In this document: in pieces, positions 1 through 49,727 of the stretch
How positions within the stretch are numbered: position 1 is the stretch's first letter
Layout: each line of letters starts with the position of its first letter
Source: Candidatus Rifleibacteriota bacterium
Lineage (GTDB): Bacteria; UBP17; UBA6191; JACPRK01
DNA: 49,727 nucleotides
NCBI GenBank assembly: GCA_016213865.1
Contig: JACQZL010000303.1
Location: forward strand, 1-49,727
Direction: 5' to 3'
Notes under the pieces: generated by a model
Told to the model about the DNA's origin: nothing
Database searches by the model: none
Seen by the model: only the letters and a program-made list of their open reading frames with translations
Position numbers and translations under genes: made by a program

Positions 1-617
1 CACTCGATGACGGCGCGGAGCGCGTCGGGAAAGAGCGGCAGCGGCACGATCAGCCCCGAGAAGACGTAGACGGCTGCAAACGAGAGCCGCGCCAGGCCCT
101 CGCCCGCGATGGTCCACAGCAGGAGGACCGACAGCAAGGCCGTGACCGCGGCCGCCAGCAACAGCGCCAGGCCCAGGGCAGCGGCCGACGTGAGTCCGGC
201 CTCGAACGACGCCGGCGGCTGGAGGCCCAGCGCCAGCGCCGCCGCCAGCGCGAGGGGCACGGCCCGCAGGGCAGTCGGCACCAGCCGGAGGGCCAACGAC
301 CGGGTGAACCAGAGGCCGTACAGGTCGACCGGCCGCAGCAACTCGTAGACGACGTTCCCCGAGCGGATCATCTCCCGGATTTCGGGCTCGACGTTCCACG
401 GGAGCATCGCGAAGACGGCCTGCCCCAGCCAGACGTAGGTGACCACCTGCTCCAGGGACATGGGCTGAGTCGCCGTCGAAGCCCGGTAGAACGCTTCGAA
501 GATCATGACGCGGATCAGTCCCCAGAAGAGCTGCGTCACGAGGCCCGCGAACGCGGCCGCGCGATACTGCAGGAGAACGCGCGCCCGGGCGCCCAGGAAA
601 GCCACGTACGGCCTCAT
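1..617 (-). CDS. ABC-2 type exporter permease, partial (C-terminus beyond left edge)
   Basis: About 205 codons are visible, starting at ATG 617 with MRPYVAFLGARARVLLQ. The ATG overlaps the TGA of the upstream ATPase gene (ATGA), which fixes the start and shows translational coupling. The visible protein has several hydrophobic helices, including segments around LVTQLFWGLIRVMIFEAFY and a long Ala/Leu-rich stretch, and a middle segment with EIREMIRSGNVVYELLRPVD. That segment resembles the ABC-2 permeases of the DUF990 / viologen-exporter type, which pair with exactly this kind of ATPase. The role is presumably the inner-membrane subunit of an exporter of small hydrophobic or cationic compounds. 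The substrate is unknown. The downstream end, where a second permease would be expected, lies outside the window. Confidence 0.8.
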   Translation of the reverse strand, partial: MRPYVAFLGARARVLLQYRAAAFAGLVTQLFWGLIRVMIFEAFYRASTATQPMSLEQVVTYVWLGQAVFAMLPWNVEPEIREMIRSGNVVYELLRPVDLYGLWFTRSLALRLVPTALRAVPLALAAALALGLQPPASFEAGLTSAAALGLALLLAAAVTALLSVLLLWTIAGEGLARLSFAAVYVFSGLIVPLPLFPDALRAVIE

Positions 618-1600
618 CTCGAGAGCGAGCCGTAGAGGCGGGCGATGACCTCTTCGATGGGCGGGTTCTCGACGAAGAGGTCGCGGATGGCGTGCTTCGC
701 GGCGATCTCGGCGATCAGGTCCGCGGCGGCGATCCGGGCCGGATCGAAGCGCAGGTGGACGCGATGTCCCTCGCGGCTCACGAGGGTCGCGTTCGCGGTC
801 TCCACGTGGTCCCCCTCGTCTTCCAGATCGACCGTCAGGCTGCGCTGGGTCGTGACCCGCGAACGCAGCTCGGCCAGCGTGCCGTCGCACAGCAGCCGTC
901 CGTCTCCCAGCACCAGCACCCGGTTCGAAAGCGCCTCGATGTCGTCGAGGTCATGCGTCGTCAGGATGACGGTCACCTCGCGCTCGCGGTTGGCGCGCCG
1001 CACGAAGTCGCGCACCGCCAGCTTCGAGACCGCGTCCAGGCCGATGGTCGGTTCGTCCAGGAAGACCAGCCGCGGCTCGTGGAGGAGCGAGGCCGCCAGG
1101 TCGCACCGCACCCGCTGTCCCAACGAGAGCTGGCGCACCGGCACGTCCAGGAGCGGCCCCAGGTCCAGCTCCTCGACCAGCTTGGCGCGCACCCGGCGAT
1201 ACTGGGCCGGCTCGAGGCGGTAGATTTCCGCGAGCAGGTCGTACGACTCGACCACGGGCAGGTCCCACCAGAGCTGCGTGCGCTGGCCGAAGACCACCCC
1301 GAGCTCACCCGCCGTCGCGATTCGCTCCCGCCAGGGGACGCGTCCCAGGACCCGGCACACGCCCTCGTCCGGCACCAGGATGCCCGAGAGGACCTTGACC
1401 GTGGTGGACTTGCCGGCCCCATTGGGTCCGATGTACCCGACCAGCTCGCCTCGTCCGATATCGAAGCTCAACCCGTCGAGCGCGCGCACGGTCCGATACC
1501 TGCGCTGGACCAACCCGCGAACGGCCCCCAGCAAGCCGGGCTGACGCTCGGCCACCTGGAAGGTCTTGGTCAGGTTCTCGACGGAGACGATGGCATCCAC
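614..1600 (-). CDS. ABC transporter ATP-binding protein (ABC-2 exporter)
   Basis: The protein is 328 residues from GTG 1600. The open frame extends upstream to 1726, but that part is encoded by a palindromic repeat and lacks family similarity, so the start just before DAIVSVENLTKTF is preferred. Visible motifs are Walker A (GYIGPNGAGKST), Q-loop region (GVVFGQRTQLWWDLP), signature LSLGQRVR, Walker B (LVFLDEPTIGLD) and the H-loop (TTHDLDDIE). The RQPGLLGAVRGL insert after the first strand and the QRTQLWWDLP segment are typical of ATPases paired with DUF990-type permeases, including the viologen exporter class. It energises export by the permease translated from the overlapping ATG at 617. The family is sure; the substrate cannot be told. 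Confidence 0.9.
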   Translation of the reverse strand: MDAIVSVENLTKTFQVAERQPGLLGAVRGLVQRRYRTVRALDGLSFDIGRGELVGYIGPNGAGKSTTVKVLSGILVPDEGVCRVLGRVPWRERIATAGELGVVFGQRTQLWWDLPVVESYDLLAEIYRLEPAQYRRVRAKLVEELDLGPLLDVPVRQLSLGQRVRCDLAASLLHEPRLVFLDEPTIGLDAVSKLAVRDFVRRANREREVTVILTTHDLDDIEALSNRVLVLGDGRLLCDGTLAELRSRVTTQRSLTVDLEDEGDHVETANATLVSREGHRVHLRFDPARIAAADLIAEIAAKHAIRDLFVENPPIEEVIARLYGSLSR

Positions 1601-1913
1601 GGGCGCACAGTCTACGACGGGTTGAAGGGGTACCGACCAAGTCCGAGAGACTGGGCCGCACAGTTCGCGCCGTAGGGGCGGGGCTCGCCCCCGCCCGAAA
1701 GCCTGGCCCAGAGCGGGCGGGGACAAGCCTCGCCCCTACCTTCCGCGGAGCCAAGTGTGCGGAGAATCGCGCCCAAGATGGTCGCTGCCGTTGAATGGCA
1801 TGGGGAGTCCTGGTTGCCGGAGGTCCGGGCTCGCCGGACTCCGATCCGCTCAGAGCGCCTACGGCTGCTCTTGCCGGCATAGACACCGACATCACCAGTC
1901 ACGGCTACGGTCT
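1601..1913. other. Intergenic region with a large palindrome, no gene seen
   Basis: This lies downstream of the SecB-like gene and upstream of the ABC ATPase, both on the minus strand. Its only clear structure is the imperfect inverted repeat at 1672-1739. I see no convincing coding sequence; the open frames here are shadows with no recognisable domain. Confidence 0.5.
1672..1739. repeat. Palindromic (REP/BIME-like) repeat, variant of family A
   Basis: Left arm 1672-1697 and right arm 1714-1739 are 26-bp inverted repeats with three mismatches, separated by 16 bp. The arms begin GTAGGGGCG and are a diverged form of the 24-bp repeat seen perfect at 15723-15746 and 15837-15860. It could form a stable hairpin and act as a transcription barrier between two operons. 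Confidence 0.7.
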
Positions 1914-2468
1914 TCACTTGCCAGGCGTCTTACGCCCCGGTTTGATCGGCCCGGGTCGAGGGTCGCTGAGTACTCGGCGGATCGGCAACAACATCCCCGG
2001 AAACCCGCACTTGGCGCCCAGATCCAGGACGGCCTCTCGAAAGAAGGGCCAGGCAGTCTGGGCCGCGTTCATGAAGGAAAAGGCACCCAAGACTGCGGTC
2101 GTCGGCGGCACGGCAGCAGGCACTCGATACGTCACCTCGAGCCTGAGGTTCAACTCGAGAAACGGCGGGGCGTCCTTGGACGGCCTGGCCAGAACATCCA
2201 GCCCGAGCACCACCCGCAGCCCCCCGTCGCGACAGACAGCATCGACTTGCAGGGAGTGATCGGCGTAGAGAGCCTCTCCGGAAGGTACCTGATGCTGGGT
2301 GGCCCTCGCCTGAAGAGAGAGGAAACGCAGACCCTCCATCCGGCAAGAGGTGCTCAGAGACTCGAGCACTGCGTGGTCGGACGGGCTGCTTGGAGCGGGC
2401 AGCCTGCTTCCCGAGAATCGGACCTCCCCGGTCAGTAGCTCAGTTGGGACGCTTCCAGGCTGAAGCAT
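1914..2468 (-). CDS. SecB-like chaperone of a toxin-antitoxin-chaperone module
   Basis: The protein is 184 residues from ATG 2468, which is preceded by a strong ribosome binding site (GAGGAGG) on the minus strand. The longer open frame up to 2909 only shadows the antitoxin gene. The C-terminal half, from about LELNLRLEVTYRVP through NAAQTAWPFFREAVLDLGAK to GFPGMLLPIRRV, matches the SecB fold, where the equivalent segment is CPNILFPYARECI...GTFPQLNLAPVNF. SecB-like proteins bind unfolded clients. In Mycobacterium tuberculosis, Rv1957 (about 181 residues) sits directly after higB1-higA1 and protects the antitoxin from degradation. Gene order, length and the 29-nt overlap with the antitoxin match that arrangement. 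I infer the same role here. The call as SecB-like is strong; the client is inferred. Confidence 0.82.
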   Translation of the reverse strand: MLQPGSVPTELLTGEVRFSGSRLPAPSSPSDHAVLESLSTSCRMEGLRFLSLQARATQHQVPSGEALYADHSLQVDAVCRDGGLRVVLGLDVLARPSKDAPPFLELNLRLEVTYRVPAAVPPTTAVLGAFSFMNAAQTAWPFFREAVLDLGAKCGFPGMLLPIRRVLSDPRPGPIKPGRKTPGK

Positions 2469-2940
2469 CGTCCTCCTCGTCGGTGAAACGGGCAGCGGGT
2501 ATGGAAGGGGTAACAACGCGGAACTCAGTCTCGCCGGAGGCGGCCTGCAGGCCCATCCGTTCCTCGATCCTCTGCAGTCGCCGGCAGATGCTCTCGAGCA
2601 ACTCGTGGGGCACGGTGTCATCTTTCTTGGTTGCAGGCGCCACGTCCTTGCTGACGCAAACAGCGACAGTGCAACCGAGCACTCGTGCGAACTTCCACAG
2701 GGTCGCGATCGAGATCTTGGTTTCGAGCCGCAGGATGCGACCCACTTGAGTAGGACTGGTCCCCATTCGCTTGGCAACCTCACGCAGGCTGAGCCCACTG
2801 TCGTCAAGTCTCGCCTGAAGCTCTCGAGCCAAATCCATCGAGGCACGCCAATCATCGATCTGATGGGCAGCTTCGGGATCTTGGCGGGCCTCCCAAATCT
2901 CCCTTTCAAGGTCGGTCATTTGCCGCGTTCCGCGCTTCAT
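2440..2940 (-). CDS. higA: HigA-like antitoxin, XRE-type HTH with C-terminal extension
   Basis: The protein is 166 residues. Its ATG at 2940 overlaps the toxin stop (ATGA). Residues ~35-95 form an XRE helix-turn-helix (GLSLREVAKRMGTSPTQVGR ... KISIATLWKFARVLG), the usual HigA DNA-binding and toxin-neutralising domain. After residue ~105 there is a ~60-residue tail (VPHELLESICRRLQRIEER, then a linker ending near DDASAWKRPN). Ordinary HigA antitoxins mostly lack such a tail. In chaperone-dependent (TAC) systems a similar extension, the chaperone-addiction region, is bound by the SecB-like protein. The tail here is therefore the expected docking site for the next gene's product. The protein should autorepress the promoter ahead of the toxin gene. 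Confidence 0.85.
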   Translation of the reverse strand: MKRGTRQMTDLEREIWEARQDPEAAHQIDDWRASMDLARELQARLDDSGLSLREVAKRMGTSPTQVGRILRLETKISIATLWKFARVLGCTVAVCVSKDVAPATKKDDTVPHELLESICRRLQRIEERMGLQAASGETEFRVVTPSIPAARFTDEEDDASAWKRPN

Positions 2941-3299
2941 CTCTCCCTCGCCTCCTTGGCGCGCTTTCGCACCTGTTCAGCATCACGGTGAGGAAGCCTC
3001 TGAGCCTTCTTCACGCATATCCAGAGGACCCATACGCGATTCTGCTTGCCGGCCACGAAGTACAGCCTGATCGGAAATGTGTAGCCCCCGACGTGAATGT
3101 TCCGAATGGGGCCCTCAAAGGTCTCGATGCCATGTCCCCGGATGTTGGGGCCTTCCTCACCAATCGCCTCCAGCACCGCCAGGAGTCTCAGATACAGCTC
3201 GCGGTGGCGCTTCTTCAGGGTGTCCCAGAGCTTGCGGCAGACGTCAGGAAACTCGGCTCGATTGGGAAAGAAGTCGACGAGAAATGGAGGTCGGCTCAC
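2937..3299 (-). CDS. higB: HigB/RelE-fold toxin
   Basis: The protein is 120 residues from GTG 3299. An in-frame TAA at 3309-3311 leaves no start further upstream, so this GTG is well constrained. The sequence has the RelE/ParE superfamily pattern: N-terminal helices rich in K/R (CRKLWDTLKKRHRELYLRLL), then GPNIRGHGIETFEGPIRNI and the strand/turn IRLYFVAGKQNRVWVLWICVKK that carries the C-terminal basic residues of the active site. HigB toxins cut ribosome-associated mRNA. This one is the first gene of a toxin-antitoxin-chaperone operon, the typical order of HigBA modules. Cleavage activity and specificity are not shown by the sequence. Confidence 0.8.
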   Translation of the reverse strand: MSRPPFLVDFFPNRAEFPDVCRKLWDTLKKRHRELYLRLLAVLEAIGEEGPNIRGHGIETFEGPIRNIHVGGYTFPIRLYFVAGKQNRVWVLWICVKKAQRLPHRDAEQVRKRAKEARER

Positions 3300-3301
3300 A
3301 A

Positions 3302-3334
3302 GGTAATGTTACCATCCTTGGTATCGGCTCGCAA
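3302..3334 (-). promoter_or_regulatory. Promoter and candidate HigA operator of the TAC operon
   Basis: On the minus strand a -35 box TTGCGA (3334-3329) and a -10 box TAACAT (3311-3306) are spaced by exactly 17 bp. The palindrome GGTAACATTACC (3313-3302) covers the -10 box and is a natural operator for the antitoxin. Transcription would start close to the GTG at 3299, which leaves no room for a Shine-Dalgarno site, so the toxin mRNA may be leaderless. Confidence 0.55.
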
Positions 3335-3401
3335 CCAGCTCCTACCCAAGGGGAGTGACGCCGACTCATGGGATTACGACCAGTGGTCGCTTTTCTGGTT
3401 T

Positions 3402-3421
3402 GTAGCGCGGGGGCTTGTCCC
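3402..3421 (+). repeat. Family A palindromic repeat, left part interrupted by the MITE
   Basis: Twenty bases of the family A repeat (GTAGCGCGGGGGCTTGTCCC) stop at 3421. The rest of the repeat (CCGC) is found only after the inserted element, following the duplicated GGGCTTGTCCC at 3627-3637. This shows that the element jumped into a pre-existing repeat. Confidence 0.75.
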
Positions 3422-3626
3422 AATGGCATTAAATCGTGATGGTTCTCATCTCCTGCCATGGGTTTGCCGGCGAGGCCGCAACGGTGGCCACGCCAGAAGG
3501 TAGAAGCGGCTTCCAGCCGCTTTTTGGGCGGCCGGGCTCACGTCCGGCTCCGAGGAAGCGGCAAGATGCCGCTTCTACCTTGCCGACGCCTGTCATGCCT
3601 CTCCTGGTGAGGGATTTAATGCCATT
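3422..3626. mobile_element. 205-bp MITE-like element with 14-bp perfect inverted termini and 11-bp target duplication
   Basis: The ends are AATGGCATTAAATC (3422-3435) and its exact reverse complement (3613-3626). Immediately outside, GGGCTTGTCCC occurs as a direct repeat at 3411-3421 and 3627-3637. The interior has no coding capacity for a transposase but contains a second large palindrome (arms 3497-3522 and 3556-3581). It is therefore a non-autonomous element that needs a transposase encoded elsewhere. Confidence 0.75.
3497..3581. repeat. Nested palindrome inside the MITE (AAGCGGC-type)
   Basis: Two 26-bp inverted arms starting AAGGTAGAAGCGGC match except for a few central bases, and each arm is itself palindromic (AGCGGC ... 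GCCGCT). The arrangement resembles a BIME made of two REP-type units, carried within the mobile element. Confidence 0.6.
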
Positions 3627-3761
3627 GGGCTTGTCCCCCGCTGCTACTCGGCTTCTCGGCTCATCCATCGGCAGAGTATGCACCCTGCCCAAGACGCAGC
3701 GTCGCACTCCCCTGCGGCCCTCTGACTCGCCGAGCCAGACGACCTCGAGCCCCCAGGCCGT

Positions 3762-6700
3762 CTACCCCCCGACCATCTCGTACGCGTAGACCGCCGGCCG
3801 GCCGGTCGGGCCCCCGTCGTCGGCCCCGCAGAGCTGGCGACCGCTCGGCGACCAGCGGCAGGCGATAGCGGCGGAGCCCAGGCCGGCCGTGCAGAGCAGC
3901 TCGCAGCGCGGGAAGTCCCAGACGCCCAGCGTGCCGTCGCCGCCGCCGGAAACCAGCCGGGCGCCGCCGGCGGAGAAAGCGAGACACGTCACGCTCTCGG
4001 CGTGCCCGGCCAGTACCGCCACGGGCTGGCGGGTGCAAGCGTCCCAGACCCGGAGCGCCGCGTCGAAGCCGCCCGAGACGAGCCGGCCGCCGTCCGGGGA
4101 GAACGCCACCGCGCCGACGCCGTGGGTGTGCCCTTCCAGCACTCCGAGCTGCTTTGCGCCCTTCAGGTCCCAGAGCGCGACCGTGTGGTCCCAGCCGCCC
4201 GAGGCGAGGGTCGAGCCGTCCGGAGAGAACGCCACCGCCAGCACGCGTTCGGCGTGGCCGGAGAGCGCCAGCCGCTCCTGCCCCGTGGCGACGTCCCAGA
4301 GCCGGATCAGCCGGTCCCAGCCGGCCGTCGCCACCAGGCGCCCGTCCGGGGAGAACGCGATCGCCAGGACCTGGCTCGGCTGGCTCGCAAACGTCGCGAC
4401 CTCCCGGCCGGTCCCGGTGGCCCAGAGCTTGACAATGCCGTCGTGACAGCCCGAGGCCAGCCGCGTCCCGTCGGGAGAGTAGGCGACAGCCTTGACGCTG
4501 TGCGTGTGACCGGCCAGCGCATGGAGCTGCCGGCCCGTCAAAGCATCCCAGACGCGCACCGCCCCGTCGCGGCCCCCGGTGACGACGCGCGTCACGTCCG
4601 GAGAGTAGGCCGCGGACTGCAGCTCGCCAGCGGACTCGGACGTCGCCATCCGTCCCGAGACCAGGGCTCCGGTGGCCGGCCGGCTGACCCGGCGCAGCCA
4701 TCGGGGGCGCCCCGGACTGCTGCACCACGACGCGACCTCCTGTTCCAGGAGCGCCGCCGCGGGATCGTCCGCGGCGTCCACGAAGAGCTGGTTCCGGAGC
4801 TCCGGCCCCAGGTCCGCGGGTCTCGCGTCGATCGCGCGCGCAACGCGCTCGAGCGCCCTTGACTGGCACGTTAGCTGACCGCGGAGCGTCGCGCCCGTGA
4901 GGTGGTCGGCTGCCAGCGCCGCGCCGAGGTCCTCGAGGATCGCCTGGCAACCCAGGCGGCCGGCCTTCGCCTCGAGAAAGCCCGGGTCGGCCAGCAACTG
5001 GGCCAGCTCCCGGCTCGAGCCCGCGCCCGTCAGATGGGCGGGCAGGTGGCAGAGGGCCACGTCGTCGCCATGCCGGCGCCAGTCGCCGTAGTGGCGGGCC
5101 AACTGGGCGTGACGCTCCCGCCGTTCGCCCGGGGTCTGCTGGGCCCGCACGAACTCGACGAAGGCCGGATGGCGAAGTTCGAGCAGTCCGGAGCCCGCGA
5201 CGAAAGGCGCCAGGTCGGCCAGGGGCAGCCGCTCGAGCCTCCGGCCCAGGAGCAACGCCACCTCCTCCGACGACAGCGCCTCCCGCGCCTCCGCCAGCAG
5301 CGCCAGCAGCGAACGGAGGGCGTGCCGGCCCTCGAGGCCGCTCGCCGTCCAGAGGCCTTGCCACAGCCCTGCCAGACTGTCGGGGAGCGGCTTCTCCGGA
5401 TCGAGCACCCCGGCCCGGACCTGTTCGAGCACGTTCGCCAGGTAGAGGCATCCGCCCGCCGCGGCCGCCAGCGCGTCCGTCACGAACCGGCCGGGCAATT
5501 CCAGCCCGCGCGCCAGCTCGCCGAAGACGAAGGCCGATTCCTCCGCCGACAGAGGACCGACCTCCAGCCCGGCGTGGTCGGCGCCGGTCAACTCGAAGTG
5601 GGCATCACTGCCCGTGCGACAGCTTCCCAGGATGTGAACGCCCCGCGGCAATCGCTCGGGCAGCAACCGGAAGAGCGCCGGGCCGCTCGAGGCCTGGGCC
5701 CCCTCGTCGAGGCCATCGAGCACCAGGACCAACCGCTCGTCGGGTGAAAGCCACTCCGAGATCTCGGTCAGCAGGCCGCCGAAAGCAGCGGAGGCCGCCC
5801 CGGCAGTGGACGGACACTGCACGGGGCGCTGGAATCGGCTGCCGAGCTGCCGGAAGAGCGACCGGAAGACGGCCACGGCCGAGCCATCGGCCGGACGGGC
5901 CGACAGGAAATGATAGACGGCCCCGAACTGCCGGGCCAACCGCGCCATCAGGGTCGACTTCCCGCGCCCCTCTTGCCCGTGTAGCAGCATCAGGCCCGAA
6001 GGGCGCGACGCCAGCCAGTCTTCCACCGCGTGCAGCAATTCCGCGCGCCCGAGAAATTGCCGGTCGAGGTCCAGGAGGCGCTGGCGCTGGTAGCGTGAGG
6101 CCCCCGCCGCCTCCGGTCCGGCGTCGCCGGGGCCACCGGCCAGCAGGCCGGGTGCGAGTTGCTCCAGTTCGTCGGCCAGATCGCCCGAGGCGAAGCAGCA
6201 CCGCTCGAGGCAGTCCTCGAAGACGAGGGCGTCGGTGCCGGACCGCCGGCCACTGGTCAGGAACAGCCGGGTGGGCAGCGGCGCGGCGCGCCAGGGGCCC
6301 GACTCGGGCGGCCGGAAGACGACCAGCGGGTGGAGGGGCAGCACTCGCGAACGGTCGGCCGCGACCAGGTAGACCCTGCCGGGTGCCAGCGGCGTTGGAA
6401 GCGTCAGGGCGACCGGCGAGGGCTCGGTCGCGGCCCCCGTGAGCTGCCAGACCCGATCTCCGGCGTCAGGACCGTCCGACTTCGCGGTCGACGGGAGGGC
6501 CACCAGCACGTAGCCGCGCAGGCAGGTTACCCGCTCCAGCAAGGTCTCGACCGCGGGGCCCAGTTCGGCCAGGTTCGCCGCAGTCTCGGCGGCGCCGCTC
6601 GCGGGCTCCGGTGCCGGCTGTCCCCGTTCCGGCAGCGGGAGGCGGCCCCAGTCGAGCGCCTCGGGCAACCGCGTCAGCTCGGGCACGAACGGGACTGTCC

Positions 6701-8714
6701 GGCGACCCCCGGGCGACTCCGCGAGAGCGCGGATCGCCTCCAGCGTCGGACGGGCCGGCAAGCCCCTGGCCAGCGCGCCGGCGCACGCCTGACGCACCGG
6801 CTCCTCGAGCGGTTCCGTGCGGCGTGCCAACCGGTCGCCCAGCAGCACCGCCCACGCGAAACGCAGGATCGTCTCCACGAGAGCGGTAGCCTGCGTCACG
6901 GCCTTGCGGGCCATCTCCGGGCCGCCGTCCCAGGACTGGAGGTACTCCTGATAGCGGTGCGCGATCGGCTGAGGCAATTCTTCGAGCCAGATGCGTTTCA
7001 GCTCCGCCGGCGGGATGCGGCTGGCCGCCACGGCCTGCCTGACGGATGCGGCGACCAGGACGTGCAACTGCTGCTCGTTGCGCGGGATGCCCGCGCGCGA
7101 AGCAACCCGGGCCAGCACCCCGACCGCCTCCAGCCGGAGCGAGAGCTGGAGCGTCTTGTCGTGGGCGGCCGCGGCCATCTTCCCGACCGCAGCCTCGAAC
7201 CACTCGCGCTCCGCGGAGGAGAGGGCCGCCAGGACGGGATCGGCGGGTGGGGAGGGCGGCGGAGGCGACTGCGCGGGAGGCGCCGGCGGAATGGCAGCGC
7301 CGGCCTCTGGGGACGGTAACTCTCGCGCAGCACGCGATACGGTCGGGTCGGCGTCGCCCTCGAGCCGGGCGAGCAGGTCGCCCAGGTCGGGCCGTCCGAT
7401 CTTGTGGAGCGCCCAGGCCGCCGCCCGGCGGTCGACGGGGTCCTCCGACCCCGCCAGTGCCGAAAGCGTCGGGCGCACGTTGAAGTCCTCGACCTGCCCC
7501 AGGGCCACCGCGACGTTGGCCCTGACGCGGCGATGCTCGTGACGGCGCAGAGGGAAAAGGGCATCGTGGACCGCGGGCTCGGTGCTCTGGCCCAGCGCCT
7601 CCACGGCGTTGGCGACCACGCGGGCGTTCTTGTGCGTCAAGAGCCGGGTCAAGGGCACCGCGGCCTGGAGGCCACCCAACTGGCCGACACTGGTGGCCAG
7701 CGTCGCCAGCACGCGCGCGTCGGTCTCGTACGACAGGAGCCCGACCAGCACGCCCAGCAGATCGGCCTGACCGGAGGCCCCGGCTTCCTGCACGGCACGC
7801 GTGCGGAGCTTCGGATCGGGCGAAGCCAGGCCGGCCATCGTGAACGAGGCCGCGGGAAGGCGGCTCTCGGGCGGCGGCGGTTCCGCGCCGAGGCGCGTCA
7901 ATTCGTCCCTGGCGCCGGCCACGCCCGCCTGCGCGAGACGTCTCAGGGTGCGGGCCGCCTTGTCTCGCGCGGCTTCGGACCGCGCCGCGGCCGCACGGCC
8001 GGCCAGCCGGACCACTTCGGGGCCCGAACGCAAGGTGGAGAGCGCGTGGGCAGCGGCCTCCTCGTACGAGGGCTGGGCCGAGTCGATCATGCGCTCCAGC
8101 ACCCGGAAGACCAGGTCGGGGCCGGCGCTGGTCAGGAGACGGGTGCTCACGGTCTGGACCTGGCTGTCGGGATCGGTCAGGCCCTTGACTGCCTGCACGT
8201 AGACCGAGCTGGGCTCCAGAAAGACCAGCGCCTCGAGCGAGGCGGCGCGCACGCGCGCGTCGGAGTCCGCCATCAGCCTGGCGAGTATGGAAGCATGACG
8301 CACCAGGCCGAGCCTTCCCAGCGCCACGGCGAGGGCGGCGCGCGTCGGGGCGTCCGTCTGTGCGGCCAGCGCCTTCTCGAGCCCCGGCAACGCGTCCACG
8401 TCGCCGGCCAGGGCAAGCCACTCGATGGCTCCCAGCCGGCTGGGCAGATCGGGCGCGGCGATTGCCTGCCGGGCCTCGGTCTGTCCGGCCGGGACCGTGG
8501 TCGGGCCCAATCGGGGAAACGGCAGTCGGCGCCGCAGTTCCTCGAGGTGGCGCTGCGCCTCCCGACGCACGTCGTGGTCCGAATCGTGAAACGCGAGCTT
8601 GCGAAGCACGGCGGCCCCCGCCAGGTCGGTGAACGAGGCCAGCGCCTGAGCAGCCGAAAGCCGCCGGGCGGGCGACCGGTCCTGGGCGAGCTTCTGGATG
8701 GCGGCCAGGTCCAT
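3762..8714 (-). CDS. HEAT-repeat / NACHT NTPase / WD40 giant protein
   Basis: The protein is 1650 residues from ATG 8714, 19 bp after the stop of the preceding membrane-protein gene; the open frame further upstream is a shadow. Residues ~1-470 are HEAT-like (PBS-lyase type) helical repeats, with units such as ALASFTDLAGAAVLRKLAFH and LLTSAGPDLVF. A Pro-rich linker (~470-490) and an uncharacterised region (~490-900) follow. A P-loop domain has Walker A GQEGRGKST (~910) and a NACHT-like Walker B (LVLVLDGLDEG, ~995). The C-terminal ~290 residues hold six clear WD40 units (VKAVAYSPDGTRLASG-type with terminal VWD/LWD) plus a degenerate seventh, enough for one seven-bladed propeller. The architecture is that of STAND signalling ATPases, in which a repeat domain senses a ligand and the NTPase oligomerises. 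There is no obvious effector enzyme. Regulation, glycan surveillance or phage defence are all possible. Confidence 0.85.
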   Translation of the reverse strand: MDLAAIQKLAQDRSPARRLSAAQALASFTDLAGAAVLRKLAFHDSDHDVRREAQRHLEELRRRLPFPRLGPTTVPAGQTEARQAIAAPDLPSRLGAIEWLALAGDVDALPGLEKALAAQTDAPTRAALAVALGRLGLVRHASILARLMADSDARVRAASLEALVFLEPSSVYVQAVKGLTDPDSQVQTVSTRLLTSAGPDLVFRVLERMIDSAQPSYEEAAAHALSTLRSGPEVVRLAGRAAAARSEAARDKAARTLRRLAQAGVAGARDELTRLGAEPPPPESRLPAASFTMAGLASPDPKLRTRAVQEAGASGQADLLGVLVGLLSYETDARVLATLATSVGQLGGLQAAVPLTRLLTHKNARVVANAVEALGQSTEPAVHDALFPLRRHEHRRVRANVAVALGQVEDFNVRPTLSALAGSEDPVDRRAAAWALHKIGRPDLGDLLARLEGDADPTVSRAARELPSPEAGAAIPPAPPAQSPPPPSPPADPVLAALSSAEREWFEAAVGKMAAAAHDKTLQLSLRLEAVGVLARVASRAGIPRNEQQLHVLVAASVRQAVAASRIPPAELKRIWLEELPQPIAHRYQEYLQSWDGGPEMARKAVTQATALVETILRFAWAVLLGDRLARRTEPLEEPVRQACAGALARGLPARPTLEAIRALAESPGGRRTVPFVPELTRLPEALDWGRLPLPERGQPAPEPASGAAETAANLAELGPAVETLLERVTCLRGYVLVALPSTAKSDGPDAGDRVWQLTGAATEPSPVALTLPTPLAPGRVYLVAADRSRVLPLHPLVVFRPPESGPWRAAPLPTRLFLTSGRRSGTDALVFEDCLERCCFASGDLADELEQLAPGLLAGGPGDAGPEAAGASRYQRQRLLDLDRQFLGRAELLHAVEDWLASRPSGLMLLHGQEGRGKSTLMARLARQFGAVYHFLSARPADGSAVAVFRSLFRQLGSRFQRPVQCPSTAGAASAAFGGLLTEISEWLSPDERLVLVLDGLDEGAQASSGPALFRLLPERLPRGVHILGSCRTGSDAHFELTGADHAGLEVGPLSAEESAFVFGELARGLELPGRFVTDALAAAAGGCLYLANVLEQVRAGVLDPEKPLPDSLAGLWQGLWTASGLEGRHALRSLLALLAEAREALSSEEVALLLGRRLERLPLADLAPFVAGSGLLELRHPAFVEFVRAQQTPGERRERHAQLARHYGDWRRHGDDVALCHLPAHLTGAGSSRELAQLLADPGFLEAKAGRLGCQAILEDLGAALAADHLTGATLRGQLTCQSRALERVARAIDARPADLGPELRNQLFVDAADDPAAALLEQEVASWCSSPGRPRWLRRVSRPATGALVSGRMATSESAGELQSAAYSPDVTRVVTGGRDGAVRVWDALTGRQLHALAGHTHSVKAVAYSPDGTRLASGCHDGIVKLWATGTGREVATFASQPSQVLAIAFSPDGRLVATAGWDRLIRLWDVATGQERLALSGHAERVLAVAFSPDGSTLASGGWDHTVALWDLKGAKQLGVLEGHTHGVGAVAFSPDGGRLVSGGFDAALRVWDACTRQPVAVLAGHAESVTCLAFSAGGARLVSGGGDGTLGVWDFPRCELLCTAGLGSAAIACRWSPSGRQLCGADDGGPTGRPAVYAYEMVGG

Positions 8715-8733
8715 CAATTCACCGGGAACCAGC

Positions 8734-10473
8734 CTAAGGGACGAGCAGCCCCGGAGGGAAGTCCGAGGCCCGCGGCAGGGGCGACATCGGATAGGTGCTG
8801 CCGGTGCGTTGCCACAGGTCCTTGCGGATGAGGATCCAGACTTCGCCGTGCGGGTCCGAGTAGGTCTCCAGCATCCCGTAACGCTCGCGGATCCGGTCCA
8901 GGATGAACGGATCCGGCGGCGGCGCGGGCCCGACGCAGCGGGACTTGGCCCCACCCTGGTCGACGTAACTCCACGCCAGGTTGGTCAGCATCCGGGCGTG
9001 GTTGGCATCGGCGCGGAAGACGTTGGCCGAGATGATGAGCAGGGCGATCCGGTCCTGTTCGTCATCGGCCAGGAAGTGGCAATAGGCTGCCCAGTCGTAG
9101 CCCAGGAAGGCCTCCGGAGCCTGGTGGGCGGTCTCGGAGTGGGCGAGGAACCCGAAGAGCTGGACGTCCAGCGCCGGGTGCGCGTTGAGCGGGTGGACTG
9201 CCCAGCGCAGGATCTCGCCGGGCCGTTCGATCACGTTGCACAGCATCCGGCAGCGGTTGTAGACCAACCAGCCCGTCCGGGAGGCGAAGACCATGCGCAT
9301 TTGCTCGTCCGCGGCACCGTGGTGGCCGGCGAAGGTACGTCGATCCAGATAGTAGTAGTGATACCACGTGCTGTAGCCGGCCTGGCAGACGGCTCCCGCG
9401 CAGACCAGCGCCGCGACGACGGCCCGCTCGCGCGCGCGCAGGCAGGTGAACCCCAGGGCCGCGCCCGCTGCCAGCGCCGGCATCAGCGGCACGAGGTAGC
9501 GCGGTTCGGCGTGACGGAAGACCGGCAGGACAGCCATCGCGCCCAGAGCACTCGACAGAAAGAGGGCAGTCCCCGGCGGGTGACGCGCCACGACCAGCCC
9601 CAGGCCCAAGAGGACCAGCGGCATGAGCCCCGCGCCGAGCCCGTGACGCATGCTGTCGAGGTAGCGCGAGAGATGGAAGAGGTAGGCGTGCAAGCCGGGC
9701 GGGGCCTGGACCGTCGCGTCGTTCTCGGTGGTCTGACGCAGCAGGTCCCAGTCGAGCACGAAGGCGTACCACGGACCCGCGAGAACGAGGGCGACGACGA
9801 CGACGAGCGTCAGGCGCAGAAACGCTTCCCGGACGGTGCCGCCGGCGCGGAACCAGACCACGATCGCCACCAGGACCGGGCCGATCAGATAGAACCCGAC
9901 GGTCCACTTGGTCAGCAGGCCCGCCGCTCCGACGGCCCCCAGCAGCGCGCACTTCCTGCGCGACGGCAACCCCTCCGGCCCGGCGAGTAGCCACAAGACC
10001 AGCCCCACGATTCCGAGCACGCCGCACTCGAACTGGAGCGACTTGGTGTGGATGTTGACGAGCGGGCTGCCGGCCAGGAAACAGAGAGCCACCGCGGTCG
10101 CCAGCGCCCCGGCGCCGCGACGGATCATCGCTCCGGCCAGGCCGAGGAAGCCGGCGGCCACCAGCACGTTGCTCCACATCACCAGGGAGGCCAGGTCCGG
10201 CCGCGCCCGGGTGCCCGCGAAGGCAGCGAGCCACGCGTAGTAGAGCGGCGGATAGTAGTTCTGCTGCGAGAGCCACCCCAGGAACTGCCCGTCGAGCCAT
10301 TGCTTCTTGGCCAGGCACGCGGCCCCCGCGAAGGCGCCCACCTCCAGCGGATTCTGCGACTCTGCCATGTAAGCGTACGCATTGGCCAGGACGGCCGCCA
10401 GGACGGCCAGGGCCAGCGTCCAGGCAGCGAGGTTCGGGCAGCGTCCGGGCTTGGAGACGTCGGTCTGGTTCAT
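8734..10473 (-). CDS. Multi-pass membrane glycosyltransferase-like protein (paralogue 2)
   Basis: The protein is 579 residues from ATG 10473, whose ATG overlaps the TGA of the upstream paralogue. It is predicted to be polytopic (about ten hydrophobic helices) with a hydrophilic C-terminal ~170 residues. Features shared with the GT39/GT83 (PMT/ArnT) superfamily are an acidic motif in the first loop (YMAESQNPLEVGAFAG), the YYPPLYYAWL segment and the ProLysVal-like KWTVGFY helix. Such enzymes transfer sugars from polyprenyl phosphate on the outer face of the membrane. The substrate is unknown. The adjacent gene is a clear tandem duplicate. The open frame upstream of 10473 is only a shadow of that gene. 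Confidence 0.75.
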   Translation of the reverse strand: MNQTDVSKPGRCPNLAAWTLALAVLAAVLANAYAYMAESQNPLEVGAFAGAACLAKKQWLDGQFLGWLSQQNYYPPLYYAWLAAFAGTRARPDLASLVMWSNVLVAAGFLGLAGAMIRRGAGALATAVALCFLAGSPLVNIHTKSLQFECGVLGIVGLVLWLLAGPEGLPSRRKCALLGAVGAAGLLTKWTVGFYLIGPVLVAIVVWFRAGGTVREAFLRLTLVVVVALVLAGPWYAFVLDWDLLRQTTENDATVQAPPGLHAYLFHLSRYLDSMRHGLGAGLMPLVLLGLGLVVARHPPGTALFLSSALGAMAVLPVFRHAEPRYLVPLMPALAAGAALGFTCLRARERAVVAALVCAGAVCQAGYSTWYHYYYLDRRTFAGHHGAADEQMRMVFASRTGWLVYNRCRMLCNVIERPGEILRWAVHPLNAHPALDVQLFGFLAHSETAHQAPEAFLGYDWAAYCHFLADDEQDRIALLIISANVFRADANHARMLTNLAWSYVDQGGAKSRCVGPAPPPDPFILDRIRERYGMLETYSDPHGEVWILIRKDLWQRTGSTYPMSPLPRASDFPPGLLVP

Positions 10474-12218
10474 TCGTCGTTCTTGGGCAACACGTCGAAG
10501 AAGGGAGGACGCTCCTCCACCGGTTCGATGGGCCGCACCAGGCCGGAGCGGTTCCAGACAGCGCGGTTGACCATCAGCCAGACCTCGCCCTCGGTGTCCA
10601 CGTAGCGTTCGAGGATGGCGTACCTCTGGCGCAGCAGCTCGAGCACGAACGGGTCCTCCGGCGGCCCCGGTCCAGGGCAGGGGGCCCCCTGGCCGTCCTG
10701 ACGCACGTAGGTCCACGCCAGCGCCGCTCGACTGCGCGGCCCGTCGAGGCCGGCCACCCGGATCGACTCCGACACCGCGAGGAACGCGACCCGATCGTTC
10801 TGCACGTCGTCCAGGAACTTGCAGTAGCTGGTCCAGTCGTAGCCGGCGACGGCCGTCTGCTCGCCGCGGGCCAGCTCGGAGTTGGCCAGGAAAAAGAAGA
10901 GCTGCGGGTCGAGGCCCGTGTGGACGTTCAGGGGGTGGACCCCCAGCGAGAGCGGCCCGCCCTGGTGCGGGATGAAGTCGCGCCACGCGCGGAACCGCTG
11001 GTAGACCAGCCGGCCCACCCGGGAGGGCCAGACGAGGCGCATCTCCCAGTCGGCGGCGGCCTGGTGGCCCGCGAACCTCCGGTGGTCCGCGTGCCAGTAG
11101 TGGTACCACGTCGATTGCCAGACCGACTGCAGCGCGCCCAGTCCCACGACCGCCACCGCGACCGCCGGCGCCGCCCCGCCGAGCGAGCCCATCCCGAGCC
11201 CCGCCGTGGCCGCGGTGGCCGGAAGCAACGGAAGCAGGTAGCGCGCCTCGCCGTGCTGGAAGGACGGCAGGACCAGGAGGGCCCCCAGCGCGCTCGAGAG
11301 GAAGAGGCCGCTTCCGCGAGGGCGAGAGAAGAGCGTCACCCCGACCCCGGTCACCAGGAGCGGCCAGAGAAAGTACCCGCTGCCAAGGCGCAGCTTGTCG
11401 AAATAGTCGAGCAGCCGGACCTGATAGTTGGTCGTCCAGCGCCCCGGCGGAGTGGTCGGGTCGTTCTCGGCGGTGATCCGGATCAAGTTCCAGTCGAGGC
11501 AGAAAAAGTACCAGGGTCCGGCGACCGCGACGGCGACCGCGACGGCGATGCCCAGGCGGAGCAACGCCTCGCGAACGGTCCCGCCCGTGCGGAACCACGT
11601 GACAATCGCGACGGCCACGGGTCCCAGGACGTAGAACGCCACGGTCCACTTGAAGAGCAGCCCCACGGCCCCCGCCAGCCCCAGCACCACGGCGCCGCGC
11701 CTCCCCGGCAGCCCCCGCGGCCCCGAGAGCAGCCCCAGCAGCACGCCGACCGAGCCGACGACCCCGCACTCGAAACTGAGCGTCTTGGTGTGCAGGTTGA
11801 AGAGGGGACCGCCCAGAAGGAAGCACAACGCCACGGTCATGGCGGCGGTCGAGGCGCCGAGCCGCCAAAGGGCCAGCGCCAGGCCCAGCAGTCCGGCGAC
11901 GACCAGCACGTCGCTCCAGAGGACCAGCGTCGACAGGGACGGCCGCACGCCCGGCGTGACCGGCAGCGACAGCCAGGTCATGTAGAGCGGCGGGTAGTAG
12001 TGCTGGCTGACCGCCCAGGTCAGGATGCCCGAGACCGCTTGCACGCGCGCCACCTGGCATGCCGACGACGCGAACTCGCCCACTTCCAGGTGGTTCTGCG
12101 ATTCGGCCATGAAGGCCGCCGAGTTGGCGGTCGCGGCCGCGACGAGCACGACCGTGACCAGGACTGCGAGCCACCAGGGCGCCCGGACGATGCGCGGGGT
12201 GGCTTCAGCGGAGGGCAT
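10470..12218 (-). CDS. Multi-pass membrane glycosyltransferase-like protein (paralogue 1)
   Basis: The protein is 582 residues from ATG 12218 (MPSAEATPRIVRAPWWLAVL). It overlaps the end of the radical-SAM-like gene by 14 bp and the next paralogue by 4 bp, so the genes are probably one transcript. Topology and motifs match the neighbour: FMAESQNHLEVGEFASSACQ in the first loop, YYPPLYMTWL, LHTKTLSFECGVVGSVG and FKWTVAFYVLGPVAVAIVTW, and a hydrophilic C-terminus with HPLNVHTGLDPQLFFFLANSE (counterpart HPLNAHPALDVQLFGFLAHSE). It is probably a lipid-linked sugar transferase of the GT39-like fold. No specificity can be read from the sequence. Confidence 0.75.
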   Translation of the reverse strand: MPSAEATPRIVRAPWWLAVLVTVVLVAAATANSAAFMAESQNHLEVGEFASSACQVARVQAVSGILTWAVSQHYYPPLYMTWLSLPVTPGVRPSLSTLVLWSDVLVVAGLLGLALALWRLGASTAAMTVALCFLLGGPLFNLHTKTLSFECGVVGSVGVLLGLLSGPRGLPGRRGAVVLGLAGAVGLLFKWTVAFYVLGPVAVAIVTWFRTGGTVREALLRLGIAVAVAVAVAGPWYFFCLDWNLIRITAENDPTTPPGRWTTNYQVRLLDYFDKLRLGSGYFLWPLLVTGVGVTLFSRPRGSGLFLSSALGALLVLPSFQHGEARYLLPLLPATAATAGLGMGSLGGAAPAVAVAVVGLGALQSVWQSTWYHYWHADHRRFAGHQAAADWEMRLVWPSRVGRLVYQRFRAWRDFIPHQGGPLSLGVHPLNVHTGLDPQLFFFLANSELARGEQTAVAGYDWTSYCKFLDDVQNDRVAFLAVSESIRVAGLDGPRSRAALAWTYVRQDGQGAPCPGPGPPEDPFVLELLRQRYAILERYVDTEGEVWLMVNRAVWNRSGLVRPIEPVEERPPFFDVLPKNDE

Positions 12219-13422
12219 TGCTTGCCAGGCGCCACGCGGCGCGCGTGAGCCTCGCCAGGTCTCCGGGAGTGCGGACCCGGGCCAACTGGTGCCAGAGGTA
12301 GGACGGCCGGCCATAGAACCGCAGGTAGGCCCGGCGGCGCAGGTCCGCCAGGTCCGCCGCCGTCATCGCACAGAACGAGGCCGGCGGGCTGAGCGAACGG
12401 TCGCGCCCCCCGTCGCAGCTCTCCGGGCTGTCCAGGAACGGGCGCCCCAGCTCGGTCCCGGGAAGGGGCGAGAAGACGTTGAACGAGACGTAATCGAGAG
12501 GCAGGCTCAGGGCGAAATCGACCGTTCGCCGCGCCCCATCGGCGTCCTCGCCCGGAAGCCCCAGGAGAAAGTAGGCCAGCACCCGGATGCCCGCCTCGCG
12601 GCAGCGTTCGACCATGTGGCGAGCGCGGGCCGTGTCGAACCCCTTGCGGTGTCGTGCCAGCATCTCGTCGACGCCGGTCTCCAGGCCCAGCATCACGGTA
12701 TGGCATCCGGCCGCGGCCAGTTCGTCAATCAGCTCGTCGGACAGGCATGCAACCTGAGCGTTGCACACGAACGACGGCTTCAGGCCTCGCTCGTGGACGA
12801 GCCGGCAGAAGTGGCGGGCCCGCGCCGGCCTGGCCGTGAAGTTCGGATCGAGATCGGAAGTCAGCGACAGGCGGTAGCGATCCGCGGGGAAGAGGTCGTG
12901 GCGGGGCACGGGATACGCAAACTCGTGCCCGTTCGCGGCCACCGCACGCACGGCCTCGACCTCCCGCAGGTGCAAGGCAGGAAACGGGCCCGTCTCGCCG
13001 GCCAGCCAGCGGTCCAGGCTGTCGACCGTGTAGTCCGAGAGGACGCCCGAAACGAACGGGAAGCGCTCCAGGACCTGGCGGGCCTCCTTGAGCAGGAAGT
13101 CCCCGGTGAGGACCACCCGCATCCCCGGCCGGGCAGCCGTCGCGCGCCGCAGCAACGCCACGTCCTGGGCCCACGAGAGCGTCCCCGTGAGCATGAGCAG
13201 GGCCTGGGGCTTCAGGCGCTCGAGCTCGGTCAGGCACTCCTGGCTCGAGACCCGGCGAGCCACCGCGTCGAGCACCTCGACCTCGTGCCGGCGGCCCAGG
13301 ATGCCGCTCTGGACGAGCAGATCCACGGGGCTCCAGAGGTCACCCGCCTTCGAGGTGTAGCTGCAGTAGTTGTCACGAATGCAGGGACGGTCGAACGGCG
13401 GGTTCAGCAGGAGGACTCGCAT
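12205..13422 (-). CDS. B12-binding/radical-SAM-like protein lacking the CxxxCxxC cluster motif
   Basis: The protein is 405 residues from ATG 13422 (MRVLLLNPPFDRP). The upstream extension of the frame is made of tandem GC-rich repeats and is rejected. Residues ~1-130 look like the cobalamin-binding-type domain of this family (YTSKAGDLWSPVDLLVQSGI). The C-terminal half matches radical SAM barrels: SFVCNAQVACLSDELIDELA, AAGCHTVMLGLETGVDEML, AYFLLGLPGEDADGARRTV and FNVFSPLPGTELG. However, the segment that should follow YRLSLT, holding the CxxxCxxC motif and the next ~40 residues, is missing: the sequence runs straight into SDLDPNFTARPARARHF. It is therefore either an inactive derivative or carries an in-frame deletion. 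It is the first gene of the membrane-glycosyltransferase operon. Confidence 0.75.
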   Translation of the reverse strand: MRVLLLNPPFDRPCIRDNYCSYTSKAGDLWSPVDLLVQSGILGRRHEVEVLDAVARRVSSQECLTELERLKPQALLMLTGTLSWAQDVALLRRATAARPGMRVVLTGDFLLKEARQVLERFPFVSGVLSDYTVDSLDRWLAGETGPFPALHLREVEAVRAVAANGHEFAYPVPRHDLFPADRYRLSLTSDLDPNFTARPARARHFCRLVHERGLKPSFVCNAQVACLSDELIDELAAAGCHTVMLGLETGVDEMLARHRKGFDTARARHMVERCREAGIRVLAYFLLGLPGEDADGARRTVDFALSLPLDYVSFNVFSPLPGTELGRPFLDSPESCDGGRDRSLSPPASFCAMTAADLADLRRRAYLRFYGRPSYLWHQLARVRTPGDLARLTRAAWRLASNALR

Positions 13423-13663
13423 GGGCTCTCGGGAAACCAATGTAGCAGAGCCGGCCCGGCGAGGCACGGGTCGAGGGCGGGTGGGTGGTTGGGTGGCTGG
13501 GTGGCTGCAAGGCTGCAAGGCTGCAAGGCTGCGGGGGTGCGGGCTGCAGGGCTGCGGGCTGCGGGGGTGCGAGGCTGCAAGGCTGCAAGGCTGCGTGAGC
13601 AAGTGGCCACCTGACCATCCTCCCCTCATCAGCCCCTGACACCTAACACCTAACACCTGCCAG
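13423..13663. repeat. Intergenic region with low-complexity tandem repeats
   Basis: At 13503-13593 there are about ten imperfect copies of a 7-9 base unit (GGCTGCAA / GGCTGCGG), and at 13640-13657 three copies of ACACCTA-type units. The block lies between the radical-SAM-like gene and the asparagine-synthetase-like gene. It has no coding signal, but several frames stay open through it. Confidence 0.7.
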
Positions 13664-15616
13664 CTACCCCCTCTGGCGCCGGTCGAACCACGCCTGGAAC
13701 ATCAGCACGTTCCAGAGCTGTCGATGCCAGTCCCGCGCGCCCGAGAAGTGCTCCTGCCACTTCTGGACGACCTGCTTGGCATCGAAGAAACCCTCGCGGT
13801 TGAGTCGCGACTCGTTGATGAGCCCCAGGGCCCAGTCCTTGAGCTGTCCGCGGAGCCACTGGGCCACCGGGATTCGCCTCTCGGGGCGGGCCTTTCGGAA
13901 GAGCTTGGGCGGCGCGTAGCGGTCCAGCAGCCGGCGCAGTACGTGCTTACCACGCCGGTCTTGCAGGTTCACGCCGGGGGGGATCCGCAGGCCGAACTCG
14001 AGGACGCGCGGGTCCAGGAGCGGGGTGCGCACCTCGAGCCCGGCCGCAGCGCCCGCCCGGTCGTGCCGCACCAGGACGCAGTCGGGCAGGTACGTGGCCG
14101 CATCGAGGGCCATCATGTGCTGCGGAAACTCGGGGACGTCCGGCCACAGCGAGGGGTCGTCGTAGGCCGTGGCGGGCTCCGTGGCTCCGAGAACGACGCG
14201 GGCGCTGTCCAGCCAGTGCGAGACCAGCAGGTGGTAGAGCGCCTCTTCCTTCTGGGCCAGCAGGATTGCGGCCAACTTGTAGACGCGTTCTCCGGCGCTG
14301 CCGCGGGTGAAGGGCTCTGGCCAGACCGAGCGGGTTGCCTGCAGCCAGCCGTTCCAGCGAGGTGGAGGCACCGCCAAGAGCAGCCGGATGATGGCCTGGC
14401 GCATAACGGGCGAGAGGAGCGTGATCGCGCGCCAGATCAGCCGCTCCAGGTAGTAGCGCGAGTGGCCGCCGAAGACCTCGTCTCCGCCCTCGCCGGAGAG
14501 CGCGAGTGTGACGTGGCGGCGTGCGTACTCGGCCACGAGGAGGGTGGGGATCGTCGAGAAGTCGCCCAACGGCTCGTCGTAGACGTCCGGCAGCCTCTGC
14601 ACGAGGTCGAGGCACTCGCGCTCTCCGAAGATGATCTCCGTGTGGTCCGTCCCCGCGTTGGCCGCCACGATTCGGGCCTGGTGCGATTCGTCCTCCTCGT
14701 CGTCGCGGAAGACGACCGAATAGCTCTTGATGGGCTGCTGTGATTGCGATTGCATCATCGCGGCCAGGATCGAGGAACCCACCCCGCCCGAGAGCAGCAC
14801 CCCCAGCGGGATGCCGGCCGTCGACTGGGCCCGGACCACGTCCTTCAGCAGGGCGTCCAGAGCGTCGACGATCTCCGCCTCGCCGATCTGCAGCAAGCGG
14901 CGAGAGCTCTGCTCTGCCACGAGGCGCATCGACCAGAACTGCTGTTCGGCAACCGCGAATCCGCCCGCCTCTCTTGCCTTGACCGTTACGAGCGTTCCGG
15001 CCGGGACCCGTCGGACCTTGGCGAGGATGCTCCGCGGCGCGGGGATGTAGCCCAGGCGCAGGAGCAGGGCCAGCGACCCGCGATCGACCTCGAACGAAAA
15101 GGCCGGGTGGGACTCCAGCGCGCGCACGTCGGAAGCAAAGAGGAAGGACCGCTCCAGCGTCGCCACGGCCATCGGACGGGTGCCCGCCGGATCCCGGGCC
15201 AGTGCCAAGACGCGCTCGCGGCTATCCCAGGCCGCGAAGGCGAACTGGCCCGCCAGCTTCGGGGCGGTCGCCGCGGGCCCCCAGGCCTCGAGGAGGGCCG
15301 CCAGGGTCTCGGCGTCCGACGGGCCCCGCCACGTCACGCCGTCGAGCTGCTTTCGGAGCGATAGGTGGTTGAGGAGCTCGCCATCGAGGGCAACCAGCCA
15401 GCGCCCCCCCGGCGAGGCCACCGGCTGGAGGGTCTCCGGACCAATGCGACTCGTCGCCAGCAGCCTGTGAGCCAGTCCGGCCCCGCCCGCCTCGTCCATC
15501 CACACGCCATCTCCGTCGCGTCCCCGATGCGCCAACGCCGTCGCCATCTTCACCAGATCGGCCTTCAGGGCCGCGGGGGTGCCTTCGGTCGACAGGATTC
15601 CGGCGATGCCACTCAT
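13664..15616 (-). CDS. Asparagine synthetase (AsnB)-like protein with degenerate active sites
   Basis: The protein is 650 residues from ATG 15616. It has the full AsnB layout: an N-terminal Ntn glutaminase-like domain (~1-220) and a C-terminal ATP-pyrophosphatase-like synthetase domain. Conserved blocks are AHRGRD, FAFAAWDSRERVLALARDP, LALSGEGGDEVFGGHSRYY and LEVRTPLLDPRVLEFGLRIP. Key residues differ. The nucleophile Cys2 is Ser (MSGIAG), the NGE motif reads LDGE, the PP-motif SGGxDS reads SGGVGS (~275), and the KxGF segment near residue 577 reads ARPERRIP. AsnB homologues in sugar clusters often amidate uronic acids or peptides. This copy should not use glutamine normally and may be catalytically dead or altered. 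It lies next to glycan genes. Confidence 0.85.
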   Translation of the reverse strand: MSGIAGILSTEGTPAALKADLVKMATALAHRGRDGDGVWMDEAGGAGLAHRLLATSRIGPETLQPVASPGGRWLVALDGELLNHLSLRKQLDGVTWRGPSDAETLAALLEAWGPAATAPKLAGQFAFAAWDSRERVLALARDPAGTRPMAVATLERSFLFASDVRALESHPAFSFEVDRGSLALLLRLGYIPAPRSILAKVRRVPAGTLVTVKAREAGGFAVAEQQFWSMRLVAEQSSRRLLQIGEAEIVDALDALLKDVVRAQSTAGIPLGVLLSGGVGSSILAAMMQSQSQQPIKSYSVVFRDDEEDESHQARIVAANAGTDHTEIIFGERECLDLVQRLPDVYDEPLGDFSTIPTLLVAEYARRHVTLALSGEGGDEVFGGHSRYYLERLIWRAITLLSPVMRQAIIRLLLAVPPPRWNGWLQATRSVWPEPFTRGSAGERVYKLAAILLAQKEEALYHLLVSHWLDSARVVLGATEPATAYDDPSLWPDVPEFPQHMMALDAATYLPDCVLVRHDRAGAAAGLEVRTPLLDPRVLEFGLRIPPGVNLQDRRGKHVLRRLLDRYAPPKLFRKARPERRIPVAQWLRGQLKDWALGLINESRLNREGFFDAKQVVQKWQEHFSGARDWHRQLWNVLMFQAWFDRRQRG

Positions 15617-15927
15617 CCTTGGCCGAGGATACCAGACAGGCTCGGCTCGTGCAGCGGCGGAGCACCGGCGGGGTGCGTTGGTGGTTCGTGGGTCAACAAC
15701 CGCAACTGGCCTTGTGAGTGACGTAGCGCGGGGGCTTGTCCCCCGCTTGGGAAGCGGTCCGTCGCCCTCTGCGAGCCACAAGCACGTCCTGAGCTTGTCG
15801 AAGGGAGCTCGCCACGGGCTGGAAGCCGCTCGGAGAGCGGGGGACAAGCCCCCGCGCTACCTTCTCTCTTGCTGAGGTCTCCTGAGAGCCATGGATGCGT
15901 GAGACCGGCGTACCCGCCGGCGCCGCT
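15617..15927. other. Intergenic region dominated by a composite palindromic repeat
   Basis: Apart from the family A inverted pair at 15723-15860 I see nothing gene-like. The repeat contains CCTGAGCTTGTCGAAGGG (15788-15805), a short REP-like motif common in unrelated high-GC genomes. Confidence 0.6.
15723..15860. repeat. Composite family A repeat, 24-bp perfect inverted arms
   Basis: The arms at 15723-15746 and 15837-15860 are perfect inverted copies of the 24-bp family A unit starting GTAGCGCGGGGGCTTG. They enclose ~90 bp with a further REP-like motif. The same unit occurs singly at 27921-27944 (one mismatch), interrupted at 3402, and diverged at 1672-1739. Confidence 0.8.
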
Positions 15928-16266
15928 TCACTTCGACGAGTCCTTGCCGGGTAGCGTCCCGTCGACGATGGTCGGCAGGCCGAAGACGGTGTTGTCCCGT
16001 CTAAACCGCTCGACCCGCTCGGCAATCGACGGGCTCTGGTCCGCGGGAGGAGCGCTCGGGGCGGCCGTGGCGGGCGGGGTGTTGCCGCCGTTCGGCAGCG
16101 CCTGACGCTGCTGTGGCGACAGGCCTCCGAGGATCCGGGACAGGTTCGAGGCGGCCTGCTGGCCGGCCGGCCACTCGCAGCCCGCCGTGAGCGTCGAGAG
16201 AGCCAGCAGCGAGCCGACGAACAGGGCGCGGGGGAAGATGGCGTGGGGGTTTCTGGAGGGTGTCAT
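15928..16266 (-). CDS. Small predicted lipoprotein
   Basis: The protein is 112 residues from ATG 16266. It has a basic N-terminus (MTPSRNPHAIFPR), a hydrophobic stretch (ALFVGSLLALSTL) and a lipobox LTAGC, which predicts a type II signal peptide and lipidation at about Cys30. The mature part has a Pro/Ala-rich linker and a short charged C-terminus (IAERVERFRRDNTVFGLPTI). No known domain is recognised. It lies 70 bp downstream of another small lipoprotein gene on the same strand and is probably co-transcribed with it. Confidence 0.6.
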   Translation of the reverse strand: MTPSRNPHAIFPRALFVGSLLALSTLTAGCEWPAGQQAASNLSRILGGLSPQQRQALPNGGNTPPATAAPSAPPADQSPSIAERVERFRRDNTVFGLPTIVDGTLPGKDSSK

Positions 16267-16335
16267 GGCGTTGCTTCCTCGTGACGTGGTCTTGTATGAG
16301 AGCGGGTTGGGGCTTGGGGCTTGGGGCTCGGATAG

Positions 16336-17061
16336 CTACCAACTGCCGCCGGAGCCTCCGTCGAACGTGGGCCCGGCGTCGGGATTGTCCAGGGCCACAC
16401 CGTCCGCGACCGAGGAGGGGGACGGAGAGCCGCCTCCGAGCGAGGGCACAGAGCCAAAGCCGTGTGAGACACTCGGCGCGAACGAGGCCACGAACGGATC
16501 CTGGAGCTCGGAGTCTCCGGGCCTGCTGCTGGAGTCCGAGCCACTTGGTTCCGGTGCGGCACCGGCGTCGGGGTCGCTCAGGTCGGCTCGGGGGGTATCC
16601 GCCGTTCCATTGAAGTAGGGGTTGCCCAGGCCGAGCTGGTACTGGCCGTCGCCGGGGTCGGCGTGGTTTTGCACCGCGGGATCTGACGGCGCGAGGTCTG
16701 CCTCGTCCCCGCCCTCATCCTCGTCTTCATCCTCGTCATCGGTGGAGCTGGTGTCGTGCTGCGTCAGGTTCTGTCCCCCCGTTTGGGGCTTCGTGCCCTG
16801 GGGGCTCTGCGTCTGCGTGGGGGTGGTCGGCGTCGCGTTCTCAGGCGCCACGCTCGTGGGCTTGACGACCGTGGGCGAGGCAGGCGGCCTCTGCGGCTGG
16901 CTGCCGTTCACCCGCGCGGTCTGCACGGCGCTCCCGTTCGGCCGGCTGCTCGAGCTCCCGGCCTGCTTCGAACCGCAGCCGCAGGTCGGCAGTGCCAGCA
17001 CCAGCGCCACGATCCAGAGCGTCATCAGCCAAACCCGTCCGTGTGCTCGTCTCTCGTCCAT
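16336..17061 (-). CDS. Low-complexity predicted lipoprotein
   Basis: The protein is 241 residues from ATG 17061. An N-terminal hydrophobic segment (VWLMTLWIVALVLALPTCGC) ends in a lipobox-like Cys. The mature protein is low in complexity: Ser/Thr/Pro/Gln-rich, with an acidic run at about residue 110 (TDDEDEDEDEGGDEAD) and a Gly/Ser-rich tail. Codon usage is in keeping with a real gene, but the sequence shows no domain. It could be a flexible cell-surface tether. It is followed after 70 bp by the second small lipoprotein gene; the gap contains short GGGGCTTG tandem repeats at ~16304-16331. Confidence 0.55.
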   Translation of the reverse strand: MDERRAHGRVWLMTLWIVALVLALPTCGCGSKQAGSSSSRPNGSAVQTARVNGSQPQRPPASPTVVKPTSVAPENATPTTPTQTQSPQGTKPQTGGQNLTQHDTSSTDDEDEDEDEGGDEADLAPSDPAVQNHADPGDGQYQLGLGNPYFNGTADTPRADLSDPDAGAAPEPSGSDSSSRPGDSELQDPFVASFAPSVSHGFGSVPSLGGGSPSPSSVADGVALDNPDAGPTFDGGSGGSW

Positions 17062-17266
17062 CTCGGGCCTCCTCTTGGTTGTCCGTCACTCTCGGTTTCG
17101 ACGGCCCCCCGAATACCAAGACGGGTGCCAGCGCCGCCACGGGCGACGTTATCCCTGTCGTGATGCTGACTCTCGCACGCCGATGCCGGACGCGGCGCGC
17201 GAGGCCGCTGCCACGATCTTGCGCTCCCCGGCGAGGTCATCGCGCACGCCTTGCGCTGTCCCCTGG

Positions 17267-19204
17267 TTACTGCCACAGCTCGAGGCGGGCAAGCAGGGGG
17301 TGCGGCACCCGGGGGCCGCGAATGGGTATGTAGGTGAGGGTCACCTCGAGCACCCCTCCCGCCAGCAGCCGTCCGTCGAAACCCAGGCTCAAGATCCCCG
17401 AGTACCTGTACGGCACGCCGGGCATTCCGAGCGGCCGATCGGAGGCGGCCATCGCCACCGGCAACGTGAATACTCGCGGACCTGCCGGGGTCCGGACCCG
17501 CACGTCCATCACGTGCCAGGCGCAGAAGTCCCGGACTTCCATGACCCACCACGCCCGCCCTGGACCGAGATGGATCGATCGCGTCCCCGCCGCGGCGGGC
17601 ACCGGGCGGCGCGGTCCGTTTCCACCTGCCGGAAGCTCGAACAACAGCTTGCGACCACGGGGTTTGGGCAGGGTCAACTCCATCTCCGTCACGGGCAGGC
17701 ACTCGGCCGTGACCGGCAACCCCGCGGCGGCAGCCACGAGCCGGTCCGCTCCTCTCGGGGGGCCGGCCAGGAACGGAAAGGCCGCATTCACGGCGGTCAA
17801 ATCATCCAGGAAGTCCGACGATCCGTGGGCCGCAAGGTACGCCGCGGCGTGACGCAACAATAGGAGCGGCATGACCAACCGCGCCAGGTCTCCCGTTGGC
17901 ACTCCTCCCGCGGCCAGCAACTTCTCGGAGCCCTTCAGGTCCCGGGCGAACTGGGTCAATCCGTGCCTGTCGAGCTGGGCCTGGAGCGCCTTCCCCGAGA
18001 GGCCGCTCCACCTCAGCATCCAGTCCAACCGCGACGAGCGCACGGTGCGCGCCAGCGCCTCGAGCCGCGCCAGATGCTGCACCTCTGCCCCCGCCCGGTC
18101 TGAAGGCCGACCTGACGCTTCCAGAGGGACCCGGATCTCGGGCGATGGACCGGCAGCAGGTTCCTCCGGACTCCGGAGCAGCCAGAACAGGACCAACGAC
18201 AGGACCACGAGCACGGCCCCGCCTCCCAGCAGGACAGTCCGCCCGCGCACCGCGGCGGGGTCCCTCGTCCTCGCACCGCCGGCCGGCTGAACCAGCCTTC
18301 GAGTCCGGTTCGGCAACCGCGGTTGTCCGGTCGAACGGGAGCTCGAAGCCGCCGGCTCCGCAGTCTCGTCGGAGTTGGCAGCCCTCTCGAGCAACTCCCG
18401 GACCCGGCGCGCGTCGGGCCTCTTTTCGGGTTTTCTCGCCAGACAGCCGCTGATGACGGCCGCCAGGCCAGGTGGCACGTCCCGTGCCGGAGGCGGCGCG
18501 TCCTCCTCGACCTTGAGGAAGAGCAGCTTCTGCATCGAGCCGCAGTACGGATACGGCAGGTCTCCATGGCAGAGCTCGTAGAGAAGCGTCCCCAGCGAGT
18601 ACAGGTCGCTGGCCGGCGACGCCTTGGCCCCGCCGATCACTTCCGGCGCCATGTAGATGGGGGTGCCGACGCCCACACCTTCGGCCGTCAGCGCCTGTTC
18701 GGTCACGAGTGGCCGCGCCAGTCCGAAGTCCGAGATCTTGACAGCGTCGTCGTTTCCCAGGAGGACGTTACCGGGCTTCAGGTCGCGGTGGATGACGTCC
18801 CGGCCGTGCAAGTACTCGAGCCCCTGCGCGATGGCCAGCCCGATCCGGGTGGTCTCGGGATACGACAGGCGGCCCTGCTCCCGGAACTGGCCTGCCAGGT
18901 CGCTTCCCTCGATGTACTCCATCACGAGGTACGGGGTCCCGTCGAGGCTGCCGGCGTCGAAGACAGGCAGGACTCGCGGGTGGGCCAGCGAGGCCAACAG
19001 GCGCGCCTCGCGCACGAAGCGGGCGACCTCGCCCGTCTCCCAGTGGCTTCCCGAGCGGGTCAGCACCTTGATCGCCACCAGGCGGTTCAAGGCGTGCTGC
19101 CGGGCCAGGTAGACCTTGCCGTAGGCCCCGGCACCCAGGATGCGAACGAACTGGTAAGACTCGAGGAACTGTTGCTGGTCGACCGGTGGCCCGAGGCTCA
19201 CCAT
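17267..19204 (-). CDS. Membrane-anchored Hanks-type Ser/Thr protein kinase
   Basis: The protein is 645 residues from ATG 19204. The kinase domain spans ~17-275 and all catalytic motifs are intact: Gly loop GAGAYGKVYLA (24-34), VAIK lysine (46), HRDLKPGN (139-146), DFG (159-161) and MAPE (185-188). A Ser/Pro/Arg-rich linker leads to one membrane helix (~323-344, LLGGGAVLVVLSLVLFWLLR). The C-terminal ~300 residues would be outside the cytoplasm and form an unrecognised domain. The gene overlaps the upstream FHA/sigma-54 activator gene by 7 bp. This suggests that the kinase phosphorylates a partner read by the FHA domain, linking an outside signal to transcription. Confidence 0.9.
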   Translation of the reverse strand: MVSLGPPVDQQQFLESYQFVRILGAGAYGKVYLARQHALNRLVAIKVLTRSGSHWETGEVARFVREARLLASLAHPRVLPVFDAGSLDGTPYLVMEYIEGSDLAGQFREQGRLSYPETTRIGLAIAQGLEYLHGRDVIHRDLKPGNVLLGNDDAVKISDFGLARPLVTEQALTAEGVGVGTPIYMAPEVIGGAKASPASDLYSLGTLLYELCHGDLPYPYCGSMQKLLFLKVEEDAPPPARDVPPGLAAVISGCLARKPEKRPDARRVRELLERAANSDETAEPAASSSRSTGQPRLPNRTRRLVQPAGGARTRDPAAVRGRTVLLGGGAVLVVLSLVLFWLLRSPEEPAAGPSPEIRVPLEASGRPSDRAGAEVQHLARLEALARTVRSSRLDWMLRWSGLSGKALQAQLDRHGLTQFARDLKGSEKLLAAGGVPTGDLARLVMPLLLLRHAAAYLAAHGSSDFLDDLTAVNAAFPFLAGPPRGADRLVAAAAGLPVTAECLPVTEMELTLPKPRGRKLLFELPAGGNGPRRPVPAAAGTRSIHLGPGRAWWVMEVRDFCAWHVMDVRVRTPAGPRVFTLPVAMAASDRPLGMPGVPYRYSGILSLGFDGRLLAGGVLEVTLTYIPIRGPRVPHPLLARLELWQ

Positions 19205-20529
19205 GGCAAGCCGTGGCGCCTCATCCTCTCGCGCAGCGTGTTGGGCACGATGCCGAGGAGCTTGGCTGCGCGGGTCTTGTTGCCCTCACAGAGGGCCAGC
19301 GTGGCCTGGATCGCTTCCCGCTCGATGTCGTCGAGGGTGCGCCCCTGCAGTCCGCTCGTCGCACGGTCGAACGTGCGCTCGTCCGCCATCAGCATCAGGT
19401 CGGCGGGGGTCATCGACGGACCGGTGCAGAGAGCCGCGGCACGCTCGAGGACGTTCCGCAACTCGCGGACATTGCCCTTCCAGGCCAGCGAGCCCAGCAC
19501 CGTCACCGCCTCGGACGAGAGGCCACGGAGCTGCGGCGGTGCGCTGCCGGCCTCGCGCGCGCGCCCGAGCAGCCGTTCGCAGAGCAGCGGCAGATCCTCG
19601 AGCCGCTCGCGCAGGGGTGGCAGGCGTACCTGCACCTGGGCCACCCGATAGTACAGGTCCTCGCGGAAGGTCCCCTTGGCGGCCATCTCCTTGAGGTCGC
19701 GGTGCGTGGCCGCCACCAGTCGAAAGTCGACCGGGACATATGTGCTGGAGCCCAGCCTGCGGACCTCGCGCTGCTCCAGCACGCGCAGCAGTTTCGGCTG
19801 CAGCTCCAGCGGCAGCTCGCCGATCTCGTCCAGGAAGACCGTCCCCCCACGGGCCTGCTCGAAGATGCCCGCGCGCCGCCCCGTCGCCCCGGTGAAGGCG
19901 CCGGGTTCGTGGCCGAAGAGGTCGCTGCCGGCCAGCTCCCGATCCAACGCGCCGCAATCGAGCGGCAGAAACGGGGCCGCCGAGCGCCGCGACTGCGCAT
20001 GGAGCGCGCGGGCAGCCAGCTCCTTGCCCGTGCCTGTCTCGCCCGAGATGAGGAGCGCGATCTCGGTCTGGGCCATCCGGGCCAGCACCCCGAACAACCG
20101 CCGCATCGCCAGACTCGAGCCAACCAGCTCGCCGAAGACCGGCTCGGTGCTGGTCAGCGCCAGCATTGCGTCCTCACAGGGCGCCAGCACCAGCTCGGTC
20201 CGCCCCACCCGCACGTGCGCGCCCGGGCCGACGAACGCCTCCCGAACGCGCTGGGCGGCCAGGAACGTCCCGTTCGTCGAACCCAGATCTCGCAGCGTCA
20301 CACCGCCGCCCGTGCGGACCAGCTCGGCGTGCCGCCTGGAGACGCTCGAGTCTGTGAGGACGAGGCCGTTCGACGCGTCCGTGCCGATCGCCAGGCGCTC
20401 TCCGTCCAGAAAGGCCTCGCGTCCGAGGTCGGGCCCCTCGACGACCATGACCCGGACCCTGTCCGGCAAGACCCGCGACACCGTGAAGCGCTCGTCCGTC
20501 AGGGGCTCGGTTGTCGGCGACTGCGCCAT
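19198..20529 (-). CDS. FHA-domain sigma-54 dependent transcription activator
   Basis: The protein is 443 residues from ATG 20529 (MAQSPTTEPLTDERF); the longer frame upstream covers a repeat and is rejected. An FHA domain at ~30-115 carries the phosphothreonine-binding signature (VSRRHAEL, GSTNGTFL). The AAA+ domain has Walker A GETGTGKE (163-170), the sigma-54 contact loop GAFTGA (210-215), Walker B GGTVFLDEIGE and sensor LVAATHRDL. The C-terminus ends in a Fis-type helix-turn-helix (KTRAAKLLGIVPNTLRERMRR). It therefore activates sigma-54 RNA polymerase when its FHA domain senses phosphorylation, most likely by the kinase encoded by the next, overlapping gene. Targets are not visible in the window. 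Confidence 0.92.
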   Translation of the reverse strand: MAQSPTTEPLTDERFTVSRVLPDRVRVMVVEGPDLGREAFLDGERLAIGTDASNGLVLTDSSVSRRHAELVRTGGGVTLRDLGSTNGTFLAAQRVREAFVGPGAHVRVGRTELVLAPCEDAMLALTSTEPVFGELVGSSLAMRRLFGVLARMAQTEIALLISGETGTGKELAARALHAQSRRSAAPFLPLDCGALDRELAGSDLFGHEPGAFTGATGRRAGIFEQARGGTVFLDEIGELPLELQPKLLRVLEQREVRRLGSSTYVPVDFRLVAATHRDLKEMAAKGTFREDLYYRVAQVQVRLPPLRERLEDLPLLCERLLGRAREAGSAPPQLRGLSSEAVTVLGSLAWKGNVRELRNVLERAAALCTGPSMTPADLMLMADERTFDRATSGLQGRTLDDIEREAIQATLALCEGNKTRAAKLLGIVPNTLRERMRRHGLPW

Positions 20530-20958
20530 CGGCAGAATCGTAGCACGGGGCGGTGTCGCACGCAGGATTCCGGCGAAGCCCAATACCCATGAATCGAATC
20601 TCTTCTGGTTGTACTTCTTTGCCAATCGGGAGCTTCGCCCCGAACCCCGACCAAGGGATTGCATCCCTTGGAACCCGCGATGATTGCGGGGTCCAGGGGC
20701 GAGCATCGTCCCTGGTGAGGTCTGGAGCGAAGCCCCAGCAGGGACATGAAGTACCGCTAGTTAGTGGTATTGGAGGTAAGACCCGCGCCGAAGCACTGCT
20801 CTGGGTCTCCGGCCTCGGGTCCCTGGCGGCCCCAGCTTCGCAAGGCACCTGGCTCGTGCGCGTCACGAGATCTGTCCTCCCTCGCCGTCCCCGAAATCTC
20901 CACTTTGCACTCTTCTGTTCTCTGTCTCCCGGTCAGCCTCCCCTCCAGCCGGCGGTCC
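20530..20958. other. Intergenic region between divergent genes, with family B repeat
   Basis: No gene is seen. The region holds a family B hairpin repeat (20627-20700). The rest should contain the promoter of the FHA/kinase operon, though I cannot pick a convincing -24/-12 or -35/-10 site on the minus strand. Confidence 0.5.
20627..20700. repeat. Family B hairpin repeat, copy 1
   Basis: The element contains CGGGAGCTTCGCCCCG, then GAACCCCGACC and the perfect hairpin AAGGGATTGCATCCCTT, and then GGAACCC. The same architecture recurs at 23134-23185 with different stem sequences. Confidence 0.6.
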
Positions 20959-21003
20959 TTGACACCTATTGTCGCATTGTGGTACCTTGATTCCACATCA
21001 AGG
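20959..21003 (+). promoter_or_regulatory. Promoter and candidate operator of the Rrf2 gene
   Basis: A consensus -35 TTGACA (20959-20964) is followed after 18 bp by TACCTT (20983-20988). The inverted repeat CCTTGA-N7-TCAAGG (20985-20990 and 20998-21003) overlaps the -10 region and the ribosome binding site. It is a plausible site for autorepression by the Rrf2 protein. Confidence 0.5.
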
Positions 21004-21010
21004 CGACCGT

Positions 21011-21544
21011 ATGACCCGTTCTGGCTTGCTCAGGTTCTCCGATGCGGCTTCACTGGCCCTCCACGCGGTGGCGGTGATGGCCGCGCGTCCCGAGCGGCTG
21101 CTCACCAATCGCGAGATCGCCAGGACCCTCGGCTGCTCGGCCGACCACCTGGCGAAGGTGCTCCAACGGCTGACCAAGGCTCGCCTGGTCGAATCGGTGC
21201 GCGGCCCCAAAGGGGGCGTACAGCTTGCCCGGGAGCCGGCCCTCACGTCTCTCTTGCAGGTGTACGAGGCGATCGAGGGGCCACTCGTGGCCAGCGGGTG
21301 CCTTCTGGGCCAGCCGGTCTGTTCAGGGAAGAACTGCATCGTGGATGAGCTGGTCTGCAATCTGGGAGGGCAGATGATGGCCTACCTGGCCGGCACGCGC
21401 CTCGACCAGTTGCGGGCCTTTCGGGATCACGAGGCCCCGGCGACCGCCGCGCCGCCCGCGATCGCGACGGCCGCACCCAACGCCGGCACGCGCCGCAAGC
21501 CGGCCGGGTCGCCAGGAAGGAGAAACCGATGCGCCGAAGAGTGA
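21011..21544 (+). CDS. Rrf2-family Fe-S transcription regulator
   Basis: The protein is 177 residues from ATG 21011, preceded by AAGG. The N-terminal winged helix is typical of Rrf2 proteins: ALHAVAVMA, LLTNREIARTLGCSADHLAKVLQRL and the wing VRGPKGGVQLA. Three cysteines follow as C97-x6-C104-x4-C109 (GCLLGQPVCSGKNC), the position and approximate spacing of the [2Fe-2S] ligands of NsrR/IscR-type members. It is therefore probably a redox, nitric-oxide or iron-sulfur sensor. The C-terminus has an Ala/Pro/Arg-rich tail. The downstream dicluster Fe-S protein gene overlaps it by 16 nt and is the likely target, together with its own promoter. Confidence 0.88.
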   Translation: MTRSGLLRFSDAASLALHAVAVMAARPERLLTNREIARTLGCSADHLAKVLQRLTKARLVESVRGPKGGVQLAREPALTSLLQVYEAIEGPLVASGCLLGQPVCSGKNCIVDELVCNLGGQMMAYLAGTRLDQLRAFRDHEAPATAAPPAIATAAPNAGTRRKPAGSPGRRNRCAEE

Positions 21545-22383
21545 TCCGGATCGTGGAAGAGAAGTGCGACGGCTGCGGCCAGTGCGTCACGGCCTGCGCC
21601 GAAGGGGCCATCGCCTTGCGGGACGGGAAGGCGCGGCTGGTCAGCGAGACCTACTGCGACGGGCTGGGCGCTTGCCTGGGCGAGTGTCCGCAGGGCGCCA
21701 TCCTGGTCGAGGAACGCGAGGCCCCCGACTTCGATCCGGCCGCGGTGGAGGCCCACCTGAGGACCCTCGACAGGCCTCCGGCAGGGCTCGGCGGACTCTC
21801 GGCCCGACCCGCGCCAGCTCCGGTCACCCCCGCGGCTTCCCCGGTCCACGGCCACTTCGGCCACCCGGCGGCAACCCACGGACACGCCGTCCCATTCACC
21901 TGTCCCGGCTCGGCCATGCGGCAGTTTGCGCCTGCCCCGAGCCCCACGCCGGCCGGGTCCGAGGGCCCGTGCGAGTCCCCGACGGCGCTCACGCACTGGC
22001 CCGTGCAGTTGATGCTGGTGCCTCCCGGCGCCCGGTTCCTGCAGGGGGCGCACCTGCTGGTCTGCGCGGACTGCGTCCCTTTCGCGGTGCCTGACTTCCA
22101 CCGGCGCTTTCTGGTCGGCAAGTCCGTCCTCGTGGGCTGTCCCAAGCTCGACGACCTGCCCCACTACGCAGAGAAGCTGCGCGAGATCGTGGCCGTGGCC
22201 CGTCCGGCCAGCCTGACCGTCCTGCGGATGGAGGTCCCCTGCTGCGGCGGGATCGCCCAAGCGCTGGTCGCCGCCCGCGACGCGGCCGCGCCGCACTTGC
22301 CGGTCCAGATCCACATCGTCGGCGTGCGAGGCGAGGTGCGGAGCCAGGTGATGGCGGGTGCGGCGGCTCAGAGCCCGACCTGA
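21529..22383 (+). CDS. 4Fe-4S dicluster-type ferredoxin-domain protein
   Basis: The protein is 284 residues, starting within the end of the Rrf2 gene. The first cluster motif is complete (CDGCGQCVTAC, from residue 13). The second lacks one Cys (YCDGLGACLGECPQGAI, with Leu where the second Cys should be), a pattern I associate with a family of ferredoxin-like proteins found beside Rrf2 regulators. After a His/Pro-rich linker (~85-130) comes a conserved C-terminal region with further cysteines (VCADCVPFAVPDF, VLVGCPKLDDL, EVPCCGGIAQAL). The role is probably electron transfer or Fe-S-linked sensing in response to oxidative or nitrosative conditions. The partner enzyme is not in the window. Confidence 0.8.
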   Translation: MRRRVIRIVEEKCDGCGQCVTACAEGAIALRDGKARLVSETYCDGLGACLGECPQGAILVEEREAPDFDPAAVEAHLRTLDRPPAGLGGLSARPAPAPVTPAASPVHGHFGHPAATHGHAVPFTCPGSAMRQFAPAPSPTPAGSEGPCESPTALTHWPVQLMLVPPGARFLQGAHLLVCADCVPFAVPDFHRRFLVGKSVLVGCPKLDDLPHYAEKLREIVAVARPASLTVLRMEVPCCGGIAQALVAARDAAAPHLPVQIHIVGVRGEVRSQVMAGAAAQSPT

Positions 22384-22434
22384 ACAGCTACCTCCGAGAG
22401 CCCCTCTGCCCCGCGGCGGTTGCGGCCGGTCCGG

Positions 22435-22935
22435 CTACTGCTGCGGAGAAACAAGCGGCACGGGCCCCGAGACGGGATCGCCGACCTGAATGGTCCCGCC
22501 CACGAGTACCTCGGCCCGCAGGCCGCACCGGCCGGCGAGGCCTTGGAGGACCGGCTTGCCCGTGCGCTTCTCGAGGTAGGCGCACGGCTCGCACAGGCGC
22601 AGCCCCCTCAGAACGGCCGGTCCCACTTTGAACTGGCGCCCCACGAGCTCGTTGAGCGAGATCCGCCGCGTCACGATGTTGCGCCGGGTTTCCTCGGGAG
22701 CGAACCCGACGTCGTACTTCCGACTGAAGTCCTCGATCGCCTCCAGTTCGACGAGCGTGACTTCCTGGTCCGGCTTTTCGTCGGGTCCGGACCCCGCCTG
22801 CTTCCTGAAGTAGCGGTCGCCCTCGAGGCCGCGGCCGGCAACCGCGTTCACCTTCTGGACCGCATGCACGGGACGGCCCTCGGCCTCCGCCAGGTAGATG
22901 GTCACGACCTCGCCGCACGACTTCATGGACGGCAT
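22435..22935 (-). CDS. MOSC-domain protein
   Basis: The protein is 166 residues from ATG 22935 (MPSMKSCGEVVTIYLA); a second in-frame ATG at 22926 is also possible. The open frame further upstream covers repeat DNA and is not used. MOSC features are the N-terminal strand with GRPVHAVQKVNAVAGRGLEGDRY, EVTLVELEAIE, RNIVTRRISLNELVGRQFKVG and the conserved Cys in LRLCEPCAYLEKRTG. MOSC domains bind or relay sulfur or molybdenum cofactor; stand-alone forms such as YiiM detoxify N-hydroxylated compounds. It is convergent with the Fe-S protein gene, with 51 bp between them. Confidence 0.88.
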   Translation of the reverse strand: MPSMKSCGEVVTIYLAEAEGRPVHAVQKVNAVAGRGLEGDRYFRKQAGSGPDEKPDQEVTLVELEAIEDFSRKYDVGFAPEETRRNIVTRRISLNELVGRQFKVGPAVLRGLRLCEPCAYLEKRTGKPVLQGLAGRCGLRAEVLVGGTIQVGDPVSGPVPLVSPQQ

Positions 22936-23344
22936 CGTAGCACGGTCGCGGTGGGGCACCGGGAGTGTCCCCAAGACCTGGGAAGCCGCGTTTCTCGGCC
23001 CCGTTCGCCCCACCATGGCAGGGCCCTGCCAACAAGACTGGATGGCGGGGGCTGGCCCTGCGGCACGGAGGCCGGCCTCAGTCATCCATGGATCTCTGAA
23101 AACCAGCATGGCTGCTTGTGAGCGTCCCTCTCTCAGGGGCTCCGCCCCCGAACCCCCGCCAAGGGGACTCGTCCCCCTGGACCCCATTTGATACGAGCTT
23201 TGGGACTTCCGAGAGGCCTTCGTGTGCTCAGGAGTCGACAGATATTCTGAGAGATCAGGGACTTTGCCGGCCTCCTGCCGTCCAGGCCACTTGGTCGCCG
23301 GGCGGCGCCGATTTGACGCATAATGATGATGCAGGAGGAGATTC
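22936..23344. other. Intergenic region with family B repeat upstream of vapBC-1
   Basis: No gene is seen. A family B repeat lies at 23134-23185. Near the right end are a CATAAT -10-like box (~23319) and a strong ribosome binding site (AGGAGGAG) ahead of the vapB remnant. Confidence 0.5.
23134..23185. repeat. Family B hairpin repeat, copy 2
   Basis: It contains GGGGCTCCGCCCCC, GAACCCCCGCC, a hairpin built on GGGGACTCGTCCCC, and GGACCCC. This is the same modular order as the copy at 20627. Confidence 0.6.
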
Positions 23345-23597
23345 ATGACCAAGCGGCTGCAGCTCTACTTCGAGGACGCGCAGTACCGTGGCCTCAAGAC
23401 CCTGGCACGAAAGCGGAAACGGCCCATGGCCACGCTGGTTCGCGCAGCCCCTGGATGAGTACTTGGCCCGCGCAGGTGCTTCGGATGCGCTTGCCCGGGA
23501 TCCGCTCTTCTCGCTGGTGGGGATCGTGGACGGTCCTGCCGAAACCACCAACCTGGCCGAGGACCACGACCGAGTTCTCCACGGAGGGGGTTCGTGA
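23345..23597 (+). pseudogene. Ribbon-helix-helix antitoxin (VapB-like), frameshifted
   Basis: The gene starts at ATG 23345 behind AGGAGGAG. The first frame gives an RHH-type N-terminus (MTKRLQLYFEDAQYRGLK...RPMATLVR) and ends early at TGA 23456. The next frame continues the expected protein (EALDEYLARAGASDALARDP...) to a TGA at 23595 that overlaps the GTG start of the toxin. One extra base near 23440-23450, probably in the CCCC run, explains the break. The intact paralogue at 28356 reads ...AHLVREAVAQYMR at the same place. If real, the mutation leaves a VapC toxin without its complete antitoxin. Confidence 0.75.
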
Positions 23598-24010
23598 AGG
23601 CGGTCTTCGTCGACACCAGCGCTTCCGTCGCGCTGCGGTCGCGAAGCGAGTTGCACCACTTGGCAGCCAGCCGGTCTCTGGGCACTCCAGCCAAGGGTTC
23701 GATCCCGCTGGTCACCTCGAATTTCGTGCTAGACGAGACCTACACGTTGCTCAAGGGCCGCTACGGAGCCTGCGTTGCCATCCGGTTCGGGGACGGGCTG
23801 CGCGAGAGCGCGTGGGTCTGGGTCCAACCCGTGGAGGCAGCTCTCCAGGAGCGAGCCTGGCAGATCTTCAAGCGGACGCGTGATCAGGACTTCAGCTTCA
23901 CCGACTGCACCAGTTTCGCCGTGATGGAGTCCTTGCGACTCGACCAGGCCTTCACCTTCGACCGCGGCTTCCAACGGTTCGGCCTGCGGCCGGTCCCCGA
24001 GCCGGGGTAG
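23594..24010 (+). CDS. vapC: VapC-like PIN-domain toxin
   Basis: The protein is 138 residues from GTG 23594, preceded by GGAGGGGG and overlapping the antitoxin stop (GTGA). PIN-fold acidic residues are in place: Asp in VFVDTSAS (N-terminus), Glu in FVLDETYTLL, Asp in FSFTDCTSFAVM and Asp in FTFDRGFQRFG. PIN toxins are Mg-dependent RNases, usually cutting tRNA or rRNA. The gene is complete, whereas its antitoxin gene carries a frameshift. A second VapBC module sits ~5 kb downstream. Confidence 0.88.
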   Translation: MKAVFVDTSASVALRSRSELHHLAASRSLGTPAKGSIPLVTSNFVLDETYTLLKGRYGACVAIRFGDGLRESAWVWVQPVEAALQERAWQIFKRTRDQDFSFTDCTSFAVMESLRLDQAFTFDRGFQRFGLRPVPEPG

Positions 24011-24434
24011 GACGGGCCCTGTCCGATCCGCTTGGGTTGTCCTTCCAGACCTTCAGCCAGGAGCAAGGCCGGGCGTGCGGCCTGCGCGTTCTCAGCGACC
24101 TGGCGCCTTCTGTTGTGCAAGCACTGCGGGACCCCTTGGCCCGCCGGGCCTGCTTGGGCGCGGCCCCGAGGAGGCCTGTCGAGCCTGGTCCCGCGCAACT
24201 TCGCTTGGGTTGGCAGGACCCGACGCGCCCCCGGCTAGACCCGCCGGCGAGGATCGGCCAAGATCGGAGGATTCGCCACGTTGACAAGACTGGCCGTGTC
24301 ACGTGGATCCTCGGACGCGACGAGGGCGCGGACCGCCAGCCGGCCGGGTCGTCCGACAGCCCGCAAGTCCTCTTCGCGTCTACCGACGCGGCCGCTCATC
24401 TCGGCCTGTGGCTAGCCACGGCCGCCACCGGCGC
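24011..24434. other. Intergenic region, nothing recognised
   Basis: About 420 bp lie between the vapC gene and the extended C-terminal frame of the AAA-kinase gene. Several frames stay open, as expected at this GC content. None shows a recognisable domain or a credible start. Confidence 0.4.
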
Positions 24435-24605
24435 CTACGAAGCTCGTCTGTCGTAGGGGAAGATGAGCGGGTTGATTCGCACGGGGTTGGTCAACGGGAA
24501 GAACAGGTAGAGATTGCCCACGGCGAGAGGCAGGGGCGTGAAGATGCGCTCGCATCGATTGCGGTCGTCGCGGCCCAGGTAGAATCGGCGGCCGTACACA
24601 TCTTC
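24435..24605 (-). pseudogene. In-frame continuation of the AAA-kinase-HEPN gene beyond its TAG
   Basis: Directly after the TAG at 24606-24608 the same frame runs 56 more sense codons to another TAG at 24435-24437. The translation begins EDVYGRRFYLGRDDRNRCER and includes LPLAVGNLYLFFPLTNPVRI, which looks like a real compact beta-rich domain rather than random sequence. I infer that the ancestral gene ended at 24435 and that a point mutation (for example CAG to TAG) truncated it. Readthrough is also possible. Confidence 0.6.
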
Positions 24606-27572
24606 CTACCGCGAGATGATCTGCACCACGCGTGGCATGTAGGAGCTCTCGGCTAGCTTCGTTACAATGTCGAGCGCCAGAGACAGGATGAGCTGTCCCG
24701 TGTGTTGCGCATCGTCGATGCTCCCATCAGGGTGCGCAATCCGATTACGTTTGTCCACTAAGATGGCGAGCGACTTGAAGACGGGCGGGTCGAGCAGAGG
24801 CCAACGGAAGACCTGTCGTACGCGGTCAGGCAGAGGCATCTCTGGCTCGGTCGAACAGAGTTGCCGCAGGGCTTTCAGCTTCTGCCCCATCGTGAGGCTG
24901 GCGGCGGGCTTTCCGTCACCGACCTTGTTGAGAAGCGACCCCAACCCTGAGCCGTGGAGCAACTGGCCGTAGAAGCGCACGAGGAGGTCGAGGACACGTT
25001 CCACAGCTGCAATCCCGGAATGGACCATCCCGACACACTCGTCGCTTGTGCTCGCGTGGGCAAGATCGAGGAGGAGGCCGTCCAGGAAACTCCGGGTCGC
25101 CTCGACTCCCGGAATCGACCGCGACCCGGGGAGAAATCCGACAGCGAGCATGATCTTGCGGATCAGTTGCTCTCGGCCGTCAGTCAGGGCTGGGTCGAGC
25201 CCCAGCGCCTTCGCGAGATCGCTCAACTGACGCGCCGTGCAGTTCTCGCGCAGCACTTCGTGGGGCGGCGCGGTATAGCAGTACTCCTCCAGGAGCTCCT
25301 GCCGGCGCTCGACCGGGTCGACTCTCGTGGAGCGAAAACCGCGCTTCTCGAGAGACTCGGCCACGTAGGTCAGATCCTCGACGGGCAAGTGGTCGCGCAG
25401 CAACCGCGCCAGGTTCAAGGGGGCGGATGTGGCGCCCTCTTCGGTCAAACCGAGGCCAAGCAGATCTTCCACCAGGTCGTCGACGCTGTGCGGACGGTGG
25501 GCCGGATTCGGCTCGAGACAACGCAGCACGATGTGGATGAGCTCGGGCGGGACGATTGCCGGGAAACTCTCCACGCCGGGCGGCATCCGCAGGTCGGGTG
25601 AGAGAGTGCCTGGATCGAACGGCAGCTCTCCGGAAAGCAGGCGGAAGAGCGACGCGCCCAGCGCAAAGACCTCTGATGCCACTGTGTGAGAGCCCTCGAA
25701 GCACTCGGGAGCCATGTACGCCCGCGTTCCGACTACTGAGGCGGGCTCGGAGGACTCGACGATCTTGGCAACTAGCTCGAAGTCGCCCAGCTTGCACTTG
25801 GTTCGGTCCGAGTCGAGCAACAGGTTCGATGGTTTCAGGTCCCGATGAACGTACATCTGTGCGTGCAACTCGCGCACCGCGCGACACCCCTGCAGGAAGA
25901 GCCGGAGCAACTGCGCCAGCTCCTGGCGAGTTCGAGGTCGCCCGGCCCAGTGTGAGTTGACCATGTCGAGCAGGCTTCCACCGGCCATGTGCTCCATGAA
26001 CACGGCCACTACACGCTCGCCCCCCGCCTCGATCACGTCGAGCTCGCGGAGGCGAACAACGCTATCCGGTGCTCTCATCGACATCCCTCCCCACGCCTTG
26101 TGCTGGGTCCGCAAAATGCGTGCGAGCTTCTCGGGAGAGTCCTGTAATGAAGGGATCTTCACGGCGAACTTCTCGTGAAGAATGCCCTGAGTGTCCTTGG
26201 CCAAGTAGACGGTTGCAAAGCCACCTTGTCCCAGGACCTTGAGAATCTCGTATCGACTATCGTGCAACATGGTCCCCGTGGGAAAGACCCTCAGCTTTCT
26301 CGCCGACTCCGAGGCAACCGCACCCAGCATCGAGTCGATTGTCCGCTCTGAAGCCCCGGGGAGCCCAAAGACGGATCCCGTGTTCATGTCTCGGAGTAGA
26401 CGGACCGAGGAAACCGAATCGGTCCGCGGCACTGGTCGAGCAGAAGAGCCGTCAGAACGGGCGTCGGACTCGAGTGGCGGGAACGCTGCCAGCAGATCCT
26501 CGAGTTCGGCCTCAAGGCGATCGTCCGGAAGGGGTCCGCGCTCTCCAGGTCCGGCGGCAGCGACAAGTTCGGAAATCGGATCCGGGCCGGCGTTCCGGGC
26601 CGGAGGAGATGAACCGGCGAGGTGCATCACGCCGTCGAGGACGACCAGGTGAGCAGTGGCCGGACGTGGCCCAGCGGTATCGTCGGTTGTCAGGAGAGGC
26701 TTGACGCTCCTTTCGACTTGTCGCCCGACGGCGTAGCCTCCCAGGTGTTCGTCCTCAGTTGCCTTGTCCGCGAGAAACTCGAGCACCGCGTCATCCCACG
26801 TCAGCGTTACCTGATGGCTCTCGCGGTGGCGTCGAGCCAACTCAGCAAGCTGGGCGCTTGCGATCTGCAAGAGAGCGTCTCGGGTGAGCGGCTTAAAGAC
26901 GACGATGTCATCGATCCTGCCGAGCAACGCTGACATTGCCTGGCAGTCTCGGTCCAACCTGGCCTGGATTCTCTCTCGCAGGCCAACCCAATCAGGAGCA
27001 CTCGCGGGAGACTCGAACGCAGTCCGAATGGCATCCTGTTCAATGTTGGAGGTAAGGATGAAGACGGCCTTGGTTCCGCTCGCCTTCACGCCCCGTGTGT
27101 CCTCTATCCAGCCCGCGTCGAACAGGGTCAGGAAAGGGACCCAGACCGTCGGATGGGCCTTCTCGATCTCGTTCAGCAGAATGACCGTTGAAGGGTCGGC
27201 CTCGAGGGTGTTGACGAGGCTACCGCCTCGCTCGTGGCCCGCGAAACCCGGAGGGACACCCATCAGCTCGGCAACGGAATGCGGCTCTGCAAAGGTCGCC
27301 ATCTCGTACGCGACAAGCTGCTTGCCGCGGGAGTGGATCTTCGCGATCGCCTTTGCCAGCTCGGTCTTGCCCGTACCCGACGGTCCGACGAAGAGAAAGA
27401 CCGCAGAGGGCCTCGAGGCACCCTCGTTCTCCTCCCGGGCGAGCGCCAGCCGCTTCGAAACGACCTCTACGGCCTGAGGCTGGGCAAACACCGTCTCCGC
27501 GAGCATCGTCTTCAAGTCGACCTCCGATCCGATCCGTCGCACCGGGCCAAGCAGTGGGCCACGCGGCGCCAT
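24606..27572 (-). CDS. Clp-type AAA+ ATPase / Ser-Thr kinase / HEPN-like fusion
   Basis: The protein is 988 residues from ATG 27572. Residues ~18-300 are a ClpB-D2-like AAA+ module: Walker A GPSGTGKTE (63-71), Walker B VILLNEIEKAH (130-140, with Asn for the usual Asp) and sensor FILTSN. A linker leads to a Hanks kinase (~440-705): GQGGFATVYLAKD, VKIP Lys472, HRDLKPSN (576-583), DFE in place of DFG (597-599) and MAPE (620-623). Residues ~770-815 may form a small adaptor domain. Residues ~825-975 are helical with RNRIAH (942-947), the Rx4-6H signature of HEPN domains, many of which are RNases. The frame ends at a TAG but continues sensibly for 56 codons. It lies between two VapBC modules, which suggests a role in stress or phage response. 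I do not recognise a characterised homologue of the whole protein. Confidence 0.85.
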   Translation of the reverse strand: MAPRGPLLGPVRRIGSEVDLKTMLAETVFAQPQAVEVVSKRLALAREENEGASRPSAVFLFVGPSGTGKTELAKAIAKIHSRGKQLVAYEMATFAEPHSVAELMGVPPGFAGHERGGSLVNTLEADPSTVILLNEIEKAHPTVWVPFLTLFDAGWIEDTRGVKASGTKAVFILTSNIEQDAIRTAFESPASAPDWVGLRERIQARLDRDCQAMSALLGRIDDIVVFKPLTRDALLQIASAQLAELARRHRESHQVTLTWDDAVLEFLADKATEDEHLGGYAVGRQVERSVKPLLTTDDTAGPRPATAHLVVLDGVMHLAGSSPPARNAGPDPISELVAAAGPGERGPLPDDRLEAELEDLLAAFPPLESDARSDGSSARPVPRTDSVSSVRLLRDMNTGSVFGLPGASERTIDSMLGAVASESARKLRVFPTGTMLHDSRYEILKVLGQGGFATVYLAKDTQGILHEKFAVKIPSLQDSPEKLARILRTQHKAWGGMSMRAPDSVVRLRELDVIEAGGERVVAVFMEHMAGGSLLDMVNSHWAGRPRTRQELAQLLRLFLQGCRAVRELHAQMYVHRDLKPSNLLLDSDRTKCKLGDFELVAKIVESSEPASVVGTRAYMAPECFEGSHTVASEVFALGASLFRLLSGELPFDPGTLSPDLRMPPGVESFPAIVPPELIHIVLRCLEPNPAHRPHSVDDLVEDLLGLGLTEEGATSAPLNLARLLRDHLPVEDLTYVAESLEKRGFRSTRVDPVERRQELLEEYCYTAPPHEVLRENCTARQLSDLAKALGLDPALTDGREQLIRKIMLAVGFLPGSRSIPGVEATRSFLDGLLLDLAHASTSDECVGMVHSGIAAVERVLDLLVRFYGQLLHGSGLGSLLNKVGDGKPAASLTMGQKLKALRQLCSTEPEMPLPDRVRQVFRWPLLDPPVFKSLAILVDKRNRIAHPDGSIDDAQHTGQLILSLALDIVTKLAESSYMPRVVQIISR

Positions 27573-27639
27573 CTCCGACTACCTCGCAGTTGGAGCTGCT
27601 GGCAGCATACTCTCATGCCGTCCGCAACGCAGCACGGGG

Positions 27640-27876
27640 GTGCATAGACTCTCCCTCTGCGACTTCTCTGCGAGGGAGCAAGAGCTTGCGGATGAAGACC
27701 GCGTGATGTCGCTCTGCGCCTGGCGACAAGGGACCAGGGACAGCGCAGCCACTCGACTCATCACAAACCTGTTGGACCCGAGCGAACATCCGGCCTGGAA
27801 GCTGATCAGCATTGCCCAGCGGGGCCAGGCCTGCCTGGTGGTGCCGAAGACGGCCGGCGACGAGACAGTCCGCTGA
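27640..27876 (+). CDS. Doubtful small hypothetical protein or gene remnant
   Basis: The ORF has 78 codons from GTG 27640. The second half (TRLITNLLDPSEHPAWKLIS...) has codon third positions strongly rich in G/C, as in real genes here. The first half does not, and there is no clear ribosome binding site. It may be the remnant of a longer gene. No domain is recognised. Confidence 0.25.
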   Translation: MHRLSLCDFSAREQELADEDRVMSLCAWRQGTRDSAATRLITNLLDPSEHPAWKLISIAQRGQACLVVPKTAGDETVR

Positions 27877-27920
27877 AGCGGGGCCCTTTGGCCCGCTCGG
27901 GTCGAGCCGCCGCTCCACAA

Positions 27921-27944
27921 GCGGGGGATAAGCCCCCGCGCTAC
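27921..27944. repeat. Family A repeat, single arm
   Basis: The 24 bases match the arm at 15837-15860 with one difference (GGATAAG for GGACAAG). No matching inverted arm is found close by. Confidence 0.7.
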
Positions 27945-28330
27945 AGCCAATGAAGAGAACCGCCCGTCGTGTCGCCATGATCCAGCGTCGCTCCCGGGCG
28001 ACCCTGGCCCGGCGGACATGCAGACCCAGCTCGAGGCGGTCGCCGGGCGGTTGGCGGTGTTCTGGAAGCCGCGGGAGGGAAGTCCAGGAGCGAGGTGCCC
28101 CTTGTCCTGGTAGGGGTTCAGAAGCTCCAGCTCGACGACGCGCTCGCTACCGGAAAGACCGAGCAACGCAGTTGGGCGTCGACGTCCACAGGGCCTGAGA
28201 GCCCGGCAACAAGAAGGACGGCTCGGTGCTCATCGAGAGCCTGCCCCAGACCTTTGGGGCGAGGGTCCGGACAGGGTCCAACGAGAGTCCCGGCAGCCTT
28301 GGCCGGGTGGCCGCTCCGGGTCAAGTGCTG

Positions 28331-28336
28331 TATACT
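28331..28336 (+). promoter_or_regulatory. Candidate -10 box (TATACT) of vapBC-2
   Basis: TATACT lies 20 bp upstream of the vapB ATG. I see no good -35 at 17 bp, as is common for promoters regulated by their own antitoxin. Confidence 0.35.
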
Positions 28337-28355
28337 CCTTGATGTAGGTGTCAGC

Positions 28356-28646
28356 ATGAGCAGCGTCAAGCGCACCCAGGTTTACATGCCGGTCGACACG
28401 TATCGGCGTCTGGAGGTGCTGGCCCGAAGGAGGAGGCGCTCGGTCGCGCACCTGGTCCGCGAGGCCGTCGCCCAGTACATGCGGGGACAACCGCCCGAGC
28501 CATCGGCCGGGCAGGACCCCCTGTGGGACTTCCTGGCAAGAGAAGAGGGCCACCAGTCCGACGGTGCCGCCCAACTGGACAGGTACCTGTATGGCAAGGA
28601 TCCTCCGAAAACTGCCTCTCGCCCCCGCAAGAGTGTTCGGCGATAG
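28356..28646 (+). CDS. vapB: VapB-like ribbon-helix-helix antitoxin
   Basis: The protein is 96 residues from ATG 28356. The N-terminal 45 residues form an RHH DNA-binding domain (MSSVKRTQVYMPVDTYRRLE, then SVAHLVREAVAQYM). The C-terminal half is a charged, probably disordered toxin-binding tail (DPLWDFLAREEG ... RYLYGKDPPK). The gene overlaps the start of the PIN toxin gene. It is the intact counterpart of the frameshifted antitoxin at 23345, and the two share the LVREA helix. Confidence 0.82.
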   Translation: MSSVKRTQVYMPVDTYRRLEVLARRRRRSVAHLVREAVAQYMRGQPPEPSAGQDPLWDFLAREEGHQSDGAAQLDRYLYGKDPPKTASRPRKSVRR

Positions 28647-29031
28647 CGGGCCGTGGATAGCCGGTCAGCTCCGACGCGATCAGTACCACACCCGAGCGAT
28701 GGCGGTCTGGGGGAAGCTGCGAGCCGAAGGAAACCGGCTCATGACGACCACGTTCGTCATGGACGAGGCGGTGACCTTCGTGCGCTACCGCGAGGGTCTC
28801 GCCGCAGCCCGGAGGCTGGGCGACAGTATCATGGGCAGTGCGCTGGTGGAGCTCGTGGAGGTCGATCGCCCCCTGGTGAACCGCGCGTGGGAACTCTTCG
28901 TTTCTTCAGGGGAGCTGGAGTTGTCCTTCACCGATTGCACGAGCTTTGCCGTGATCGAGCAATTTGCGATTTCACGGGTGTTCGGTTTCGACGAGGACTT
29001 TCGCGCCACGGGTGCCGAGCTCCTGGGATAG
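28633..29031 (+). CDS. vapC: VapC-like PIN-domain toxin (second module)
   Basis: The protein is 132 residues from GTG 28633, which places the first PIN strand (VFGDSGPWIA) at the N-terminus as in the other VapC; ATG 28591 in the same frame would add 14 residues. Acidic PIN residues are Asp in FGDSG, Glu in FVMDEAVTF, Asp in SFTDCTSFAV and Asp in FGFDEDF. It overlaps the vapB tail by 14 nt. The two VapC proteins of this island share the FTDCTSFAV block and are probably related. The expected activity is sequence-specific RNA cleavage. Confidence 0.83.
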   Translation: MFGDSGPWIAGQLRRDQYHTRAMAVWGKLRAEGNRLMTTTFVMDEAVTFVRYREGLAAARRLGDSIMGSALVELVEVDRPLVNRAWELFVSSGELELSFTDCTSFAVIEQFAISRVFGFDEDFRATGAELLG

Positions 29032-29300
29032 GGGCAACCTCATCGCGCGGGTGGGGAGCGTTCGTGCGGCAGGGAACGTGAGCGCGCCGGGGGCTCTCTC
29101 CGACCCGTTCCAGTCCGGACCGCGGCGCCCACCGTCACCGTGAACGCGACCTGCATCGACCCGCGGGGATCTGGCGGCTCGGTGCCTTCCGGTCTCCGGA
29201 CTCACGCCGCTCGGGCTCGCACGGCTTCGCAGATGGCGCGGCCATCCGGGCGTGGGCTCTTCTGAACCACGCATCGCCGAGGCAGCCCGGCCACCCTGAT
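29032..29300. other. Intergenic region ahead of the glycan cluster
   Basis: About 270 bp without a gene. I see no clear promoter or repeat. Confidence 0.4.
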
Positions 29301-30122
29301 ATGCTGCAGTCCGTGCCGACGATTCGCTCCGTGGTCAAGACCGGCCTGCTGGCCGTGCTGAACGCCATCGGGCGCCCGGACCCGGACAGGCTACCGGCGC
29401 TGATGTACCACCGTCTCGGCACCGGTGGGGGGTTGCTCCATGTCAGCCCGGAGGCCTTCGAGGCCCAGATGAGCTGGTTGGCCAGCGCAGGGTACCGGAC
29501 GGCTGGCTCGCAAACGCTCGAGGCCCACTTTGCCGGCCTGCCCGTGCACGGGACGAACGTGGTGCTGACCTTTGATGATGGCTCGGACGACTTTGCGGAC
29601 CTGGCCATGCCCGTCCTGGAGCGTCACGGGTTCAAGGCCATCGTGTTCGCGGTGACCGGCTGGGTGGATGGGCGACTTCAGATGACCTCGTCGCCCGGGG
29701 TCTCTCCCGCCAGGTCGCTCTCCTGGGAAGCGTTGGGAGGCGTGCTGCGGGCCGGGCACGAGGTCGGCTCCCACACGGTGTCGCACGCCGACCTGCGAAG
29801 CCTCGACGACGCTCAGCTCGCGCGGGAGCTGTCCGATTCTCGTGCGGCGCTCGAGGACCGGCTCCAGGTGCGCATCCGCCTCCTGGCCTATCCCAGGGGC
29901 AAGTACGATGCACGCACGCTCCAGGCGGCCCGAGCGGCAGGTTACGAGGCCGCGTTCACCACGCTCGATGGCCATGTCCGACCCGACGATCCGCCCTTCG
30001 AGTTACGCCGGGTGCCCGTCTATCCCGACACGTCGATGACCGCGTTCCGCCAGAGGCTCGGACCGGCGATGGACTGGTGGGGCCGATGGAGGAACCCGTC
30101 ACTCCGCGGGGTGACGCCATGA
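29301..30122 (+). CDS. Polysaccharide deacetylase (NodB domain)
   Basis: The protein is 273 residues from ATG 29301. NodB motifs are present: LTFDDGSDDF (catalytic base and metal Asp), the metal-binding SHTVSH, and AYPRGKYDARTL (motif with the Arg/Asp contacts). The N-terminus (LPALMYHRLG) is typical of polysaccharide deacetylases that act on N-acetylated glycans. There is no convincing signal peptide, so a cytoplasmic or membrane-associated role in glycan assembly is likely. It opens the polysaccharide cluster; its TGA overlaps the ATG of the flippase gene. Confidence 0.88.
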   Translation: MLQSVPTIRSVVKTGLLAVLNAIGRPDPDRLPALMYHRLGTGGGLLHVSPEAFEAQMSWLASAGYRTAGSQTLEAHFAGLPVHGTNVVLTFDDGSDDFADLAMPVLERHGFKAIVFAVTGWVDGRLQMTSSPGVSPARSLSWEALGGVLRAGHEVGSHTVSHADLRSLDDAQLARELSDSRAALEDRLQVRIRLLAYPRGKYDARTLQAARAAGYEAAFTTLDGHVRPDDPPFELRRVPVYPDTSMTAFRQRLGPAMDWWGRWRNPSLRGVTP

Positions 30123-31459
30123 CGGCCCCTTGTCCTGGGAGCGGCCTTCCGGGCTACTGGGCCCGGCTTCGCGAGCTGGGAATCGTGCGGGATGTCGGGT
30201 CGCTGGGTGCGGGCGGCATCTTCGCGGTCCTCATCAACGTCGCGGCGGGCTTGCTGATCGCGCGGTGGCTCGGTCCCGAGCATTATGGCATCGCCGCGCT
30301 CGTCGCGAGCTTCCCGGATGCGGTCTTCTGCGTGCTCGACGCCCGCAGCAACGCCGCAACCGTCCGCTACCTCACTCAGTTCCAGACTTCCGGGGAACCG
30401 GCCCGGGCGCGGGCGATGTGCAAGCTGGGCTACTGTCTGGACGTGAGCATCGCCCTCTGCAGCGTGGGGGTCGTCGCGCTCGCGTCCGGATGGGCCGAGA
30501 CCCATCTGGTCCACTCCGGCGGCGCAGCGAGCCTGATGCTCGTGTACGCCGCCGGGTTCGTCCCACGCGCCCTGGTGGGGACCTCGGGGGCCGTGCTGGT
30601 AGCCCGTGGGAAGTTCCAGCTCTCGGCGGGCCTGGAGGTCGTCAGCTCCGTTTTGCGCTCGCTGCTGGTCCTGGCTTTCGTCTTCGCGGGCTGGGGCATC
30701 AGCGGTGTCATCTACGGCGGGGCGCTCGGCAATCTCGTCTCGGGTGCGATCTTCGCCGTGGTGGCGGCCAGGCAGATTCAGGCAGCGTGGGGGGGCTCCT
30801 GGTTCACCGCCTCCCTGTCAGCGCTCCGAGGCAAGCTCGGCGAGATCCTCAAGTTCCTCTGCTACACGGACCTCACGGAGTTGCTGGGGATTCCCCTCAA
30901 GCAGCTCGATCTGCTGTTCCTGGGCTACTTTCGAGGCCCGAGCGACGCCGGCTACTATCGCCTGGCCAAAACCCTTTCCGGTCTGGTCGCTTACGGAGTG
31001 GGGCCACTGCAGGCAGTGGCTTATCCACGGCTCACACGACTGGTGGAACCGGGACGGGCGGACGAGTTGAAGAGACTGGTCCGCTCCTTCGGCTGGGTGG
31101 TCGGGCTGCCCGGCGCAGGTGCCATCGTGCTGTGCTCCGGCGCAGCCGGATGGCTCTTGCCGGCGATCGCCGGGACCGCCTACACTCCGGCCGTGACGCC
31201 AACCCAGGTACTTCTCCTCAGCTCGGCAGTCTGGACAAGCTGCTTCTGGATGCGTCCGCTCTTCTGGGCCCAGGGACGTGCCTCGGTCTGGGCGGCCACG
31301 GCTCTCGTCCACTGCATCCTGGCGCTGGCGCTCTTTCCTACGATGGCCTCGGCCTTTGGGGCTACGGGGATCGCGTTGGCCGTGGCCGGGCTCGTCACGC
31401 TGACCCACGCCCTCGGAGGGCTGTACCTGGCAGTCCGCGGCCTCGCCCCGGTGAAGTGA
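30119..31459 (+). CDS. Wzx-like polysaccharide flippase
   Basis: The protein is 446 residues from ATG 30119 (MTAPCPGSGLPG), which overlaps the deacetylase stop (ATGA). It is polytopic, with about twelve hydrophobic segments. The N-terminal block GIFAVLINVAAGLLIARWLGPEHYGIAALV is typical of the MOP-superfamily polysaccharide exporters (RfbX/Wzx), which move lipid-linked repeat units to the periplasmic face. The middle segment GYFRGPSDAGYYRLAKTL is also characteristic. Its presence shows that the cluster builds a polyprenyl-linked glycan. The following gene starts at TGATG. Confidence 0.88.
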   Translation: MTAPCPGSGLPGYWARLRELGIVRDVGSLGAGGIFAVLINVAAGLLIARWLGPEHYGIAALVASFPDAVFCVLDARSNAATVRYLTQFQTSGEPARARAMCKLGYCLDVSIALCSVGVVALASGWAETHLVHSGGAASLMLVYAAGFVPRALVGTSGAVLVARGKFQLSAGLEVVSSVLRSLLVLAFVFAGWGISGVIYGGALGNLVSGAIFAVVAARQIQAAWGGSWFTASLSALRGKLGEILKFLCYTDLTELLGIPLKQLDLLFLGYFRGPSDAGYYRLAKTLSGLVAYGVGPLQAVAYPRLTRLVEPGRADELKRLVRSFGWVVGLPGAGAIVLCSGAAGWLLPAIAGTAYTPAVTPTQVLLLSSAVWTSCFWMRPLFWAQGRASVWAATALVHCILALALFPTMASAFGATGIALAVAGLVTLTHALGGLYLAVRGLAPVK

Positions 31460-32346
31460 TGCCTCTCAGCACTCGCCGGAAGGTCCAGATTGCCAAGGCG
31501 CTCTATCACCTGGTGATGCTGCCGCGGCGTTGCCTGGGACTCTCCGATCGAGTCGAGGCCATTCGAGACGGGATCCGCTGGCAGCTCGAACTGAGCGAAG
31601 GCATCGATCTCGCCCTGTACCTCTCGGTTTACGAACCCAGCACGGTCCGGGCTTGCCGCGAGCTGGTACGGCCCGGAACGGTCGTGCTCGACATCGGCGC
31701 CAACGTCGGCGCCCACACGTTGAGACTGGCGCGTCTGGTCGGACCCTCCGGAAGGGTCGTGGCGTTCGAACCCACGGAGTTCGCTTTCCGAAAGCTCCAC
31801 GCCAATCTGGCGCTCAACCCGGAGCTGGCCGGCCGAGTGACGCCGGTCCAGGCCATGCTGACCGACCGCGCGGGCGCGGCGCCGCCACCCGAGATCTACT
31901 CGAGCTGGCCGCTGACCTCGGACAGCCGGGTCCACGCCAAGCACTGCGGCAGCCTCCAGTCCGCGGCAGGGGCCCGGGTCGTTACGCTCGATCTGGCACT
32001 CACGGAGCTGGGGCTGGAGCGTGTCGACTTCGTGAAGCTCGACGTCGACGGCTTCGAGTGCGTCGTCCTGGAGGGAGCGAGGAACACCCTGGAGGCCTGG
32101 CATCCGACGATTGTCCTGGAGCTCGTGCCCTACCACCTCGAGGAAGCGGGCCGGAGCCTGGACGACCTGGTCGCGATTCTGCAACGTGCAGGTTATGAGC
32201 TCTTCGATCTGGACACTCGCGCCCCGCTACCGCGGTCGCTCGAGGCCCTGCAGGCCACGTGCATGGCAGATGGCGGGCGCAATGTCCTGGCGCTTCCTCG
32301 CGTCACGCCCGCACCTGCCGAGTCACGCGAGGTGAGGGTCGAATGA
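31459..32346 (+). CDS. FkbM-family methyltransferase
   Basis: The protein is 295 residues from ATG 31459, overlapping the flippase stop (TGATG). The SAM-binding core is VVLDIGANVGAHTLRLARL with VVAFEPTEFAFRKLHANLALN. FkbM motifs DFVKLDVDGFECVVLEGARNTL and VLELVPYHLEEAG follow. FkbM enzymes usually O-methylate sugars or small molecules. It belongs to the same tight operon, and its stop overlaps the next methyltransferase gene (ATGA). Confidence 0.88.
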   Translation: MPLSTRRKVQIAKALYHLVMLPRRCLGLSDRVEAIRDGIRWQLELSEGIDLALYLSVYEPSTVRACRELVRPGTVVLDIGANVGAHTLRLARLVGPSGRVVAFEPTEFAFRKLHANLALNPELAGRVTPVQAMLTDRAGAAPPPEIYSSWPLTSDSRVHAKHCGSLQSAAGARVVTLDLALTELGLERVDFVKLDVDGFECVVLEGARNTLEAWHPTIVLELVPYHLEEAGRSLDDLVAILQRAGYELFDLDTRAPLPRSLEALQATCMADGGRNVLALPRVTPAPAESREVRVE

Positions 32347-33140
32347 GCGCCGCTGCTCCCGACCGATTGAAGCAGCAGTACCGCTCCACGTTCAAGGACA
32401 GGCGCCGCGTCTTGCAGGAGGACTCGGTCCGGGCCGACCTGTACGAGGCGCGCTACGCGACCGTAATGGAGGTGCTCTCGGAGTACGCCAGTCCCGGCCA
32501 GGGCCTGGTCCTGGATGCAGGCTGCGGCGACGGGGTCTTGCTCGAACGGCTACTGGCGTCGGGTCATCGGGCGGCCGGCCTGGATATCTCGCGCTCGTCC
32601 CTGACGTTCCTCCGTCAGGGCACTACCGCGGCGAAGGACGCAGCCCTGGTCGAGGGGGACCTCGAGTGTCTGCCCTTCGCCTCCGAGAGCCTCCGGACGC
32701 TCACCTGCCTCGAGGCGCTGGAGCATCTGGCCGACGTCGAGGCGGCCCTGCGAGAGTTCCATCGAGTGCTGGAGCCGGGCGGGCTGCTCGTCGCGACGGT
32801 GCCTTCCGTCCTCAACCCGAGAAACCTGGCCATCGTGGGCGGCCGCTCCACGATGTTCGGCTCGCTGGTCAGCGGGGCCCTCAAGGTGGCGGGTTCGTTC
32901 GGCGAAGGGTCCATCCTGCACCCGTGGGCGGACGCCTCCGGGGTCAGCTTTCCCCACAAGTACTTCTGGCCATGGCGGATCCGGCGCGACCTCACGAGGG
33001 CCGGGTTCCGGATCGTCCGGATCGAGAGGACCCAATTCACCATTTATCGGAGGATTGGGCGCAAGCTGGAGAGACTCCTCAACCTCTGCACCGGCCGGAG
33101 ACTGGGGGACTTGCTGGTCGTGTGCGGGGTGCGGGAGTGA
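32343..33140 (+). CDS. Class I SAM-dependent methyltransferase
   Basis: The protein is 265 residues from ATG 32343. Motif I is LVLDAGCGDGVLLERLL, with the acidic ribose contact in AAGLDISRSSL; LPFASESLRTLTCLEALEHL and EPGGLLVATVPS are the later motifs of methyltransferase-11 type enzymes. The C-terminal region (SFPHKYFWPWRIRRDLTRAG, then a basic tail) is common in glycan-cluster methyltransferases. It is translationally coupled to the FkbM gene. The substrate is probably a sugar residue or a lipid-linked intermediate. Confidence 0.85.
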   Translation: MSAAAPDRLKQQYRSTFKDRRRVLQEDSVRADLYEARYATVMEVLSEYASPGQGLVLDAGCGDGVLLERLLASGHRAAGLDISRSSLTFLRQGTTAAKDAALVEGDLECLPFASESLRTLTCLEALEHLADVEAALREFHRVLEPGGLLVATVPSVLNPRNLAIVGGRSTMFGSLVSGALKVAGSFGEGSILHPWADASGVSFPHKYFWPWRIRRDLTRAGFRIVRIERTQFTIYRRIGRKLERLLNLCTGRRLGDLLVVCGVRE

Positions 33141-33175
33141 AGCGCCGAGGGGCGCGCGTCCGACGGCGAGAGACC

Positions 33176-34525
33176 ATGAGCGGCGAGCAGCTCGATCGGC
33201 ATGACGATACCGGGCTCCGGGCAGCGATCCGGGGAAGGCCGATCGTCGGGCTGCTGCTCGGCGTCGTGGCGCTGGCCATCCTGGTCCGCCTCTTCAACGC
33301 GTGCACCTACGACCTGCTGTCCCAGCACGATCCGAAGGTGCACCTTGGCTACCTGCAAAGCCTGGCCCACGGCCAGATTCCCCAGACGTACAACGCGCCG
33401 TGGTACTACATCCTGATCTGTGCCCTCTCGTCTCCGCTCATCCTGGTCGCCAAGCTGCTGCAGTTGTCGGAGTTTCAGACGGCCAAGCTCGCGGTCGGCT
33501 TCGCCAATAGCGTGCTCTTCTGCGCGTTCGTGGCGGGGATGTTCACCCTCGGACGGGAGCTGGGGTTCGCCTTGCGCGAGCGGCTCGTTCTCACGATGCT
33601 CTCGGCCTCGCTGCCGGTCGTGACCCGCTCGTTCGACATGGTGCGCCCCGAGAACCTGATCCTCGCTCTATTGCCGTGGAGCTACGTGTGGGCCCTTCGG
33701 CTGGCGCGGGCCGCCGAGCTGGGCCCGCGGACCCGGCGGCTGCTGCTCCTCTCGTGCGCGAGCAGCGCGCTCATCGTGGCCCAGAAGCTCGGGGGGCTCG
33801 TGTTGCTCGCGGGAACGGGGCTGCTCTTTGCCTTTTCCGGTGCGGGCGGCTGGACGCGGCGCCTTCGAGCAGCCTTGGTGCCGGCGCTGGTGACCGGCGG
33901 GCTCTTGGTCTCGCTTTGGGGCATCCACTGCGTGACCTCGGGCTCCTCTCCCTTCCGCCACGACGACGTCAACCCCGGCCGCGGCGCGCCGGAGAGCTGG
34001 CACTTCTTCGTCGACTTCGACTTGCCGCACATCTGGGCGCACCCCGTGCGAGAGGAGCAGCGCAAGTCCATGTTGGGCATCCTCTTCGTGGACCTCTTCG
34101 GCGACTACTGGCAGTACGGCTACGATTCTGGGCCCGTGAGGCTCTCGGAGAGCTCGAGGTTGTCGCGGGCCCGTTTCGGCATGGTCCTGTCCGCGGTGTT
34201 CGTGCTGGCGGTGGCCGCGGGATTCGTCCGGCTGTTGCTGACTGCCCGGAGACCGGAAGGCGCGACCTCGGGCCTGCTTCGCCTGGCGTGCCTGGCGCCC
34301 GTGCCCCTGTCGTTCCTGTTCCTCTGCGCCGCGTCGATGCGCTACTACTATTCCGGTGACGCCGACATCGTCAAGTGGGAGTACATTAGCTGGGCCCTCC
34401 CGCTCTCGACCCTGTGCCCGACGTGTCTGGTCGAGGCAACCGGCCGCGACGGACGCGCCGTTCCCCATGCCGCCGCCGCGGTTTTCGCCCTGGCCGGCCT
34501 GGCTCAATCGGTGGTCTTCAAATGA
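33176..34525 (+). CDS. Multi-pass membrane glycosyltransferase-like protein (ArnT/PMT-like)
   Basis: The protein is 449 residues from ATG 33176; a GTG at 33137 overlapping the previous stop could add 13 residues. There are about nine hydrophobic helices. The first loop carries the acidic motif DLLSQHDPKVHLGYLQSL, typical of GT-C transferases that use polyprenyl-phosphate sugars; DFDLPHIWAHPVREEQR and YYYSGDADIVKWEYISWALP are other loops. Its stop overlaps the next gene (ATGA). The substrate is unknown. Confidence 0.72.
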   Translation: MSGEQLDRHDDTGLRAAIRGRPIVGLLLGVVALAILVRLFNACTYDLLSQHDPKVHLGYLQSLAHGQIPQTYNAPWYYILICALSSPLILVAKLLQLSEFQTAKLAVGFANSVLFCAFVAGMFTLGRELGFALRERLVLTMLSASLPVVTRSFDMVRPENLILALLPWSYVWALRLARAAELGPRTRRLLLLSCASSALIVAQKLGGLVLLAGTGLLFAFSGAGGWTRRLRAALVPALVTGGLLVSLWGIHCVTSGSSPFRHDDVNPGRGAPESWHFFVDFDLPHIWAHPVREEQRKSMLGILFVDLFGDYWQYGYDSGPVRLSESSRLSRARFGMVLSAVFVLAVAAGFVRLLLTARRPEGATSGLLRLACLAPVPLSFLFLCAASMRYYYSGDADIVKWEYISWALPLSTLCPTCLVEATGRDGRAVPHAAAAVFALAGLAQSVVFK

Positions 34526-36018
34526 CGCAAGAACGAGACTGGACGAGCGTACGCGAGCTGGCCACACGCGAAGAGCGCCGGGCCTACTACGACCATGCCG
34601 CGGCCTCCCGCGACGAGTGGCTCGACCGGCATTCGTACTACCACGACGAGCTGCTGCGGCTGCACCGGCAGATGATCCCCGAGGGGCGGAGTGTCCTCCA
34701 GATCGGATGCGGGACCGGACGACTCCTGGCGGACCTCGCTCCTTCGCGGGGCGTCGGAGTCGACTTCAGTCCGGAGATGGTGCGGCGCGCCAGGGAACGA
34801 TATCCGCAGCTCGAGTTCGTCGCGGGGGATGCCGAGTCTCTGCCGTTGCGGCAGACGTTCGACTATGTGGTCCTGTCGAACGTCCTGGGCGACCTGTACG
34901 ACATCTGGAGAGCTTTCCGCGAGCTCCTCGAGGTGACCCGACCGGATTCGAGGGTGATCATCACCCATTACAACTTCCTCTGGGAGCCGCTGATCAAGGC
35001 CGGCGAGCGGCTTGGAGTCAAGGCCCCGCAGTTCTATCAGAACTGGCTCTCGGTCGAGGACATCGCGAACCTGCTCGCCCTCAACGGCTTCAAGGTGATC
35101 CGCCAGGGGTACCGGGTCCTCCTGCCGGTCCGGGTGCCTCTCCTCTCGGACTTGAGCAACCGAGTCCTGGCAAAGCTCCCCCTCCTGCGCAACCTCGGCC
35201 TCGTCAGCTTCCTGGCGGCCCGCAGACAGTCGCGGCCGCCCAGCGACGCGGCCGAGCGCTTGACCTGTTCGGTCATCATCCCGACTCGCAACGAGCGCGG
35301 CAACGTCGAGGGCGCCGTCGAGCGCACGCCCCGGATGGGGGCTCACACCGAGTTGATCTTCGTTGACGGCGATTCGACCGACGGCACGGTCGAGAAGATC
35401 GAGGAGATGATCGCCAAGTACAAGGACAGCAAGGACATCAAGCTGATCCACCAGGTGCCGCGGGGCAGTCCCGAGGCCGCCACGGGCAAGATGCTCCGGC
35501 TCGGCAAGGGCGACGCCGTTCGCAAGGGGTTCGACGCCGCTCGCGGAGATGTGCTGCTCATCCTCGACTCCGATCTGACCGTCGAGCCCGAGGAACTGCC
35601 GAGGTTCTTTCTGGCCCTGGCCGAGGAGCACGGAGAGCTGGTGAACGGAACGCGGCTCGTCTATCAAATGGAGGCTCAGGCGATGCGCTTCCTCAACTTG
35701 CTGGCGAACAAGGCGTTCAGCGTGTTGTTCACGTGGCTCCTGGAGCAGCGAGTCAAGGACACCCTCTGCGGCTCCAAGGCCCTGCTGCGCAGGGACTACC
35801 AACGAATCGAGGCCGGCCGCTCCTACTTCGGCGACTTCGATCCTTTCGGCGACTTCGATCTCCTGTTCGGCGCAGCCAAGCTCAACTTGAGCATCGTCGA
35901 GGTGCCGGTTCACTATCGGGCCCGTACCTATGGAGACATCAAAATCCAGCGGTGGCGCCACGGAGTGCTTCTCCTCCGGATGTGCGTGACCGCCCTGTTC
36001 AAGCTCAAACTGGACTGA
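34522..36018 (+). CDS. Methyltransferase / family 2 glycosyltransferase fusion
   Basis: The protein is 498 residues from ATG 34522. Residues ~1-235 are a class I methyltransferase: VLQIGCGTGRLLADL, VGVDFSPEMVRRAR, FVAGDAESLPL and YVVLSNVLGDL. Residues ~245-498 are a GT2-type (dolichyl-phosphate-mannose-synthase-like) transferase: CSVIIPTRNERGNVEGAVE, ELIFVDGDSTDGTVEKI, the DxD-like DVLLILDSDLTVEPEELP and the acceptor loop VKDTLCGSKALLRRDY. The C-terminal KIQRWRHGVLLLRM is typical of the polyprenyl-phosphate glycosyltransferases. One polypeptide may thus load a sugar on the lipid carrier and methylate it or a partner. Confidence 0.88.
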   Translation: MTQERDWTSVRELATREERRAYYDHAAASRDEWLDRHSYYHDELLRLHRQMIPEGRSVLQIGCGTGRLLADLAPSRGVGVDFSPEMVRRARERYPQLEFVAGDAESLPLRQTFDYVVLSNVLGDLYDIWRAFRELLEVTRPDSRVIITHYNFLWEPLIKAGERLGVKAPQFYQNWLSVEDIANLLALNGFKVIRQGYRVLLPVRVPLLSDLSNRVLAKLPLLRNLGLVSFLAARRQSRPPSDAAERLTCSVIIPTRNERGNVEGAVERTPRMGAHTELIFVDGDSTDGTVEKIEEMIAKYKDSKDIKLIHQVPRGSPEAATGKMLRLGKGDAVRKGFDAARGDVLLILDSDLTVEPEELPRFFLALAEEHGELVNGTRLVYQMEAQAMRFLNLLANKAFSVLFTWLLEQRVKDTLCGSKALLRRDYQRIEAGRSYFGDFDPFGDFDLLFGAAKLNLSIVEVPVHYRARTYGDIKIQRWRHGVLLLRMCVTALFKLKLD

Positions 36019-36025
36019 GGAAACC

Positions 36026-37638
<1,613 letters not shown>

Positions 37639-37744
37639 TCACCTCTGTGAGGAGTCAACGGTTCACAGCCCATCCTAGCAGTGGCCAGACCACCACTCAA
37701 CGTGAGACCGACGGGGCCGCTTGTCCGGGGAGGGCGGCGGTACT

Positions 37745-38813
37745 ATGATGCAATCGTGGAAGCCCCCCCCGCTGCGGCAAAAAGGCACTGCTCACCGGCA
37801 TCACCGGGCAGGACGGCTCCTACCTGGCCGAACTGCTCCTGGAAAAAGGCTATGAGGTGCACGGGATCGTCCGCCGTGCCTCGACCTTCAACACGGGCCG
37901 CATCGATCACCTCTACCGCGATCCGCACGAACCAGATCCCAGACTCTTCCTGCACTACGGAGATCTGGCCGACGGAACGGCGTTGACCGGCATCCTGGAC
38001 CGGGTCCGGCCCGACGAGGTCTATAACCTGGGGGCTCAGTCCCACGTGAAGGTCTCTTTCGAGCAGCCGGGTTACACGGCCGACGTCGTCGCGACCGGCA
38101 CGCTGAGGCTCCTGGAAGCCGTCCGCGCCTACGCGAGCGCCTCGGACCGCCGGATCCGCTTCTACCAGGCAGGCAGCTCCGAGATGTTCGGTGCTGCGCC
38201 GCCCCCGCAGACCGAGGCGACGCCGTTCCATCCCAGAAGCCCTTACGCAGTCAGCAAGGTGGCCGCCTACTGGTACGCCGTCAACTATCGCGAGGCGTAC
38301 GGGCTGTTCATCGCCAACGGCCTGCTCTTCAACCACGAGTCTCCGCGTCGAGGCGAGACCTTCGTGACGAGGAAGATCACGCGGGCAGCCGGCCGAATCA
38401 AGCTAGGGCTCCAGAATCACCTCTATCTGGGCAACCTCGACGCCCGGCGCGACTGGGGATTCGCGGGCGACTTCGTCGAGGCGATGTGGCTGATGCTGCA
38501 GCAGCCGGAGCCCGACGATTACGTCGTCGCCACGGGCGAGTCGCACTCCATTCGGGAGCTGCTCGACGAGGCGTTCGGCCACGTGGGCCTCGACTGGCAC
38601 GAGTTCGTCGCGATCGATCCGCGCTACCTGCGGCCTTCGGAGGTCAACGACTTGCGCGGCGACAGCACCAAGGCCTGCAAGAAGCTCGGCTGGCAACCGC
38701 GCGTCAGCTTCACTGAACTGATCCGCGTGATGGTGGACCACGACCTGAAACTGGCTGGCGATGAGCAGGTGCTCAGGGAGGCGCGCCAGAGTCGAACACG
38801 CAGTGGTAAGTGA
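37745..38813 (+). CDS. gmd: GDP-mannose 4,6-dehydratase, start region shifted by a C8 tract
   Basis: The core frame (from ~37749 to 38813) reads [40 protein letters not shown] and then [20 protein letters not shown], with the catalytic SSEMFG and [37 protein letters not shown] is typical of Gmd. This frame has no ATG or GTG before the nucleotide-binding motif and meets a TGA at 37746. The two start candidates are ATG 37745 and GTG 37756, in other frames. The run of eight C at 37763-37770 lies between them and the core. One C fewer joins the ATG (MQSWKPP...KKALL); one more joins the GTG (MEAPPR...). Function as Gmd is clear. The start is either phase-variable or an error in the sequence. Confidence 0.88.
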
Positions 38814-39966
38814 CGATCGCCAGTTGGTTCCTTCCGTGCCCGGAGTGCAACCAGGAGGATCCGTCCAGGAGCCAACCTCCCAGGGTGGACTTCGAGGGGT
38901 CAGGATCTGCCATTTTGGCCACTTCGATCCGACTTATTCACGAAACCGGATCGTCGACAGCTGCCTGCGGCGTGCCGGTGCCGAGGTCTTCCCTGTTGTG
39001 GAGACTGGACCTTGGGCGAGTCGCGGATGGAGGCTGCTCCGCCGTGCCGCCAAGGCCCGTTTCGACCTTCTCGTGGTCGGCTTCCCCTGCCACTCCGACG
39101 TCCCGTTCGCCAGCCTGCTGCGCCTGTGCAAGGACATCCCGCTCCTCTTCGATCCTCTGGTGTCGCTCCACGACTCGAACGTGCTGGACCGAGGGACCGT
39201 CCGGCGCTACTCCCCACGAGCTCTTTTCTACTTCATGCAGGACCTGATCGCATGCCGGCTTGCCAGCGCCATCCTGCTGGACACGCAGGCGCACATCGAC
39301 TACTTCGTGCAGGCGTTTGCCACTCCGAGAGAGAAGTTCCATCGCCTCTGGGTGGGCTCTGACGACGAGTCCCTTCGTGCAACCACGTCCCCCGTCAAGC
39401 GGCCGCGATTCACTGTCGGATTCTGGGGCACCTTCATTCCCCTACAGGGCATCGAGTTCATCGTGGAGGCAGCTCGAATCCTCCAGGCCCGGGCCGAGCC
39501 CGTGGACTTCATCTTGATTGGTCGTGGCCAGACCCGTGGGGAGATCGAGTCACAGGCCCGCCGACATCCGCTGCCGAACCTCGTCTTCGAGGAGCCTGTA
39601 CCCTACTCCGAGCTCCCGGAGTTGGCAGCCTCGTTCGACGTTTGTCTGGGCATCTTCGGGGCAACGGCCAAGGCGTCGCGCGTGATTCCGAACAAGGTCT
39701 TCGAGGCGCTCGCTCTGGGCCGGCCCACGCTGACCTCGGAATCCCCGGCCATCCGCGAAGCTCTCGTGCATGGGCACGACGTCTGGCTCTGCAGACCAGC
39801 CTCGGCCGAGTCCCTGGCCGACGCCATCGTCCATCTGAAGAGCGACGGCGACCTTCGCGCCAGACTGGCCTGCAATGGGCTCGCCACCTTCAGGGCCAAG
39901 TTCAGCCTGGAGGCCTTAACGGATGAATTGACGCGCATCGTCAGGCAGGTTCTCGAACGTGGATGA
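38803..39966 (+). CDS. Family 4 glycosyltransferase
   Basis: The protein is 387 residues from GTG 38803 ([12 protein letters not shown]); later starts are possible, because family similarity begins at [19 protein letters not shown]. Residues ~200-390 are a GT-B C-terminal domain: [57 protein letters not shown] and the donor-binding [20 protein letters not shown]. It probably transfers a hexose from a nucleotide sugar. The 5' end overlaps the Gmd gene by 11 bp, and its end overlaps the next methyltransferase. Confidence 0.82.
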
Positions 39967-40981
39967 GCGCGAACCCTTGAGGGCCAGTCCAGTCGGGAGC
40001 TGTCCTGCCTGCGGCGGACACAAGTGCGTTTCAGCCGAAACCGGCGTGCTCGACCATCGCTACGGGCTCCCGGGATCTTGGTCCTTCGTACAGTGCCGTG
40101 ACTGCCTTCTTGCCTATCTCGATCCGCGGCCAGCCGATCCCGCGCAGGCCTATCCTACAGGGTACTCACAGCACTCGCCCCCTGCTTGCCCGAGACTTCC
40201 ATGGGATCGGGAGGCAACCGGGTTCCGCGATTGGCTGCGCGCTCGCGTGCTGGCCAGCTACGGGTATCAGGCTGGATCGGAGTTGGCTTCTTCATCGGCC
40301 GTGAACCACCTGCTCGCCTGTCTGCCGTTCGTCCGAGCCGCCGCGCTCTATGGCCTGTCGGTCTTTCCAAGACGGCTGCCCGGCGGGCGACTTCTGGATG
40401 TCGGCTGTGGTAACGGGCGGCTCCTGTCGGTCATGAGGGGACTCGGATGGTCGGTCTTCGGCGTCGAGCGAGATCCGGTCAGTGCCGCGGTTGCGAGAGA
40501 ATCCTGCGGGGCCGTCATCTACCCATCGCTTGACGACCCTGGCCTCGAAGTCGGGTCGATGGACGTGGTGACGATGACGCACGTGCTCGAGCACATGCCC
40601 GCACCGGCTGGCGTCGTGCGCCGTTGTTCGGCGCTGCTGCGTCCGGGGGGACGGTTGGGGATCGCCGTCCCGAACTGGAGAGCCTTCACTCATCGCGTTT
40701 TCGGACGATTCCAGTTCGATCTCGACGCACCTCGACATCTTGTGATGTTCGAGACCGTCACGCTGGAGCGCTTGGTCCAGGCCGAAGGCCTTGTAGTCGA
40801 GAGCGTCAAGACAGATTCCTCTCGTGAGGCGGGCTCTGCCATCGCCAAGAGCTGGCTGAACGAGAAAGAGAGGCCGATGAGACGTTTCGCCCGATGGGTG
40901 TGGACCGTGGCGGGCCACCTGGCGCCCTTCGTCACGCCCGATTGCGGCGAAGAGATCGTCCTCTGGGCGTCAAAGCGATGA
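39959..40981 (+). CDS. Class I methyltransferase with N-terminal zinc-ribbon-like motif
   Basis: The protein is 340 residues from GTG 39959, overlapping the glycosyltransferase stop. The N-terminus has two Cys pairs (SCPACGGHKC and VQCRDCLLAYLDPRP), a zinc-ribbon-like feature common in glycan methyltransferases. The SAM core is RLLDVGCGNGRLLSVMR with GVERDPVSAAVAR. Later motifs are VVTMTHVLEHMPAPAGVVRR and RPGGRLGIAVPNW, with LDAPRHLVMFETVTLERL. It probably methylates a sugar of the exported glycan. Confidence 0.86.
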   Translation: MDEREPLRASPVGSCPACGGHKCVSAETGVLDHRYGLPGSWSFVQCRDCLLAYLDPRPADPAQAYPTGYSQHSPPACPRLPWDREATGFRDWLRARVLASYGYQAGSELASSSAVNHLLACLPFVRAAALYGLSVFPRRLPGGRLLDVGCGNGRLLSVMRGLGWSVFGVERDPVSAAVARESCGAVIYPSLDDPGLEVGSMDVVTMTHVLEHMPAPAGVVRRCSALLRPGGRLGIAVPNWRAFTHRVFGRFQFDLDAPRHLVMFETVTLERLVQAEGLVVESVKTDSSREAGSAIAKSWLNEKERPMRRFARWVWTVAGHLAPFVTPDCGEEIVLWASKR

Positions 40982-40997
40982 AATGGCGCCAAGCCCG

Positions 40998-41747
40998 TCA
41001 ACTGCGACCCGGAGGAGGACAACTGCCAGCGTAGGCACTTCCCGACAGCTTCGACGCCGTGGCGCACCAACCGAGCGGGTGCAGCCGTTGAGTGTCGAAG
41101 CGGTCGAGGTGCATGCAGACGAACTGGGCCAAGCGGACGGCCGCGTGCGACAGCAGCCGGACCGGCGTCAGGGCCAGCTCTCTGGCCGTGCACGCGGCGG
41201 GCCGGCGGAACAGGGGAAAGAGCGTCGGAAGGTCGTAGGCCAGGCGAGTGTACTTTCCGCCCATCGGCCGGATATCCACATCGATGAACCCAGCGTGGAC
41301 CAGCAGCGACCTGAGACCATACGACGTGTAGCGGAAGAAGTCGTGGGGTGGCTGGTGCTCTCCTTGGGCCATCGGTACCGTCACGAAGAGCTTGCCGCCG
41401 GGCTTCAGGACTCGGTGCAACTCGGCGATGCTCTCTCGGGGAAACTCGAGGTGCTCCAGAGTCTGCGTGCACAGAATAGCCTCGAAGACGTCAGACCGCA
41501 GAGGCAACTCGCTCAACCGCGCGATCGCATCGAGACGGCCGAAATCCCAGCTCTGCTGACCGACGGCCAGGTCCACTGCCACGTAGCCACAGTGGGTGAA
41601 GTACCTCTTGTAGTCACACTCGCCGGCTCCGGCGTCGAGCACTCGGCTCCCTGCCGACACGGTGCAGGCAGCCTGTTCGACGAACTGGTTGACGTGCCAG
41701 CGCGCGATGCTGCTGAAGATCGAATACTGTGTGAGGTCCTTGCCCAA
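40998..41747 (-). CDS. Class I SAM-dependent methyltransferase
   Basis: The protein is 249 residues from ATG 41747 (MGKDLTQYSIFSSIARWHVN). Motif I is RVLDAGAGECDYKRYF; ILCTQTLEHLEFPRESIAEL and KPGGKLFVTVPMAQ follow. The segment PHDFFRYTSYGLRSLLVHAGF is typical of sugar-cluster methyltransferase-11 enzymes. It is convergent with the preceding gene (16 bp gap). It begins a minus-strand block that ends with the glycosyltransferase at 43758. Confidence 0.84.
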   Translation of the reverse strand: MGKDLTQYSIFSSIARWHVNQFVEQAACTVSAGSRVLDAGAGECDYKRYFTHCGYVAVDLAVGQQSWDFGRLDAIARLSELPLRSDVFEAILCTQTLEHLEFPRESIAELHRVLKPGGKLFVTVPMAQGEHQPPHDFFRYTSYGLRSLLVHAGFIDVDIRPMGGKYTRLAYDLPTLFPLFRRPAACTARELALTPVRLLSHAAVRLAQFVCMHLDRFDTQRLHPLGWCATASKLSGSAYAGSCPPPGRS

Positions 41748-41808
41748 GTCTGCTGATCGGGCTGACTGTATCGCTGCGCTGAGGTGGGAGTAAAGAGGCG
41801 TCTACCGG

Positions 41809-42531
41809 TCAGGTCTGCGGCCGTCTCGCCGAGAGGACGTATCCCAAGGCGTATCGGTGCCTGAGAACGTCACCCCTCACCTTCTCGATGATGCGGTCTC
41901 CTGCAGTAGCCAGGGCTGCCGCAGGAGCGGTCAGGATCGGCCAGCGCAAAAGAGGCTGGGCCATCGTGAAGACCGCTGCAAAGAGGCCTCCGACCGGCTC
42001 GATCGCGAGGTCCACGAAACCCGCCTCGGAGAGCATCCGAGCCAGGCACTCGGCCGATTGACGGCCGTAATCGATGGGCTCCGGCATCAACGGCGCGAGG
42101 AACGGTGTGCAGGCATAGAAGGCGCCTCCGGGCGCGAGGACCCGGCAGATCTCTCGCATCAGGGCGCGCAGATCGTAGATCAGGTGCGTCACGTTGACCA
42201 GGAGGATGGAATCGAAGGCCCTCTCCCGGAAAGGCAACTGCCGCTCCAGATCGAGCACGACGTCCGGGTGGTACGACGGCACGAGATCCGCCCGCAAGTA
42301 GCGCGCTACCCGGCTCGTGTCGAGGTAACGCAGGCGATAACTCGAAGCCGCACCGCTGCCCAGGTCCAGAGTGACCCCTGCCGGGTGAAAGGCGGCGCGG
42401 ATCTGGTTGTTGGCAAGGACCCGGCCAAGTGACTTACCACGCCAGCCGACCTCCTCCACCAACTCGAGCCAACCCGGCCAAGAAGAAGCCACCGCCCCGA
42501 CCGCGGCCGCACGCTCGCAGCTCCGGTTCAT
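41809..42531 (-). CDS. Class I SAM-dependent methyltransferase
   Basis: The protein is 240 residues from ATG 42531, which overlaps the stop of the glycosyltransferase gene at 42528 (ATGA). Motif I is VTLDLGSGAASSYRLRYL; YLRADLVPSYHPDVVLDLE and FDSILLVNVTHLIYDL are later motifs, with APGGAFYACTPFLAPL. It is translationally coupled to the upstream glycosyltransferase and probably acts on the same intermediate. Confidence 0.82.
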   Translation of the reverse strand: MNRSCERAAAVGAVASSWPGWLELVEEVGWRGKSLGRVLANNQIRAAFHPAGVTLDLGSGAASSYRLRYLDTSRVARYLRADLVPSYHPDVVLDLERQLPFRERAFDSILLVNVTHLIYDLRALMREICRVLAPGGAFYACTPFLAPLMPEPIDYGRQSAECLARMLSEAGFVDLAIEPVGGLFAAVFTMAQPLLRWPILTAPAAALATAGDRIIEKVRGDVLRHRYALGYVLSARRPQT

Positions 42532-43664
42532 CGTCGCTGGACCACCTCCAGGAAGATCTGGGCCAGCCGGGACGCCAACACCGAGGTACTGAATCGCCGC
42601 AAGGCCAGCGAGCGCAGGCGAGCCCGCATGACCTCCAACTGAGCGGAGTCCAGGGCCGCCACGTCCGAGAGGCGCTGGGCCAGGCTGTTCGGGTCACGAT
42701 AGGCAACTACCAAGGCGGCATCCAGCTCCGGCTCACCCTCGAAGAACGCCGAGTTGGGCGTGATCGTGGGCAGGCCGCAGCTCATTGCTTCCATGGCTGA
42801 CTTGTCGAAACTGCCTGCGCGCGTGAGGTTGAGGAAGAGGTGACTTTCGCGCATCAGCGCTGGCATTTTCGCGTAGGGGACGGGGCCGAGGAACTCGACG
42901 GTCCCGGAGAGCCCCAGTTCGCAGAGTCGCGCCTTTAGAGCTGCGTGGCAGCTCTTCTCCTCGGGAGTCTCGATCCGGCCCGCGATGCGGACGTGCAGCG
43001 GGGGCCCAGCGGTGGCGTTGCGGCTTCTACACTGCAAGGCGTCGACGAGTACGTCGTACTCCTTGACGGGAGCGACCCTGCCCACGGCCAGGACTCGAAC
43101 GGGTCCGTCGGAGGCGACACGGCCAGGCGCGAAAAACTCGGTGTCAATCCCGTGGCCGATCGCCAGCGGTGCGGCGGCCGGCAGGCGGCAACTGTCGAGA
43201 GAGGCCGTCACTATCCGAGCAGCCACGTATCGCGAGGCCCGGAGCAGCGGGGAGACCCGGCGGTGCACGAACCAGAGCACGATTGGCACCCCTCGCAAGA
43301 AGGCCTGTGGGGCTGCCGCCAACGCATACTCGGGACACATGTGCGCAAACACGACGTCGACCCCGCGAGCGAAGGAGGCACCCAAAGCCCGCTGGAGCCG
43401 GGCGAATCGGGCCAGGCGGCCAGCTCCCGATCGGGTGCCGACGACCGTCACGATGGAAGTTGCCGGAAGGTCGTACTCCCCCGCCCGCAGGGCGATGACA
43501 TCCAGACGGCCGACTCGACGGGACAATTCTCGGCACCACCCGACTATCGCGCCCAGTAGATCGTCCTGAAAGTCGAGCACCTGCGTGATCATCACGACCC
43601 GCAGCTTCGAGGCCTCAGCAGGAGGAGAGCGTTGCATGGGTGGGAGTTCCAGAGTGGAAAGCAC
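42528..43664 (-). CDS. Family 4 glycosyltransferase
   Basis: The protein is 378 residues from GTG 43664; ATG 43637 would shorten it by nine. The GT-B fold shows LRVVMITQVLDFQDDLLGAI at the start, APLAIGHGIDTEFFAPGR, VLAVGRVAPVKEYDVLVDAL and SHLFLNLTRAGSFDKSAMEAM. The last, with its Glu-x7-type donor loop, is typical of GT4 enzymes. TATAAT at 43674-43669 places a transcription start at or near the GTG, so the mRNA may lack a leader. The product probably adds a hexose in the glycan. Confidence 0.84.
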   Translation of the reverse strand: MLSTLELPPMQRSPPAEASKLRVVMITQVLDFQDDLLGAIVGWCRELSRRVGRLDVIALRAGEYDLPATSIVTVVGTRSGAGRLARFARLQRALGASFARGVDVVFAHMCPEYALAAAPQAFLRGVPIVLWFVHRRVSPLLRASRYVAARIVTASLDSCRLPAAAPLAIGHGIDTEFFAPGRVASDGPVRVLAVGRVAPVKEYDVLVDALQCRSRNATAGPPLHVRIAGRIETPEEKSCHAALKARLCELGLSGTVEFLGPVPYAKMPALMRESHLFLNLTRAGSFDKSAMEAMSCGLPTITPNSAFFEGEPELDAALVVAYRDPNSLAQRLSDVAALDSAQLEVMRARLRSLALRRFSTSVLASRLAQIFLEVVQRR

Positions 43665-43668
43665 CGAG

Positions 43669-43674
43669 ATTATA
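43669..43674 (-). promoter_or_regulatory. Perfect -10 box (TATAAT) ahead of the GT4 gene
   Basis: TATAAT on the minus strand ends five bases before the GTG at 43664. No good -35 is present at 17 bp. The position implies a leaderless or near-leaderless transcript. Confidence 0.4.
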
Positions 43675-43757
43675 GCCTGGGTGGAATCGCTCGGGGGCCC
43701 GCGGGTCGCATGCCGGTCACCCGGGCCGTACCGCGGCCGAGGCCGTACGCGGCAGCT

Positions 43758-45023
43758 CTACCCGGATCGTCCCACGCGGGTCTGCTCGAGCGACCGCGCT
43801 GTCTCATAGAACGTGAGCATCGAGGCTGCTCGACGGTTCCACGTGTATCGCTCGACGTCCTCTCGTGCTCGTGAAGACAGCCGGTGTGCCAGCTCCGGAT
43901 CGTCGAGAAGCCTGGCAATGGCGGCAGCCAGGACCGCGGGGTCGTCAGGGGCCACCAACAAGGCATTTCGTTCGTTGGCCAGCACCTCGCGGATCGCCGG
44001 TAGGTCGCTGGCGACGATTGGCCTGCCACTGGCCATGTACTCGAAGAGCTTCATGGGCGAGGAGAACTCACGCCCATATGGGGACCACGAACGGGTGGGC
44101 AGGACGAGAACCGACGCCGCGGCCAGAACCCTGGGGACCTGTAACGGAGGCACCGCGGTGGCGAAGCGCATGCGCGCCCGTCGCTGGACTGAGAGCCCTG
44201 CCTGAAGGTCACGGGCCACGTCCTCGGGGCCACCCACGACGACGCCGATGGCGTCACGACCCACCGTCTCGAGGGTGGCGGGAAGCAGGTCGACACCCTT
44301 CCAGCCGTAGTGGAGAGACCCGCAGTACATCACCAGCCGGGCGCCCATGGGCAGATCGAGGTCTCGACGGAAGTCGGAACCGTCTCCAGCGGACGCGAAG
44401 GGCTCGAGTTTGACGCCGTCGGGCGCAACGAGAACACGACGGGGGTCTATCCCGCGTCTCAGCAGCCGTTGGCGCAGGCAGTCCGTGATGACGACGGCTC
44501 CGCCAATCCTCGGCAGACACCAGTCCAGTACCGGAGAGAGCGCCTCCGGCAGATCGTGAACCTCGAGAAAGAAGTGGCGCGCAGGTCCTCCAGCACGCAT
44601 CACGAGGGCCAGGAAGAGATCGAGCAGATCTCGGGAGTGGACGACACCGTCACACCGGGATATCGGCCCCAGTGCAGCAAGTGCGAACGTCCAGGCGCGC
44701 AGCCGGAAAGCCAGCGGCTCGAGAACGGAAGGAACCTGACCCTGGAAGTCCAGATGCCGCAGGCGAACGATGGGAAAAGGATGCTCCACTCCGTAGGTGC
44801 TCCAGACTTCCTCATCCGGCACAGGCCGCTCCAGACGAGGCAAGACCAGTCGGACTTGCGCGCCGGCGGCCGCGAGCGCCTCACAGTTCCGCAGAATCTG
44901 GATGGTGTGCGCCCGCGGACTGGGGATTCGCACGCTGGCGGTCATCGTCACCCGCAGATTGTCCCGGCGAAGCTGCTCTCGAGGCGAAGAACAAGACTGC
45001 GGAGCTGCTGTGACTGGCGACAT
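43758..45023 (-). CDS. Family 4 glycosyltransferase
   Basis: The protein is 421 residues from ATG 45023; the frame upstream has no family similarity. The N-terminal block VRIPSPRAHTIQILRNCEAL is the acceptor-side motif of GT4 enzymes. The C-terminal domain has VLVAPDGVKLEPFASAGD, RLVMYCGSLHYGWKGVDLLP and the donor loop SPMKLFEYMASGRPIVASDL. It probably transfers a hexose. It reads divergently from the methyltransferase gene at 45125, with about 100 bp between them for both promoters. Confidence 0.84.
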   Translation of the reverse strand: MSPVTAAPQSCSSPREQLRRDNLRVTMTASVRIPSPRAHTIQILRNCEALAAAGAQVRLVLPRLERPVPDEEVWSTYGVEHPFPIVRLRHLDFQGQVPSVLEPLAFRLRAWTFALAALGPISRCDGVVHSRDLLDLFLALVMRAGGPARHFFLEVHDLPEALSPVLDWCLPRIGGAVVITDCLRQRLLRRGIDPRRVLVAPDGVKLEPFASAGDGSDFRRDLDLPMGARLVMYCGSLHYGWKGVDLLPATLETVGRDAIGVVVGGPEDVARDLQAGLSVQRRARMRFATAVPPLQVPRVLAAASVLVLPTRSWSPYGREFSSPMKLFEYMASGRPIVASDLPAIREVLANERNALLVAPDDPAVLAAAIARLLDDPELAHRLSSRAREDVERYTWNRRAASMLTFYETARSLEQTRVGRSG

Positions 45024-45059
45024 GTCGGCTCGAGGAGAGGACGGTGCGATTCGGGTGCG

Positions 45060-45088
45060 TTGACGCTGCCTGCCAAGGCACGTATAGT
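45060..45088 (+). promoter_or_regulatory. Promoter of the methyltransferase gene at 45125
   Basis: A -35 TTGACG (45060-45065) and a -10 TATAGT (45083-45088) are separated by 17 bp, close to the consensus. A second -10-like box, TACAAT, lies at 45111-45116. Confidence 0.55.
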
Positions 45089-45124
45089 ATCGGCCTCCAC
45101 CAGCACTCGATACAATTCTCATTG

Positions 45125-45739
45125 ATGCGCGTTTTCCTGAAGCTGGTCGCGGCCACGTTGGCCGGCAAGAGTCCACTGCACCACGTCTACTTCGAGGGTC
45201 GTCGGGTGCTGGACATAGCCTGTGGTACCGGCAACTTACCCGATCACGACACCGAGTCGTATGTCGGCGTGGATATTTCTGACGAGATGCTCCGCCGGTC
45301 CCGTGAGTCGGGCCGGAAGGTCGTCAAGGCCGATGCTTGCCGGCTGCCCTTTCGGACCGGGAGCTTCGGCGCCGTCAACTGCGCCAACATCATCGAGCAC
45401 CTCCATCCGCCCCAGGCAGCGGCGATGGTCTTCGAGGCGGGCCGCGTGCTGGCCCCAGGAGGCGTGCTGCTCATCCGAACACCTTCGGTCGCCAGCGTCT
45501 GGAACACCTTCAGTCACGTGAGGCCCTACCCTCCGGCTGCGATACAGAAACTCCTGACGACCGCCACCGAGGACTACGTGCGGACCGACAGGTGTTTGCC
45601 CAAGCTGGCGATCGAGCGGGTCTTCACGTACGGGTCGGTCTTCGACAGCCGGCTCGGGCGTCTCCTGACGGCCCTTCTCGGCCTCCTCTTGCCCTGGGGC
45701 CACACGGGCTACGCCGTCGTCCTCCGGCGACACGGATGA
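45125..45739 (+). CDS. Class I SAM-dependent methyltransferase
   Basis: The protein is 204 residues from ATG 45125 (MRVFLKLVAATLAGKSPLHH); the frame open from 45044 precedes a good promoter and is rejected. Motif I is RVLDIACGTGNLP, with VGVDISDEMLRRSR as the SAM ribose site. VNCANIIEHLHPPQAAAMVF and APGGVLLIRTPSVASVWN follow. It is the eighth methyltransferase domain of the cluster. Confidence 0.84.
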   Translation: MRVFLKLVAATLAGKSPLHHVYFEGRRVLDIACGTGNLPDHDTESYVGVDISDEMLRRSRESGRKVVKADACRLPFRTGSFGAVNCANIIEHLHPPQAAAMVFEAGRVLAPGGVLLIRTPSVASVWNTFSHVRPYPPAAIQKLLTTATEDYVRTDRCLPKLAIERVFTYGSVFDSRLGRLLTALLGLLLPWGHTGYAVVLRRHG

Positions 45740-45807
45740 AGACGGCCATCGCGACCGGACGCCTACCCGTTCGCCCGTCCCCCGTTGACCGCAATCGGTC
45801 TGACTGA

Positions 45808-46626
45808 TACAGTCTGGTTGTAGTCGTCCTGTTCGGTGGGGAACGAGGCTCCAACAACCTGTTCCAGAACTCCTGGAGCTGGGATGGCACAGCTTGGTCA
45901 CAACTGACCCCGGGTGTGTCGCCACCAGCCCGAAGCCATATCTCACTCGGCTATGACAATGTACGTGCCAAAGTGCTTCTGTTCGGCGGTTATGGAGGCT
46001 CACGACTGAATGACACGTGGGAGTTCGACGGGACGTCGTGGGCGGAACGACCTTCCTCCTACCGCTCCCTCCGCTCGTTACGCGGCTGGAATGGCCTACG
46101 ACCTCGGCCGGAAGAGATGCGTTCTCATGGGGGGAGCCCGGCGCCTGGCCCGAGGAGTGACGAAACCTGGGAGTGGGATGGGACCACGTGGACTCGGTTC
46201 ATGGACTCACCCCATCCGTCCAATCGAGACCTGGCGGGGGTCTGCTACGACTCGTCACGGAGGCGAGTGGTGCTGTTCGGAGGACGCTTCACGGCTCTGC
46301 TCTCTGACACCTGGGAGAGAGAGGGAAGCAGTTGGACGCAGATGACACCGAGCTCATCTCCAGCACCGGCGGAAGAAGAGCACCTCCTTGCCTTCGACGA
46401 GACCAGGCAACGCGCCGTTTACTTTCATGCGATTGACCATACGACGTGGGGTAACCGTTCACGGCAACATCGCGAGCAGCAGGCGAAACGACAGGTTTGA
46501 AGGCCTTCTCACCACGAAGACACGGAGCGCACCAAGGAAGCACGAAGGGGAGAGTAAGACAAAGAAGTCAATCTTGGTGCCCACTTCGTGCCCCTCGTGA
46601 CTTGGTGGTGAACGCTTACGACGTGG
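45808..46626 (+). pseudogene. Kelch-repeat part of a large extracellular protein, broken
   Basis: Kelch units are clear: VVLFGGERGSNNLFQNSW, NVRAKVLLFGGYGGSRLNDTW, ARYAAGMAYDLGRKRCVLMG, and RRVVLFGGRFTALLSDTW. They lie in two frames: the +1 shift is near 46041-46050 and the return near 46130-46150, around a G6 run. The frame begins after a TGA (45805), so the N-terminus and signal peptide are missing. A 166-bp MITE-like element interrupts the next Kelch unit (HTTW | EYDGVTWSRV) and adds stop codons. The original gene continued into the 46639-49727 frame. Confidence 0.75.
46451..46616. mobile_element. 166-bp MITE-like element inserted into the Kelch gene
   Basis: Direct repeats TACGACGTGGG flank it at 46440-46450 and 46617-46627. 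The ends are GTAACCGTTCAC (46451-46462) and GTGAACGCTTAC (46608-46619), inverted with one mismatch if three bases are shared with the duplication. The interior has a long imperfect inverted repeat rich in CACCACGAAG and CACCAAG words. There is no transposase, so it is non-autonomous. Insert plus duplication is 177 bp, a multiple of three, but it adds stop codons at 46498, 46555 and 46608. Confidence 0.7.
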
Positions 46627-46638
46627 GAGTACGACGGG

Positions 46639-49600
46639 GTGACATGGTCTCGGGTGCAACTGGCGCAGGAGCTTCCCCTCGGCAGCGGAACGGCGCTGGT
46701 CTACGACTCCGGGCGGAAGTGTCTGGTCGCGTTCGGCGGTTCCTTCCAGGACAAGGTCTACTCCTCCGAGACATGGGAACTGTCCTCGCTGGACCCGGGT
46801 TCGAGCACGACTTCGACCAACCACTCCCCCACCGGCATCACCGCAACCGCCGCGGCCACCCGCGTGCGGCCCGCCACGCCGGTGCAACTCACCGGCGCCG
46901 CGACCGATCCGGATGGCGATCCGCTGAGCTACGCGTGGTCGCTCGGCAGCCAGCCGGGAACCGGGACTCTGACCGGCGCCAGCACTGCCACGCCCACCTT
47001 CCGGGCCACCCGCTCGGGAACGTATACCGTGCACCTCACCGTCTCTGACGGCCGCGGCGGCACAGGACAGACCAGCGTCAGCATCGTCGTCAACTCGCCT
47101 CCCGCGGTCGACGCGGGCAGCGACGTCACGGCCGTCGTGGGCTCCGCGGTGACGCTCTCGGCGACGGGCACCGATGACGACCTGGAGGTCCTGACGTATG
47201 CCTGGAGCCAGACGTTCGGCCCGGCGGTCTCGCCGACGTCCTGGAGCACTCGCTCCATCAGCTTCACGTTGCCGCTGGTGGGTGGCTACGCCTTCACGGT
47301 CACCGCCAGCGATCCCAACGGTGACGTGGCGCAAGATGCCGTTGCACTCACCGCAACAGCGCCACCGCGGGCCGACCTCGTGGCCGTGTCGGTAGCCACG
47401 ACCGCCACTCGAGTGGAACTGGGACAGCCCCTGGCGGTCACGGGCAGCGTTCGCAATGGAGGAGACGCCACGTCCGCGGTCTCGCTGGCCTCCTTCCAGC
47501 TCTCGCTCGATCCCACGCTTTCGGGGGTCGAACCGCTGCTGGGTACAGCCAGTCTCCCCGCCCTGGCCCCGAACGTCGCCTTCGGCATCAGTGCGAGCTG
47601 GGCGGTCCCCGGCTCGGTGGCGCCCGGCGGCTACCATGTGGGATTGACCGTCGACAGCGGCGGCGCCGTGAGCGAATCGAACGAGTCGAACAACGTGGCC
47701 ATCACCGACTCGACCGTGGCGGTCGAGCGACCCGTGGTGCGCCAGCCCAACCTCGTGGCCCGCGCGATCAGCGGGCCTTCCACCGTGCGGGCCGGCGACG
47801 CTTTCTCCGCGGCCGCCGTCGTCGAGAACTCGGGGAACGCCGACGTCACGGCGACCTTCGCCCTCGAGTACGTCTTGTCGGCCAACCCGGGCTTCGACGC
47901 AAGCGACCGGGTCCTGGGCGCCGAGACGCTCCCGGGCCTCGCCGCGGGCGCACGCTCGGAGCGATACCCCTCGCTGAGCGCCCCTGCCGGGACCGCCGCG
48001 GGCGGCTACCACTTGTTGCTGCGGGTCGATCCCCCGGCCGTGGTCGACGAGTCGTCGAGGGCCGACAACACGGTCGCTTCGGTACTGACCGTCCAGGTGA
48101 CCAGCCGGCCCGCCGACACGACGCCTCCGACGGCCAACCTGGCCTACGGCCCGGGCCCGACGCTCACGACCAGCGGAACCCTGACGATCACGGCGACCTT
48201 CAGTGAGCCGCTCTCGGCGACGCCGGCGGTCCAGTTGAGCAGCGACGGCGGCCGGTTGCTGGGCGGTGCCATGGCACCGGCGGGGCCCGGCAACGTGTAC
48301 GTGTACCGCCAGCCGTTCGGGGCAGCCGACAGCGGGGCGTACACCGTGTCCTTGCGGGCTGTCGACGAGGCGGGCAACGCGCTGGTGATGCAGCCGGCCA
48401 ACAACCTGCTAACCGTGGCCATCGTCTCGAACCGCCCTCCGGTCGCCAACGCGGGGCCCGACCGCACGGTGTCGGCGGGCTCGACCGTGCGACTCGAGGG
48501 CTCGGGAACCGACCCGGACGGAGATCCGCTCACGTACTCGTGGCTCGCCCCGGACGGAGTGACCCTGTCCGATCCGGCGTCGCCAACGCCGGCATTCACA
48601 CCGACGGCTGCCGCAACTCATCGGCTGGTGCTGCGGGTATCGGACAGCCATGGGGCGTGGGACGAGGACGGGGTCGACCTCACGGTGGGGCAGGTGACGC
48701 CGGGCTTGCAGACCGAGCTCTTGGTGGTGCGTGGCATCGTGAGGCTGGAGAGCGGCGACTGTCTGCCGGCGGGTTCGCGGGTGCGCATCGAGAACTCGAG
48801 GACCGGCGACGTGGCGACGGGTCGCATCCGGACGGTGGCCGGGACAGGTGTGGCGGCTTCGACGGGCGACGGCGGGGCACCGGCGGCGGCGGCCTTCAAC
48901 TCCCCGGCCGGCCTGACCGTCGACTCGCTCGGGGTCGTGCTGGTCACCGAACTGCTGGGGCACCGGGTGCGTCGGATCGACCTGGTGGACAATACCGTGG
49001 AAACCCTGGCCGGCAACGGTATCCCGGGGTACGGTGGCGACGGCGGATCGGCCACCCAGGCCCAGCTCTTCTCTCCCATCCGGGTGGCCGTGCGCGAGAA
49101 CGGCGACCTCGTGATCGCCGATCGCGACAACCACCGCGTGCGCCTGGTAGAAGCCCGCTCGGGTCTGATACGGACCTTGGCCGGGACCGGCACGCGCGGG
49201 TTCAGCCTCGACGGCACGCAGGCCGACAGGGGCGCCGTCGCTTCTCCGCAGGGATTGGCCGTGGCTCCCGCGGGCGACCTGGTCTTTGCCGACACGGGCA
49301 ACCACCGCGTGCGACGCATCGTCTCGCCGGTGGCCGCCGGGCCCGACGATCACCCGGGCAGCGCCCTGCTCGCGGGCGCGGCGGAGACGCTCGCCGTCAA
49401 CGGTCCGGCCACGAACGGGAACCTGGAAGTGGCCGGCGACGTGGACTTCTTCCGATTCGAAGCCGGACCGGGTTCTGTCTACAGGCTCCAGACGGCCCTG
49501 GGCACTCTCGACGACACGGTGTTGACGCTCTTCGACCGGGACGGGTCCCACGTGCTGGCCGAGAACGACGACGTGAGCGGCGGACGGGCCTCGCGCCTCG

Positions 49601-49727
49601 AGGGGTTCCGGCCTCGCGAGGCAGGGATCTACTACGCCCGCGTGAGGGGCTTCCAATCGCAGGCGACGGGCACCGACACCCTGAGCTGCACCGCGGCGGC
49701 GCTTTCGACCGAGCCTCAGGTCGTCAC
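46639..49727 (+). CDS. PKD/CARDB/NHL/PPC-domain extracellular protein, continues past right edge
   Basis: The frame is open from 46611 to the window end; GTG 46639 is the first start. It is the remainder of the gene that began with the Kelch repeats. In order there are: a last Kelch unit (RKCLVAFGGSFQDKVYSSETW); a PKD-like domain (TDPDGDPLSYAWSL, ~46815-47100); a second PKD (~47100-47340); two CARDB domains (DLVAVSVATTATRVELGQPL and NLVARAISGPSTVRAG, each with an ESNESNN/VDESSRADN end); a bacterial Ig-like domain (~48120-48420); a third PKD (~48425-48690); NHL-like repeats (IRTVAGTGVAASTGDGG, VFADTGNHRVRRI); and a PPC-like domain (GDVDFFRFEAGPGSVYRLQT). The role is probably cell-surface or secreted. 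Without a signal peptide it may be a decayed gene. Confidence 0.8.
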   Translation, partial: MTWSRVQLAQELPLGSGTALVYDSGRKCLVAFGGSFQDKVYSSETWELSSLDPGSSTTSTNHSPTGITATAAATRVRPATPVQLTGAATDPDGDPLSYAWSLGSQPGTGTLTGASTATPTFRATRSGTYTVHLTVSDGRGGTGQTSVSIVVNSPPAVDAGSDVTAVVGSAVTLSATGTDDDLEVLTYAWSQTFGPAVSPTSWSTRSISFTLPLVGGYAFTVTASDPNGDVAQDAVALTATAPPRADLVAVSVATTATRVELGQPLAVTGSVRNGGDATSAVSLASFQLSLDPTLSGVEPLLGTASLPALAPNVAFGISASWAVPGSVAPGGYHVGLTVDSGGAVSESNESNNVAITDSTVAVERPVVRQPNLVARAISGPSTVRAGDAFSAAAVVENSGNADVTATFALEYVLSANPGFDASDRVLGAETLPGLAAGARSERYPSLSAPAGTAAGGYHLLLRVDPPAVVDESSRADNTVASVLTVQVTSRPADTTPPTANLAYGPGPTLTTSGTLTITATFSEPLSATPAVQLSSDGGRLLGGAMAPAGPGNVYVYRQPFGAADSGAYTVSLRAVDEAGNALVMQPANNLLTVAIVSNRPPVANAGPDRTVSAGSTVRLEGSGTDPDGDPLTYSWLAPDGVTLSDPASPTPAFTPTAAATHRLVLRVSDSHGAWDEDGVDLTVGQVTPGLQTELLVVRGIVRLESGDCLPAGSRVRIENSRTGDVATGRIRTVAGTGVAASTGDGGAPAAAAFNSPAGLTVDSLGVVLVTELLGHRVRRIDLVDNTVETLAGNGIPGYGGDGGSATQAQLFSPIRVAVRENGDLVIADRDNHRVRLVEARSGLIRTLAGTGTRGFSLDGTQADRGAVASPQGLAVAPAGDLVFADTGNHRVRRIVSPVAAGPDDHPGSALLAGAAETLAVNGPATNGNLEVAGDVDFFRFEAGPGSVYRLQTALGTLDDTVLTLFDRDGSHVLAENDDVSGGRASRLEGFRPREAGIYYARVRGFQSQATGTDTLSCTAAALSTEPQVV

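Follow-up and report, generated by a model that had tools for sequence, protein, structure and literature searches.

A family of probable bacterial kinase-HEPN effectors and its single AAA+ fusion in a gene with an early stop

The window, a stretch of 49,727 nucleotides from Candidatus Rifleibacteriota, encodes a protein that belongs to a real family of probable kinase-HEPN effectors and whose most striking trait, a fused AAA+ domain, is a single case among the 42 members aligned, in a gene with an early stop. The family is little known and has the look of one that serves in defence or stress. In our main reading, to which we assign a probability of about 0.5, the window protein is a member of this family in which a growth-stopping RNase is controlled in the manner of Ire1 and RNase L. 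The first-pass annotation had taken the protein for a candidate new signalling or defence system; the kinase-HEPN part of that reading was upheld as a real family of probable effectors, but the AAA+ fusion was found once and the gene stops before its conserved end.

A three-part reading frame

The open reading frame (P0001, Table 1) lies on the minus strand and runs from an ATG to a TAG stop, while the protein-database prediction (P0002) has 969 residues and starts 19 codons later. Pfam matched AAA_2 at residues 54-222 (E 1.3e-30), ClpB_D2-small at 229-294 (3.5e-7) and Pkinase at 441-695 (1.2e-32) of P0001. The chain previously described from the letters, with a Clp-type AAA+ ATPase, a Hanks kinase and a helical C-terminus carrying RNRIAH in that order, was correct. 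The profile search that had been proposed for the parts identified the AAA+ and kinase domains, but there was no Pfam match up to E 1 beyond residue 705. The best 60 of 2184 sequence matches in the PDB were mostly ClpB/ClpC-type D2 domains (residues ~20-320) and PknB/StkP-type kinases (~436-706). The GC content by codon position was coding-like in the AAA+, kinase, middle and HEPN parts and less so in the linker (0.73/0.59/0.64).

Table 1. Coordinates of the fusion gene, its parts and neighbouring genes in the window
Feature	Position	Strand	Evidence
Fusion ORF P0001, 988 aa	24606..27572	-	ORF list
ClpB/ClpV-D2-like AAA+ domain, residues 20-320	26613..27515	-	Pfam AAA_2, ClpB_D2-small; NCBIfam; tree
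Walker A GPSGTGKT, residues 63-70	27363..27386	-	motif
Walker B position, N-E for D-E, residues 134-135	27168..27173	-	motif
Low-complexity linker, residues 321-429, containing NTGSVFG	26286..26612	-	motif search
Hanks-type Ser/Thr kinase, residues 441-695	25488..26252	-	Pfam, alignment
Helical region between kinase and HEPN, residues ~711-815	25128..25442	-	profile comparison, model
HEPN-like four-helix domain, residues ~816-984	24621..25127	-	
RNRIAH, R-x4-H motif, residues 942-947	24732..24749	-	alignment
In-frame TAG inside the family's conserved C-terminus	24606..24608	-	alignment
56 codons of conserved tail past the stop, outside the ORF	24438..24605	-	same-frame translation
Neighbouring PIN gene	23594-24010		Pfam
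Neighbouring RHH/PIN pair	28095-29031		Pfam

The kinase and its relatives

The kinase carried HRDLKPSN at residue 576 and DFE at 597, and the VAIK lysine, HRD aspartate, catalytic asparagine and DFx aspartate expected of a Hanks-type kinase were all present. A search with the whole protein returned at least 1049 matches, mostly Clp proteins, with the kinase-end relatives P0003 and P0004 among the best 120. With the C-terminal region of P0003 as query, at least 42 proteins were returned, including P0002. Scoring was restricted to the candidates sharing most words in the protein searches (7996, 7993 and 7998) and to a few candidates per genome (e.g. at most 5) in the genome searches, which makes every family count a lower bound. 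The family alignment consisted of 42 rows, P0001 (used in place of P0002) and 41 relatives, among them P0125, P0133, P0138 and P0147 from Pyrinomonadaceae or Acidobacteriota. His576, Asp578, Lys580, Asn583 and Asp597 were invariant in all 42 rows, Lys472 was present in 41, and DFE replaced DFG in 36.

Pfam found a kinase in all 42 rows, a double zinc ribbon in 10, Zn_Ribbon_1 in 7, a biotin/lipoyl domain in 2 and AAA_2 in 1, the window protein. Two kinase stretches each were present in P0003, P0124, P0134 and the protein of locus L001, described below. The kinase and the C-terminal module, which is made up of the helical region, the HEPN-like domain and the five-stranded tail, are constant across the family, and the N-terminal part is variable.

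In PADLOC, the kinase region was matched best by MAD6 (173 bits) and PD-T4-6 (127 bits). Assignment to a MADS or PD-T4-6 system was rejected, as the likeness to these kinases was confined to the kinase domain and the NCBIfam MAD6 score was 96 bits, well short of the 460 required.

The C-terminal module

Arg942 was present in 41 of the 42 rows and His947 in 39, the exceptions being two Asp and one Asn. The residue following the arginine was Asn in 36 rows and Asp in 4, that is, polar in 40/42. P0150, the row without the aligned arginine, has an arginine two residues earlier instead. According to the available text of PMC3710099, HEPN domains carry their R-x4-6-H motif where helix 3 ends or where the loop leading to helix 4 begins. 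In the model of the window C-terminus, R245 was near the end of the helix formed by residues 232-248, the predicted third helix, and H250 came just after it, in agreement with this position; the R-x4-6-H spacing and the polar residue after the arginine also agreed. In the VIA structural comparison the six best rows, representing about three distinct proteins, were all HEPN, with modest scores. Foldseek gave no confident match with the C-terminal model; VIA-align and Foldseek with a whole kinase relative listed kinases, a result that is uninformative on the C-terminus. Sequence-profile searches of the PDB with the module yielded no relevant match, and Pfam HEPN_RiboL-PSP matched 1 of the 42 members (6e-4). 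On the basis of the conserved motif and its predicted placement, the C-terminal domain is probably a HEPN domain, putatively RNA-cutting, and RNRIAH can be read as the HEPN signature that it had been proposed to be.

The sole PDB profile match below E 0.001 was to phosphoribosylamine-glycine ligase (8.9e-4) and lay outside the R-x4-H part.

A related module was found behind a different N-terminus. Among 396 Acidobacteriota genomes, a profile made from four rows of the module matched three: G001, the source of L001, and, more weakly, G356 and G194, in both of which the matched protein carries a Macro domain. A search with the module of the G356 protein returned at least 22 proteins. The Macro alignment had 20 rows, 19 of these 22 proteins (P0162, P0163 and P0168, the shortest, were left out) and the protein of the G194 locus (L007), and R590, N591 and H595 (R-N-x3-H) were invariant in all of them. 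Profile-profile comparison of the kinase and Macro families gave a probability of 99.8 and an E value of 1.2e-29 over 325 columns, extending through the HEPN motif and the tail; by this comparison the C-terminal modules of the two families are homologous.

With a joint 7-row profile, 4 of the 396 genomes passed E 0.001, the three earlier ones at 1.1e-76 or better and the fourth at 0.001. By taxon, one match was obtained among 162 genomes of the class of G001 (4-row profile), one among 193 of the class of G356 and one among 12 of the order of G194, in each case the genome already found. As judged from these profiles, with few candidates scored per genome, the distribution is patchy among the genomes searched.

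The HEPN-like domain might instead be an RNA-binding or dimerising adaptor with no nuclease activity, the kinase being the output and the inputs variable. The histidine is lost in 3/42 rows and the aligned arginine in 1/42, while the five invariant kinase residues (H576, D578, K580, N583, D597) are kept in 42/42, and some motif-less HEPN domains are thought to be non-catalytic (PMC3710099, available text). However, most rows of both families, whose N-termini differ, retain the motif (R in 41/42 and H in 39/42 of the kinase family, 20/20 of the Macro family), and since it is kept behind both kinase and Macro domains, a function of its own, rather than the kinase's, is suggested. We consider the adaptor role unlikely.

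The AAA+ domain and the linker

The AAA+ domain resembled ClpB/ClpV (TssH) D2 in having a Walker A motif, a ClpB-D2-small lid, GRIDD and, at residue 107, the aromatic motif PPGFAGH; the last two are arginine-finger-like and pore-loop-like, respectively. In contrast to ClpB/ClpV, the window protein has one AAA+ domain, a Walker B with N-E and a fused kinase. The Walker B sequence is LLNEIEKAH at residue 134, with N replacing the D present in P0006, P0008, P0009, P0015, P0017, P0021, P0038, P0110 and the L001 AAA+ protein. No Clp N domain or D1 was found in the fusion ORF. The top NCBIfam models, ClpV1/TssH (203 bits, cut-off 885) and ClpB (176 bits, cut-off 1232), matched in the D2 region only, and membership of either family as a whole was rejected, the scores being far under the curated cut-offs.

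In the tree, the window AAA+ domain grouped with the divergent Clp-like P0005 and P0006 (support 100/99); all three are long branches, flagged by the tree tool, and the join may be false. An origin of the fused domain by joining of the L001 partner gene was rejected, as it scored 89 bits against the L001 AAA+ protein and 187 bits against P0005, its nearest Clp-like protein, and the two were apart in the tree (both long branches). Because the window and L001 domains are not close relatives, a Clp-type ATPase adjoining or joined to a family kinase is seen twice, in two forms (a fusion and a neighbouring gene, not shown to be orthologous), which is at most a hint of a functional link.

In 38 of the 42 family rows, a T-x2-V-F motif, often following Trp, precedes the kinase; the match counted for the window protein is another one, within its AAA+ part. 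Two of the four rows without the motif have 13 or fewer residues upstream of the kinase. NTGSVFG in the window linker corresponds to this family motif, which suggests that the AAA+ domain occupies the place of the zinc ribbons or first kinase of the relatives and that the family linker was kept.

The gene stops inside a conserved domain

All 41 relatives extend at least 54 residues past the last residue of the window protein, and an uninterrupted C-terminal end was found in relatives. Because this tail is universal among them and still encoded past the TAG, the window ORF ends inside a conserved domain. The window tail codons, read in the same frame, were 56-87% identical to the tails of the relatives (mean 77%), with a codon-position GC of 0.61/0.43/0.80, and the tail is five-stranded in the model of P0138. 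The window copy may be a decaying copy that has undergone a recent nonsense change, the product of a sequencing error or a truncated variant in use.

A degraded or mis-assembled copy, in which a nonsense change or sequencing error removed the tail and the AAA+ domain is a functionless accident, would fit the position of the stop directly before a still-encoded tail found in 41/41 relatives, and a fusion seen once and with N in its Walker B. It would also fit the tblastn result that, of the 14 proteins of the L001 array, the AAA+ protein alone matched the window at E 1e-3, in the fusion's own AAA+ domain. On the other hand, 988 codons are free of stops, the codon-position GC is of the coding type in the AAA+, kinase, middle and HEPN parts, the kinase and HEPN motifs are intact, and the DNA upstream of the ORF gave no significant trace of either a longer Clp protein or a first kinase (the lowest E value, 0.010 against a 1.2-kb target, loses significance once the number of queries is considered). 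This is a real possibility, at somewhat less than even odds. The best of the weak upstream matches was to part of the L001 704-aa protein and lay at ~27741-28070.

The three-part switch thus rests on one gene that is possibly broken. The domains of the self-contained AAA+/kinase/RNase switch put forward in the first-pass annotation are present, but AAA+ occurs in 1/42 rows and the window copy is without the conserved tail. An all-in-one design was not supported for the family, given that single occurrence and the L001 kinase, which adjoins a separate array of 14 ORFs.

Genomic contexts

One kinase relative had a genome context, a single locus from the genome scan (L001/L008) in a MAG titled Chloracidobacterium sp. 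UBA7656, in which the kinase gene and an array of 14 ORFs on the opposite strand are divergently oriented. The array products include a ClpB-D2-like AAA+ protein of 606 residues and vWA, radical-SAM-like, HEAT-like and GlnD-like proteins. Another array protein has a weak zinc-ribbon match and a stretch that, by eye, resembles a P-loop. A further one is GAP1-N2/GAP1-M-like, with E values of 1.3e-4 and 1.6e-3 that both fall short of the curated cut-offs. PADLOC, applied to 10 of the 14 proteins, matched the AAA+ protein alone.

In G356 (locus L006), the Macro-HEPN gene is downstream of HsdM, HsdS, HsdR-like and RadC genes on the same strand and is followed by DUF5655 and PLD genes, two Pfam-less ORFs being among the neighbours. 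In G194, a kinase/PD40-repeat ORF precedes the Macro gene, ARPP-1 and WYL/WCX genes follow it, and a metallo-beta-lactamase/RMMBL gene is on the opposite strand.

The window neighbours, screened with Pfam, included Rrf2, Fe-S and MOSC genes on one side and polysaccharide genes on the other, besides the PIN genes in Table 1. There was no GAP1 or GTPase Pfam match in the 23 window ORFs besides the fusion (for one ORF, among the best 25 of 42 families), and no MNT antitoxin was recognised among the neighbours scanned. Rfam and tRNA searches of the window gave 0 matches each, and the promoter and terminator scan 0 and 0. The C-terminal module had no match in the viral contigs scanned or, by tblastn, in plasmids and phages. 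The whole protein gave partial matches in 2631 plasmid records, none covering 80% of the query, and the matches listed were to the AAA+ part.

The proposed survey of the homologues' neighbours placed two relatives in conflict-like settings, one beside the type I restriction genes of L006 and one opposite the GAP1-like/vWA array of L001. A role in proteostasis or development rather than defence has also to be weighed, in which the Clp part or neighbour senses folding and the kinase and HEPN domain tune RNA as in the unfolded protein response. The AAA+ domain is ClpB/ClpV-like with a pore-loop-like aromatic motif, the L001 kinase also adjoins a ClpB-D2-like gene, and Ire1 and sacsin tie HEPN domains to unfolded proteins (PMC3710099, available text). 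However, the window and L001 AAA+ domains are not close (89 vs 187 bits), the module is otherwise partnered by a Macro domain, in one case next to restriction genes, and the occurrence is patchy in the genomes searched. This role is rather doubtful.

Proposed mechanism

The idea of a kinase-coupled HEPN effector is supported in general terms. In the preferred reading, the N-terminal part would receive the signal, which in the window copy might be a client protein or an assembly state perceived through an AAA+ ring. Clustering would switch the kinase on, and kinase activity or dimerisation would then activate a metal-independent HEPN RNase, whose cleavage of RNA would halt growth in infection or stress. 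Sensing, clustering, the control of HEPN through phosphorylation or dimerisation and a growth arrest caused by RNA cleavage are inferred steps, and such a mode of working, like that of Ire1 and RNase L, would have been arrived at independently. In a bolder version, which we think improbable, the window protein would be a one-chain bacterial counterpart of Ire1/RNase L, in which an AAA+ ring binds a phage or misfolded client and clusters the kinase, and the kinase triggers the HEPN RNase; its family would then be a modular set of receptors that combine a kinase-HEPN or Macro-HEPN core with different sensors.

If the HEPN domain is an active, kinase-controlled RNase, an Ire1/RNase L-type design, described as eukaryotic in the available text of PMC3710099, would exist in bacteria. 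This kinase-RNase design would be coupled to interchangeable sensors and common to the Macro-domain family.

Comparison with known systems

No description of the family was found in the open-licence literature, and one could exist elsewhere. HEPN-MNT toxins (PDB 7ae2, 6m6u, 5yep) and the HEPN protein 2hsb differ from the window HEPN domain, which is fused to a kinase rather than paired with a nucleotidyltransferase, no MNT partner being recognised among the neighbours scanned; PDB profile searches gave no sequence match of the C-terminal module to any of the four. The L001 array, with its GAP1-like, P-loop-like/zinc-ribbon and vWA proteins, resembles the GAP1-N2/DO-GTPase conflict systems, a theme described as actinobacterial in the available text of Kaur et al. 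2020 (PMC7159879), which carries no mention of a HEPN or AAA+ fusion. In contrast, by tblastn with the array proteins (E 1e-3) and Pfam, the window lacks the GAP1 and DO-GTPase partners by which membership of these systems is recognised.

The RNase of Ire1 and RNase L is activated by dimerisation. As in these proteins, the family places a HEPN-type domain bearing R-x4-H after the kinase in a single chain, and its putative RNase may likewise be dimer-activated. The window family differs in having a helical region of ~110 residues between the kinase and the HEPN domain, a beta tail after the HEPN domain in the relatives, and unrelated N-terminal inputs. KEN, the HEPN-superfamily RNase of Ire1 and RNase L, is called quintessentially eukaryotic and without specific prokaryotic relatives in the available text of PMC3710099; no KEN proteins were among the structural matches listed, and such lists exclude nothing. 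Ire1 and RNase L would be the nearest functional parallel to the kinase-HEPN family, a likeness that comes from the order of the domains and not from the sequence of the RNase domain.

Sequence motifs and a Clp-like protein

In the alignment of the kinase and C-terminal module family, which comprised the AAA+/kinase/HEPN-like fusion ORF and 41 relatives, a short T-x2-V-F motif was present upstream of the kinase in 38 of the 42 rows. The motif often occurred as W-x4-T-x2-V-F within an otherwise variable linker, and a possible role is that of a docking motif.

The Macro-HEPN proteins had an additional R-N-x3-H-like motif, located after the Macro domain and ahead of the C-terminal module, in which R263 and H268 were nearly invariant across the 20 aligned rows.

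The protein search with the whole fusion ORF also returned P0007, a Clp-like protein of 1281 residues, whose precomputed Pfam list includes PF12770 and PF01364, the CHAT and C25 peptidase families, respectively. P0007 is a predicted fusion of a Clp ATPase to a protease-like domain.

Gene neighborhoods

The array opposite the kinase gene in the Chloracidobacterium sp. UBA7656 MAG (L001/L008) contained GAP1-like, vWA, radical-SAM-like and GlnD-like ORFs, and several that had no Pfam match. The sigma54-type gene at this locus and the FHA-sigma54 activator of the window matched with an E value of 5e-23, a similarity that may be mere family likeness. Genes encoding PIN domains flank the fusion ORF on both sides, and the RHH and PIN pair is VapBC-like.

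Coordinates of the genes and arrays described
Feature	Location	Strand	Position
1730-aa ORF, HEAT and WD40 repeats	window 3762-8954	-	
Radical SAM protein adjoining asparagine-synthase-like protein with glutaminase domain	window 12205-15847	-	
Second Hanks kinase (645 aa) adjoining FHA-sigma54 activator (502 aa)	window 17267-20706	-	
PIN-domain gene	window 23594-24010	+	one side of fusion ORF
RHH and PIN gene pair	window 28095-29031	+	other side of fusion ORF
14-ORF array	L001/L008, G001:C159, about 2700-23020	all one strand	opposite kinase gene
Sigma54-type gene	L001:13368-14390		after L001 kinase
Macro-HEPN gene	L006:10167-12263
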